Below are positions 1 to 64,000 of a stretch of 64,000 bases of DNA, one piece after another. The DNA is from Tillus elongatus (Eukaryota; Arthropoda; Insecta; Coleoptera; Cleridae): positions 11,604,225 through 11,668,224 of the forward strand of contig OZ023264.1 in NCBI GenBank assembly GCA_964006375.1, given 5' to 3'. The notes under the pieces were generated by a model. The model did not search any database, was not told the origin of the DNA, and was given only the letters and a program-made list of their open reading frames with translations. The position numbers and the translations under genes are program-made. Each line of letters opens with the position of its first letter. Position 1 is the stretch's first letter.

Positions 1-189
1 TAACTTACGAACCGTTGTAAGTATTTTGGGCTTTCATCGTTATCTGATCAGATTTTGTAGTTCCGATGAATTTTACAGGGAATGTTTGTATAAAAAAATC
101 ACTAGAGGTGAGATGAAAACTTCTAAGCCTTAATTCAATGTGAACAGCAGATCTGGTTGTTTGTTATTGCCCTAACTTGGTGAAACCGT

Positions 190-460
190 TCCATAGGAAA
201 GAAATGGGCCAGGGCTGACAATTTACAAAATTGTTAGTTGGTTGTACACAGTCTCTATTTTATAACATTTTGTGTTATTTAGAGCTGACGTGACAACATA
301 CATCTCACAATGTTTTAGGATGCTGGCTGCCATAGACGTATTACTTTGTAGGTGTACTGTAATTAATATACCGTACTCACGAGCTCTAATTGGAGCGAAA
401 CCGGTCTGCGGTTCTAATTGTGGTGAGAATAAATGTAGCCTTACATCACTCTATATGTTT
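190..460 (+). repeat. Diverged monomer of the hammerhead repeat family
   Basis: This stretch is colinear with parts of the 307 bp unit found at 19300-20253. Shared segments include the 'gggccagggctgacaattt' block near 206, the 'ttgttagttggttgta' block near 230, and the hammerhead-like region at 371-420. It appears as one circularly permuted, mutated unit rather than a tandem array. Between about 295 and 360 it carries sequence not seen in the 19.8 kb copies but partly shared with the 43.0 kb copy. No protein function is expected. Confidence 0.6.
371..420 (+). ncRNA. Decayed hammerhead ribozyme motif
   Basis: The parts of a type I hammerhead are in order: CCGTA (371-375), a core heptamer at 376-382, a stem II hairpin at 383-396, GAAA (397-400), the CCGGTC block (401-406) and TGCGG (407-411). 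The core reads CTCACGA instead of CTGAAGA. The invariant G5 is therefore lost and this copy is expected to be inactive. The outer part of stem I is also eroded. Confidence 0.5.
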
Positions 461-556
461 TGTAAACACATAAAAAAGCGGTCCTTCATTAGAAGCTGCC
501 ATTTTGCTCCTTTTCATCCCCATCCTCGTATAAAGCTGTATAAATGAAAATGATTG

Positions 557-582
557 CTCTCTCTCTCTCTCTCTCTCTCTCT
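557..582. repeat. (CT)n microsatellite
   Basis: Uninterrupted CT dinucleotide run of about 26 bp. Confidence 0.95.
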
Positions 583-583
583 A

Positions 584-1882
584 TGGTTGACGTTTTTATC
601 GGAAAACTGCTCTTTTTAAATCTGATTATGGAGCATCGTTAGTGGTAGCGATGCTGTCTGATGGGACTGATTGAAGTGGAAGAGATATTAATACGTTGGT
701 GGCAAGAGGCGGAAACCTGCTGGGGATAATCAAGGGACGACATCTCTCGCTAAATATGTACGAATGCGCCGCGTGCTCCAGCTGATGAATACCACTAATT
801 ACACTAATTAATACGTATGTTCAGGATGTGCTGTTTAAATATCATGTTATCGCCTCAGTCAAATTACACCCCACTGAAAATTTCATACAAAATGTTTAAT
901 ATTTTGTAATTTGATTTGCCTCGGTATGAAATGTTCATTTAGAATTCGCAGACTGGAAGATACATATGTAGCAAATCTGATTACTGAAAGGCAACATAAT
1001 ATATGGAATTCCATATTCAAAACATGGCTACATAGAAAGTTACAAACGCTGGAAGAGAACTATATTGAAAATAAACAGAATATTTACATATGAAAATAAA
1101 TTTGGCCATATTGTGCTATATTAAAGTTCAGTCATTTGGCAAATTTTTAATTTCCTGCCATCAACAATTCTATCGTCGTAATTGCTGACAAACGATTTAA
1201 ACGGTTCTTGGGATTTTTGTGGTCGAGATTTCTTGATTGCTAGCTCGGGTAGTATGTTTTATGCGTGTTATTTGTATTGTTTGGTTTTCGTTGATGTGTG
1301 ACTTATATCTGTAGTATGAATTGATCTACGCATGGTAATTATCTACTTTGTTTCTCAGGAATTGGACTTTAACCAATTAAGTAGTTTCAATTAATGTCTT
1401 TCAGATTTTATTTTTAATTTGAAAAGATAAAACTCCAAATTTTGTGAACCAAATCACTTAACATTTACGGCAGAGGTTTATTTATACCATTTCTAAATAC
1501 ATGTAAACTCTCATTCAAATTACTCTAAAATTTACAGAAATACAGCATATTTAAAAATATTTTTGTATATTTTTCAGAGAAAAAAATGTTCGTTATAGCT
1601 GATTTACGAAACCGTTCGCGGGATTAACACAGTGAAGATATGTGCCAAGTTTCGATCAAATCAGTAGAGCCTTTTTTGAGTTGTTGCTCGTAAACACACA
1701 GTGGCCTACTTATTTTTTTAGATAAGCGTCGTTTTTTAAAAATTTGACATATGAAAATAGTTTTAGTAGGCCGTGATCGAATGGTATAGGAGTTTTTCAT
1801 CTTATATATTTTGATCTTTTGTTCATCAAAATCGAATAACAAATACAAGAAGTACAGGGGTGTCTCCATATCAAATGGGCCA

Positions 1883-1885
<3 letters not shown>
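584..1885. other. No recognised gene
   Basis: AT-rich sequence with only short open frames and no family resemblance that I can see. The last 30 bp before the (TA)n array end in 'gggccacacta', which looks like the terminus of a TA-target inverted-repeat element. I did not find its partner end. Confidence 0.5.

Positions 1886-1976
<91 letters not shown>
1886..1976. repeat. (TA)n array
   Basis: About 45 TA units without interruption. On the left it abuts a possible transposon terminus; on the right it abuts unassigned sequence. Confidence 0.95.
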
Positions 1977-1979
<3 letters not shown>

Positions 1980-3265
1980 AACGGTTGTGTTTTATTCACC
2001 ACCGTGACTCCTTTACTGACATGAGGAAAACATCTGAGGAAGCTTAAATAATAGCAGGAGATTTTATCTCTGAAAGGCAATTCAAGTTTTGGTTTCGAAA
2101 TTATTGATTGAAAATTCGCTAATAATTTTTACCATCGTAGTGTACTGAATTCCTTTTATATACGTTGAAATTAAAATATCAAGGGGCATAATATTCACCT
2201 TGAGGAGAAGGATAGTTGTTATTTTACAATTTCCCTGTAAAATACAGGCCTACGTCATGCTGATGTAATAGAAGACGGTTGAAGACCACGAACCCCCGGC
2301 TTAGGTCTCCGCGCTCAGGGAAAAATAGATCCTACGCTCTCTGCCTCCCTCACACACATGGAGCTAGATGAGTGATTAATAAGGGACAAAAGAACATGCT
2401 CGAACGAACGTTAGAGAAAACGCGCCAAACTAGCTGAGATCGGGACGCGTCAATGATGCATCAAAGAGAGTTCTACGCCGACTACCTTCGAAGCAATATC
2501 TCAACTAAAGTGTGGAGCTTTTTATCGGACAAAAAAAAATTAAAATATTAACTTGCGCGGTTAATATCGACTAGTGTAGTTGTCTGTAAGTGTTACAGGT
2601 ATTTTCTTTTCGATTTAAGCGAGAATTAATATCCCGTTCGCGAATTAAGTAGTTTGAACAGTGAATCCTTTGTGTCCTATGCAGTGAAAGTCGTTCAACA
2701 TGGCTTCTTGTGAATAAGTTCAGTTTCCTATAGCAGATTTTCAACCTTAGTCTCCGAAGCAAATTGGTTTTCTTGTCTGATATTCCCGTATACACTCAGG
2801 TATATCTTTGGTCGCAGAAATCTCAAGTGAAATACTTCCCACTGTTTCTTCTTAAGTGTATCAAGCTTCAGCTCCAGGTCGGCCTGACCTCTTTATAGTA
2901 CATAGTCGTACAATTTATTTGGTCGTCACCCACGAAGATGTTTTCCATCACTTACTGATTTTTCTCTTGGGAGACACTAAGCGCCTATGGTGAGCGCCGA
3001 ATGCTGATCTCATCATATGCAGTCTCCGCAATCAATCAACAGGTGAATTTGGACCTTTCAGATCTTAGGTGTAGGTCCAGAAATTCGACTGCCCGACATG
3101 TAAGTCATTTTCAGTTTTCTGTGTGTGAACATTGAAACTAAACAGATATAACCTTCCTACGTCAGTTAAATCTTTCATTAACTTGCAGCTTAAACTTTAA
3201 TTCAGTCAAAATTAAAACCATATTCAGTGAGATTGTCGAGAACTATAAATATGTTTTGTATTTTG
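1977..3265. other. No recognised gene
   Basis: Mixed-composition sequence with a somewhat more GC-balanced block at 2260-2480. Open frames are short. I see no domain, RNA gene or repeat family that I recognise. Confidence 0.4.
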
Positions 3266-3268
3266 TCT

Positions 3269-3560
3269 TAATGTACTCTGAAGAATGATGTGTATAAATC
3301 CGATCCACCACAAAATATCAATGAATAATTACGAAACAGAATCACGGAAGCTATAAATCATATTAACCAAAACACCCTCACCAGAGTTTGCAGGCATGTT
3401 TTAAAAAGGTGTATAAAGTGCATTGAACAAAATGGTGGCCATATTGAACAATTTTCTATTAAGTATATTTTTAAGTTTATATTTTATTATTTGTTGAGTT
3501 CCGTTTCTAATTGTGTTGTTTTGTGGAGTTTAAGTGATTGCCGGGTTTCGTTATTAAACT
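3269..3560 (+). pseudogene. Mariner-type transposase C-terminal relic
   Basis: Conceptual translation gives a C-terminal mariner-like segment: 'TLKNDVYKSDPPQNINE', a stop, then 'LRNRITEAINHINQNTLTRV' and a tail with 'RCIKCIEQNGGHIEQF'. The same family recurs on the minus strand at 56226-56456 (TLKNDVYKFDPPQNINELRNR), and its 3' tail recurs at 53320-53465. The catalytic core is missing upstream, so this is a 5'-truncated dead copy. The 3' flank after 3430 matches the 53.4 kb copy closely, which helps define the element's 3' region. Confidence 0.7.
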
Positions 3561-4430
3561 GTTTCGCATAATATTACCTAGCATTATTACCTAATAAAGT
3601 ATTGTAAATTAAATTACATTATCGTGAATCATTACGGAAAATTATGTTAAAAGTAGAAGTATATTGTTAGACTCCATGGCGTACTGCTTTCTGAACATTT
3701 TTTTTGTCATTTGTTTTCTGGTATTGTATTTCATAGCCTACTATCCTCAAAACGGTTTTTCTCAAAATTGTCAGTGCAATTACAAGATTTCTCAAGCACG
3801 TTGTACATCATTGGAAATCTCTTTTCACAGGCTACCACATGAGTAAAAAATCCAATATGGCTGCCATAATAAAAACAAACGTTGATGCCTGTAGTTCGAA
3901 AACAAATGGCAATCCAAAGTAGGAATAGCACAAAAAGATGACTCTGTAAAAAGTGTGCTGATAACGTGCAAGTCTTAGACGTGTCAGATCAACGCCTACT
4001 TAGATATTGAAGAAAAAAAAAACGACAATTTTTTCCCAAAATAAGTCGAAAACGAAAAGAGGCAGGACAAAATACAAGTCATATTTGGAACGAGCATGAA
4101 ATTCTACAAAACATTGCTAATTTAACCGTCTCCCTATCTCTAATAATAACGGAGATAGCAATACTTTCCCATCCAGTTTGGGACACACTGTATAGTCCAG
4201 TCGTAGGGTCAATCCCTGTTGGGATGTTTAATAAATAGACAACCATGTAACCAAAAATTCTAAATGGCCAACAACTTAATTCACATTTCAATATAAATTT
4301 ATTGATATCACACAGAAAGTTAATTTGTGAAGGAAAATAATCGCGTTGACAACAAATATAACCCTCTCTAGGTTCTGTTAATAGCTTCATTTTTTACCGT
4401 TGACACTTGCTGCGTTAAAAACTGATACGT
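3561..4430. other. No recognised gene; possible transposon terminus near 4190
   Basis: AT-rich, short frames only. At 4177-4192 the sequence 'gggacacactgta' resembles the outer end of a TA-target mariner element (inverted-repeat style CAGTGTGTCCC). I could not pair it with a matching left end. Confidence 0.35.
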
Positions 4431-4433
4431 ATA

Positions 4434-4823
4434 TTAGGGTAAGCTATTATTGTTTTTGCCATTATTATTTATATCAATATTTTTTCCCCACATATTCTTT
4501 TCCCCATCCAGTATCTTATCCAGGAGTAACCATAAACTGGGAAATCCTCTGGAGGCTAGGAAGAGGACGTGACATACTGTATTCTGGGTATATTGATTCA
4601 GCTGCACGCACGTGTACATATCCTCCTTTGTGAATGGTCCTCCATTATTCCTGGCGCGCTTCCCAACCAGGACAACACTCTCCCAACTACCGAAGATGAG
4701 TAATTGTCCTCTTGTGTAAAGAATTCCCTTAGTACTATATCCACTACATAACGCTGATCCTGATACAGCTGGAGTTCTTACGGTGATGACCATATTGTCA
4801 TTTTCATATACGTATATCAGCAT
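4434..4823 (-). CDS. Unassigned 129-codon open frame
   Basis: This is one of the few longer open frames not explained by a transposon, a microsatellite or the antisense of one. The first 75 residues are protein-like in composition (for example 'SALCSGYSTKGILYTRGQLL'). The rest is Asn/Lys-rich and reads like translated AT-rich DNA. A GTATGT donor-like site follows the coding-looking part near 4594. I see no acceptor upstream before an in-frame stop. It could be a host exon, a transposon remnant or chance. No function is assigned. Confidence 0.18.
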   Translation of the reverse strand: MLIYVYENDNMVITVRTPAVSGSALCSGYSTKGILYTRGQLLIFGSWESVVLVGKRARNNGGPFTKEDMYTCVQLNQYTQNTVCHVLFLASRGFPSLWLLLDKILDGEKNMWGKNIDINNNGKNNNSLP

Positions 4824-5094
4824 AAATTACTTTGTGGCTCTTTGTTCATTCGAATAGAATTCGTCGGATTCAGGGACAGCGAAACACAATGTAGTCCATT
4901 GTTGGTAAATTTCCATAAAGGACATAAAGTCTTAATGAGACAGGATTTTCAGAAAATTAAATAATATAACCAAAATAAGGCCGTTCTAATCACTGTAAAG
5001 AATCATTTTAATTGGTATATGTTGAAATACAGGGTGAGATAAAAAAAAGCCAATCATAGAAAACTCTGTTATTATAAGCGATATATATTTAAAA

Positions 5095-5734
5095 ATATAT
5101 ATTTCAACAACACACCACGAGGGCTTACAGCATAAATACTATCGTACCGTGGGTGTCGACAAGGAGGAAAGAGGCAACTTGTTAATTCTGGACTTGAAGG
5201 TTTGGAGATTCGAAGGAGAAGGAAAAACATGTGCCGGCAAGGAATTCCACAACTTGGAAGTCCTCGGGACAAAAGAGCGGGCATAACAAGAGGTTCTATA
5301 TCTGGTGAGCTGAACAGTAAAAGGGTGCATTCGCTCTGTTGCCCTGGTAGATCTGTTGGGGGCATCAGTTGGAGGAACTATGGAAGAAAGCTCCTCTGAG
5401 CAGTGCACGTGCAGATACCTATAAAAGAGAGAGAGAGAGAGAGAGAGAGGTCACCAACAGCACGTCGGTGGGCAAGGGATGGTAGCCTTTGGGTGAGGGG
5501 TATAGCGCTCTTCTGAATGGAGTCCAGGATAGCGAGTGTAGAAGCGGCAGAGGTACCCCATATGTGAGAGCAGTATTCGAGGTTTGGCCTTATTTGTGAA
5601 GTATGTAAGGTATAGAGATTAGCTGGTGAAAAGTATTTGCGAGCCCGGAAGAGGAAACCTAATTTCTTAACAGCCGTTTCTACAACTGATGTGACATGTT
5701 GGCGCCAATTGAGATTTTCATCCACAGAAATGCC
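5095..5734 (-). pseudogene. 5'-truncated jockey/CR1-type LINE (RT C-terminal part)
   Basis: Read on the minus strand from 5734, translation gives the region after the RT catalytic centre: 'GISVDENLNWRQHV', then 'LGFLFRARKYFSPANLYTLH', 'RPNLEYCSHIWG', and after a frameshift a tail 'SFVPRTSKLWNSLPAHVFP' ending in a stop at about 5139. This order (post-palm, 'LEYCSHIWG', 'LWNSLP') is typical of the last third of jockey/CR1-group RTs. A (GA)n run at 5425-5449 interrupts the frame as Ser-Leu repeats. The 5' edge is abrupt and lies directly against histone H1 coding sequence. Confidence 0.8.
5425..5449. repeat. (GA)n microsatellite
   Basis: About 25 bp of GA repeat inside the LINE relic. It coincides with the shift between the two reading frames of the LINE. 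Confidence 0.9.
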
Positions 5735-5848
5735 AACAAGGCGCTGTCCAAGGCGAAAAAAGCCGAAGCCGGTCCCACAAAGAAACCGAAGGCACCCAAA
5801 CCGAAGACGGCCAAGAAGAAGGCGGCGGCTTCACCCAAGAAAAAGTAA
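5735..5848 (+). pseudogene. Histone H1 C-terminal tail fragment
   Basis: The frame from 5735 to a TAA at 5846-5848 encodes 37 residues rich in Lys, Ala and Pro ('KALSKAKKAEAGP', 'KKPKAPKPKTAKKKAAASP', ending KKK). This is the composition and ending of an insect linker histone tail, which binds linker DNA. The globular winged-helix domain and the start are absent. Upstream sequence switches without a gap into the 5' end of an antisense LINE. I see no consensus histone 3' stem-loop in the 120 bp downstream. It is a captured or broken H1 end, or the 3' end of an H1 gene destroyed by rearrangement. Confidence 0.7.
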
Positions 5849-5974
5849 ACTCTGTACGGTCTCCTTGTCTCCGACATGTAAAAGTTGCGACGGGTGCACG
5901 ACGTTTCATGGAGAAGAAAAAAAATTCGCCCGATGCGACTGATGGCGGTCCCCGTGTGGCAGTAGTTAAACCAA

Positions 5975-5975
<1 letters not shown>

Positions 5976-6063
<88 letters not shown>
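5976..6063. repeat. (TA)n array
   Basis: About 44 TA units, lying exactly between the H1 3' flank and the truncated 5' edge of a Penelope-like element. Confidence 0.95.
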
Positions 6064-6067
<4 letters not shown>

Positions 6068-6775
6068 TGCAAAACATCTAGCCAAAACTCTCCAACCGTT
6101 AGTGGAAAACGCTACATCTTATGTCAAAAACAACACCATTGCGCAAAACAACATCCTAGTTAGCTTTGATATAGTTTCTTTATTCACTAATATACCTCTA
6201 TCCGAAAAATAAACACAATATTTCCCACGATACCTTAGCATTCTAGAACACTGCACATCTAACACTTTTTTCCTTTTTCAAAACAAATTTTACAAACAAG
6301 TTCGAGGTGCTCCAATGGGTTCCCCACTCTCTCCTGTTTCGGCTAACATTTTCATGGACAACTTCGAGGCACAAGCCCTTAATTCATCCCAACTTAAACC
6401 AACTGTTGGTTAAGATACGTTGACGACATTTTCGCTTGTCTGGCCACACGGTAAAGAATCTCTAGACGAATTCTTTCACTACATACAATACAAGAATCGC
6501 AACGAACTGCCAGATCTCTCTTAGGCCTAGGGTGGAACACACCGAGACCTTAGAGACGACATCCGGCGAGATTTGGGGAGTAGGCAGATTGAGGCCCCGT
6601 AATCGAGCAACAACAACCCAATCCACCTTTGTCCATCGGGGTCCAAGGGGTACGCATATTGAGGCCTCAGAGTTCATGTCCTTACATATTTCCTTTACCT
6701 CTCGAAAATGGCTCCAACGCAGGAGCCGAATCGGCGAATTTTAATAAATTATGGACGCGGTTCTACCCGAGAACC
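6064..6775 (+). pseudogene. Penelope-like element relic (copy 1)
   Basis: The first 400 bp parallel the reverse-transcriptase region of the fuller copy at 58.6-59.1 kb: 'KLAKHLAKTLQ', 'NNILVSFDIVSLFTNIPLSE', the 'RGAPMGSPLSPVSANIFMD' block and 'RYVDDIFA', with frameshifts. Near 6480 an internal deletion joins RT to the 3' untranslated part. That part matches 60110-60480 closely ('gatttggggagtaggcagat', 'cgagaaccaagtat'). The GIY-YIG endonuclease is lost. The 5' edge is a (TA)n array and the 3' edge runs into another. Confidence 0.85.
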
Positions 6776-6778
6776 AAG

Positions 6779-6897
<119 letters not shown>

Positions 6898-7142
6898 ATT
6901 CGTCTAATAAAACATATTAAGAGGCTTTTCACGGACATTTTCTAAGTTGTTGACCAGTTTCGTTAACACAGGAGGTTTTTCAGGTAAAGTGTGTATATAG
7001 CTGAAGAAGCTCCTGGTTAAAAAAGTATGGGAAAGTCTTCTTAGTTTGTTTTATGAATCAAGAAAAATTATACCATACTCTGTTCATGTTGTGTCAAAAA
7101 CTAATTGCTCTACTGAAAACCCAAAGAAAGAAAATATAATAT

Positions 7143-7500
7143 ATTTTATGTCATACTAGGTCATTATTGTGTTTTTATTGCTTAGTTACCAACTACATAA
7201 TGGTGTACTTTATGCCCACGGGCCATAAAGTGTACTTTATGGCCCGCGCGGGCAAAACGTACACTTTATGGCCCGCGAGCACATCAAAACAAATAATTTT
7301 TGTTTGACTTTTTTAATAACCTTAATTAATGAAATTACAGATAATGGAATAAAAGTAATATGTAAATATTTAATTAACATTATTTAGTCGAATTAACATA
7401 AAATTGACAGTTCTGAAAAGATCCGGTGTTAGTTAGGTTGCCTTCAGCAAATGGTGATTCATGTTTCATTGTTTGGGTATGACTAGTATGACATAAAATT
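7143..7500. mobile_element. Small inverted-repeat element (MITE-like)
   Basis: 'attttatgtcatactag' at 7143-7160 is inverted at 7482-7499, giving near-perfect 17-18 bp termini around a 358 bp body with no coding capacity. The left part (7205-7280) carries GC-rich interlocking palindromes built on 'actttatggcccgcg', in strong contrast to the AT-rich surroundings. I cannot assign a superfamily and did not see a clear target duplication. Confidence 0.5.
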
Positions 7501-7514
7501 TTGTATGCACCGCT

Positions 7515-7622
7515 GGTATAAATAGAGGTGTATGCCCTCGAGCGACTTACAAATCCGAGGGCCGGAGGCCCTCGGATTTGTAAAATCGTCGTTCTCGGGC
7601 ATAAACGTCTATTTATATCCTT
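7515..7622. repeat. Long hairpin with a perfect 17 bp core stem
   Basis: 7547-7563 and 7567-7583 are perfect reverse complements separated by GGA. The pairing continues imperfectly outwards ('tataaatagaggtgtatgcc' against 'gggcataaacgtctatttat') to about 50 bp per arm. It could be a foldback element or the end of the neighbouring MITE. Confidence 0.75.
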
Positions 7623-8319
7623 GGTACATATATAACTATTATTTTTATACGAAAGTTAAGAGGATTAGCATTTCAGATGCCCCCCCCCCCATTTACTTTG
7701 ATTATTCTTCTATTATTTTGTTTTACATAAGTAAAAAATCAGACACTCTTTCTACCTTGATAGAACTTCATTATTTAGTTTATCTCTTAATATAAATGCT
7801 TTCGATAATAACAACACGTTACTTTTAAAATGGAAGACTATCTATCATAATTTTTATAAGTGTCACTCATTAACTTTGTACTATAGAGGAAACATTTCTA
7901 TGATTAATTTTGTACGAGACCTGTTTATAGTTTTTTCATACTTGAATAACAAATTGGCGATAATGCTAAAATGTTTCTAAAAGTCAGTGCTTACAATTTT
8001 CCCCTATTTTACAAGTTTCATAAGACGCACTATATCTGGTCATATATTTTTCTAAGTTTCTGTTACAACAACATTATCACATATGATGGTTTAAATAGGT
8101 ACATACATAATTACATACTAATTTATTGTAGCATTGTTTTGATTTACAATCTATAAAATATTGTCTTAAGAAATAGGCTACTTTAGATTGAGCTTACAAT
8201 TCATAATCCTCATTGAATACAGGTCCACACTCCTAAAGTATCTGGGACTGAATGCTAAAGTTAAGAACTGGTTGTTTTAATAAAGAGTTAGTAAATAATA
8301 AACATAATATTATATAGGA
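7623..8319. other. No recognised gene
   Basis: Very AT-rich sequence with a poly-C run at 7681-7690. Frames are short and of low complexity; nothing is recognisable. Confidence 0.45.
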
Positions 8320-8329
8320 TCTGGGATTT

Positions 8330-8504
8330 TTTTAAATTTAATATTATTGGCTGCGGCATCTCAGGCCATTAGCACATTCATTTCCCATCAGTCAATATTT
8401 TTACAAATTTTCCAGACAAAGTCAACTTGGCTCGCCCAGGAATCGAACCCGGGACCTCTCGCTTAGCAGGCTGGCACCTAGCAACCTGCGCCACGAGGGC
8501 GTCG
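8330..8504 (-). mobile_element. tRNA-derived SINE with target duplications
   Basis: On the minus strand the element starts near 8504 with a tRNA-like head. It has a box A-like 'GTGGCGCAGGTTGCTAGG', 'CTGCTAAGC' in the anticodon-arm position and a perfect box B 'GGTTCGATTCC' at about 8441-8451. It ends in an A-rich tail, seen as T-rich on the plus strand at 8327-8337. The 10 bp 'tctgggattt' flanks it at 8320-8329 and 8505-8514, a good target-site duplication. Box A and box B imply RNA polymerase III transcription; movement would depend on a LINE. The tRNA fold is degenerate, so a functional tRNA is unlikely. Confidence 0.8.
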
Positions 8505-8726
8505 TCTGGGATTTAATGACAATATTAGAAATTGGTTTCTTTCACAAATATTTAATATACAATGAATTTATAACAGCCGACGCAGAAAAACAAAAACCTG
8601 GTTCAATCAGGGACCAAAACCGGTCTTTACCTTATATTTTGGATGTAAAGTAAAACTTGCCATAACATATTGTCACATTTGTCTATGAGAATTAAGTTTA
8701 TGGACTTCGTTACTTCTATGGTTGGT

Positions 8727-9109
8727 TGTAATGTGTTGGTAACAGCAAACACTCTGGAATGATATTTCTAGAAGGGACCAGAAGTGACAGGTGTAGAAGG
8801 TCCAGAATTTCAATGGACAGTATAAATAGGCGAGCGGTACACAGAGCAAGTTAAATCAGTATTGAATTAGTGTGGTGCAGAGTAAATGATCATAGAGTAT
8901 TAAGCGAGTCAGCAGTAGTAAGTGTTGGTGTATAAAAAGCGATCATAGAAGGCGGATAGTGGAATAGAGTTCTATGGACATTTAGTAATAGAGAGAAATA
9001 TTTTAGTTGATGTGTTTATGGTGTTGGAAAATAGTTGGTTATAATAAATAGTAGTTTGAAAAGCTGTGTTTTATTAGTCAACAAATCCAGAACCCCGTAG
9101 AACGTAACA
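8727..9109 (+). mobile_element. 5' LTR of an LTR retrotransposon
   Basis: The segment begins TGTAATG and ends GTAACA, the TG...CA form of LTR termini, and is followed two bases later by a tRNA-type primer-binding site. Inside it are a TATA box-like 'gtataaataggc' near 8820 and an AATAAA signal near 9044, as expected for U3-R-U5 order. Length would be about 383 bp. The exact start is uncertain, since a second TGTG lies 5 bp downstream. No matching 3' LTR is visible in the window. Confidence 0.7.
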
Positions 9110-9111
9110 AT

Positions 9112-9129
9112 TGGTGTCAGAAGTGGGAT
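9112..9129 (+). promoter_or_regulatory. Primer-binding site resembling tRNA-Leu complement
   Basis: TGGTGTCAGAAGTGGGAT is complementary to the 3' end of many eukaryotic tRNA-Leu genes (…CCCACTTCTGACA) plus the CCA tail. Its place, 2 bp after the LTR end, fits priming of minus-strand DNA synthesis. Confidence 0.7.
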
Positions 9130-9278
9130 TTTCAAGCTGCTAGCAGATATATTTTCGAGAATATTCGTTGAACAACGTGGAAATTTCTAGAATCTCTGGA
9201 AGATCAGGGTCAGCAGTGATTCATAACCATGTGTGTTCTCGAAACAAAATAAACTGTGTACAAGCTTTAAGTACGTCT

Positions 9279-9505
9279 ATGCCTAAGACACGTAGTGCAA
9301 CAGCCAACATGGACGCCCAGCTATTGGAATTCATTAAAGAAATGAAAGAAGAGGCCAGAAAAAGAGGCGGAGGTTAAAGAAGAGATGAAGAAGCGAAAGA
9401 AGAAATGAGAAAGAGGTCGGAAGAAGAGACGAAGAAGCTAAATAAGAAGCCAGAAAAAGATGAAGAAGCTAGAAAAAGAGACCAAGAAGCGAAAGAAGAC
9501 TCACA
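9279..9505 (+). pseudogene. Truncated gag-like reading frame
   Basis: ATG at 9279 opens 'MPKTRSATANMDAQLLEFIK', followed by a Glu/Lys/Arg-rich repetitive coiled-coil-like segment ('EEARKR', 'EEMRKR'). This is common at the start of gag in Ty3/gypsy-type elements. A stop occurs at about 9376 and a similar repeat continues in another frame to about 9505. After that the homology ends; capsid, protease and RT are all missing. It is a remnant of the element whose LTR precedes it. Confidence 0.6.
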
Positions 9506-9510
9506 CGGTT

Positions 9511-9899
9511 AATTTAAATAAAGAAGGTAGGTCGAGTCACAGTTTATTAGAAAGCTCTTTTGATTTTATGCTTAAAGCTTTAACTTTAAAATCTACCGAT
9601 TAAGTTTTTAAATATTTGCTTTCAAGATTTTCAAATGAACACTTTAAATAGTGGTATTTATTTCGTGTTTAAGCAACCGAGAAGATTATAAAGTCTTTAG
9701 AGGTCAGTGGATATTAGAACAAGCCGTTTCTTAGTCCTGTTGTGTTTTCTTTGATAAAGTGTACGCGTTGATAGAAAGAAGTAAAAATGATGATAATCGT
9801 CAGGTAGGCTTTTAATAATTTTTGTAATGTTTTGTTTTACTCTAAATTCCAATCTGGATTGATCCTACAATTTTTTTTTAACAATTATGTTTTAAAGTG
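9511..9899. other. No recognised gene
   Basis: AT-rich sequence between the gag remnant and a mariner relic; probably includes the eroded 5' part of the latter. Confidence 0.3.
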
Positions 9900-10345
9900 T
9901 TGTTCATTTAAAATTAATTTTCAGAAAGACCATGCCTCTCTTCATTATACCCATAAGGTTATGAGAATCTTCGCTAGTCATTACCCAGGAGGTAGGTCTA
10001 TATATGATTTGAATAAAATAGGTCATTTGAATGGGATGCAACGTTGAAAATTTACCAAGCATATTCGTAGATTAAAGCGAGTTTGTAATTCAAGTTTGTC
10101 TAATTTTTTATATAAGTTCAGTGGATAGAAAGAGGAGGTTTTATGCAATGGCCAACTAGATCTGTAGACCTGAATACCCTTGACTTTTTATGGAATTATT
10201 TGAAAATCAAGGCCTTTTTTACTCCACCAAAACTCTACGGGAACTGACGGAGAGAATTACTACTGAATGTCACAGAAAAGTCTCGCAGATGTTGGAAAAT
10301 GCCAGAAGACAATTTGATTACAGACTGTATTATGGAAGCCAGTAA
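9900..10345 (+). pseudogene. Internally deleted mariner-type transposase
   Basis: The first part resembles the N-terminal helix-turn-helix region of this mariner group ('YPGGRSIYDLNKIGHLNGMQ', then 'KFTKHIRR'). At about 10115 it jumps to the C-terminal catalytic end: 'WIERGGFMQWPTRSVDLNTL', where 'WPxRSxDLNxLDF' corresponds to the third catalytic Asp region, then 'ENARRQFDYRLYYG' in a shifted frame. Most of the DDE domain is gone. The element appears to continue to the (TA)n array at 10809, where 'gtggacagccta' looks like its 3' terminus. Confidence 0.65.
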
Positions 10346-10806
10346 TGATCATTTTGAACAATTATAAAATTAAAAATACAATTGTTGATTTCCGTTTTCT
10401 AAAACACCCAAATATCTTCTTCCATAGTAAGTAACAACTGGAATTCGATGTTAGTGGAGTCACATGCTAAAAAAAGAGCTGTAGTTACGTTTTAAAACGC
10501 TCTAATAACAGCCTCAAACACTAAATTGTTACTATTATTTTATCAAATATCTCAAAAACGAATCAGTAGATTTTAAAATTGCAGCTTTGAATAGAGAATT
10601 AACAGAGCTTGCCAAAAAGGTGTCACTAGAGCTACCCATTCAAATTAAGGGGGTGAAAATCACCTTGGCTCTGAGTTGAAGACGACAAATCCTGTTAGAG
10701 TTAAAAAAAAAGTGCCTCTCTCACAAGCACAATCTTTGTGTTTTATGGTTTTTCGAAATTCTCAGCAGTTCTCGGGAAAACTGTGGTACAACCGTTTAGT
10801 GGACAG

Positions 10807-10808
<2 letters not shown>

Positions 10809-10884
<76 letters not shown>
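10809..10884. repeat. (TA)n array
   Basis: About 38 TA units immediately after the presumed mariner 3' terminus. Confidence 0.95.
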
Positions 10885-10888
<4 letters not shown>

Positions 10889-11848
10889 CGCCAACTTGCG
10901 TTATATACAATGTTTTTCTTGTTAAAGCAATTTTGCTGCTACAAACAAAGCAGACTCCATTTGCATGCCTCTTTCGAAACATGCTAACGTGCTTTTCAAC
11001 CGTGAGAGTATTCATTGATCCTCCAACGGCCCTCAGAAGCCTCCTGGCATGTTAAGGAACTGATCCATCCCTTGCTAATCCTTCTTATTAAACATAGTAG
11101 GCCTTGGAACCATCAAGATTACATTAACGCTAAATCGTTCAAAGTTCTGGAGGCTTATGCCTCCCTTACAGGACAGTGTCTTATAGTTTTAGAGCTTATT
11201 GGGGCTTATAACTCATATGTTCTTAATTTGTTACATAAGCGGGGTCGGATAAGTTAGGAGATAAAAACGCTGGCTACGAAAAGAAAGTTGATGGTAGTTA
11301 TTTGAGTTCAGCGTTTTAGGCTCAGATTATCTTTTAGAAAGTTACTAGATAAAGTGAAGTTGTTGATAAGCATCATGTACTTATTTTAACTTCGTGGCAT
11401 GTTGAAGAAAGTAATTTGTCATTACTAATACTTATCACGCAAAAGTATATGTAAAGGAATTGAGCCTACATTAGGATCTAGTGTTAAAATTAGTTTTTTT
11501 TTTGCAGAAAGGCATATTTATAGAAGTGAGTCATCGATTGAATAATGTAATCTTCTTCATGGGTAAACTTTTTAAACTAAATGTATATATTTTATTATAA
11601 AGTTACTAAGAGTGTGCATTTTAGAATTAATTTCGACTGTCCAGAGTGTGCCAAAAGCAGGGCAGTATAAAACTGGTATTTTTTTTTATAGAACAGCTGT
11701 GTATTTTTCGATTTTTGAATTCCACATGTAATTCTAAAACGTTCTATTTATAGGTGTGATATATGTAAAATGTCTAGTGAACATAGGCCGACCTCTTGGC
11801 GTTTCGTATTCTTCTCTAATTGCTCATTAGTAAAAAATAAATAAATAA

Positions 11849-11851
<3 letters not shown>
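10885..11851. other. No recognised gene
   Basis: An 80-codon frame (11015-11257) is present but shows no recognisable family. The remainder is AT-rich and ends with a short (AAAT)n run before a (TA)n array. Confidence 0.35.

Positions 11852-11897
<46 letters not shown>
11852..11897. repeat. (TA)n array
   Basis: About 23 TA units forming the left flank, and the TA target, of the DD41D mariner. Confidence 0.95.
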
Positions 11898-11903
<6 letters not shown>

Positions 11904-13813
11904 GGCGCAATGAAAATGAAACAGACCGATTTGCGTCCAGAGAAATTTTTTTTAAGAAACGTTGAAACACGTCAATTTTAATATTGAGGGGACATGTTTT
12001 GACATAAAACTCAACTTTGTCACATCAAACCCTTAAGGGTGGTGATAATAACCCTTATATTTTAAATAGGGAACATGGGTCGAGTGTTACATCATTTGAA
12101 AGCTCTTTATTTTCTGAATTCAGCACACAATTATTTTGGAAGTTTTATCAACTCGCTTAAAAATTATTCACAGTTGAAGATGAAAAAACGCATTTTACTC
12201 ATTCTGATAAGAAATGTACTGATAGTCAATCTGTTGTTGGTTTGTAAAAAAAAATTGACTATCACAACATTTCTTATCGGAATGAGAGAAATGTGGTTTA
12301 TTATTTCAGTTTATCGGTCGGTTTGATACTTGATAGTACTACCGAAAATTAATTTCACAATGGTGTATTCTGTAGAAAATAGAGTTGAAATAATTTTTTT
12401 TTTGCACAAATGATGACTGTGCCAACCGTACCGCAAATTTGTTTAATGAACGACATCCGAACAGACATGTTAACAGAAAATACATTCTGGAGTAAGTTGC
12501 AAAGTTTCGACAAAGTGGTTCTTCAGTAGCCAACAAAAAACGGGATCCTAAACGTGAATTTCCGGTTAGAAATAAGACTACTGAGATTGAAGTTTTAGGA
12601 CAAATTGCTGTAGACCCAACTTTGAGCATGAGAAAATTGGCCACTGTTTCAAACATCAAAAGAAGAACTATTCAGCGAATATTGAAGAAGAATTTTACCA
12701 GTATAAAATTCATCTTGTACAACAACTGAATGAAGATGATTTTGATCGGCGGCTGGAGTTTTGTGAAGTTATGACTGCACGAATAGCTGATAACGGAAAC
12801 TTTCTGTTCAATATCTGTTTTTCAGACGAGTGTACGTTTTTATTAAACTCTACAGTCAATCGTCATAATTGTCCTTATTGGACAGATAATAATCCAAGAA
12901 ATTTTCACGAAGTCCACACTCAAACTCCACAGAAATTGAATGTCTGGACTGGCATTTTTGGAGACCGTTTAATCTGACCAATTTTTCTTGATGGCAATTT
13001 GAGTGGCGAAACGTATTTGGAGTGACTAGAAGATATCGTTTACCTTCTACTAATTGACATTTTTGAAAATGATTATCGCTATCAAGAAAATCAATTAGTG
13101 TTTCAACAAGATGGAGCTCCTCCGCATTTTTCCCAACGTATTAGGGAGTTTTTGAATAGAGAGTTTCCAGACCAATGGATTTGGCGTAGAGGTGCTATTG
13201 AGTGGCCCTCTAGATCACCGGATTTAACTTCTTTAGACATCTTTCTTTGGAGCCATTTAAAGAGTAGGATTTTCGCAACAGAACCGGAGTTTCTGAAAGA
13301 ATTACGACGACGCATTGTTGAAGAATGCCGTCTAATAACTCCACAAATGCTCCAGAATATCAGAGCTCGTTTAGAACAAAATTTGTACTTTTGTATGGAA
13401 GCTGGTGGTCAACAATTTGAACACTTAATTAACTAAATAAACCTTTCTAAACGTTTGGTTTTGTTTTTAAGTTTTTTTAACAAAAAATTGACTAGTTGCA
13501 TTTCTTATCACAATGAATGAAATACGTTCTTGCAACTCAAACTGTTTAAAACCAGTTAATAGAACTTCCAAAAAATTTGTGTGCTGAATTCAGAAAAGAA
13601 AGAGCTTTCAAATGGTGTAACACTCGACCCATGTTCCCTGTTTAAAATACAAGGGTTGTTATCACCACCCTTAGGGAGTTGATGTGACAAAGTTGAGTTT
13701 TATGTCAAAACATGTCCCCCTCAATATTAAAATTGACGTGTTTCAGCGTTTCTTAAAAAATAAAATATTTCTGAACGCAAACCGTTCTGTTTCGTTTTCA
13801 ATGCGCCACCCTG
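11898..13813 (+). mobile_element. Mariner element with ~300 bp inverted repeats
   Basis: Left end '(T)AGGGTGGCGCAATGAAAAT' and the inverse of the right end '(C)AGGGTGGCGCATTGAAAAC' match, and similarity continues inward for roughly 300 bp (for example 'ttgaaagctcttt' near 12098 inverted near 13595). TA dinucleotides flank both ends: the left lies within a (TA)n array, the right is TA at 13814-13815. Length is about 1.9 kb. Inverted repeats this long are unusual for mariner, where about 30 bp is common. The left arm also contains an internal palindrome at 12200-12290. Confidence 0.85.
12360..13436 (+). pseudogene. Mariner transposase, DD41D type, broken
   Basis: This is the cut-and-paste transposase of the surrounding element. 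The order is HTH-like N-terminus ('MVYSVENRVEIIF', then 'RTANLFNERHPNRHVNRKYI'), linker with 'TLSMRKLATVSNIKRRTIQR', then the catalytic domain. The catalytic motifs are 'FSDECTF' (first Asp), 'FQQDGAPPHF' (second Asp) and 'WPSRSPDLTSLDIFLW' (third Asp). Counting residues between the second Asp and the Asp of 'SLDIF' gives 41, hence DD41D. It is dead: a frameshift in a poly-T run near 12395, and stops near 12727, 12976 and 13024. The last 112 codons (13098-13436) are open. Confidence 0.85.
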
Positions 13814-14322
13814 TATAATGATTATTAAGTAAAGGGATATATCTGTGTACATCCATTTCTACTGTTCTGTGTGACAGATTAGTTAGCCTGTTGGACGAGG
13901 TTTCCTATAAGCTGCCGGGGACAATGTCAAGTTATTGAATGATTCTAATATAGGTACAAGCTACAATTTTCAAAAAGCCCCCTCTCACACACAGATACAC
14001 ATGCAATATTTATGGGATTTGAATTAATTAGGATTTTTAGTATTTAACAAAAAATTACATTTACAAGCATCAATTTATTATTAGGTACCAACCAATGTTT
14101 TGCTAAGAAAACTTTTATAATTTGATCAAGCGAAGGCTATGTTTAGGCTTATCGGTGAAAAGGAAATCGAAGTATTTCTGTCTAAATCGATGCATCAGTG
14201 AGAAAAAAGAACAGGCGTCAGAAGTAATAATGATGAAGAAATGATTCATGTAATATTGCATTGCTAGAGTGTCTTTTAGTGTTTTTTTATTTAAAAAAAT
14301 TGACTAATAGAGAGGAAACAGT

Positions 14323-14327
<5 letters not shown>
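13814..14327. other. No recognised gene
   Basis: AT-rich spacer between the mariner and the next (TA)n array; no frames or repeats that I recognise. Confidence 0.4.

Positions 14328-14404
<77 letters not shown>
14328..14404. repeat. (TA)n array
   Basis: About 38 TA units. A GC-rich LINE fragment begins at the next base. Confidence 0.95.
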
Positions 14405-14405
<1 letters not shown>

Positions 14406-15350
14406 GCACTCGTCTGGTTCACGGACGGATCTGGCGGGGAGCGTGGGACGGGGGCAGTAGTTTACTTGTAACGACCGAGGGTAAATCATAGTATTTCCCT
14501 TGGAGTCCATGCAACGGTGTTTCAGGCCGAAATGTACGCCATCTTGCACTGTGTGCCGGAGAACAAGAGGAGGGGCTACACCAACAAGTGAATCCTCAGA
14601 GCCACAGACAGCCAGGCAGCCCTTAAGGCCCTGAGTAGCCCACGGGTAAATTGCAGGCTGATAAGTTAATGCCGAGACGAGATGAGCGACCTAGCTGGGC
14701 ACAGATAGCAAGGCAGCCTTTAAGGCACTAAGTAGCCCAAAGCCCTGGCTGGTAAGTGAGTGGCGAGACGAGACGAGCGACCTGGCTGGGCAGAATGAGG
14801 TCACCCTCATCTGGGTGCCGGGTCACTCGGGGGTCAACGGCAATGAAGAAGCTGACAGTCTCGCGAAAAGAGGGTCAGCAGAACTATTTATGGGACCAGA
14901 ACCGGCTATGGGCGTGACAAAGAGCACTGCCAGAGGAGCCATTAAGCTCTGGGTCAGAAACCAACACAAGGTGTACTGGGCAGACTGTCCAGGGCTCAGA
15001 CATGGGAAGTCAATAATTGACTAACCCAGTTCAAAGAGAGCTGTGGAGCTGCTAAATCTTAGCAGAGGACAGCTCAGAAACATAACAGGTCTCTTGACGG
15101 GACACATGGCCGTCAAGAAACACCTGCATAAAATGGGGCGGTTCGAGGGGGACCTCGCTTGCAGACTCTGCGGCGAGGGGGGGGGAATCAGCCCAGCACA
15201 TCGTGTGAGTGTAAAGCTCTGGACCGCAAAAGACAACTGATCTACGGTCAGTCTAGACCGGAGACAGAGCAATATAAAACTTCACCCTACCAATCGCTGT
15301 GCAGACTAGTTCAAGGCACAGTGATTTTGGAATGGGTAGAGTACTACTAA
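14405..15350 (+). pseudogene. LINE fragment: RNase H and C-terminal zinc knuckle
   Basis: This is the 3' end of an R1/I-type non-LTR retrotransposon. RNase H motifs are in order: 'WFTDGSGGERGTGAVVY' (first Asp), 'FQAEMYAI' (Glu), 'TDSQAALKAL' (Asp), and 'WVPGHSGVNGNEEADSLAKR' (last Asp). The C-terminal segment follows ('AVELLNLSRGQLRNITGLLT', 'KMGRFEGDLACRLCGEGGG'), a Cys/His knuckle region, ending 'VQGTVILEWVEYY' and a stop at about 15350. RT and endonuclease are missing because the copy starts at the (TA)n array. Frames are broken several times. A segment of about 95 bp within RNase H is tandemly duplicated (from 14604 and from 14701). GC content is well above the surroundings. Confidence 0.85.
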
Positions 15351-17092
15351 GGGCATGCACAATCAACCAAAGGTTGCAGTGTTATCGGGGCGGCAAGGTC
15401 GAGGACGAACCCCGAGGAAAAAAAATAACGTTACAGAAGTGCATGGGTACAGGAATACTAATTTTTTTTGTGGTCAAGTCACGGACCCCAAATTCATTTC
15501 ATGAGAATGTCTTTCTGTAAAGACTAGATCATCACAGCTTCGTGGTAGTTATGATTCAATTTGCAGCACTATTTTAGGTAGAATCTGTGGCCTCGTCTCT
15601 CGTTTTCGTGATATCCCCTTGTAACACTTAAAAAACCCACCTGTATAATATAATACATACATTTAACTAATTAGTTTACCCATAAACGACAAAGTTATTT
15701 TATTCAATCGTAGACTAGCCCTGTACCTTCTTCTATGTAAATTTACTCGGATATCTATGTTATAATATTATCGGTATAAAAACGGGCAAAACACATTTTT
15801 GAATAAAATGTTTTCTGCGCCCACTTAATATTGACATCATTACGGATCTGGCTGCTGTAAATCACGTCCATGGAATTGAAACCACTATAATTGGCTAGAA
15901 AATGGGAATTATGTCGGTCTGTAGAGTTGGAAAATGGCTATACAGTGTCGCTTTTAGAGATATTCTGTGCTAGTAGTAGTAATTAAGCGAGATAAGGCTG
16001 AATTTAAATCTCCTCATCTTCCGGAGTCCATCCACTATTTAGCATAGTGTCTAGATTTTCACTCGTTACTCTGAAGCTCGTGGTCTTCCATCACTTGATT
16101 CGGTGCTCTAAAAGGGACCAATCTGATGTGCTCTTTCCACCCTTTTCAAGTTAAGGGCAAAGTATCTGATTTAGGTTTAGTAAATCAGTTTAGAGTATCT
16201 GAATTACATTATTTGTGACTTGCACTAGCACCATTTTCTAACAATATAAAAGTTTTATAATTTAGTTTCTGTTGCGCAAAGAGTTTGAATTCTCAGGTGC
16301 ATAATTCAGTTCTCTCTTCTCTGAAAACAATGTTATATTTCAAAGTTATTAATTATTTTATCATCTAGGTTCTGAGAAAAACATTAAAACCTCATACATG
16401 CGTCCTATTTAGTGGCGCAAAACTCTACAGGGGTGGATGTAGGAAAACAAGAAATATTCTAACCTATTTTCTAACAAGGAATCACTATCTAAGTTTTTTC
16501 ACCTACATTTTATAACGTTCACAAAAACTTTAGGTATTAAAATCAGTCGACAGGGGTTACAATTTTTAAGGAGAAAATTCGCATTTAGTCCACTCGTGGT
16601 GAAGGGCTCCAAATATAGCCATTAAAATCTAACGCATAAAGCGAAATAAAAACCTGAAGAGGTATTACGGTATTTTTTAGCAGCCACATAAAAATTGTTT
16701 TCAACAACCGCCGTATACAGCATCGCATCTGAAAATAGCTTGCAATGATCCAGAACCTGTTCTTGTAACCAATGGCGTTATCCATTCTACGCGCCAGACA
16801 AGCTGAGACGATCGAGTGAACGATCGTTAGCGATGAAAGGAGGGACTGAGACGAGTCCGTGACCGTTGAAATAACTAACAAAAAATATTCAAGAGCATTT
16901 ACACACCGAGGCTCTATAGTGGTGTTAGCAAAGTGCATGACTGGATCAATCTACCTGTGATCAACCATTTTAAATAGTGCAAGAATTTTGTATATCGCAA
17001 TTATTACAAGCAATTATTTTAATTCCGCATAGGTCGTTGGGGCATAATCAGAGCGCTGACTTCGCCTCTATCTTACATTAATGATCTATTTG

Positions 17093-17094
<2 letters not shown>
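15351..17094. other. No recognised gene
   Basis: LINE 3' flank followed by AT-rich sequence. A 117-codon minus frame (16585-16938) has no recognisable motif and looks like non-coding transposon sequence. I see no RNA gene. Confidence 0.4.

Positions 17095-17150
<56 letters not shown>
17095..17150. repeat. (TA)n array
   Basis: About 28 TA units forming the left flank of the foldback MITE. Confidence 0.95.
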
Positions 17151-17156
<6 letters not shown>

Positions 17157-17902
17157 GTTTAAAAAAGACGGGGCAATATTTAAGAGGTTGATTTCCCAGG
17201 TCATTTTATTAAAAAAAATTCCCATAAACATAGGTGCTAAAATGCATTTTTTCCAAGATACAAGGCGTTAATTTTGCTGTAAAAAAACGATTTTAAAAAA
17301 ATAATTCAAAGATCTCCGCATCGCTTGTTTTGAAATTTGGCAGCGTTGTTTGTAGTACTAATGGGCTGATTTGACCTTAATTAGATAAAGATTGTTAAGT
17401 CCATTGGCATTAGGGTGGACACCCCAACACAAATTATTGTTCGTGTTTGTGATTTTCTGTATGATAAATGGATATGCCATAAGAAGGTCTTTATTTTTTA
17501 TCGTGTAAACGATTCAAGATATGGAGAAATTTCAAGAGACAAAAACTTGAAGTTTTAGTTTCTTTATCTCAAAATAATATACAAATCATATTGCAGTCAG
17601 TGGCGTACATTTTTATGTCACTACATTTTGTTGAGGTGTCCCCCCCCCCCATAACGCCAATGGACTTAACAATCTTTATCTAATTAGGGCCAAATCAGCT
17701 CATTAATAATACAAATAATGCTGCCAAATTTCAAAACAATCGGTGAGGAGATATTTGAATTAAAAAAAAAAAATAGTTAAAAAAAATTTAACACCTTGTA
17801 TCTTGGAAACAATGCATTTTAGCACCTATGTTTATGGGAAATTTTTTTCATAAAATGACCTGGGAAATCAACCCCTTAAATATTGCCCCATCTTTTTTAA
17901 AC

Positions 17903-17908
<6 letters not shown>
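17151..17908. mobile_element. Foldback MITE in a (TA)n array
   Basis: Starts 'AGGGTGTTTAAAAAAGACGG' and ends with its inverse ('CATCTTTTTTAAACACCCT'). The two arms match over about 290 bp, including 'cccaggtcattttat' near 17198 and its inverse near 17850, and 'aagtccattggc' near 17397 and its inverse near 17655. A spacer of about 190 bp and a C-run at 17641-17650 lie in the middle. There is no coding capacity, and (TA)n lies on both sides. This fits a non-autonomous TA-target (Tc1/mariner) element. Confidence 0.85.

Positions 17909-17990
<82 letters not shown>
17909..17990. repeat. (TA)n array
   Basis: About 41 TA units shared as the right flank of the foldback MITE and the left flank of the 5.2 kb mariner. 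Confidence 0.95.
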
Positions 17991-17993
<3 letters not shown>

Positions 17994-18277
17994 TGTGTCC
18001 AAGATAACGAGGGCCATTATATGGATCTGCAAAACGATAGCAGATACAGACTTGGTTAAATGGGAGTAAAGTTGCGCACTCAAAAGCCCAACAAAATGGC
18101 GGTTAGATATCTCCGAACTTTTGTGTTTTTGAGATACTTTGAAAAATTTGGATTTTTCGATTTTACATGTTATTTTCTTCTGTTCCTAATGGTCGACTTA
18201 GACCAATACCGACGACACTTCTTTACAGCAACTTTTCATTTTCTTTAGCGTAGCATTGTTGGTTTTTAAATTTGACG

Positions 18278-18751
18278 TTTCCTTTTTGCGGGTCCATAAT
18301 CAACTTTTTTAAAAATACGTCCCTTATTTTCTGATATCATATTTTGAAAGCCCCTTTTATTCCAAATTCAGCGATGTGTCACACGTTGTATTAAGGCAAT
18401 AATTTAATAAACTGAAAATAAAAAGACAAAAGTAAGTTTTGGGAAATACATTGATGTAACAATAGCCGTATTTGGATTGACAGTAACATTAATTTTTGCC
18501 ACACTAGTTTCTTGTTTCCTTTTTGCGGGTCCATCATCAACTTTTTTAAAAATACGGCCCTTATTTTCTGATATCATATTCTGAAAGCTCTTTTTATTCG
18601 GAATTAAGCGATGTGTCACACGTTATAGTGAGGCAATAATTTAATAAACTGAATATAAAAAGACAAAAGTAAGTTTTGGAAAATACATTGATGTAACAAT
18701 AGCCGTATTTGGATTGACAGTAACATACATTTTGCCACACTAGTTTCTTGT
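18278..18751 (+). repeat. 237 bp tandem duplication
   Basis: Two head-to-tail copies, 18278-18514 and 18515-18751, both beginning 'tttcctttttgcgggtcc' and both ending 'cacactagtttcttg', with scattered differences. The duplication lies in the left inverted-repeat arm of the 5.2 kb mariner; the right arm carries only the part that pairs with one copy. Confidence 0.85.
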
Positions 18752-18792
18752 TTAATTTATTGTATAATAAGTAGTAACTGTTTCCAGTAAAT

Positions 18793-19299
18793 ATGTTTTC
18801 TAACGAAAAAAATTTGACATGTTGGCATGTTTCATTTCATCCAACCGTAACTGTTCTGTTGCGGAGCGTATGTATTTGCAGAAATATCCGGAAAGAAGAC
18901 AGCCAAGTAAAAGGACTTATAGCAAATTAGTGATAAACCTTAAAGCATATGGTTCTTTTGAATAACCTGTAGTTTCTCGGCAAATGTTTAGCAATGAGGA
19001 AGTAGTACATAATGTTTGGTTAGCAGTTACTGAGGATCCCGGTACATCAGTCCTGCGGATTGAACGAAACGTTGGTATATCAAAATCAACGAAACATTTT
19101 ATTTGACGAAAACAAAAGTTACATCTGTAAAAGTACAGAATTTCTCAAGGACTCAGACCAGGTGATTAAGAACGACGTCGCGCATTCTGTGAGTGGTACA
19201 CAAGAAAATTCCAGGACAATTTTAATTTTCCATGTCAAATAATATAGTCTGATGAAAGAAAGCATGATTACGCATAATGATATTTTCAATAGAAGAAAT
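18793..19299 (+). pseudogene. Mariner transposase, N-terminal and central part
   Basis: ATG at 18793 starts a frame that must shift early. The homologous frame reads 'NRNCSVAERMYLQKYPERRQ' and 'PSKRTYSKLVINLKAYGSFE', the first HTH, followed after a stop by 'MFSNEEVVHNVWLAVTEDPG' and 'TSVLRIERNVGISKSTKH', the second HTH. The section around 19230-19260 contains the first catalytic region ('SDES'). The frame is cut at 19299 by the hammerhead array, and the codons resume at 20254. It is inactive. Confidence 0.75.
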
Positions 19300-19491
19300 T
19301 AAGTGAGTGGCGAACGTGTCGCCACCTAGTTCGGAACCAAGTACTATGTTGTCACGCCCGCTCCAAATAATACAGAGTATTAAAAATAGAGACGGTATAC
19401 AACTAACTAACAATTTAAAAAATTGTTAGCCCTGGCCCATTTCTACCCCAATATAGGGACAAAGTATGTAAGACTAGATGCATTCTCGCAA

Positions 19492-19552
19492 CAATTAGAA
19501 CCGTAGACCGGTTTCGCTCTCATTAGAGCTCTTCAGTACGGCATACTAATTG
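19492..19552 (-). ncRNA. Type I hammerhead ribozyme, minus copy
   Basis: Read on the minus strand: outer stem I CAATTAG, internal loop TATG, inner stem I CCGTA, core CTGAAGA, stem II GCTCT-AATG-AGAGC, GAAA, self-complementary stem III ACCGGT, cleavage base C (plus position 19506), then TACGG, TT and CTAATTG closing stem I. All invariant core positions are present. Cleavage is predicted between plus positions 19506 and 19505. Confidence 0.8.
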
Positions 19553-19862
19553 CAGCAAAAATGCACCAAAAATAACACGGCTATCGTATAGCCAGTCTTA
19601 AAACACTAAGTGAGTGGCGAACGTGTCGCCACCTAGTTCGGAACCAAGTACTATGTTGTCACGCCCGCTCCAAATAATACAGAGTATTAAAAATAGAGAC
19701 GGTATACAACTAACTAACAATTTAAAAAATTGTTAGCCCTGGCCCATTTCTACCCCAATATAGGGACAAAGTATGTAAGACTAGATGCATTCTCGCAACA
19801 ATTAGAACCGTAGACCGGTTTCGCTATACGATAGCCGTGTTATTTTTGGTGCATTTTTGCTG

Positions 19863-19923
19863 CAATTAGTATGCCGTACTGAAGAGCTCTAATGAGAGCG
19901 AAACCGGTCTACGGTTCTAATTG
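19863..19923 (+). ncRNA. Type I hammerhead ribozyme, plus copy 1
   Basis: Outer stem I 19863-19869 pairs with 19917-19923 and inner stem I 19874-19878 pairs with 19910-19914. The internal loops lie at 19870-19873 and 19915-19916. Core CTGAAGA is at 19879-19885, stem II with a 4-base loop at 19886-19899, GAAA at 19900-19903, stem III ACCGGT at 19903-19908, and C17 at 19909 within a GTC triplet. Stem III has no loop of its own, so efficient cleavage would need two ribozymes pairing, as in dimeric hammerheads of newt and insect satellites. Confidence 0.85.
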
Positions 19924-20169
19924 TTGCGAGAATGCATCTAGTCTTACATACTTTGTCCCTATATTGGGGTAGAAATGGGCCAGGGCTAACAATTTTTTAA
20001 ATTGTTAGTTAGTTGTATACCGTCTCTATTTTTAATACTCTGTATTATTTGGAGCGGGCGTGACAACATAGTACTTGGTTCCGAACTAGGTGGCGACACG
20101 TTCGCCACTCACTTAGTGTTTTAAGACTGGCTATACGATAGCCGTGTTATTTTTGGTGCATTTTTGCTG

Positions 20170-20230
20170 CAATTAGTATGCCGTACTGAAGAGCTCTATT
20201 GAGAGCGAAACCGGTCTACGGTTCTAATTG
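20170..20230 (+). ncRNA. Type I hammerhead ribozyme, plus copy 2
   Basis: Identical to the copy 307 bp upstream except that the stem II loop is ATTG instead of AATG. Core CTGAAGA is at 20186-20192, GAAA at 20207-20210, and the predicted cleavage base is C20216. Cleavage at both plus copies of a transcript would release a 307-nucleotide RNA. Confidence 0.85.
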
Positions 20231-20253
20231 TTGCGAGAATGCATCTAGTCTTA

Positions 20254-20365
20254 AATAGAAGAAATGTTCATTATTGGTCTGAAACCAATCTACGCTCAAA
20301 TAAAACATCGATGCATCAACACCGTTTTGCTTTCAATATGTGGGCTGGTATATTCGGTACCATTC
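20254..20365 (+). pseudogene. Mariner transposase, middle fragment
   Basis: After the hammerhead array and the repeated 12 bp, the transposase frame resumes: 'NRRNVHYWSETNLRSNKT', then 'MHQHRFAFNMWAGIFGT'. The latter corresponds to the 'KLNVWTGIFGD' block of the 11.9 kb mariner. It is cut at about 20365 by the RTE LINE. Confidence 0.75.
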
Positions 20366-20376
20366 GGTATATTCGG

Positions 20377-22229
20377 GGGAACCTGTAACCCCTAGATGGC
20401 GCGTCTTTAGGTGGCGGATCGAGGAATGCTTCTCAGATATGAGTGGTAGGAGGAAAATGAAATACCTCCCGCGGACCAACAGGTACAGTAGCGTCTGACC
20501 CAGAGTGGGCGGCTACGAACAGCGTCTGACCCAGAATGGGCGGCTGAAGTTTCAAACTCACCAAGTCGTCTAGCCAACGTGGTGTTTTATGGCTAAATAC
20601 CTCCTATGATCATGCCAGATGTAAAAACTGAACTACCCCAGGCGAGTAGAAAAGTATTTTCAAAATCTCGCACTGACAACAAGTCAGTCTGCCCCATGGA
20701 TTCTGGGGGGGGGGGTAAACATATGGCAACGAGTACCAAACATACCAACAACAAAATACTGCATATTGCAACCTACAATACCCGATCTATGTCAACAGAT
20801 GAAAGATTAATGGAACTAGAAGGCGAGTTGGAACATATAGAATGGGACGTTGTCGGACTAAGTGAAGTAAAAAGACGAGGCGAACAGCCATAGACCTTAA
20901 ATCTGGGCACATGCTCTATAACGTGGGTGAAGAAGAGAGCTCCTGGGGAGGAACGTGATTTCTCATACACAAGCGACACAAATCAAGCATCGTGTCACTA
21001 AATAAAATATCAACACGAGTTATCTCTTTGATTCTAAAACTCAATACCAGATGCAATATTAAGCTCATACAAGTATACGCGCCTACAACGGATCAAGACG
21101 ATGAGGAGATAGACCTGTTCTATGAGGTTTAAACGAACACCCAGAGCACTTTACTCTAATATGCGGTGACTTCAATGCTAAAATAGGCAGAAAAATAAAT
21201 CAAAGTGAGGAAGTACTTGGAGACTTTGGCTTAGAAGGTAGAAATGATCGGGGAGAAACGCTGCTCAGCTTTCTACTACAAAACAATCTGTTTCAAATGA
21301 ACAGTTTTTTCTACAAAAAACCAAATAGAAGATGGACGTGGAAACGCCCCGATGGTAAAACAAGAAACGAAATAGACTTTATCATCACAAATAAAAAACA
21401 CACAATAAAAGACGTAACTGTCCTAAATAGGTTTGCTACTGGGAGCGACCACAGGCTTGTTCGAGCAAAATTAGCTATTGACACTGGCAAAGAAAGACAA
21501 AAAATAATCCAAAAGAGCAATAAATTGAATTTTCTAATAAATCCAGCAGATGTAAATAGCTTTGAACAATGGATCACCACTAAGTTAGCCAAGGCTGAAA
21601 TAGAACACGCCATTGGTAACGACATCAACAAACTGAATAATATCATCACAACCACAATAACTGAGGCCCAAAGTCGACACTGCTCAACAAATCAAAGGGA
21701 AGAAAAACTAAGCAAGGAGACCAAACTGCTCATAGAAAGAAGAAGGGATATGAGGTCCAAAAACTATACATCTAAAGAAGAATTAAGACAAATAAATAAA
21801 CAAATTTCAAAAGGCATCTGACGCGACGGCAGAGCTTTTAGACACAACCAAATCAAAGATACTGAAAGTAACACAGCGCCAAATGGGGAGGTCGATGCTT
21901 GGCGTTTCGTTACGTGACCACATTAGAAATGAAGAATTACGCAGAAGAACAGGAGTGACTGATGTGGTCGTACATGTGGCAAAATTCAAGTGGAAGTGGA
22001 CGGGACATGTGGCTCGCATGCAAGATGACAGGTGGACAAAACGATTACTTGAATGGAGACCCAGATCCGATAAAAGAAGCAGAGGAAGACCACGAACTCG
22101 CTGGACAGACGACATTAGAAAAATTACAAAAAACTGTATTCGTAGCCCTCAAGACAGAAAAGAATGGACTCGACTAGGGGAGGCCTATGTCCAGCAGTGG
22201 ACGTAGAGGACTGATTGATGATGATGATG
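20377..22229 (+). pseudogene. RTE-clade LINE lacking its reverse transcriptase
   Basis: A 5' leader (20377-20605) with two copies of 'gcgtctgacccaga' precedes an AP-type endonuclease: 'ILHIATYNTRSMSTDERLM', 'WDVVGLSEVKRRGE', 'CGDFNAKIGRK', 'RPDGKTRNEIDFIIT' and 'GSDHRLVRAKL' carry the expected catalytic Asn, Glu, Asp and His positions. Near 21825 the sequence jumps to the RT C-terminus: 'LRDHIRNEELRRRTGVTDVV', 'KWKWTGHVARM', 'RSRGRPRTRWTDDIRK', 'EAYVQQW', then a stop. The whole RT catalytic domain is deleted. It ends in a (TGATGA)-type tail. 'tattcggtac' occurs at the left edge (about 20354) and after the tail (about 22232), a plausible target duplication. Frameshifts occur in the endonuclease. 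Confidence 0.85.
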
Positions 22230-22234
22230 ATATT

Positions 22235-22560
22235 CGGTACAACGATTGTAGGACCATTTCTTTACCACCATACCTTAACATCAGAGCGCTACCTACATTT
22301 GCTTCAAAACGATTAAGAGGATGACGAATCTGCTGCTGTTTCGGAATATCTTTCAAGGACATTTTCCGATAAGGTAATCAGCACGTATTCGGAAACACCA
22401 TGGCCAGCGCGTTCACCAGATATAACCCCGATTCATTTCTTCGCATGGGGATACGTTAAGAATCATGTATATCAGCAAAAATTTTTCTACACGACAAGAT
22501 CTGAGGAGGTTAGTTCTGAAAGCATTTGCCAGGATTATTCCATAAATGTTGACGAGGGAA
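22235..22560 (+). pseudogene. Mariner transposase, C-terminal fragment
   Basis: Resumes after the RTE tail with 'GTTIVGPFLYHHTLTSERYL' and continues in a shifted frame with 'ESAAVSEYLSRTFSDKVIST', 'TPWPARSPDITPIHFFAWGY' and 'VKNHVYQQKFF'. In the third catalytic block the expected Asp of 'PxDFF' is His (PIHFF), so this copy is dead independently of the insertions. Confidence 0.8.
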
Positions 22561-23179
22561 AATAATGAAAGCTTATTAAAACATATGCTCTAAATTTGGT
22601 TGTTTTATTAGTATTCGTTTGTTGTTGTTTTTAATGTTTATATTTTCTGGTAATGTCATTTTATTTGTTCTGTGTTTATTCCATTAAACTATCGCCTCAA
22701 ATCATCCATTGGATTTTATTAAACGCCTAAAAGACATAAAGTGTTAATTAAGTTTAAAAGCTATGAACAGGTCCGTTATAGGAATTTTCTTGATTAAGGT
22801 CTAAAAAAAAATTAAATGATACTAAACCACAAAGTCTGACGCACCGCTGAATTTGGAATAAAAAGGGCAGAATATGATGTCGGAAAATGAGCGCCGCATC
22901 TAAAAAAAAGTTGATGGTGGTCCCACAAAATTAACAATGCTACGTTAAAGAAAATGAAAAGTTGCCGTAGAAAAGTGTCATCGGAATTGGTGTAAGTCCA
23001 CTATTAAGGCCAGGAAAAAATAATATATAAGATCGAAAAATCCAATTATTTCAAAATATCTCAAGAAACAAAAAAAAAATTCGGAGATGTTTAACCGCCA
23101 TTTTGTTAGGCTTGTGCGCAACTTTTCTTCTATTTAACCAAGTTCTAGATCCCCATAATGGTCCTCGTTATCTTGGACA

Positions 23180-23282
<103 letters not shown>

Positions 23283-23524
23283 ATTTAATAGGATTTTATA
23301 TTTTATTAGCGTATATTTCTGTAACGTTTTTATTAATTCATTTTGTAATTGTATGAATCTCACTTTTTTTAAATTGGCTTTTTAGCTCTATAAAATATGA
23401 GAAGTTTAGTTGTTTAATGTTTTATTATTTGTGACATAAGATTTTGATTTTAATTTTTGAAGACTTAGTAATCTGTTTTTTTATTTATTTATTCTGACAT
23501 ATCTTATCTACTGGATTTTGTAGC

Positions 23525-23800
23525 ACAAAGACCACTATGTGAAAACTGGAACCTGTGATGAGCACTAATAAGTACACTTTGAGAAAACCCAAATCACCAC
23601 GACACTTATTTCCAAGACCTTACGATCATTTCGGTGACAAAATCAACATCTTCAGAAGGAAGACAAATTCTAGATAGATAGATAGATAGATAGATAGAAT
23701 TTATCTTTCTCTGAAGATGTTGACTTCGTCAACGAAACGATCGTAAGGTCTTTGAAATAAGTGTTGTGGTGATTTGGGTTTTCTCAAAGTGTACTTAGCA
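23525..23800. repeat. Inverted pair of a PLE-like terminal repeat
   Basis: A segment of about 110 bp is present in both orientations around a (TAGA)n run at 23671-23698. Each arm contains 'ctgaagatgttga', a short hairpin, 'cgaaa', and 'gatcgtaaggtc', followed by 'gtggtgatttgggt'. The same family forms a larger inverted cluster at 49815-50125. The CTGAAGA-hairpin-GAAAC order recalls a hammerhead core, but one extra base precedes stem II and no stem I is visible. Confidence 0.7.
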
Positions 23801-24411
23801 CAAAGAGCAATAAAATTATTACAATGATTATTTAAAATCAATAGCATTGATGAGCCATCGATGAACATATAACAAAAATCACCCGGTCGAATAAAAAACA
23901 TCCAATTCAAACTTGAAATAAGAATCTTCGTTATCCCAGAGACTTTAAGAATGTGGCTTCAGTAACTACCTATGTATACATAAATCAGTTTAAAAACTGA
24001 CATTCTGAGTCGACACCGCATAAATTGCAGTAGGATTGATATCGGACATTGCAATTATCTAATTCTAGTTAGGTACTTTAATTGATTATCTTTGCTAAAG
24101 CTTCTAGATAGCACCTAATTGTTGAAAATATACTGTAATAACGATGTGTGATAATAACTTATTCTAAATATTTAATATATTGTCTAGATATTGTCGATTT
24201 CTTATTAAAACTTTAGTGGTATTGTCAAAATGGACCACAGTTTCGTCATATCTTATACATAAATAGCTGACAGTAGCATCAATACAGTTCGAGGTGGTTC
24301 TATTGTCTCATCAGGAAAAATAAAATAAATGAAAGATACTTAAGCTAAGAATGTTCAAAAAGTGTTGTTTGCAGGCATTTTACTGGTCGGTTTTCAGACA
24401 TATAATCGTGA

Positions 24412-24474
24412 AAACATACTACTTGGTTCCGCAACTAGGTGACGGCACGTCCACCACTCACTTAGCGACATATG
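24412..24474 (+). repeat. Fragment of the hammerhead repeat unit
   Basis: About 60 bp ('actacttggttccgcaacta' to 'ccactcacttag') align with the 'tacttggttccgaactaggt' section of the 307 bp unit. The hammerhead part is not included. Confidence 0.7.
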
Positions 24475-25157
24475 ATCATAAAAATACACCCTTTATTCAA
24501 AGAATCCAAAATGACAAAGAACACGTCACAAAAAAACCAAAGTTCCTATACGCTTTCACTAGCTAACCAATTAAAGCCTACACTATAACTAGCATCTAGC
24601 CCTACCAATCCTAGTTTGGCTTTCGGGCTTCTGCATGCGCAGTGAGTTACCGGAATAATAGACAATTTGCATGTTTTTTTTCTTATCACATCTGATACAC
24701 ATCCCACAAAGATGATTTTTAATATTTTATTCATTTCACATACTACGAAAATAACGACGAAAAAAATATTTGAAAATGCGAATTTCATAATCGATTTCAA
24801 ACACCACTATTTTGCCGGCATAATCTGTGACGTCACTGGACGGTAATGTCACAATGACGATGAGCTTGCATCTCTTTGTTTACATCACCACGATGTTGGA
24901 AAACAAGCGACCGTACTTATCATACCATAGGGAAAATGTAAACACGTCATTTATTCGCTGTTCAAGTACGTCACGACCAATAACAGAACGTTCGCGGTCA
25001 CGTGATAATGATTCGAAATTTTTGATTTTAAAAGTCTTTAGCTGTCCACTACATATGCTTTTGGGTATTTTCATGCATGTAATAATGTTCTATGTATGAA
25101 AAACTAATAGTTAGATGTTAGATTCGTGTAATGGAAAATCCATAAAAATTGTCATGG
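24475..25157. other. No recognised gene
   Basis: AT-rich sequence with short frames; no domain or RNA gene recognised. Confidence 0.4.
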
Positions 25158-25165
25158 CTCGCAAC

Positions 25166-27789
25166 CAGTGGCAGCTCGTGGTCAAATACGAAGGGGGTTC
25201 ATAAAATGAAGAGCATATAATATCAGAACATGAAGTGCTGCTCATGATGTTGAAAATGCGCCGCAGGTGAAAATTTTTAATATTTTCAAGGTCACGCGTT
25301 TTCAGAAGAAACATTTAGATACTCGTAGCATTTAATAACACAATAAATAAAAAACTTACGTTTACTTATACAGGAAATCCATTCGTCTATGCTTTGAATT
25401 AGCAAACACATCAATAACACGATTGTTGAAGTCTGGAATTGAAGCAATTAATTCTTTTTTCATACTTAATATTGATAATGAATTTAGTCTTTCTTGTACC
25501 ATGGTGTTCCTCAGAAAAGTCTTCACTCCTTTAAGAGTTGAAAAACAACACTCACTTTCAACTGTTGTCATATGAATCGTACAAATAAGTTTTAACAACA
25601 AAACACTTTCACTAAAACAGTCAAGTAAGTTTCGGTCTTTAAATAATTGTAGAATAACTAAGCAACTCGCTGCCCCTCGAAAATCTTCTCTACTGTATAT
25701 AACTAATAGTTCACTTTTCAATTTAGCTTTGTCGAAAAAGTCATATGTTTTTGTTACACTATCAACCTCTACAGTGGGGAAGTTGTTTTCATATTCACGG
25801 AATTTACCAGGAAAAAAGTTTGGATGCTAAAAGATGGCCGTTAAATTCAAATCGGTCCTTGGCCTGATTAATTAGCACATCACATACTTCCTTCGATTGG
25901 GCAGAAAATGACAAGTCATTCGGTCTACGCCTATTTGGTGGTGAACTGGGAGAATCGGATGTACGTATTTTGGTGATCGCTTTTTCAAAATTATTCACAA
26001 AGCTATTGATTTTGATAGCATCCAGAGTTCGAGACTGAAAATCATTAAAAAGAATTTCATACTGAGGCATGATTTTACCAAAAAAGTGAGCCAATATTTA
26101 AAATGGTCATTGTTTAAATAGCCCAATCACATTTCAGCTTCGTTATCTGTATTATAATCATTTCTTGCAGAGTCTAAAATACATTCCAGGCATTCCTTTA
26201 AAAGTTCTGCATTTTCGTAAACATTTCTTACCGTTCGAGTGTTATAATTCCATCTGGTGGGCGGCGCTGCTGGAATTCTCTTTTTCACAATACTCTGTAA
26301 TACCTCCGATCGCTTTGGCGATCGCGAAAAGAAGGTAGGAAATGCATGTAAATTTGCGAAAAAATTAGATGTATTTCTATTGACAGACACGCTTTTTTGT
26401 AAAATTAAATTGAACTGATGGGCATATCAGTGTATAAAATACGCATATGGATAGTCATTTTTTATAATACTTTGTACGCCTCCCACTTTCCCTGACATAA
26501 CGGCTGCTCCGTCATAACTTTGACCTACTAACTGATTAGGCAAAATATTAAGCTCAGTTAATTCTTTTTTATTTCAATCGCAATGTCTTTGGCAATATAT
26601 AACGCAGGATTTAGAAATTTCCAAAATCGCTCATGGATGTGATCGTTTCGTTCATATTTCAAAATTAACACAAGTTGCTGATGGGTAGAAACATCCGTCG
26701 TTTCATCAGCCCGGATGGCTACAAAGCGAGTCTCTAAAATTTGTTTTTTTTTTATTTCTTCCTGATAAACTACGAGCATAGCATCTAGTAAATCATTCTG
26801 AACCGATTTTAAAGTTCGCTTAAAAACATTACTCCCTTCCAAATGCTCTTTCATTGCCACATCTATTTCCGCCACAAAATCGATGAGCCCCCTGTATATA
26901 CCGTGATTTAAACTGCCAGAAGATTCGTCGTGCCCATCTAAGGCGAGTTCAAAAGCACCACAAAAGTTAATACAGTCGATAAGTCGTGATAATACATACC
27001 GGTTTTTTGATACTTGTTCATTGAAGTTTTTAATCGACTTTTGATATGCAGAATCCAAAAACTGTCGAATGTCCACATTACCAATATCGGAGAGATTTAG
27101 TTCATTCTTCATATGAACTTGGGAAGATGCTTTTTTGTTTTTGCCGGCAAATGTGACAAATCCGTAACCCCTGTGTTTGTCCACTCAACACTTACATTAG
27201 GATGACCGGCGAAAATAAGGTACACTCTTGTGCCAGCTGTAGTTCTGGGCGAGGTGGACCCTTTATCTTTATTTCAAAACGATTTTGAAAATTATTCGAG
27301 TTTTCTTTAATACATTCCATCGAATACGACTCCATTGTTTACATATTTTAATTAACACGTAACAGGAGACAAGACGCGACGGGCTAAAGCAGGCGATTGT
27401 CGGGTACCCGAGCCGACGTAGATCGACTTTTCCTCCTTCTTGTGCCCTGCACCTAAACGCGGTAAGATGTGTGTATTATGACTTCTGTTTCACGCGTCCG
27501 TTGCTCTTGCTTGCTCACACAGAGTACCGCTCTCGCGGTATGTTCAGGATCCAACTTGAACCGAAAAAGTTGGTAAAGTCGTCAGCGACAAGACAGCAAT
27601 TTAAATATTTTCTATATGTTACGGGTTGTTTTGTATGTAACTATGTAGGTACCGGTAAAAAGGTAGTATATTATATGATAATTATCATTTATATTATAAA
27701 TGTTGAAAGGATAAAATTATAATGGTGTAGGTAGTTCAATTTTTAAGGGGGTTCATTGCACAAATGCACCTACAGTAAAACCGCCACTG
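25166..27789 (-). mobile_element. hAT transposon with perfect 8 bp target duplication
   Basis: The element begins CAGTGGCAG (25166) and ends CGCCACTG (27789), short imperfect inverted repeats of hAT style. It is bracketed by CTCGCAAC at 25158-25165 and 27790-27797, a perfect 8 bp duplication typical of hAT. Length is 2624 bp. The transposase lies on the minus strand and is broken. Confidence 0.9.
25362..27184 (-). pseudogene. hAT transposase (DUF4371/ZMYM-like), broken
   Basis: From 27184 downward: an N-terminal segment with 'FLDSAYQKSIKNFNEQVSKN' and 'FCGAFELALDGHDESS' is followed by 'RFVAIRADETTDVSTHQQLV', the region with the first catalytic Asp. Next come 'QLVGQSYDGAAVMSGKVGGV' (second Asp) and 'APPTRWNYNTRTV'. 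The C-terminal dimerisation segment 'MTTVESECCFSTLKGVKTFL' contains the conserved Glu-Cys-Cys-Phe-Ser block. A stop near 26560 and frame changes near 26100 and 25760 break it. The family performs cut-and-paste transposition in the nucleus; this copy is not expected to be active. Confidence 0.85.
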
Positions 27790-27794
27790 CTCGC

Positions 27795-28126
27795 AACTCA
27801 TGAGTTTTTTGCGGTTTTAACGAAATAAAAGACCTCTCTGAGATGTTGTTTACACATAATCCTCACAACTGACTTTCCTGACCTGCCCTGACATCAGTTT
27901 GCTTAACTAAAAGCTAAAAGGCGAAGAAAAAATCAACGTTGCCATATATCAAGGTCATGTGTGCATAATGTATACTTTTACTTCCCCTTGTTTCCTTATT
28001 TTAGCTTTTTATTAGGAAAAACTGATGTCACGGCAGGTCAGGTCAGGTCAGTTGTGAGGATTGTGTGTAAACAGCACTTCAGGGAGGTCTTTTATTTCGT
28101 TAAAACGGCAAAAAACTGATGAGTTT
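27795..28126. mobile_element. Foldback MITE beside the hAT element
   Basis: Arms of about 120 bp are inverted copies: 'ttttaacgaaataaaagacc' at 27823 against 'ggtcttttatttcgttaaaa' near 28086, and 'cctcacaactgac' against 'gtcagttgtgagg'. The spacer is about 100 bp. No coding capacity. The hAT target duplication lies at its left edge. Confidence 0.75.
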
Positions 28127-28479
28127 GGTACGGCTAGATGTTAGTTACACTACGCAACTGAATAACAGCGCGAAATCAAAGTACAAACATTGAAATTAAC
28201 CAATCTATAACCTGTAACAACTAAAGTTTAAATACACGAAGAACGACAATGTTACCTTTCAACCTGTTGCTTCTTATGAAGACAGGCGTATCACTTACAA
28301 TTTTTTGATTGTAAGTAATCAATTTATCATATCTTAATAATATAGTTTATTTATTTCGTCATTTGTAAAAATAATAGACTAAAAATTTGTAAAAACCACA
28401 GAACAAAAATATTAACTTAAGTCAGTTTAAAATCGAATATTATAACGAATTTATGTAGTACACTGACATAAAGGAAGTC

Positions 28480-29365
28480 GCTCTGCGAATTTTTGTGGAC
28501 TTCTCTAAAGTTTTTGGGTGTGAAAATTATGAGATCCGAATAAGTTTATTGTCACGGTATCAACCACAGGTACTGCATTGGACTGGTTTAGAAGCTATAT
28601 TACGGGCATGACACAAAAGTTGTAACACCTAACTTCACCAGTTCGTCTACGACTTTTGAAGTGACGGTTGAGGTACAACAGGGAACAGTTCATGGACCTA
28701 AGATCTACATTATCTACAACAGTTTACTTCAATACATAACTCATTAATCTAAAAATAACATGCATTCAGACAACAAAAGAACGGTCAGCTTCATGGCTGA
28801 TGATACCAACTTTCTGATAGGTGGACCTGATGTTGGGGGCGTTGCAATCGATACTGATAAAACCTTCAAACGGCTTGACAAATGGATCAATTAAAATTAA
28901 CATACACTCAATAAGGATAAGACAGCATGCGCGCTTTTCAAGTCTTTAAGATGAAAAAAAAAATATTGGTCAAGATGTAAAACTAGGTAGTCAAAACAAT
29001 ACCTTGCAGAGTTCTAAGAAGCTCTGGGATCGCGTTTGGGCAGTGAGCTTATATGAGATGTGGTTAACTCTGCTAACGACACATCGATATCATCTCCAAT
29101 GAAAACACTAACTCAAAGAAGTCGTATCTATGCTGTGTTATCACTGTATTATGCGTATTTTACTCACAATTAAAGCTTGATATTATACACTGGGGACTGG
29201 CAAGACAAGAAAATCAAGTCTTTAAAAAGAAAAAAAAAACAAGTGATGAGAATCATATTCAACATTTCACATTGACACTAGCAAAAACATATTTAACAGC
29301 CAAATCATTCCACTCTCTTCGGCATGTGCTTTGTGATGTGCCTACTCCTTTATGTGAGAAAAAAT
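28480..29365 (+). pseudogene. Jockey/CR1-type LINE reverse-transcriptase relic
   Basis: Multiply frameshifted RT. Recognisable blocks are 'VQQGTVHGPKIYIIY' (equivalent of the PQGSVLGPLLF block), 'VSFMADDTNFLIGGP' (catalytic Asp-Asp pair), 'NKDKTACALF', and a late segment 'KKQVMRIIFNISH'. The 5' part is absent, and the 3' part ends where another LINE begins at about 29380. Old and inactive. Confidence 0.7.
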
Positions 29366-29379
29366 AAGGGAAGCAGGCC

Positions 29380-31265
29380 GAAGGATAAAATCTGGTAAAA
29401 AAAAAGCCGAAGGTCCGGATAGTATATCGATCGAGGTTGTTGAGGCAGTGACAGAACAGAAACCGGAGAAACTACAAGTTCTGATAAATAAAGTAATCAG
29501 TGATGGAAGCTTCTAATCAGAATGGAAGACTGCTCAATTGGTGTATTTGGTATATGCCTGGAAGACGAAATAACAAAATTATATGAACATGTAATAAATA
29601 ACAGACTTATAAACGAAATCTAGAGAAGATCAGGGTTAGAAGACAACCAATTTGGCTTCCGCAAGGGGCGCTCGACGATGGATGCTGCAAAGAAGGTACA
29701 GGACGTGGCAAGGAAAGAAGGCAATCAAAACAGGTTTGTGGCCATGGTAACATTGGACGTAAAAATGCATTCAATACAGAACCATGGAGAGGCATATACG
29801 AAGTGTTAAGAAAGAGGCAAGTTGAGCCATATCTGCTGAAAATAGCATGTAGTTACCTGGAAGACAGACAGCTACTGATTGGACAGAAATATGGGATTCA
29901 GGTTAAATGTGACGTGCCTCAGGGGTCAATCCTAGGACCAACACTGTGGAACGGTAAGGCTTTTAGTCTGGGGTCCGTAAACAACACGGCTATTATAGGG
30001 TATGCATATGATTTGGTGCTGGTTGTAAGCGGAGGAACTAAGGCTGACATAATATCAACTGGTCAGTGGCAAGTGTGGAAAACTGGATGGCAAAAAGTAA
30101 CCTACAACTCGCGCCTGACAAAACTGAAAGTATAGTGCTAGTGGGATGAAGAACACTGACAACAGTAACCGTCAAGGGGGATGCAGCAATTCAGTGGCAG
30201 CCAAGTCTGAACTATCTCGGCATACAAGTAGGACATAACATGAACATGGGTGTGCACATAGAAAGAGTAGTGGCAAAATCAGACGTGCTGGTGGACAAGC
30301 TAGGGCGTCTAATGCGAAATACCAGTGGACCAAAAACAGGGAGAAGGAGAGTGCTGAGTAGTGTGGTAAACTCAATCATACTGTATGGCGCACCAGAATG
30401 GAAGGCCATGTTGTCAAAGGTAAGGTGTAGAAAAAAGGTTGAGGGACACAGTGGAAGGTAGCCATCGGAATAGCAAGTGCATATAGAACAGTGGCAACGA
30501 AAGCAATACAGGTGATTGCAGGAACGATCCCTATACACTTGTTGGCAAGATAGGTAACTTATGAAGGACACGAAAATAGAAGAGAAGAAAATAAAGAAGG
30601 CAGGAACTGAAATAATGCTGGAATGGTGGCGAGAGTGGGAAGAGGAAATGTCAACATCCCAGTGGACAAAGAGGCTCATCCCACACATAAAGACATGGAT
30701 ATCGAGGCAGCATGGGGAGGTGTGTTATTATATTACTCAATTTCTCTCAGGTCATGGGCGTTTCAGGTCTTAATTGGGTAAAATGAAAACAGGTGACAAA
30801 GAGAACTGTGATTATGGTGATAGAGATGCTCCAGAACACACAGTCTTTGAGCGCGCAAGATGGTCGCTTGAACAAATGTATAAAGAGATTGGCAGAGATT
30901 TAACAGCAGATCATGTGGTGGAGCATATGCTGGGAAGTGAAAGGGTGTGGAATACTGTGGAGAAAGGGATCGTATAAAAAATGAAGTCTAAGGAGGATGA
31001 AGACAGGATGTAGAAGTTTTGAGAGCAACAAGACTCAGGGACGCGGTGAAGCGATGACAGCGAGTGATTTCCTCCACGTCTATAGGTGTAAAAGAGGTGT
31101 TTAGTGGGTAGTGCCAACCTGGAGGGAAGGGAAGTCACCACAGTGCCGGTAGGTGTCAGAACGTTGAAGCGCCAGCCACCGGCCTGTGTAAAAAGCATCC
31201 ACCTCCGCTATGAGAAAAAACCCTTTACGTGAAAGGCGTGACAGGTGATAGTAGTAGTAGTAGTA
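29380..31265 (+). pseudogene. R1-type LINE, 5'-truncated, broken
   Basis: RT begins with 'KAEGPDSISIEVVEAV'. It continues through 'EDNQFGFRKGRSTMDAAKKV', 'MVTLDVKNAFNTEPW', 'KCDVPQGSILGPTLWN', a 'GYAYDLVLVV' block in which the catalytic Asp-Asp is Tyr-Asp, 'SLNYLGIQVGHNM', and 'VVNSIILYGAPEWKAML'. It ends in a Cys/His knuckle region ('CDYGDRDAPEHTVFE') and a (TAG)n tail. These features point to the R1/TRAS group. Several indels and stops break it into short frames; inactive. Confidence 0.85.
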
Positions 31266-31266
31266 G
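31249..31266. repeat. (TAG)n 3' tail
   Basis: Six TAG-like units terminating the R1-type LINE; simple-sequence 3' tails are common in this group. Confidence 0.8.
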
Positions 31267-31269
31267 CAG

Positions 31270-32250
31270 TCTAGCACTGGGTCTAAAATGATCTTAAAAA
31301 CTGATAATTTATGCATTTCTTCAACTTTAATAATAACGAGGATGTTGCTGTAGTGAGTGAGCAAACATTGACACCCGGTATATCCTCCAAGCAGATGGGA
31401 ATGTCGCCGCTTTCCCATGTGATTCAGCAAGACCGCAACTTTCGTCTGAAAACTGCTCAAGCAAGTAATAATCCCACATTATTCAAGTTTGCGCGTACGC
31501 TTGCGGGCGTGTGCAAATAATTCCTGTTCGCTCGAGCAGCTGAGGAATACATAAATGTAGAAATGGAGACGTTATTTACATATGTGAAACATCTGTTATA
31601 ATTCCCTCCTCACTCATAAAACAATATCCAGAAATCCGGGCTTTTATTTTTGCACTTTCCCCTGACCTTTAGTTTTATAGCGCTTCACTCTGGATTCTGA
31701 GTGCTTGTCTCGTGCTCTTTCCATCGTAATTTTTATGAATTTTCCATAAGATTGGGCTCTTCGGTGTATCGGTTTAAATCCTTCTCTGACACAGCGTTAA
31801 AAGTGTTATTCTTAACGGACCTTAATTAACAATACAGTCACCTACAGCGTGAAATAGTCAAAGGTACTAAATTCAGTATTGGAACGCCTAAGCATTCTCG
31901 ATCTCATATATCGAAAAGTATTCCGTCCTCCTAAGTAAGAAGGTCCTATCTGGAAAATGGCGATTTTGAGGTTTCAATGCTTTTGCACGCCTTTTAACAT
32001 TTTATACCTGCCTACTTAGTAAGAAAGTCTCACTTGAAAGCTAAATACGCTAAAAACTTTTGTTTAGTTCGTCCTAAGCTCATAAATCATATTGGTTAAT
32101 ATAAGTTTCGCCGACATAGGCATGTATACAAAATGATAACGTTTTGTATCCTCCTACTATGTCGAAAAGCATAACTATTGGACAATTGATAGTCCCTTTA
32201 TTATTCTTATTTTTAAAGGGGTAGACATTGATCCAATCCAATCCATAGCA
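31270..32250. other. No recognised gene
   Basis: A 69-codon frame (31311-31520) has protein-like composition but no recognisable family. The rest is AT-rich. Confidence 0.35.
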
Positions 32251-32299
32251 GGTGGTAGTGGAATTTTCCTTTACGTGATAGTAAAGGATTTATTCACGC

Positions 32300-34275
32300 C
32301 CGAGGAGGTACCACCACATACAACAAGGGGTCGGTGAAGTCCCAACGGACGTTTCCGGTTCTGGTGTATGAGTTGGTTTCCCTTATAAGCAAAAATGATG
32401 ATGGCTCCTCTTTGTAAAAAAGATTCCGGAGGTAAAATACCCCTCCATTCGGATCTCTGGGAGAAGGGTGTACAGGGGGTGCCAACATCAAGATTTAACA
32501 TAAACTTTTCGAATATATGTGGCCTAAATTCTAACCTGAACTCAGTCCACCATTTCCTCCAGGCTAACAGGCCCCAACTCATCTTCCTCACCGAAACCCA
32601 AATCAGTGCCAAAACAGCCACTAATCACCTTAATTTCCCGGGGTATGAGCTCCTTACTTCCTTTAAATTGCATGGAGGTGTGTGCGCATACGTCCGTAGC
32701 AATCTATCCTGCACCAGACTCCCCAATTTAGAAGCTGGAAGAAAAGATATACTATGGATAAGACTCTTTCTCAGGGCTGCAACTAAATTCATCTGTTGCA
32801 TTTACCGGTCACCTTCTGACAACAACTTTGTCCAGCTCTGTGACTACCTTTCTAAAAAAACCGACTGTCTGATTTCTGAATATCCTTCCTCCAAGGTCAC
32901 TGTTCTTGGTGACTTCAATGTCCATAATAAGGAATGGCTAGGATCTTCAAAAACCAATCCACAAGGGAGAGCAGCGAAGGCCTTTGCAGTCAGCAATTCT
33001 TTAGCCAATATGGTTCAGCAACCTACTCACTTTCCTTGCATCCCAACACACAGCTCAAATCCCTTGGATCTCCTTCTTACTACAAAACCTGAATGCTATA
33101 AGATATCAGTCACCGCCCCCTTGGTGGCTCAGACCACGGCATGGTCACTGCTTCCTGCGCAATGTAATCCGAGGTCACACAGTCATCACACACACGTATC
33201 GTTTGGCACTACAACTCCGCAAACTGGGACGAAATGCGGGATTACTTTTCCTTATTTCCATGGGCGTCTGTCTGCTTCTCTCATCCTGACCCCTGCGATA
33301 TCTCACAAAACGTCACCGAAATTATCCAAGCTGGCATGGAATTATTTATTCCACGTACACAGAAAACATCTGCAGCCACTCAAAAGCCCTGGTTCTCTAA
33401 ATCCTGTGACAAGGCCAGACTTGAAAAGGTCAAAGCTTACAAAAAGCTTCTACACAATCCCAGTCAAGAAAACTGTCAAGCATTTAACGACACAAAAAAC
33501 CGCTATGTCCGCAGTCTTTCTGAGGCAAAAAAACTCGTTCAATAACTACATCAAAAACAAAATCCTCTTAAGTTCCAACGGCGGCAAACCCTTCTGGACT
33601 CTTGCTAAATCTATTGGGAATAATTTCTGCAAGAGCAGGTTCCCATCTCTTGTCTCAGCGGATGAAATTGTTTCTACCGCCCTAGGCAAGGCTGAACTTT
33701 TTGCTTCGTTGTTCGCCGGCAATTCTACTCTCAACCCACCTCCAAATGTTCAACCTCCAATAGTCCCCAATGCCGCGCATAAAATGACGGATATTATTTT
33801 CAAAACTAAAAAGGTAACAAAGATGCTCTCTTAATACCAGGAAAGCCTCTGGCCTTGACGAGATCCCAGCAATTGTTTTCAAAAAATGCGCACCAGAACT
33901 TGCTCCTGTCCTGACACGTCTGTTTCAGATATCTTATAATAAAGGCATATTCCCTAGTAACTGGAAAACCCTCGAGTACAACCCATCCCCAAGAAAGGAT
34001 TAAAAGCGCTTCCTAGCAACTACAGGCCTTCTTCTCTTCTTTCAGTCGTCTCTAAAGTGATGGAAAAGTATATAAACACCGAATACCTAAAATTTCTTGA
34101 AAAACACAGTCCAATCCACGACAGGCAGTATGGATTCCGTCAGCGCAGATCGACTGCCGACCTCCTTTCCTTTGTCACCCATTCTTGGAACAAGTCTATG
34201 AAACTACACGGTGAATCGCAGATTCGCGCTCTAGACATACCAAAGCATTCGACCAGGTCTGACACGAAGCGCTGA
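32300..34275 (+). pseudogene. Jockey/CR1-type LINE: endonuclease and 5' half of RT
   Basis: The AP endonuclease comes first: 'RFNINFSNICGLNSNLNSV', 'QLIFLTETQIS' (Glu), 'ICCIYRSPSDNNFVQL', 'VTVLGDFNVHNKEWLGSS' (Asp/Asn). The 'GSDHGMVTASC' block (catalytic His) lies in a shifted frame near 33130. A linker follows ('YFSLFPWASVCFSHPDP', 'KPWFSKSCDKARL'), ending in a stop at 33543. RT starts near 33840 ('NTRKASGLDEIPAIVFKKC'), then 'DRQYGFRQRRSTADLLSFV', and stops at about 34275, before the catalytic Asp-Asp. The longest open stretch is 479 codons but crosses frames. A second fragment of the same family is at 52515-53055. Confidence 0.85.
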
Positions 34276-34289
34276 GGTGTCCCTACAGA

Positions 34290-35599
34290 GAGAAAAGAAT
34301 TTTGCTAGAAATATTTAAGTCCACATTACCACTATACAGTCTGCCATCTTGGGAAAATTTGCCGACAAATAGCAACAAAAACTGCGAATACGAGGAAATT
34401 TGAGGAAATCGAACGTTTCTCTATAGAATTTATCTTAGTTTTTTTATGCACCGGCTGCTTGAAATTGTATGTGTTTAGCATTATAGCAATAGATTTGTTT
34501 TGAAGGTTCTAATAGTGTTCACATGCATATAATAAATATTCAGTATCTTAATTATATTACTTGGACTAGAAGTATTGTTTTATTTCTTATTGTTTTGGGT
34601 AGGTAAATATCCCAGTGACATTTATTTGATGTATAATTGTTACTTCAGTTTGTGAGCAGCTGCTATAATAATAAATAAATCCAATTTTAAATATTATTTT
34701 CTACAAATACACTTTCTTATAGTGTCCCTCTTTTGAATATGATGTAATTGGACATGGAATTACTAAACACATAGGCCCTATCTACTGTAAAATCAAAACA
34801 AAAACAAGTTTTTGACGAACATAATGCATACATAAAATTATAATAGATTATTACATTGTTTTGTGCGAAGGTTGAAACATGTAAGTATAAGCATAGTGAC
34901 GGCAGAAATAAAAACTGTGAATTGTTAATCTCAAACTGGCAGCTTTGTAGATAAGACCTACTCATTTAGGACGGCAGCATTGGCATTACCGAAATTTTAT
35001 GTAAGACTTTTCTTGTGCACATTCTTATAATAAATATTCTTAATAATAACAAAAAACAGTAAAAATAATGTATCAGGAGATATTCGAGGAGAATTGATTT
35101 TCGCGACATTTGATCTTAGTAAATTGTTGCGAAGACGATTTTGCAATGAATTTTTGACACGATATTTATAAAACTAAAATAAATAAATGTTGAAGGGATT
35201 CACTTCACCAAGTTTTTTTTTTGAGGCTGGATATTTTTAAACCTGAAGTGACTGGACTTTAGTGAGTTGATTTATTTTATTATAATTGATACAACAAATA
35301 TAGTTGGAAAAATGATTTTGTCTCGAGTTAACGTTTGATCGATTATATAGACTGCGACAGAGTAAGCTCCTTTATGTAACTCACGCTGCACTTGGCATAT
35401 TCAAGGAAAGTCAGCCGTGATATAACCCCTTAAAACGAACACAATTTAATTATCACACCTACTGAACTCTATTGTGGCTGTTTCTTTCACTGCTATATAC
35501 ATACTTGCTGGAGTGTCGAGTGTTAACGTCTAACATGAATAATTTGTTTTTGATATTTTCTGTCAAAAAAAATTGAAGTGAAAAACTGTGAGCAGCTAA

Positions 35600-35600
<1 letters not shown>
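34290..35600. other. No recognised gene
   Basis: AT-rich with short frames; nothing recognisable on either strand. Confidence 0.4.
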
Positions 35601-35694
<94 letters not shown>

Positions 35695-35703
35695 TATATA
35701 TAT
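35601..35703. repeat. (TA)n array
   Basis: About 50 TA units with one A insertion near 35691. Flanks unassigned. Confidence 0.95.
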
Positions 35704-36050
35704 TACGGTATAAACATAATTGATGTGCTACTAAATGAATATAATGGCTTGTGTACCCAGTTGCAACAAAGTAAATTAAAAGTATTGTAATTATATTTGA
35801 TTCTTGAAGCTATTTTACCTCTCTGCGGTCACAGTGGTTTTACATGCAAAATTAAACTATGTTAACTAACAAAAAATGTCGAAATAATGGTTGTTTTGAA
35901 CAGTAAAGTGATTAATAATTATTCAAAAGGGGTGGTAAAATTGATCTGCCTATTTCTAATTATTCTACCCAGACGTATTCTCGGTGTTTAATTAAGTAGC
36001 AGTAATCTAGTTGTGAGGCAAGTGAAAAACGTACAATAAAGCCAGTATAT

Positions 36051-36135
36051 AAGAAAATCTAGTATAACAGAAAAAATCCAGTCTATTAGAAAAATCCAGC
36101 CTATTCGAAAAAATCCAGTCTATCCGTAAAAAACC
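36051..36135. repeat. Short tandem repeat, about 20 bp period
   Basis: Four degenerate copies of a unit like 'gaaaaaatccagtctatt'. No larger structure is evident. Confidence 0.75.
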
Positions 36136-36216
36136 TTTAAAGAAGAGTCAAAAACTAACATCGGAATGGCACGAATAAACAAAGTTCAGTCAAAGAGGTA
36201 TTATGTAAATTAAACT

Positions 36217-36221
<5 letters not shown>

Positions 36222-36288
<67 letters not shown>

Positions 36289-36307
36289 TATATATATATA
36301 TATATAT

Positions 36308-36360
<53 letters not shown>
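36222..36360. repeat. Interrupted (TA)n array with palindromic edges
   Basis: TA repeats interrupted by GGG at 36284-36286 and GG at 36309-36310. The array is bounded by 'accctata' on the left and 'tatagggta' on the right, so the whole tract is inverted-repeat-like. Confidence 0.9.
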
Positions 36361-36365
<5 letters not shown>

Positions 36366-36429
36366 TACTAAAGTGGTATATTGTACAACGTTACGGTATA
36401 AATATTTAACAAGAAACTTGACGAGATCC

Positions 36430-37470
36430 AGCAACTGCTGCAGGTAATTACAACACTATATTTTTCAAATTCTTTCATTCTTCGTGTTTTTAAATATGCC
36501 AATTTTTAAACTCGTTTTTTTCAAAATAACAAATTTGCAAGTAAGAATATAAGAAATATACTGATCAAGGTAAGGCTGAAAAGCTGATAACAACAGACAA
36601 TTGGGAAATATTTCAGTAAACATAAAATTTCAAGTTCTGTATCTAACAGGGAAGGAAATGGCATTGCAGAGAAAGAGATGGACAGATGTGAACACTTCAA
36701 TGAAACCAAATACATTTGATCGGAGTGAGTTACCGTGCAACACAAAGTTAAAAGTAATATATTTCAGTGTGAAATAATTGCTGAAGAGTAAATATAGTTA
36801 TTATATTGGTTTTAAATTATGGTTGTCATTATACCAGGTAAGTATTTACTAGTTTGACTAGTTACTATGAGCAGCATATCCCCGCATATATGTTCCATTT
36901 TGTGTATTTTCTGCTTCTTGTCCTGCAATGCACTTGCTTCAAGAAAATACCTTCACAATTACAATTACATTTAAAAATAATTAAATCTGTAAAACTGTAT
37001 TGATGCGTACTGTCCTCTTATATCTGATTAATAACCTTTTATGCTACACCTGCTATTATTGTTAAATTGTAACATATTTAAATATTTGTAGCTTGATAAT
37101 TTTATGTACTGTTATTTTTCAAATTAAAATGTTCTAGATCTTTAGTACTAAAATATACTTGTAAATAAATTAATTTTCAACACATATTTCTGTCTGATAT
37201 GGTTCGAATTTGGAATGATATGTTACCACCATTACTAACGTAATCAATGTTCAACTTCAAAGATTGGAAATTGTATTGTCGGAAAATATTTGAGCCAAAA
37301 AACTGGCCACAGAAACATAAAAATAAACGTAAACCCTTTCTGTCTACTAAACCATATGCTGTAATGATAATATTCCAGTTTTTGGAACAAAAAAGAAGAA
37401 CAACCACATTTCTGAATTTCATATTTCATAAGTCTTTTATAAAAGTTTTAAAACATTTTTTAGTTACTAT
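36430..37470. other. No recognised gene
   Basis: AT-rich sequence without recognisable coding or RNA features. Confidence 0.4.
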
Positions 37471-37894
37471 ACTGGGTGGTCCTACAGGAGGTCCCATGAT
37501 CGATTGCGGGAAAACTATCAATAGCAAAAACCTGCAAATTGGATATTACACTAAAGTCGTTGGGGGCCACAGGCTAAAAATATTTTCAAGATGGCGGCAC
37601 TCCCGGTTATACCGGAAGTATATGTCGATTCGCTTATTTTAAATGGAACAGCCTATAGTTTATTGCAGTTTCGGATTCTAAAATAAATTCTGAACATTTT
37701 TGTAAATAATGTTTTATACATATCATCAACCGTCCAGAAGATATTTAGATTTTAAGATAAAATTTGACATTTACCGCCAGTCATAAAGCTACCGATATTT
37801 TTATAATAAGAACATATTTCGTTACGATTTTTAGAATTTCTTGAAAGATATTTCACTTCATCTATTTCCACATCGAGACTAACGATAGCGTATA

Positions 37895-38449
37895 CAGAGT
37901 GTCCAAAAAAATTCTTGAAGTTTTCAACGAGATATTGCAAAAATCTCGCGATTTTCAAATTGGAACCCCTTTTTTTTATAAGACTGTCGTGTTAATCTCA
38001 AAGAATCACTGATTATTTGAGCTTAACACGATAGTTTCATAAAAAAGGGGGGTATACAGAGTGTCAAAAAAAATTCTTGAAGTTTTCAACGAGATATTGC
38101 AAAAATCTCGCGATTTTCAAATTGGAACCCCTTTTTTTTTATAAGACTGTCGTGTTAAGCTCAAAGAATCACTGATTATTTGAGCTTAACACGATAGTCT
38201 TATAAAAAAGGGGGGTTCCAATTTGAAAATCTCGAGATTTTTGCAATTTCTCATTGAAAACTTCAAGAATTTTTTTTTGACACTCTGTATACCCCCCTTT
38301 TTTATGAAACTATCGTGTTAAGCTCAAATAATCAGTGATTCTTTGAGATTAACACGATAGTCTTATAAAAAAAGGGGGTTCCAATTTGAAAATCGCGAGA
38401 TTTTTGCAATTTCTCATTGCAAATTTCAAGATTTTTTTTGGACACTCTG
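37895..38449. mobile_element. Middle palindromic TA-target element
   Basis: Begins CAGAGTGTCCAAAAAAATTC and ends with the inverse ('tttggacactctg'), flanked by TA at 37893-37894 and 38450-38451. It sits at the exact centre of the outer palindrome. Each arm holds an additional hairpin built on 'gtcgtgttaatctcaaag'. It is interrupted at its own centre ('ggggggta…tacccccc') by a third copy. Confidence 0.85.
38057..38287. mobile_element. Inner palindromic element, same family as the middle one
   Basis: 231 bp element with termini CAGAGTGTC…GACACTCTG, flanked by TA (38055-38056 and 38288-38289). It contains one internal hairpin ('gtcgtgttaagctcaaag' and inverse). It is a copy of the family that hosts it, inserted at the host's central TA. 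Confidence 0.85.
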
Positions 38450-39190
38450 TATACTCTATCGTTAGTCTCGATGTGGAAATAGATGAAGTGAAATATCTTT
38501 CAAGAAATTCTAAAAATCGTAACGAACCATGTTCTTATTATAAAAATATCGGTATCTTTATGACTGGCCGTAAATGTCAAATTTTATCTTAAAGTCTAAA
38601 TATCTTCTGGACGGTTGACGATAGGTATAAAACATTATTTACAAAAAGTATTCAAAATGTATTGTAGAATCCGAAACAGCAATAAAATATAGGATGTTCT
38701 ATTTAAAATAAGCGAATTGACATCTACTTCCGGTATAACCGGAGGTGCCGCCATCTTGAAAATATTTTTAACCTGTGGCCCCCCAACGACTTTAGTGCAA
38801 TATCCAATTTTCACGTTTTTCCTATTGATAGTTTTCGCTAAATCGATCGTGGGACCTCCCGGTGGACCACCCTGTATTGTTTTTAATTTTAAACAATTTC
38901 GTTCATATTAGACTCATACTACTTTTTCTAAATGTCGATTTAAAAATAGCAATTCAGCCTATTTCGAAAACTCATTTCTGCATTACTGGAATAATGATAC
39001 TGTTCTAATATTGTCAACAAATTAAATCGACTAGAGATGCCAACATTTACCACTTCGCTACAGGCTCTTAGAAGCATTAGAAACAGGCAACATTAATTGT
39101 GGAGATCACCTTTGAATCCTTGCGTTATTTTCAGCAATATCTTTCAACTACACTGACAGATACCTTATGTACCTGCCTGACAGCGCTCGA

Positions 39191-40561
39191 TCACCTGCCA
39201 GTGTCAATCTCTGTCAGATCTCTGCCCTTGGTTTCGGGTACACAACATACAACAAAACACAGACCACAGACAGATATAGCTGCGTATAACCAGAAAGCTC
39301 CATATAGACCTAGTAATTCCTGGAAATCTACGAAGGTCTTAACACCAACGAATGCACATAGATAACTGAAAGCTGTAGCAAAAGCGGTACCTAAACCGCG
39401 ATGTTCTAAAGAGAATAGTTCAGTGACCAGCAACCAAGAAATAGGGCTTATTCCTAACGAAAAGGCCACAGTGAACACTAGGGCACATAGCAGAGGGATC
39501 CAGTCTAAATTTGGAACGTTTTTTGGATGTGCGTCTTCGTAGTATGCGAAAGATCCAAAGGAAGCTAACGCTAATGACATCATTACACTAGAAGCTACTA
39601 AAAGCGGCAGCCTTCCAGCACTGTCTACCAGTAAACCTGAAAGTAACGATGAGAGAAGCTGCACGATACCAACCGCAACAGCTGCTCCGTGAGGATTTGT
39701 ACCTCCAAACGTTTCTTTAAATACACTGACAACATAAAAGTTAAAAGCATTAGCTCCTGAAAAGCGCTGAAAAAACATTAGGCCACATGCTATCATTGTC
39801 GGAGTTCTCAAGTTTCTGAGAATAAGCTTTGGATTTGGTGCTACTTGTCTTGTCAGCACGTGAGCTTGAAGAAGCGCTAGTTCTAATCTCAAGTCAGCGC
39901 TTTCGCCTCGAAGCCAACGCAGAGCCTCTTCCGCTTCGACATCTCTACCTCTCAGCACTAACCAACCTGGACTTTCTGGTACCCTCCACATGGCTATACA
40001 CATAGCTGCAGGTGCCAGAGAAATCAGACCAGCTAACTGTCTCCAGTCCAAGAAGGCTCCTGCTGCGAAGGCTACAAGAACCCCAGCATGCCCTGCTATC
40101 TTAAGTAAAGCACTTAACCCACCTCTGATACATGGCGCTGCTATTTCGCTGACGTACACCTGAGCTGCTAGCTGGACAATGGCCACCAGGAAGCCGCTAA
40201 GGAAGGCGGAGAGACACATGACTTCCACACTTACGGAAAATACTGTGAGGATCCAGCAGAGAGACAATGGTACACCAGCGATGAGGAGAGTGCGCCTTCT
40301 ACCCCAGCGTACTGCTGCACCTCCTAGTGGTGCTCCGAAGAGGGCTCCAAGCAGGGAGAGGCTGGCTAACCAGGATGCGGCTTGACCTGTAACGGGAAAG
40401 GCGTCGGCGTCTCGTTGCTGGAGGGAGGCAATGGCTGGAGAACTGTAGCCCTTGCCCAGTCCTGAGGCTAAAGGACCCAAGGATACTGCGAGGGAGGCGA
40501 GGACCTGCCCCAGGTACTCGGGTTTACGGGTAACAAGCAGCTGACCGCCGGGTCGAGACAC
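39191..40561 (-). CDS. MFS sugar transporter (Tret1-like), 3' exon
   Basis: This exon encodes 456 residues and a stop (39191-39193): almost an entire 12-helix major-facilitator sugar porter, predicted to move trehalose or other sugars across the plasma membrane. Signature blocks in order: 'GYSSPAIASLQ' (after helix 1), 'VRWGRRRTLLIAG' (loop 2-3 motif), 'VYVSEIAAPCIRGGLSAL' (helix 4-5), 'VPESPGWLVLRGR' (PESPR-type), 'FFQRFSGANAFNFYVV' (QQxSGxNA-type, helix 7), 'DSAGRLPLL', and 'VPETKGRDLTEID' (PETKG-type end). The exon begins at 40561 after a good acceptor (T-rich tract, CAG); the first codon GTG is in phase 0. Sequence upstream of 40561 in the same frame is intron. Only a short N-terminus is missing, in an exon not identified here. 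No frameshifts are seen. Substrate is inferred from family only. Confidence 0.92.
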   Translation of the reverse strand: MSRPGGQLLVTRKPEYLGQVLASLAVSLGPLASGLGKGYSSPAIASLQQRDADAFPVTGQAASWLASLSLLGALFGAPLGGAAVRWGRRRTLLIAGVPLSLCWILTVFSVSVEVMCLSAFLSGFLVAIVQLAAQVYVSEIAAPCIRGGLSALLKIAGHAGVLVAFAAGAFLDWRQLAGLISLAPAAMCIAMWRVPESPGWLVLRGRDVEAEEALRWLRGESADLRLELALLQAHVLTRQVAPNPKLILRNLRTPTMIACGLMFFQRFSGANAFNFYVVSVFKETFGGTNPHGAAVAVGIVQLLSSLLSGLLVDSAGRLPLLVASSVMMSLALASFGSFAYYEDAHPKNVPNLDWIPLLCALVFTVAFSLGISPISWLLVTELFSLEHRGLGTAFATAFSYLCAFVGVKTFVDFQELLGLYGAFWLYAAISVCGLCFVVCCVPETKGRDLTEIDTGR

Positions 40562-43370
40562 CTGAAAAAAAATATACAATAATGAAAAAAGCTTGGATAT
40601 ACCAAGGGTGTTATGGTAAACAGTAAATTCGGTAGAGATTATAATCATTGTAGTATAGTGTGATGTACCAATTTTCATCAAAATAGCTTTATTTTTAGTA
40701 GATTTTCTGAAAAAGAAATCTAAAACTTTCCCGGAAAGAGTGGCTTGATTACGTGGAAAAGAAATGTATCCAATCAATTTACACAAAGAATACATTTTCC
40801 AAGATATAAATATTCGCAAAAAAATTTTAGGCCAAAATTGTCAAGTCTTATAGGAATTCTTGCTTCAAAATTTTTTTGACGAAAAAAAGTTCTTACCAAA
40901 AGGGGGTCGCACTGTAATAAATTTGACAAACACTGGTCTAAGTGATTTATAAAAAAAATGTTCGGGACACAGCAAGTGAGTTATGGTAGTGAATTTTCAT
41001 AAGAATTATATAGTGATTTAGCCTTATATTTAAAGTTATAAAACATTACTTTATTTAATTAGGAACGCTAAAAAATAGGGTAAAAAAGGGCAAGCAAAAG
41101 CATGACCTCTAACGTAAATATTTATACACTAATTTCGATACAAAACTTAAACAAAACATTCATAAACAGGAAATATACTCAACGAAGAATAGACTAGAAA
41201 GCAGAACATAAAAAATCCCTATGGTTCATGCATTGAGGGTGATTGTATACATGCAGAAGGGGAAGAAAAACCCCCAGGATAAAGAGGGTTCCTACCCCCT
41301 CACACAAAAATACGGGGGGTTCTCCTTCCCCTTGTCCATGCATACAACTACCTTCAAAGCACAAAACACAAGAAAAGTTCTTGGGAGCAACCCCCAAGAA
41401 AGTTACTGGACTTCAGTGAATATGGGTGTTGTGCGGGGCAGACAGGGTTTAAAGGATGTATTGCTACAAAATGTAAAAAACGCATCTTTTTAAAGTCCTA
41501 AATGTTTTTTTTTTCCATTTCCCGCCCAGATTTTTTCCCCGCCCAGCACCCCTATTCGTTCTTGGTACCTTAACTTTCTTGGGAGTTGTTTGCAATAAAT
41601 TTGCTTTGTGATTTGTGCATCAAAGGGGGCTTATCAGCATATTTCCCGAAAAAACCTAAAAACCCTCCTTGTAGTAAACTAAATTTACCGAAATTACATT
41701 CCACGTTGTCGCCTATAATGTATTTTTCACATAATATCGAATACAGCAGTAAAGTAAATAAATTCACTTTCTGTTTCACTCCTTTTTTATTTTTATATTA
41801 CATATATAAGCACAAGATAAGTAAGCATAATAAAGGGGGCCCTTAATTAACATTGGGGCTTCACAAACCTAACAACAGGGAAGACATTTTAATCGTGTTA
41901 AGAGCCATACGTTTGATTTCATGTCACAGTGGTATCCTGATCATAAAAAAATACTTCTTACTGTATGCACACAAAAATTAGCAAAACATGTTTTTAAAAT
42001 TTAATAAAAAAAAACCAACGGTTTCACGACATTATTTTAAACAAACCAATATCAATACGTTTCGCGTCGATTTCGCAATTCGTGTATAAACCTAGCTTTT
42101 GTACTACACTGAAATCCAGTCGAACGCAAGCAGGCAGCTTGTAAATTAAGCTCGATAGGCTTGGACGGTTAACAAACGTAGGTATGTCTAATTTTAAGCG
42201 GGAGACTGTACCTGTTTCAGACATACAATATAAGAAATACAGAAATACACTTTAGAGTGCTATTTATTAAAAAATATTGACTAACTAACCTGCAAAATCA
42301 TCGATAATAAAAACTAAGGATTTAGTAACTCATCTATCAGCACCTTTCTCATGTTGTAAGCAAGTTTTGATACTTGCAAATAACATTGACGCTGGTGGCA
42401 CTAAATTTCGCCCAACGAACCTAATAAATATTGTCTTCCGCACGGAGACAAACTATAAAATATTCTGATACTGTTACTATTAGTACATAATGGATTAGTT
42501 ATTTCTTCCGGTTATATAATAACAATAATGTCTATGGGGTCCTGTTTTCGTGGCTCAATTAACAAACATTAAAAACCTAGTGTTAACACTGCTCTTAGAA
42601 CATGATTTACTGATATACTGATTTTCTATTTTACGCAAAATTGTATTGTATTAACTCGCAATTTTCATTTATGACCATCGTCCAATATTTATTTTCAATA
42701 CTTAATATTTATATCAATATTTTAAATAAGTCAGTTATAAACGCTACACAACAAGCGCAGGCGTTAAAGCGTAGAAATAATGCGATTGTCAAGCTTGCAA
42801 GCAACTTGCTGCTTTTAAAAACCAGCAGTATCATTTAACGTCAACCAGCTATCAGGCCGCTGGTAGTCGTATGCTAGCGCTTTTGGACGGAAACATTGTC
42901 CCGGTATTGAAACAGAAATGAGCCAGGGCTGACAATTGACAAAGTTGTTAGTTGGTTGTACACAGTCTCTATCTATAACATTTTGTGTTAACTAGAGCAG
43001 TTGTGACGACATATTACCCGGTTCCGCACCGAGATGGCGTCCCTGTCGTACATTTCACAATGTTATACGCTGACATCTTGCAATTATTGTAACTTCCATT
43101 GTTTAGATTTTTATCTACGATTTATTTAAATAGCATAGCAGTACATATATCGTCATCTGTCCTTGTCCAACATTGTAGATATTGCATTACAGAATTTGAA
43201 GTGATGTTGAGGATTATTTTAATATTTATTTCAAATATCTTTATTTTCCTTTCATCAAAAGACTGGAAAATTGATACACAACCACGTCTGTCCATGTTCT
43301 TTTAAGTTGAAATTTTCTTGTCAGTCACTTAAACAATTTGGGAGATATTGCGTTTTAAAAAATATATTTT
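40562..43370. other. Upstream intron/intergenic DNA with foldback repeats
   Basis: Starts as the intron preceding the transporter exon. A scrap at 40950-40990 matches the large dispersed repeat seen at 45-51 kb ('gggacacagcaagtgagtta'). 41215-41370 forms an inverted repeat ('gattgtatacatgcag' against 'catgcatacaacta'). Related sequence occurs at 41570-41620 and 56620-56720. No other coding exon is recognised. Confidence 0.5.
42905..43065 (+). repeat. Partial, diverged hammerhead repeat unit
   Basis: Shares 'gagccagggctgacaattg', 'ttgttagttggttgtacac' and 'cggttccgcaccgagatggc' with the 307 bp family, and 'ttcacaatgtta' with the copy at 190-460. The hammerhead section is absent. Confidence 0.65.
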
Positions 43371-43379
43371 AATTTTTTG

Positions 43380-43709
<330 letters not shown>

Positions 43710-43992
43710 AAAGTATATTAAGTCAGGGCTTCTGAGTTCAAATCAGGTTTGTCCTGGCCTGGATGTAACTGCCAGTTTAAAATGACAAGATGATTTGGAA
43801 ATTTGTGAGTTGGCCTGACCCAATCCTTAATTTTAATTATAGAATAGTATAATATATTAAGTAGGTACATTAATTTCAATATTAATGAACACAGTCCGTC
43901 TTTTTGACTAATAATAACTCTAAGCTCTCTGGATGTTAGAAACATTTTATATAATTTATTTTCTTAATTCTCCATACTTTGTCATTGGGGAT

Positions 43993-44471
43993 AGAGGTCT
44001 ACCGCTCAATGAATATCACTTAGTTTAGATACAACATTAGGGCCTCATGGATTCAGATTTAAATTACTCGAAACAAAACCTCGGCGGAGCCAGGTTGGGT
44101 TGTTCCCAGAGGCGACAAAATTGATGAGGTTTTTTATCGTACCGAATTTTGGTAGATTAATTTTGTCTAAGAATTACCAGCGACGCTATTATATTATGCG
44201 TTGGAATTCAGTGCTTTATCTGGCAAATTTATTGTATTATTAAATTATTTTATTTTGTTTCATATCTGACTGACAATTAAATCATCTAATCGAATTTTAA
44301 CTCACTTCCAATTATCGGAAGAATTAAAAATTTTGTACACTTATTCAATTTCGGTGACAATACAATATTATGGTACCATCAAATTTTTACAACCTCCTGA
44401 GACTCGAGCCTATAAAATTGTTTGTTTGCAATAAAATTTTCAGATTATCTTTATTTTGGGTTAACTAAAGC

Positions 44472-44568
<97 letters not shown>

Positions 44569-45043
44569 GTCTACCGCTCAATGAATATCACTTAGTTTAG
44601 ATACAACATTAGGGCCTCATGGATTCAGATTTAAATTACTCGAAACAAAACCTCGGCGGAGCCAGGTTGGGTTGTTCCCAGAGGCGACAAAATTGATGAG
44701 GTTTTTTATCGTACCGAATTTTGGTAGATTAATTTTGTCTAAGAATTACCAGCGACGCTATTATATTATGCGTTGGAATTCAGTGCTTTATCTGGCAAAT
44801 TTATTGTATTATTAAATTATTTTATTTTGTTTCATATCTGACTGACAATTAAATCATCTAATCGAATTTTAACTCACTTCCAATTATCGGAAGAATTAAA
44901 AATTTTGTACACTTATTCAATTTCGGTGACAATACAATATTATGGTACCATCAAATTTTTACAACCTCCTGAGACTCGAGCCTATAAAATTGTTTGTTTG
45001 CAATAAAATTTTCAGATTATCTTTATTTTGGGTTAACTAAAGC

Positions 45044-45131
<88 letters not shown>
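43993..45131. repeat. 572 bp direct tandem duplication including (TA)n
   Basis: 43993-44564 and 44565-45131 begin with 'agaggtctaccgctcaatga' and read identically by eye for about 480 bp up to 'aaagcctcat'. Each is followed by a (TA)n array (44475-44565 and 45047-45131). No divergence was noticed between copies apart from array length. No coding potential. Confidence 0.9.
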
Positions 45132-45138
<7 letters not shown>

Positions 45139-45289
45139 TTCGCTTTCTTGCCATAATACATGGATAAGCTCATCACAATAGATATAAACAAAGATAAAAG
45201 TGCACAATGTGAAAAACACAACGCCTGAAACAATGAGATAAAAACATCTGTATACACTTATAGAGACTGCAATATAATAAAAAAAGTTC

Positions 45290-45748
45290 GGGACGCAGCA
45301 AGTGCATTATGGTAGTGATTTTTTATTAAATGCTTCAACTTTTAATAACTCAATTTTCTAATAATTTAGAAAGTTTAATTTTGGTATGTAGTAAGGTCTT
45401 TCCTAAGGAAATATAACCACTACATTTAATTAAAATAACTTTGTAATTTTCTGAGAAAAAAAATTTTTTTAGAAAGAAAATTAAAAATTTGAGTAACTCA
45501 ATTTTATATAAACTTATAAAGTTGAATTTTGGTACGTAGTAAGGTCCCTCCAAAGGCAACATATCCGTTAAATTTCATTAAAACAGCTCTGTTATTTTCG
45601 GAGAAAAAAATTTGAAAGAAAACTCAAAATTTTTCCGGAAAACCCTGCCCGATTTTCCTGGCCAACGAACTCGTCCAAGCCATTAATGAAAGAAAGACAC
45701 TTGCAGAGTTCCATCGAAATTGGTCAGTTATTTTTTGAGTTATCAGAT

Positions 45749-45840
<92 letters not shown>

Positions 45841-45899
45841 TTGCAAAGTCTCACCATCGATACCTCTCTATTAGTGAATTTTAAAAAATATAAATTCAC
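45290..45899 (-). repeat. Large dispersed repeat, copy B
   Basis: Carries 'gggacgcagcaagtgcatta' at its left, two sub-repeats on 'ggtatgtagtaaggtctttc' (about 45385 and 45533), 'ttttttgagttatcagatgg', a (TA)n tract at 45751-45835, and a terminal hairpin at 45873-45898. Inverse matches lie at 49130-49500 and 51480-51720. No protein recognised. Confidence 0.75.
45751..45835. repeat. (TA)n array inside dispersed repeat copy B
   Basis: About 42 TA units at the conserved internal position of the family. Confidence 0.95.
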
Positions 45900-46023
45900 T
45901 AATACACATCAACAATATTATTAAACAACAAAACAATCAAGTACAAAAACATTAAAAAATTCCAGTTAAATCATCTGCCTTACAGAGCACGAAACAAACT
46001 CATCGACCACATAAAATGATCGC

Positions 46024-47880
46024 TCACTGAAATATTTTTTTTAAACCGGCTTTAAAAGTTCTTATGTTTCCAGTGGACTTTACACTTTCCGGAAGCAAAT
46101 TGTACAAAACACTACCCGCATACACAGGGGATTTCTTGTACGCCATTCTTTGAAAATGGTTTAAATTAATGTGACTGCAGTGCCTAGTGGAATACGAATG
46201 ATTGTCTGAATGTCTTGGCAACATATGTTTTTTGCTATGAATGAAACTCAGTACCTTATAAAGGTAAATGTCTGCCAAGGTCTTAACTTTCTTTTGCTTA
46301 AAAAGTTCTCGGCATGACTCAAAGTTGTGCATATCAAAAACTACCCTCAGTATTCTCTTCTGAAGCACAAAAACCCTGTTCACATCTATGGACTGACCCC
46401 AGACAACAATGCCGTATGACAGCAATGGATACACCTCTAAATAGTAGACAGAAAGCAAATATGCGTCACTTAGAGAGTTCTTAAGATTATATATCATAAA
46501 ATACGCCGACTTAAACCTGCCACAGACGTAATTAACATGCGACTTCCATGACAAGTGCTGATCAACCGCGACCCCAAGGAACCTTCCCTTTGTAGCACAG
46601 CAGTGCATACCATCCTCAAGCTGCAGAATGAGAGGCAGTCGGTGGTAACTCCTGAACTCTACGAACGATGTTTTATCATGGTTTATGATTAGGTGGTTTG
46701 CTTTGCACCACTCACCAAACTGTCGCATTAAGGTGTTTACCTTTTGACTTACCTCGTCACCATCATGACCAAACACAGCCACGGTTGTGTCGTCCGCGTA
46801 CATGAACACCCTACCCACCTTTATGTAGTCGGGCAGGTCATTCACATACAAAACAAACAGCAACGGACCCAAAATACTACCCTGCGGAGTGCCCAGATTT
46901 ATCTCATATGAATCCGAAAAAGTGCCCCCAACCGAAACCACCATCCGTCTATCATTTAAAAATGACAAAAACCAGTCATTTGCTGGTCCACGTATACCCA
47001 GGCATTGCAATTTTTCGCTTACATAACCCGGATTAAGCGTGTCAAACGCGCGCGATAGGCCGAACATGACAGCTACCACGTGCATACCCCTATCTAAATC
47101 CTCGTGAAGATGTTGTATAAAATCACTAGTAGCTTCCTCCGTAGATAAACCACTCCGGAAACCATATTGACACTTGGTAACTAAACTATGTTTTCGTAGG
47201 AATATTTCAATTCTATCGGCCATCGCTTTCTCCATTATCTTAGAAAGCACGCTCAATATGGATATTTGCCTATAGTTTAGGATATTAAAACTATCTCCCC
47301 TTTTAGCGACCGGAACTACTTTTGCTTTCTTCAATTGCATTAGAAAACTGCCGCAAGTTATTGACAAATTCAATATGTCACAGATATAAGATGCAATTAT
47401 CTTCGAGTACTGCTTTATAACCGAGATGTGCACCTCGTCAATACCAGTAGACTTTTTGTTTTTCAGTTTTTTATAACGTTTTCAATCTCCAGAGAAGTAA
47501 ACGGGTACAAAAAAAAAACGATTCCCTATTTACCAATGAAGTTGTACACAAATTGCTGTTAGAGTTGTTAAAATGCAATCGTACCTGGTTTTGGGCGTCC
47601 TGTGAGAAAAAGTTACCAAATAGATTCCCTATAATTTTTGGATCTTTGACTATTTCATCGTTATGTTTAATTATTATTGACTTACTTTTGTTAATTTTCT
47701 TCCCAGATTTATAATTAACAATTGACCAAAGCGTTCTTGTTTTGTTATCTGAATTTTGTATCTAGTTATGATAATAGTCCTGTTTTTCCTGCTGTATTTT
47801 AATGCTAAGTTGTTTTTTGTATTTTTTGTAATCATTTGTTACCTGGTCATCATTACAATTATTTTTAATTAAGTTGAGAG
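46024..47880 (-). pseudogene. Jockey/CR1-type LINE reverse transcriptase, nearly open
   Basis: The best-preserved RT of the window: 469 codons open from 47433 to the stop at 46024. Blocks in order: 'KAKVVPVAKRGDSFNILNYR', 'CQYGFRSGLSTEEATSDFI', 'VVAVMFGLSRAFDTLN' (first Asp position altered: MFGLSRAFD), 'INLGTPQGSILGPLLFVLY', 'VFMYADDTTVAVFG' (catalytic Asp-Asp), 'NHDKTSFVEF', 'RFLGVAVDQHLSWKSHV', 'YPLLSYGIVVWG', 'GSVLYNLLPESVKS'. Upstream coding continues after a one-base shift in an A-run near 47465 ('SIIIKHNDEIVKDPKIIGNL', back to 'KKYKKQLSIKIQQEKQDYY'). It is cut exactly at a (TA)n array. It would copy its RNA at a nicked target; endonuclease and 5' region are missing. Confidence 0.88.
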
Positions 47881-47884
47881 TTTT

Positions 47885-47886
<2 letters not shown>

Positions 47887-47979
<93 letters not shown>
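47887..47979. repeat. (TA)n array
   Basis: About 46 TA units between the truncated 5' edge of the LINE and the left edge of dispersed repeat copy C. Confidence 0.95.
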
Positions 47980-49590
<1,611 letters not shown>

Positions 49591-49814
49591 CCTGTCAGTT
49601 AAAAGGAAAATACGTCATAATCTTTTAAAGAAAACATTTTTGTGGTTTTCCTCTTAAAACGACAAAGCCACGATTTGAAACGTCAAAATTGGCTACTTTT
49701 AGGCAAATAACCTGAAAGGAATACGGGTTATGTAGAGAAAATGTTGCAAGAATAGTGCTTACAAACCCTGAAAGTTTAGCTTCAACCGTCCTTGTTCTTT
49801 ATTTCACTAAAATG

Positions 49815-50125
49815 TTCCCAATAAGTACACATGGAGAACACCCAAATCACCACAACACATATTTCGGAGACCTTACGATCATTTCGTTGACAAAGTCAAC
49901 ATCTTCAGAGGAAGAAAATTCTGAATTCAACGAAATGATCGTAAGGTCTCTGAAATATGTGTTGTGGTGATTTGGGTGTTCTCCAAGTGTAGAGGAAGAA
50001 AATTCTGAATTCAGAATATTCTTCCTCTGAAGATGTTGACTTTGTCAACGAAACGATCGTAAGGTCTCTGAAATATGTGTTGTGGTGATTTGGGTGTTCT
50101 CCAAGTGTACTTGTTAGTGCTCATC
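49815..50125. repeat. Inverted cluster of a PLE-like terminal repeat
   Basis: Same family as 23525-23800. A minus copy (49869-49908 around the CTGAAGA hairpin), a partial plus copy (from about 49929) and a full plus copy (50027-50066 and onward to 'gtactt…gtgctcatcacggg') are joined at 'gaattc' sequences. Arms are nearly identical, suggesting recent or template-switch origin. Confidence 0.75.
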
Positions 50126-50209
50126 ACGGGTTCCAGTTTTCACATAGTAAAATGTTTCTCTGATGTTTCAATAGTAGCTTTGTTTATAGAGTTTATGGAT
50201 TAATAGTCT

Positions 50210-51740
50210 ATAAGTTTTGCGAATTTTCGCAGGAAAGATTCGCTAATGAGAAGAATGTGACTTTTGTATTTTGAAAATATTTCTTTAAATGAGCGCGAAC
50301 TAGAACCCTTGAACCCATATCCGGGGTTGATTTCAGTTTTTATCTGTTTACATATATACAGGGTGACGCATTTCTACGGTAAAGCTCACTATAATCGTTA
50401 TTATACAAGATACGAGAAAAATTGTATTGTTTAATTATCTGGTATCTTGAGCTTCATCTTACAAAGTTATTTTAATAATCATAGGCTGGCCCATAACTCG
50501 TTGTTTTCTTTTTTTTTTCATCGAACACCCCTTATATTACTTAATTTTTGCATTTTCATCGAATTGTAATGCATTTTTGTAGGGAAAAATGATAGGCACA
50601 TATTAAATATTATGATAAGGCATTTTAGCCAATAGATAAAAAAGTCCCATAAAAGCGACGTATTCAGAGTGGTCTTTATTTATATTATTCGTCGAAAAAA
50701 ATAAAAAAAATAAAATGCCGTATACAGGGCGCTCTCAAATAATGACTGAATTTTAAAAACATCAAACTGCCGTAACTCAATTGTTTCAAATGAAACATAC
50801 CGTATTTCGTGTTTCAGCAGTGAAGGGCATAATAGTATAATATAAAAATGTTTAATAAGTTATTGTAGAAGAAATGTTTCCGGATTTTCGTGAAAAATAA
50901 ATAAATTTTCATGCAAAACCTTTTTGCGGGTTTGGCAAAACACTTTTAGGTATTAAATAGCTTTAAGAGGCTCTTTGGCCAGGAAAATCGGGCCAGTTTT
51001 TTCGGGAACCATTTTAGTTTATTTTCGAGGAACTTCGGTGGTTCAGGGGTAAGAACGTGTGCCTCTGAACCGAAGGGTACTGGGTTCGATTCCAGGGTAC
51101 TCCCTTCACTTTTTCAGTACAAACTGTAACATTAACATCAACCGAGGTTCTGGCATTGTATTTGAGCAAGTTGAATGTCTGCACGTTCCGTTCTTCGGAG
51201 GGGGCGTAAAGCCGTCGGTCCCGTGTCCATGCGATGTTGGGCACGTTATATATCCCTACTCTCCTTACAGAAAGGCAGGGGTTCGACAAAGTTTCCAGGA
51301 TAATGAGGTGAAACTGGTCCCTGGCGTCGGTGATTGGCCATAGTCGCGGAAATAGGCCGACGTTAAAGAAAGAAAACACACACACAGTTTCTTTTCGGAA
51401 AAGTTTGCTACTTTTTCGAACAATACAGTTATTTAAATGAAATGTGGTACATTGTTTTAATGAAATTTGGCAGGTACCTTCCTTTTGTAAGTAGCTTGGA
51501 TAAGTTTGTTAGCTAGGAATATCGAGGTCTTCCGGGAAAATTTTATGTTTCCTTTCGGAATTTTTTTATCTCCGAAAATAACAAAGCTATGGCAACCAAA
51601 TGTAGTACCTAGGTTTACGTTATAAAAGGCAAACTATATATAAAATTTAGCACCCTATGTTACAATTCTATGAAAGTTCACTACCATAACGCACTTACTG
51701 CGCCAAGACTTTTTATTATTAAATAGTTTTTTTATTAAAA
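50210..51740 (+). repeat. Large dispersed repeat, copy D, interrupted by a SINE
   Basis: Colinear with copy C: hairpin region (50219-50243), 'taaatgagcgcgaact', then a TA-poor version of the internal tract ('catatatacagggtgacgca', 50351), 'aggctggcccata', 'tatattattcgtcg', 'gaaatgtggtac', and 'cataacgcacttactgcgcc' (51672). The SINE at 51028-51385 lies between 'agtttattttcg' and 'agtttcttttcg'; copy C shows the matching unoccupied region near 48990. Confidence 0.7.
51028..51385 (+). mobile_element. tRNA-derived SINE
   Basis: The head has box A 'ggtggttcaggggtaagaac' (51037-51056) and box B 'gggttcgattcc' (51082-51093). The body contains 'cgtaaagccgtcggtcccgt' and ends 'cgacgttaaagaaagaaaa' plus (CA)n, a layout typical of invertebrate tRNA SINEs. 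A near-perfect 12 bp target duplication flanks it (51016-51027 and 51386-51397). Box A and B imply RNA polymerase III transcription. Confidence 0.85.
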
Positions 51741-52079
51741 CATCAAAAGGTAGCAACGAATTTTTATTTGTAGTTGTAATGAACACTTATAAATGAATTC
51801 AATGATCTCCTGTATGATGATGCTCTCAAGCAGCGAAACCGGTTACAGAGAAGAAAACAGCTTTTTGTGAAAACCGCGAAATAGTCTCTACGTCTGTATT
51901 TAGTATTATACTCAAGCAAAAAAGCATATATCAATTTAAATTCCAGTCTCCAGCGTATATCCCTAAGTACCAGGAATTGCGGTGAACTTGGCCCTGGTGC
52001 CAAAACAGTCCACTAAGACTTTTCGTCAAATTTTTAAACTATTACGACAGATAAGCGATCTAACAGGCGTAATCTAGTG

Positions 52080-52430
52080 GTGACAACAACATACCGTGTG
52101 CGTGTACAGTTCTCTGGTCATGTTCTTGTATGGATGTGTTAACTGCACGTGCACCGCGCTACATTGCGCAGCACTTTGCACCACTAGCTCATCTCCAAGT
52201 GTGCACGACCCGGCACGTCTCGATAACGCAGGACGCGCGCTGACACTGAAAGATAGTCCTGCTCCTGCTGCTTGCTGAGTGTTGGTTGCAGGACCGCTGG
52301 TTGTCTGCGCGAGTCCTACTGCTGTGCTGCTCCAGCCCCACGGCACAGATACTCATGGAACTGCTGCTGCTGCTAGTGCTACTGCTGGCAGACGACACGT
52401 TGTGCGACGTTGTCATGTTTCAGGACTTTA
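52080..52430 (-). other. GC-rich island, possible 5' exon
   Basis: GC-rich block in AT-rich surroundings. On the minus strand an ATG at 52416 opens a 75-codon Ser-rich frame (poly-Ser from AGC/AGT repeats) with no recognisable domain; a second overlapping frame is also open. It could be a first coding exon or a promoter-proximal island of a host gene. I see no convincing donor site. Confidence 0.25.
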
Positions 52431-52514
52431 TAATTTAATTATATACATGTAATTTGATTATGCATATACACACGTGACGTGTATCAAAATATTATACATT
52501 CGATTTTGTTTAGG

Positions 52515-53055
52515 CGAATATTTTTTTGTTACAGCTCTTCGACTACCTTTCTGAAGAAACCAACCATCTGATTTCTGAATATCCTTCCTCCGAGGTCACT
52601 ATTCTTGGTGACTTCAATGTCCATAATAAGGAATTGCTAGGATCTTCAAAAACCGATCCACAAGGGAGATCAGCGGAGGCCTCTGCAGTCAGCCATTTTT
52701 TGGGCCAAAATGGTTAAGCACACACCCCCCCCCCCCCCCCCCCGCCGTCGCTCAGACCACGGCATGGCCACTGCTTCCTGCGCAATGCAACCCCAGGTCA
52801 TACAGTCATTACACCCGCGTATCGTTTGGCACTACAACTCTGCGAACTGGGACGAAATGCGGGATTACTTTTCCTCATTTCCATGGGCGTCTATCTGCTT
52901 GTCTCATCCTGACCCCTCTGATATCTCACAAAACGTCACCGAAATTATCCAAGCTGGCATGGAATTATTTATTCCACGTACACAGAAAACCTCTTCAGCC
53001 ACTCAAAAGCCCTGGTTCTCTAAATCCTGTGACAAGGCCAGACTTGATAACGATG
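52515..53055 (+). pseudogene. Second fragment of the 32 kb LINE family
   Basis: Endonuclease part ('HLISEYPSSEVTILGDFNVH' to 'DPQGRSAEA'), then a deletion filled by a poly-C run (52726-52743). In another frame follow 'SDHGMATASC', 'YFSSFPWASICLSHPDP', 'IIQAGMELFIPRTQKTSS' and 'KPWFSKSCDKARL'. Nearly identical to 32840-33425 where it aligns. Truncated at both ends. Confidence 0.85.
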
Positions 53056-53319
53056 ATAACAGTTACAACAATAAAATAACTAAACAATAACATTATAAAA
53101 GTAGTCTCTATACAACGAAATTATTGACATACATCAATTCAATATCTTATTACAACTTTTTTGAAAGAATAGTTAAATTTATTTTCTTTGACTTATTTAA
53201 TTAGAAAGAAGAATATCCAAGAAAGGGAAATTCATAAAATCAGTTTGCTCGTTTAAAACAAGATACCTATTGCCGTGTGTGTACTTTTTGACTTCAAAAA
53301 AGTATAAAATACGGCAATA

Positions 53320-53465
53320 ACAAATAGAAACTTAAACTCTACAAAACAACACAATTAGAAACGGAACTCAACAAATAATAAAATAGAAACTTAAAAATAT
53401 ACTAAATAAAAAATTGTCCAATATGGCCAGCGTTTTATTCGTTGCACTTTGTACACCTATACTAA
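53320..53465 (-). pseudogene. Mariner 3' tail relic
   Basis: Read on the minus strand this matches 3417-3560 ('ggccatattg', 'ttgttgagttccgtttctaa', 'gtgttgttttgt'), the 3' end of the relic family at 3.3 kb and 56.3 kb. Only the very end of the coding region is covered. Confidence 0.65.
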
Positions 53466-53955
53466 CGCCAATATTTTCAGGGAACTGTAAGTTTTGGGAA
53501 ACCTGTAACCTCCCGCAAAATTCTTATCTATTCTTAAATTTTCGCCAGGGATAACCCGGCGCAACCCCCCTAAGATAAGCTATAATAGCGTAGTAGAAAG
53601 CAGTGAGCCGTAGAGACTGATTGACAAGTGGATCCAAATCTGGTCGGTGGTGAGGCCACTATTGCCTATCAACTCTACCCTAAAAAGTTTCTATCTATCA
53701 GATTTATGTTTAGCAAGATTAGAAATATTTCATAAGGTTGGAAGACCTTGATGTGGTTTACTACTTACGCTGTTTGTCTTTTGCACTGCCTGAAGTCTTA
53801 TATTTGTGAGATCTCTACACTAGCGCCTGGTTACCGGGGATGCTTCCTGAAAATTTTCTTCGGTATCTCGATATTCGATATGAATATTTTTGATCTGTGT
53901 TGTTGGCGAATATTAGAGATTCTTTTGGATAGGGATTTCTTTTCAATTAAACAAA

Positions 53956-53958
<3 letters not shown>
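53466..53958. other. No recognised gene
   Basis: Short frames only; a 90-codon frame (53748-54020) runs into the following TA array and has no recognisable motif. Confidence 0.35.

Positions 53959-54015
<57 letters not shown>
53959..54015. repeat. (TA)n array
   Basis: About 28 TA units; flanks unassigned. Confidence 0.95.
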
Positions 54016-54019
<4 letters not shown>

Positions 54020-56215
54020 GTATCAAATTTATTGATATAGATTATGACAGCAGCCAAGATTCAGTTGGTCACTGTTGTTTGATTTAAAATAAAAATTACA
54101 TTATTCATAAAAATAACACAAGGTGAGAATTAAAATTTTCAACCAAGAAATTAATCAGAGCATATTACAGAATCAAAACCATGACATTACGTTACAAAAA
54201 AAAAATTAATATTACACATATTAGACAAGGAAATTAAATGCTGTAGTATGAAGCTCAAAAGCGAACATAAAATACAAAAAAATTAACGTTCTCCAATCAG
54301 TTGTACTGAAGTCATCGAAATTCAAATAAATTTTAAAAGGTTGTTCCTAAACGCTTAACTGGCCAATCTATTTTAATTATTTAATGATACAAGTAAATTT
54401 GTGTGAAGCCCAAACAATAAAAAGGAGTTACTTTAAATTTTTTACCTTAGCAATGGTCAATTAAAATTTTCAAGAAATGTACAGATTCGGTATTTCACAA
54501 GCAAACATTGATCAATTACTAATTGAAAGCGATATTACTAAAGTTACAATATCGACAAAGTCTTAGGAAATAAACACGAGATTAAATTTGGTGTCAAACA
54601 CAGCTCACTGGCATGAATAAAATTCCAGTTTAATTATATTAAATTGAAAGTTCATATATAAATGCTTGAAATTCAGAGGGCCGCTCTAAAGGTTCGATAG
54701 CTCCACACAAATATAATTCAAAAGAGACTCACCAACGCCGTGTCACCTGGAGGCATTCATACAGCTTCCAGTTACCTGTTGAGTGGTTGAGGATGTTTCC
54801 CAGATGTACACCAACCATTAGTGCCGAACACAGACTTTCAATCTCCCACGAGAGAGAGAGAGAGAGAGAGAGAGAATTGGAGAGAGCGATAGGTATTTTA
54901 CCCAAACTGATGTCAAACAAGTGGTTCTTGCCTTTAAATTAATTAACGCCTTACGACGTCTTCAGCAAATAAATTGAGTAGAATTTTCTACGGCAGTCGA
55001 GATGTGATTAGCTGCAGGTGAAATTATTAACACTGATTGATTTTGAGCTCGGTAATTTAGTTGAATTGTTTGTGATCACACTCGGGAAGTCACCATATTA
55101 GAAAACAAAAGCTCACTGCTTGATTTGCGTGTTTCAGTAAAAACGCATCATTAATTCAAGATCAAAATACAATAAAAATGTTTGCAATAATCACTGACAA
55201 TAGTTATTCGACATTACCGATAACACAAGAGAATTTTACACCCTATTTTAGGATGATTATCAGACACGATAATTACAGACATGTTGATTCGAGCAGTGCC
55301 ACCACCCTTCTTTAGGTACCGACTTGAGCTTAGAAATTCAACTAATTGCTCTCTCAACATTTCTTATACCTGGTCTATACTTTAGAATGTTGAAGGTTTA
55401 GTTTCTATTAAACATCCAGGTCTGAGAGAGACAGATATAATTCCCGACTTCACTTAATTTTGCAATGGGCCTAAACCTGTTTAAGGTTTTCTAAGAAATC
55501 TTTGAATATTGTCAACGGCTTTTTAAGAGAAAATTATATTTGCTCTAGAATTTTCTAGCATATTCTCAACGTTCTTTTAGTTCACGGAAATACCCTTCCA
55601 GCAATAATGCGACGTATTTTTCCGCAACAAAGATATTATTCGACATCAGACATTTGAATTTTAACGTTGACAACTGGAATGCAGTACGGGGTTTACGGTA
55701 GCTAGGTATTAATGAATTTTCAACAATTAATTTTGGAACTAAAATTTGATATGCCTTATTAAGATAGGGTTGCTAGCAACTATTTAAGCTACCTGGAGTC
55801 TTATATATGTTCTCAAAGTAGTAACGATGCTAGATTAAAAAAAACGTGATCGTCACAAACCCACGTGCGTGAATTGTCAGAATTAAATTGTGAGCCGTAC
55901 TCCAGAAACGGCTAATGGAAGATCTACGTGCACGTACACCCTGTATAATTTCTTTAAGGTCTTTCGGTCTATTTCCACGACTATGGCAAATCACTGACGC
56001 CACGAAGCAGTTTTACCTTACCATCCCGGAAATTTTGCCCCTTTTCAGCTTGTTCTGAAAATCAGGCTCTTATTAGTCAGTCAAAACACAGTAACATTTA
56101 TGTATTTCATAGAGGTCTTAGTTACAAAAATGTACAATTTTTAAGATGCAAAGTATGTTTCTCTTTTAAAACCACCCGTCAAACAGATTAACAAACTCTG
56201 AACTAAAATACATAT
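54016..56215. other. No recognised gene; (GA)n at 54850-54875
   Basis: AT-rich. At 55937 'acaccctgtataa' looks like the right end of a TA-target element (inverse CAGGGTGT), without an identified partner. Nothing else is recognisable. Confidence 0.4.
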
Positions 56216-56225
56216 TTTTTTTTGT

Positions 56226-56456
56226 CTATGACAATAATGACTTCAATCGAATCAAAAAACATGCCTGCAAACTCTGGTGATTTATAGCTTCCGTGATTCT
56301 GTTTCGTAATTCATTGATATTTTGTGGTGGATCGAATTTATACACATCATTCTTCAGAGTACCCCAAAAATAAAAATCCATGGGTGTTATATCAGGATTT
56401 CGAGCACACCAATGAACCGGCCCATTGTTACAAATGACACGATTATTAAAATTCAA
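56226..56456 (-). pseudogene. Mariner-type transposase C-terminal fragment
   Basis: Minus strand: 'VHWCARNPDITPMDFYFWGT' is the third catalytic block (Asp in PMDFYFW retained), followed by 'LKNDVYKFDPPQNINELRNR' and 'ITEAINHQSLQACF'. Same family as 3269-3560, but preserving more of the catalytic end. The first two catalytic Asp regions are missing. Confidence 0.8.
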
Positions 56457-57120
56457 AAGTCGGGATCTCCTCGTTAGTGAAGTTCTTTAAAGAAAATTCA
56501 CCAAAAGAAACAACGATCGGAAATTAAGTCGGACCTCTAAAAGTTGCCTTTTACACATTTTGTAGCCACACCTCCTTTAAACCCTGTCTAACCCTAATTC
56601 GCCACTGGTCTCGTAACTTTCTTGGGGTTGTTCTAATCTGAAGAGCTTTGTCATGTGGTTTATGTATTGAGGGTGGTTGTAGGCATACAGGCGGTGAAGG
56701 AAAACCTCAACAACGAAGTAACGTCACCCACCGCCTCACCAGGAAAAAACAAAGCGGAGTGTAATCTACTGTTTTAGTAGATAGTGATACGTGCGTGCAG
56801 GGTAAGGGGTGTACAGGGAAAAGAGCATGTAATATAGCAAGCGAAAAAATAGAGAAATTGTGGAAAAAAAATCATATTTTCAATTCACCGCACCAAGCTA
56901 GTGAAGAAGTTTAAATGTAAGAAACGCAGCAAAGACAAGGAAGCAATAGGTAAAAATAGTGTTTACGTGCATATAAGATGCCAAGCTTTATATATCAGTA
57001 GCCGCTTTACTTAAAACTGCCCAGGAGGTAAACTGCTAATTCACCGAAAATAAATATAATTATCGTCCAAGTAAGTTTTGCATGTTTTAGATACACTAGA
57101 TTTGGAGGAATTTCCATAAG
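56457..57120. other. Small repeats, no gene
   Basis: 56476-56505 resembles the hairpin of the large dispersed repeat. 56610-56720 matches the foldback repeat near 41.2 kb ('actttcttggggttgtt', 'tattgagggtggttgtaggc'). No coding region seen. Confidence 0.45.
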
Positions 57121-57129
57121 TGTGTCAAC

Positions 57130-57351
57130 ATGGCGAGGGTAGTGAGTTACTTGCTCCAGGGGGCAGAGAGGCTCGGAGCGGCGTCATATCGACCCACCTC
57201 CCCAATGCGGCGGTTCGGACGCGCCAACAAATTCATTATTGTGTTGCTTTTGCGTATCAACTACATCAAATTTGTATGCAGTCACGTCTACCGCACTATC
57301 TATGTAGTTGGTGCCGTACGTCGTGTTCTGGTATGCCGAAAGAATTCCTAA
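57130..57351 (+). CDS. Candidate exon with GC-rich start, unassigned
   Basis: ATG at 57130 in good context (tcaacATGG) opens 73 codons: a GC-rich N-terminal stretch ('MARVVSYLLQGAERLGAASY'), a basic patch 'MRRFGRANK', and a hydrophobic stretch 'FIIVLLLRINYIKFV'. That order could be the N-terminus of a type II membrane protein. The local CpG-rich composition contrasts with the surroundings. A neighbouring frame is also open for 95 codons, so coding status is unproven. Confidence 0.2.
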   Translation: MARVVSYLLQGAERLGAASYRPTSPMRRFGRANKFIIVLLLRINYIKFVCSHVYRTIYVVGAVRRVLVCRKNS

Positions 57352-57720
57352 TTTGGCCCGAGACACAAACACTAACACACACGGTTATCTTAACTGCTTT
57401 TTTTTAATTTACTTTCTCAGTTTTCCTTTATCTACCGCCGACACAAACTTTATTATATTTCTGGGGAGGTTTCCTCTACCTTTATCCGCCACATCAAAAG
57501 CCGTAATTATTTCAGTGGAACTATGCAACCACTCTGCTGGAATTAAACAGTTTTGAAAAAAAATCTGCCGGAGTTATCTGCTCCTTTGCAGCGACAGCGT
57601 GGCTGTGTTTACATTTTCGTGGCAAATTTCGCTTTCAAAATATTGATGTGAATTTTTAATTATTAAATTAGATTTTTTATCGAATTTCCATGGAAAACAT
57701 TTGCTAATGAGAAGACCTGT

Positions 57721-57723
<3 letters not shown>
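57352..57723. other. No recognised gene
   Basis: AT-rich; 57685-57715 resembles the 'gaaaacatttgctaatgagaag' part of the large dispersed repeat just before the TA array. Confidence 0.4.

Positions 57724-57793
<70 letters not shown>
57724..57793. repeat. (TA)n array
   Basis: About 34 TA units at the 5' edge of the partial PLE copy. Confidence 0.95.
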
Positions 57794-57797
<4 letters not shown>

Positions 57798-57943
57798 CCT
57801 ACTAGAGTAGTTCACAACCTTTCAAATTCCAACATAAGTGACGTCGCCATCAAAGTCCTATCTAAAGGTTTTAATTTTGCACCAACCCCTAAATTCATCC
57901 CAATAGAAAAGATAATTTCTGAATCAGAAGATGCGATAACACA

Positions 57944-57945
<2 letters not shown>
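57794..57945 (+). pseudogene. Partial PLE copy in tandem with the next
   Basis: About 150 bp ('caatcctactagagtagttc' to 'gcgataacacactta') nearly identical to 58038-58191, the 5' part of the downstream PLE, with a few substitutions. It is cut by (TA)n at both ends. A truncated copy placed head-to-tail before a longer one is a known habit of Penelope-like elements. Confidence 0.85.

Positions 57946-58032
<87 letters not shown>
57946..58032. repeat. (TA)n array
   Basis: About 43 TA units separating the partial PLE copy from the longer PLE. Confidence 0.95.
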
Positions 58033-58034
<2 letters not shown>

Positions 58035-58189
58035 TATGCAATCCTACTATAGTAGTTCACGACCTTCCAAATTCCAACATAAGTGAGGTCGCCATCAAAG
58101 TCCTATCTAAAGGTTTTAATTTTGCACCAACCCCTAAATTCATCCCAATAGAAAAGATAATTTCTGAATCAGAAGATGCGATAACACAC

Positions 58190-59251
58190 TTACCGACTGA
58201 CGAAGCCGAAATTACGAGACAGGACATTGCCAGGATATTACGTTCTGCTAATCCTCCACCTTCCAACATTTCTTTTCACGAACGACAGTCAATCAGGGAC
58301 TTAAACCGAAACACAGAAATTATAATCCTATCAGCAGACAAAGGCAACGCTACAGTCATACTCAACAAAACAGACTACATACAAAAGATGGACAATATAC
58401 TAAACAGCACAGACTACAAAGAAATCCCTAACGACCCTACAACTTGAAAAGAAAACCAAAACTCGCATCAACAACTCCCAACTCAGTCCTGACCTCAAAA
58501 AAAAAACTAATCCCCCGCGAAAAATCATCACGCACCCTAGAAAATACCGTTTCCAAAAAATCCATAAGCCTGATATTACCCTTCGCCCTATCGTAAGTGC
58601 CCACTGTTCACCCACACAAAAACTTGCAAAACATCTAGCCAAAACTCTCAACCATTAGTAGAAAACGCTACATCCTATGTCAAAAACTCCACCCATTTCA
58701 TTGACCTTCTTCAAAACAACACCACATCTCAAAACGACATCCTAGTTAGCTTTGATATAGCTTTCTTATTCACTAATATACCTCTATCTGAAACCCTTGA
58801 CATTCTCAAAAATAAACACAACATTTCCCGCGATACCTTAGCTCTTCTAGAACACTGCACATCTAACACTTATTTCCTTTTTCAAAACAAATTTTGCAAA
58901 CAAGTGCGAGGTGCTCCAATGGGTTCACCACTCTCTCCTACATTGGCTAACATTTTCATGGAAAACTTCGAGACACAAGCCCTCAATTCATCCCACCTTA
59001 AACCAACCTGTTGGTTAAGATATGTTGACGACATTTTCGCTGTCTGGCCACACGGTAAAGAATCTCTGGACGATTTTCTTTCTTACCTTAATAACATCAA
59101 CCCCCAAATCCAGTTTACCATGGAAATACAAAATTTCTTTGCTTCCTTAGATGTTCGCATCACTATAAACCCAGTCAGAGGATTTTCTGTCACTGTTTAT
59201 CGTAACCAACCCACACCAACGCCCAAACTCACCATCATTCATGGCAACTAA
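58190..59251 (+). pseudogene. PLE reverse transcriptase, frameshifted
   Basis: Blocks: 'PRKYRFQKIHKPDITLRPIV', 'QKLAKHLAKTL', 'NDILVSFDIAFLFTNIPLSE' (first catalytic Asp), 'RGAPMGSPLSPTLANIFMEN', 'TCWLRYVDDIFAVWPHG' (Tyr-Val-Asp-Asp), 'FFASLDVRITINPVRGFSVT'. Only the last 115 codons (58904-59251) are open. PLE reverse transcriptases are relatives of telomerase and copy element RNA at the target. Inactive here because of frameshifts. Confidence 0.85.
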
Positions 59252-59256
59252 ATTCC

Positions 59257-60042
59257 GTGGTTCGAACACTAGTAACACGATCCCTTAGACTAACGCACAA
59301 CAACAACAAACAGACAAAATTAAACTTTTTAAGACAGACATTGCTAGTAAACGGATACGACAACAATCACATACTACGAAACATTAGAAACGCACAACAA
59401 CAAACCACTACACCACAACAAGAACAAACAGAGTCCACACAACAACACACAGCGTTTTTACCATACATTAAAGGCGTCACCGACAAAATCAGCCGAATTT
59501 TCAGAACCCATAATATCAAAACCGTATTCACAACAGAACAAAAACTGTCAAATTTTATAAAAACTCCCAATGATACGATTCCAAACGAATCCCACGGAGT
59601 TTACCAAATTCCTTGTTCCGACTGTTCCCGAACTTACGTAAGACAAACAAATAGACGCATCCACAATAGAATAGATGAACACACCCTCGCAGTTAGAAAA
59701 TCCGACCCCTCATCGGCGCTGGCCATGCATCATATTCATACAGGACACAAAATAGACTTCGATAATGCCAAAACAATAGCACCGGTTTACAACTTCAAAA
59801 CGAGAATTATCCGCGAAGCAATCATAATTGAAAAACGCCCCGATTGTTTAAATAAGAGAGATGATGGTCTTCGCCTTCCGACCACTTGGAAAGCGATTAT
59901 AGCTTCATTACAAACACACAAACAGAAAATAAGTTCCACAGACAATTTTATTTCCCCATTATCTGTCTCAACAAATGCCGGTGACCATCTTAATCCTCCT
60001 CATCCTCTAAGTACCGTGACCAAAGCCCCCCCACTTAATTGA
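59257..60042 (+). pseudogene. PLE GIY-YIG endonuclease domain
   Basis: 261 open codons. The catalytic region reads 'SHGVYQIPCSDCSRTYVRQT' followed by 'NRRIHNRIDEHTLAVRKSD', 'HHIHTGHKIDFDNAKTIAPV' and 'REAIIIEKRPDCLNKRDDG'. This gives the GVY…YV motif pair with the CxxC insert, a conserved Arg and a late Glu, as in Penelope endonucleases that nick target DNA. In the second motif the usual Gly of YVGQT is Arg (YVRQT), which may impair activity. The domain is separated from the RT by a stop or frameshift at about 59251. Confidence 0.85.
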
Positions 60043-60507
60043 CCTTAACCCTAATACTTTCACTGCCAACGAAACAGGTAGACGGAACGACATATATAAG
60101 AAAAGATCCGCAAAGAACTGCCAGATCTCTCTGAGGACTAGGGTTGGATACACTGAGACCTCACAGACGATCTCCGGCGAGATTTGGGGAGTAGGCAGAT
60201 TGAGGCCCCGTAATCGAGCTACCACAACCCAACCCACCTTTGTCCACCGCTTTAAGGAGTAGACAGATTGAGGCCTTAAAGTGTCCTTACATATTTCCTT
60301 TACCTCTTGAAACTAACCCAACCCACCTTTGTCCACCGCTCTAAGGAGTAGGCAGATTGAGGCCTTAGATTGTCCTTATATGTTTCCTTTACCTCTTGAA
60401 AATGGCTCCAAAACAGGAGCCGAAACGTCGAATTTTCATAAATTCTGGACGCGGTTCAACCCGAGAACCAAGTATGTCTCACATTAAATACCGCGGAAGT
60501 CTTTCTG

Positions 60508-62389
<1,882 letters not shown>

Positions 62390-62655
62390 GGTGTGAAACA
62401 CACTTATGGAATAAAATTCATTATTCAGCAAAAAAGAGTTTTTGTGGAAAACGCTGAGACAGGTGAAGTTTAATTTGTCGAACATTATCTTATAATCATA
62501 GTTAAAAAAATTAAACTCCCACCATTTCATCTTCACCACTTTGTCCGTTTCTTTCTAATAGCAACCCTATATTTTTTCATCACAATTCGATGGATTACAT
62601 TTTTCTGAATGCGGAGATACCTCAAGTGTATGGTCTAATATTACACTTTTCAATA

Positions 62656-63840
62656 CAGGGTGGAAATTTAATACCGGAATATTAAAACTAAACAGTTTAC
62701 CCCGAAATTCAAATTTCGAAAATAAACTTAATAAAAACGTCCCTTTCTTATAATAAATGTTCAAAATGTTCTCCATTCACTTGCACACAACGAAATAATT
62801 TGCTCTGGAATTCTTCCCCAAATCTCTTCAACACTCCAAAGCCTTACGTTCCTAATTTCTGTTGTTATTTTCATTTTCAAATCATCTAAATCAGCAGGTT
62901 GCATTTTGTGCACTCTGTTTTTAAGGTATCCCCATAAAAATAAATTAAGAGGTGTAATAGCTGGTGATCTAGCGGGCTATTTTACGAAACCTCGTCGTCC
63001 AATCCATCTTTGTGGAAAGACTTACTGTAAATACTCCCGCACTTGAAGAGCAAAGTGGGGCGGTGCACCGCCTTGTTGAAGCCATATACTTTCATGGGGA
63101 ATATTAGGTTCCATTACATTTGGATACAATTCTGCTAACATTAGGACAACCTGTTCTCTTAGTATTTCTAAATATTTTGGACCGTTTAGATTTTTTAATA
63201 AAAGGCGGTCCAACTACGTGATCACCAATGATACCAGCCCAGACGTTCAACTTCTGAGGACGCTGAGTGTGTGTTTGTCGCATCCAGTGGGGGTTTTCGG
63301 CAGCCCAGTATCTGCATTTTGCCTGTTTATATTGCGATTCAAAAGAAATGTTGTTTCATCGGAAAACAGAACCTCAGCAGAAGTAATAACATTTCTATGT
63401 CCAGCAGTTGTTCACAAAATTGCAGTCTTCTATCAGAATTACCGTCAATCAACTCTTGAACGTGTTACAGTTTATAGTGATGCTTTTTTTCGATTTTGAG
63501 ACATCTTCATACTGTTGATTGACTAACATCATTTTCACGTGCAACTTGACGGGTAGAAGTTGTTGGTTCTTCTTGAAAAGCCAATAAAATATATAGTTTT
63601 ACATCTTCTTCAACAAACTTGGGGTCCTAGGCAGTGGTTTAACGTGTCCATAATCACGAAACTGTGAATGTATCTTAGACACAGTTCCCTGGGTTAGTGG
63701 GGCAAAATCTGGATAATCTTTATTAAACAGGTTAACAACTTGTGCCTGTGTTCTATACATATCTCTATACTCAATCACCGTTAATATTGCTGTTCGCACA
63801 GTTTCGTATCGCATTATTAGACCAAAAATAATTGAAATTA
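62656..63840 (-). pseudogene. Mariner-type element and transposase, broken
   Basis: Minus-strand transposase from an ATG at 63814: 'YRTQAQVVNLFNKDYPDFAP' and 'TVSKIHSQFRDYGHVKPLPR' (first HTH), 'QEEPTTSTRQVARENDVSQS' (second HTH), 'HESIWLQQGGAPPHFALQVR' (second catalytic block, where Asp is replaced by Gly: QQGGAPPHF), then 'WIGRRGFVK' and 'PARSPAITPLNLFLWGYLKN' (third block, Asp replaced by Asn). Two catalytic losses and several frameshifts make it inactive. The 3' terminus is probably 'cagggtggaaatttaa' at 62656, next to TA. The 5' terminus is not identified. Confidence 0.8.
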
Positions 63841-64000
63841 TCGGAACAAAAATACGACTAATTTATTAGGAGACCGTGCATTCAACACAATAAACCACAA
63901 AATAAAACAGAACTGTTAAGTTTCACATTTTCCACTGCAAAAATTGGTAGTTAATAAGAACGATTAATGATACCAAGTACGTTTTAGATAAAAGACAAGA

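Follow-up and report, generated by a model that had tools for sequence, protein, structure and literature searches.

The satellites of newts, cave crickets and schistosomes consist of repeated units that carry type I hammerhead ribozymes, some of which act as dimers. As far as is known, their sequences are unrelated to the 307-bp unit of the beetle Tillus elongatus described here, and their insertion anatomy is undescribed in the accessible part of PMC8490949. Metazoan non-LTR retrozymes, in the sections of PMC7229834 available, resemble the beetle unit in their type I hammerhead, their repeated, non-coding units of 170–400 nt with low G+C, their duplications of more than 4 bp, their rod-like circular fold and the presence of Penelope-like elements (PLEs) in the genome. 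Those of amphibians have a short stem III that requires dimers (PMC7229834), and metazoan retrozymes offer, according to the portion of PMC7761336 at hand, no conserved motif from which the mobilising retrotransposon could be deduced. Plant LTR retrozymes are likewise non-autonomous, with hammerheads and a proposed circular RNA, but they differ in having type III hammerheads located in LTRs, a size of 600–800 nt and 4-bp duplications (PMC7229834, same sections).

Hammerhead-bearing PLEs share with the beetle element head-to-head arms and two reverse transcriptase (RT) start sites, and they show an extension of one arm only and, close to the start sites, a hammerhead whose stem III is palindromic (available parts of PMC3846280 and PMC11167929). 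Most PLE inserts have a head-to-head arrangement in which one inverted end bears a 31-bp tail, and self-priming on an antisense template was proposed as the cause of their inversion (PMC3846280). A purified PLE protein cut both strands and extended them, starting at two adjacent internal RNA sites; hammerhead mutants left insertion in vitro unaffected, and both strands used on average the same start sites (PMC11167929). The beetle element differs from metazoan retrozymes in its head-to-head arms with two fixed start sites, which go unmentioned in the available sections of PMC7229834, and from PLEs in being non-coding and in the distance between its start sites, which is 138/169 nt on the circle compared to about 30–35 nt in PLEs.

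Analysis of the window, the whole 64,000-nt stretch of T. elongatus DNA, revealed an insertion enclosed by an exact 12-bp target duplication, AATAGAAGAAAT, so that the limits of 19300–20253 proposed by the first-pass annotation were exact (Table 1). The proposed unit length of 307 bp was borne out, and the units are numbered here q1–q307 from the first base past the predicted cleavage site (window 19910). The description as an array held in so far as the units are repeated; a plain tandem array was ruled out, because the insertion is made of two multi-unit arms inverted head to head. The first two units lie on the strand opposite to the last two, which the annotation had missed, and this inversion is the most informative feature of the insertion. 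The 5′ ends of the arms meet with a 3-nt overlap at the junction. Among the frames of at least 120 aa listed, none within 19300–20253 encoded an RT or GIY-YIG domain, and G+C was 36% and 41% in 2-kb windows enclosing the insertion. The element has no LTR, and its duplication exceeds 4 bp both here and in 25 two-armed loci elsewhere in the genome (9–16 bp); the type I hammerhead and the 12-bp duplication set it apart from plant LTR retrozymes. Its identification as a retrozyme thus agreed with published metazoan non-LTR retrozymes in hammerhead type, unit size, low G+C, repeats, duplication and presence of PLEs. An older copy of the unit (70% identical, plus strand) was located at 200–446 of the window, with its 3′ end again at site A (q40) and a hammerhead at 358–428 (RF02275 23.8 bits, E 0.18), and a short piece at 24407–24465 also matched the unit. 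Directly upstream of the insertion lie two copies of a 237-bp unit (18277–18753).

Table 1. Features of the insertion, with positions in the window and unit positions (q).
Feature	Position	Strand	Remarks
Left target site duplication	19288..19299	.	AATAGAAGAAAT, exact repeat
Left arm	19300..19825	-	1.7 units; 5′ end q295, 3′ end q206 (site B) adjoining duplication
Complete type I hammerhead	19484..19554	-	predicted cleavage between 19506 and 19505; RF02275 30.4 bits
Hammerhead 3′ remnant, q295–q307	19813..19825	-	truncated at inversion junction; arm start q295
Right arm	19823..20253	+	1.4 units; 5′ end q221, 3′ end q37 (site A) adjoining duplication
Complete type I hammerhead	19861..19931	+	predicted cleavage between 19909 and 19910; RF02275 30.4 bits
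A side (q31–48) of predicted helix between start sites A and B	19940..19957	+	circular fold, pair counts
B side (q202–219) of A/B helix	20111..20128	+	circular fold, pair counts
Complete type I hammerhead	20168..20238	+	predicted cleavage between 20216 and 20217; RF02275 27.1 bits
Right target site duplication	20254..20265	.	AATAGAAGAAAT, exact repeat

Three of the four units carried a complete hammerhead, as annotated, while the fourth, at the arm junction, lacks its 5′ side. Reading of each complete copy gave CTGAAGA, a stem II of 5 bp, GAA, the self-complementary ACCGGT and C, with stem I made up of 5 + 7 bp; each is of type I with a palindromic, loop-less stem III. The two plus-strand copies differ by a single base, in the loop of stem II, and their predicted cleavage positions are spaced by one unit, both as previously noted. 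The covariance-model match above threshold, the lack of which the annotation had named as a refutation, was not obtained, since no Rfam family reached its gathering score anywhere in the window; the core is nevertheless complete. The scores of Hammerhead_HH9 (RF02275; Table 1) compare with a gathering score of 52 and correspond to E-values of 2.4e-5 to 2.7e-4 for a 1151-base stretch and of 0.0014 to 0.015 for the whole window, with alignments that lack the model's stem III loop. Being loop-less, stem III should not close in a single hammerhead, and the motif should act as a dimer. Co-folding of two hammerheads gained 4 kcal/mol beyond two monomers and yielded a plain extended duplex, not a double-hammerhead fold, a modelled energy that says little on dimeric action. 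The other proposed check, conservation of the core relative to the rest of the unit, gave a partial answer: among aligned units the hammerhead stems were less variable (0.009–0.013) than the remainder (0.057), and the twelve core positions were intact in 112 of 135 laps (0.83; control mean 0.49, sd 0.23, maximum 0.94), which points to a moderate conservation that is suggestive, not decisive. No covariation was found in the hammerhead stems of the alignment, because these stems hardly vary.

The 18-mer GAAACCGGTCTACGGTTC from the hammerhead, allowing at most 2 mismatches, occurred at 16,166 + 16,281 = 32,447 places in the 1.72-Gb genome (30 contigs), a number that counts units and not insertions, and the reversed control at 2 + 3 = 5, which excludes chance. 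In total, 53 loci were analyzed: the window, 27 of 29 other loci similar to the window unit (two overlapping ones were dropped), the 20 clusters of the 18-mer that come first on contig C1 (L061–L080, in genome order), and five clusters picked for having both orientations (L081–L085). Both arm orientations were present in 13 of the 20 clusters taken in genome order. Among the first 100 places listed for the 18-mer, all exact, neighbors less than 700 bp apart were oriented minus then plus in 15 cases, plus then minus in none, and alike in 26 (13 plus-plus and 13 minus-minus); one plus-minus pair appeared when the range was widened to 1.6 kb. In L083, an extra minus piece lies beyond the plus arm, and since the duplication there resembles the unit itself, it looks as if an older copy had been the target.

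Direct repeats scoring at least 9 were found at the edges of 28 of 52 loci (L004 left out), compared to 6 of 300 mismatched random flank pairs. Both orientations were present in 25 of these 28 loci, and all 25 had one A and one B end, although L077, whose repeat does not abut the arms, and L075, with an interrupted right arm ending at q220, were less clean. The duplications of the 25 loci measured 12 bp (ten loci), 13 bp (eight), 11 bp (three), 15 bp (two), 16 bp (one) and 9 bp (one), some of them perhaps lengthened by chance matches to the element. The remaining 24 of the 52 loci showed no duplication, and 12 of 93 ends departed from the A/B rule; many of these are older copies.

The 3′ ends of the arms fell into two classes, the limits of which were set after the ends had been seen: 45 of 93 were at A (q31–48, centered about q37), 36 at B (q201–220, centered about q206) and 12 elsewhere. 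A uniform spread was rejected for these 3′ ends (0 of 2000 simulations as uneven) and fitted the 94 5′ ends, which were scattered over the unit (449 of 2000). Four of the 94 5′ ends lay within 2 nt of the hammerhead cleavage site, with 1.5 expected, so that run-off at this site is suggestive at most. Thirty-five loci had one minus arm followed by one plus arm, a count that leaves out L023 and L075 with three or more pieces; their outer ends were B/A in 17, A/B in 12, A/A in one (L022) and B/B in none, the other five having an unclassified end (one of them, L004, is cut by the locus edge). If ends are assumed to be independent and equally likely, the probability of at most one like pair among the 30 classified loci is 2.9e-8.

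Two PLE insertions of the same genome had a similar anatomy. Searches returned 14,221 GIY-YIG candidates, of which 150 were scored, all 150 above the cut-off. An open frame of 637 aa that includes RT and GIY-YIG domains was present in one locus (L086), in which no hammerhead was detected. Among the 150 scored places there were three opposite-orientation pairs within 5 kb, all minus then plus, two of which were examined in detail. In the PLE L088, head-to-head arms that are 96% complementary (310–3498) are flanked by an exact duplication of 12 bp, TCTAATTATTGA, and only the right arm is extended, by 34 nt. Its older relative L087 is likewise head to head, with an extension of the left arm only that measures 30 nt as aligned, or about 35 nt if the duplication is 12 bp; this duplication is less certain, as it has mismatches and lies within a tandem satellite (L087 245–388 and 2870–3298), the unit of which measures about 142 bp. 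Both arms of both elements contain CTGAAGA...GAAACGATCGTA, a hammerhead core with palindromic, loop-less stem III, and both insertions have one end of each kind. The two ends of L088 lie 54 and 88 nt past the hammerhead cleavage site; the main start site of an Anolis PLE lies 85–92 nt past it, by the numbers in the available part of PMC11167929.

The suggestion of the first-pass annotation that PLEs move the unit therefore gained support from the head-to-head arms, the two start sites, one per arm, and a 12-bp duplication common to the two PLE insertions, but not from homology between unit and PLE, where only short matches turned up, the best of 13 nt with E 0.075. A start-site motif common to both was set aside: the end of the PLE tail best matched the unit at B, where 11 of 307 windows were as good, and the other three comparisons were unremarkable.

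The sequence itself shows the polarity of the arms, 3′ ends that fall at two discrete sites, 5′ ends that are scattered, the combination of an A with a B end in an insertion, the duplication of target sites and a like anatomy of two PLE insertions. We consider it likely that the insertion in the window is a non-autonomous metazoan retrozyme, whose hammerhead-cut monomers are circularised and copied from both DNA ends, at A on one side and at B on the other, by a Penelope-type enzyme. We infer that the unit is transcribed, that it cleaves itself and becomes circular, that the enzyme is of this type, and that A and B are displayed jointly, paired with each other. A multi-unit RNA would be cut by its hammerheads into 307-nt monomers, the loop-less palindromic stem III (ACCGGU) requiring two hammerhead copies together, and each monomer would be circularised; carrying only one hammerhead, the circle should not readily cut itself open again. 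The Penelope-type reverse transcriptase/endonuclease would then cut the DNA with a stagger of about 12 bp, and copying would be primed from both DNA ends, one at RNA site A and the other at B. Each cDNA would run from a fraction of a unit to many units, and joining of the far cDNA ends would leave two head-to-head arms within one target duplication. The insertion rule, with two start sites, one per arm, followed by two PLE insertions too, seems to be new; it was not found stated in the literature on retrozymes, hammerhead PLEs, twin priming and inverted PLE inserts, a mostly open-access coverage that is no proof of absence. Scars in one beetle genome would thus tie retrozyme mobilisation to the inverted, tailed insertions of PLEs and offer a sharp rule of two start sites, one per DNA end, which statistics can address with tens of thousands of units; a 307-nt RNA would also be a far smaller substrate for the PLE enzyme than a full element.

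Twin priming and target duplications are also known from LINEs: classical twin priming likewise yields arms whose 5′ ends meet, and the range of LINE duplications includes 12–13 bp. LINE fragments (RVT_1 and endonuclease frames) are present in the window. If LINE-type machinery had made these insertions, the second DNA end would have annealed to the RNA at a microhomology, and such random annealing would scatter the start of one arm. Starts at variable internal sites, a feature of LINE twin priming, were not what was observed: A or B was used in both arms at 29 of 35 loci, the two fixed sites accounted for 81 of 93 ends, with one of each in 29 of 30 classified loci, and the PLE insertions of the genome bear the same scar. 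We regard the LINE origin as improbable. Self-priming, by which a single cDNA would fold back at a hairpin and copy itself into the inverted arm, appears slightly less probable again. It was proposed for PLEs, there on an antisense template (available part of PMC3846280), and in L004, L070, L080 and L022 the arms begin at nearly the same unit position with an overlap of 6–25 nt, a few near-symmetric junctions that it may account for. Most two-armed insertions, however, have arm 5′ ends at unrelated positions, and fold-back predicts equal outer ends, whereas 29 of 30 classified loci had different ones; the prediction fits only L022 (A + A), which has no convincing duplication.

The tandem units, about 12 of them in L079, could also be read as an ordinary satellite that multiplied through unequal exchange or segmental duplication, with the hammerhead as a passenger. 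This is very improbable as a general explanation, given that the insertions are short and dispersed, with differing flanking duplications, fixed ends and fixed polarity, and that the hammerhead stems vary less than the rest of the unit. For the sampled two-armed copies it is refuted by the duplications, the separateness of which rules out a satellite without an RNA step.

Under copying of a hammerhead-cut RNA from both DNA ends, the two arms may or may not share a template. Over 13 young insertions, laps of one arm had a pooled divergence of 0.50%, the two arms one of 0.52% and different insertions one of 2.59%, with over half of the lap and arm comparison coming from L079, without which the values were 0.99% for laps and 1.14% across arms. 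L079 comprises about 12 units, four in the left arm and eight in the right, and differs from the window unit by ten variants that occur in every covering segment of both arms, two of which were seen in 1 of 47 and 1 of 32 other insertions. These shared variants make it look like one RNA was copied repeatedly from both sides. A single source for both arms in every insertion was not borne out: in 7 of 13 cases no other young insertion was as close to the arms as they were to each other, while in the other six the difference between arms was as great as that to the nearest other insertion. Consistent differences between arms were found at six positions in L085, the arms of which probably come from two RNA molecules, and at 0 to 3 positions in the other 12 young insertions. 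Taken with L085, the six insertions suggest that arms may stem from different RNA molecules. Circularity of the RNA is favored by these comparisons, yet identical laps would also be expected from a linear multimer of uniform sequence, and linear multimers could be an alternative source of multi-unit arms.

Folded as a circle, the window unit reached -107.5 kcal/mol (z -7.2 against 60 shuffles), and in the predicted structure q31–37 pair with q213–219 and q39–43 with q206–210, so that A faces B. When 40 aligned units were folded as their own circles, the A/B helix was formed with at least 12 of its 14 pairs in 14 units, with 5 to 7 pairs in five and not at all in 21, which comprised 20 copies 81–91% identical to the window unit and one young copy (L007). 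On the alignment, 93.7% of cells pair in the helix. At one pair, U-A is replaced by C-G in 14 rows and by U-G in five, and this single compensatory change, common to related copies, may be taken as moderate evidence for the helix; its columns were more variable (0.078) than the rest (0.057). In single folds of the PLE RNAs of L087 and L088, the start sites were not seen face to face. We propose only tentatively, as a possible and not a probable arrangement, that the RNA has a pseudo-twofold start element, formed by the helix q39–43/q206–210 with small flanking internal loops and with reverse transcription beginning at the 5′ edge of either strand. A Penelope-type dimer might then set one protomer at each start site and at each end of the staggered break, and each complete insertion would have one A and one B end. 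The arms would be rolling copies, often of one circle, and the same rule could explain the one-sided tail of PLEs.

Elsewhere in the window, (TA)n runs were spread over 21 places, most of them 60–140 bp long (e.g., 1886–1976, 5976–6063, 23183–23279 and 62289–62388). Matches to MIR821 and other miRNAs were below gathering score and follow inverted repeats or TA runs. A 163-bp unit that contains a long inverted repeat is present in three copies at 37965–38454. Retroelement (RVT_1, endonuclease) and hAT transposon frames were located at 46027–47481 (minus), 58574–59248 (plus), 32389–33831 (plus) and 25365–25826 (minus). An intronless frame of 549 aa at 39194–40840 (minus) encodes a protein like trehalose/sugar transporters, 80–88% identical to beetle proteins, with a protein of Cryptolaemus montrouzieri as the best match (80% identity over 92% of the query). 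The named matches that rank above the first one from another insect are, as far as is known, all from beetles, in keeping with a beetle as the probable host. In the genome at large, COX1-like sequences (36 matches) were present not just on the short contig C30 but on many contigs of chromosome size, some of them nearly full length, and the chromosomal ones are probably recent nuclear copies of mitochondrial DNA.
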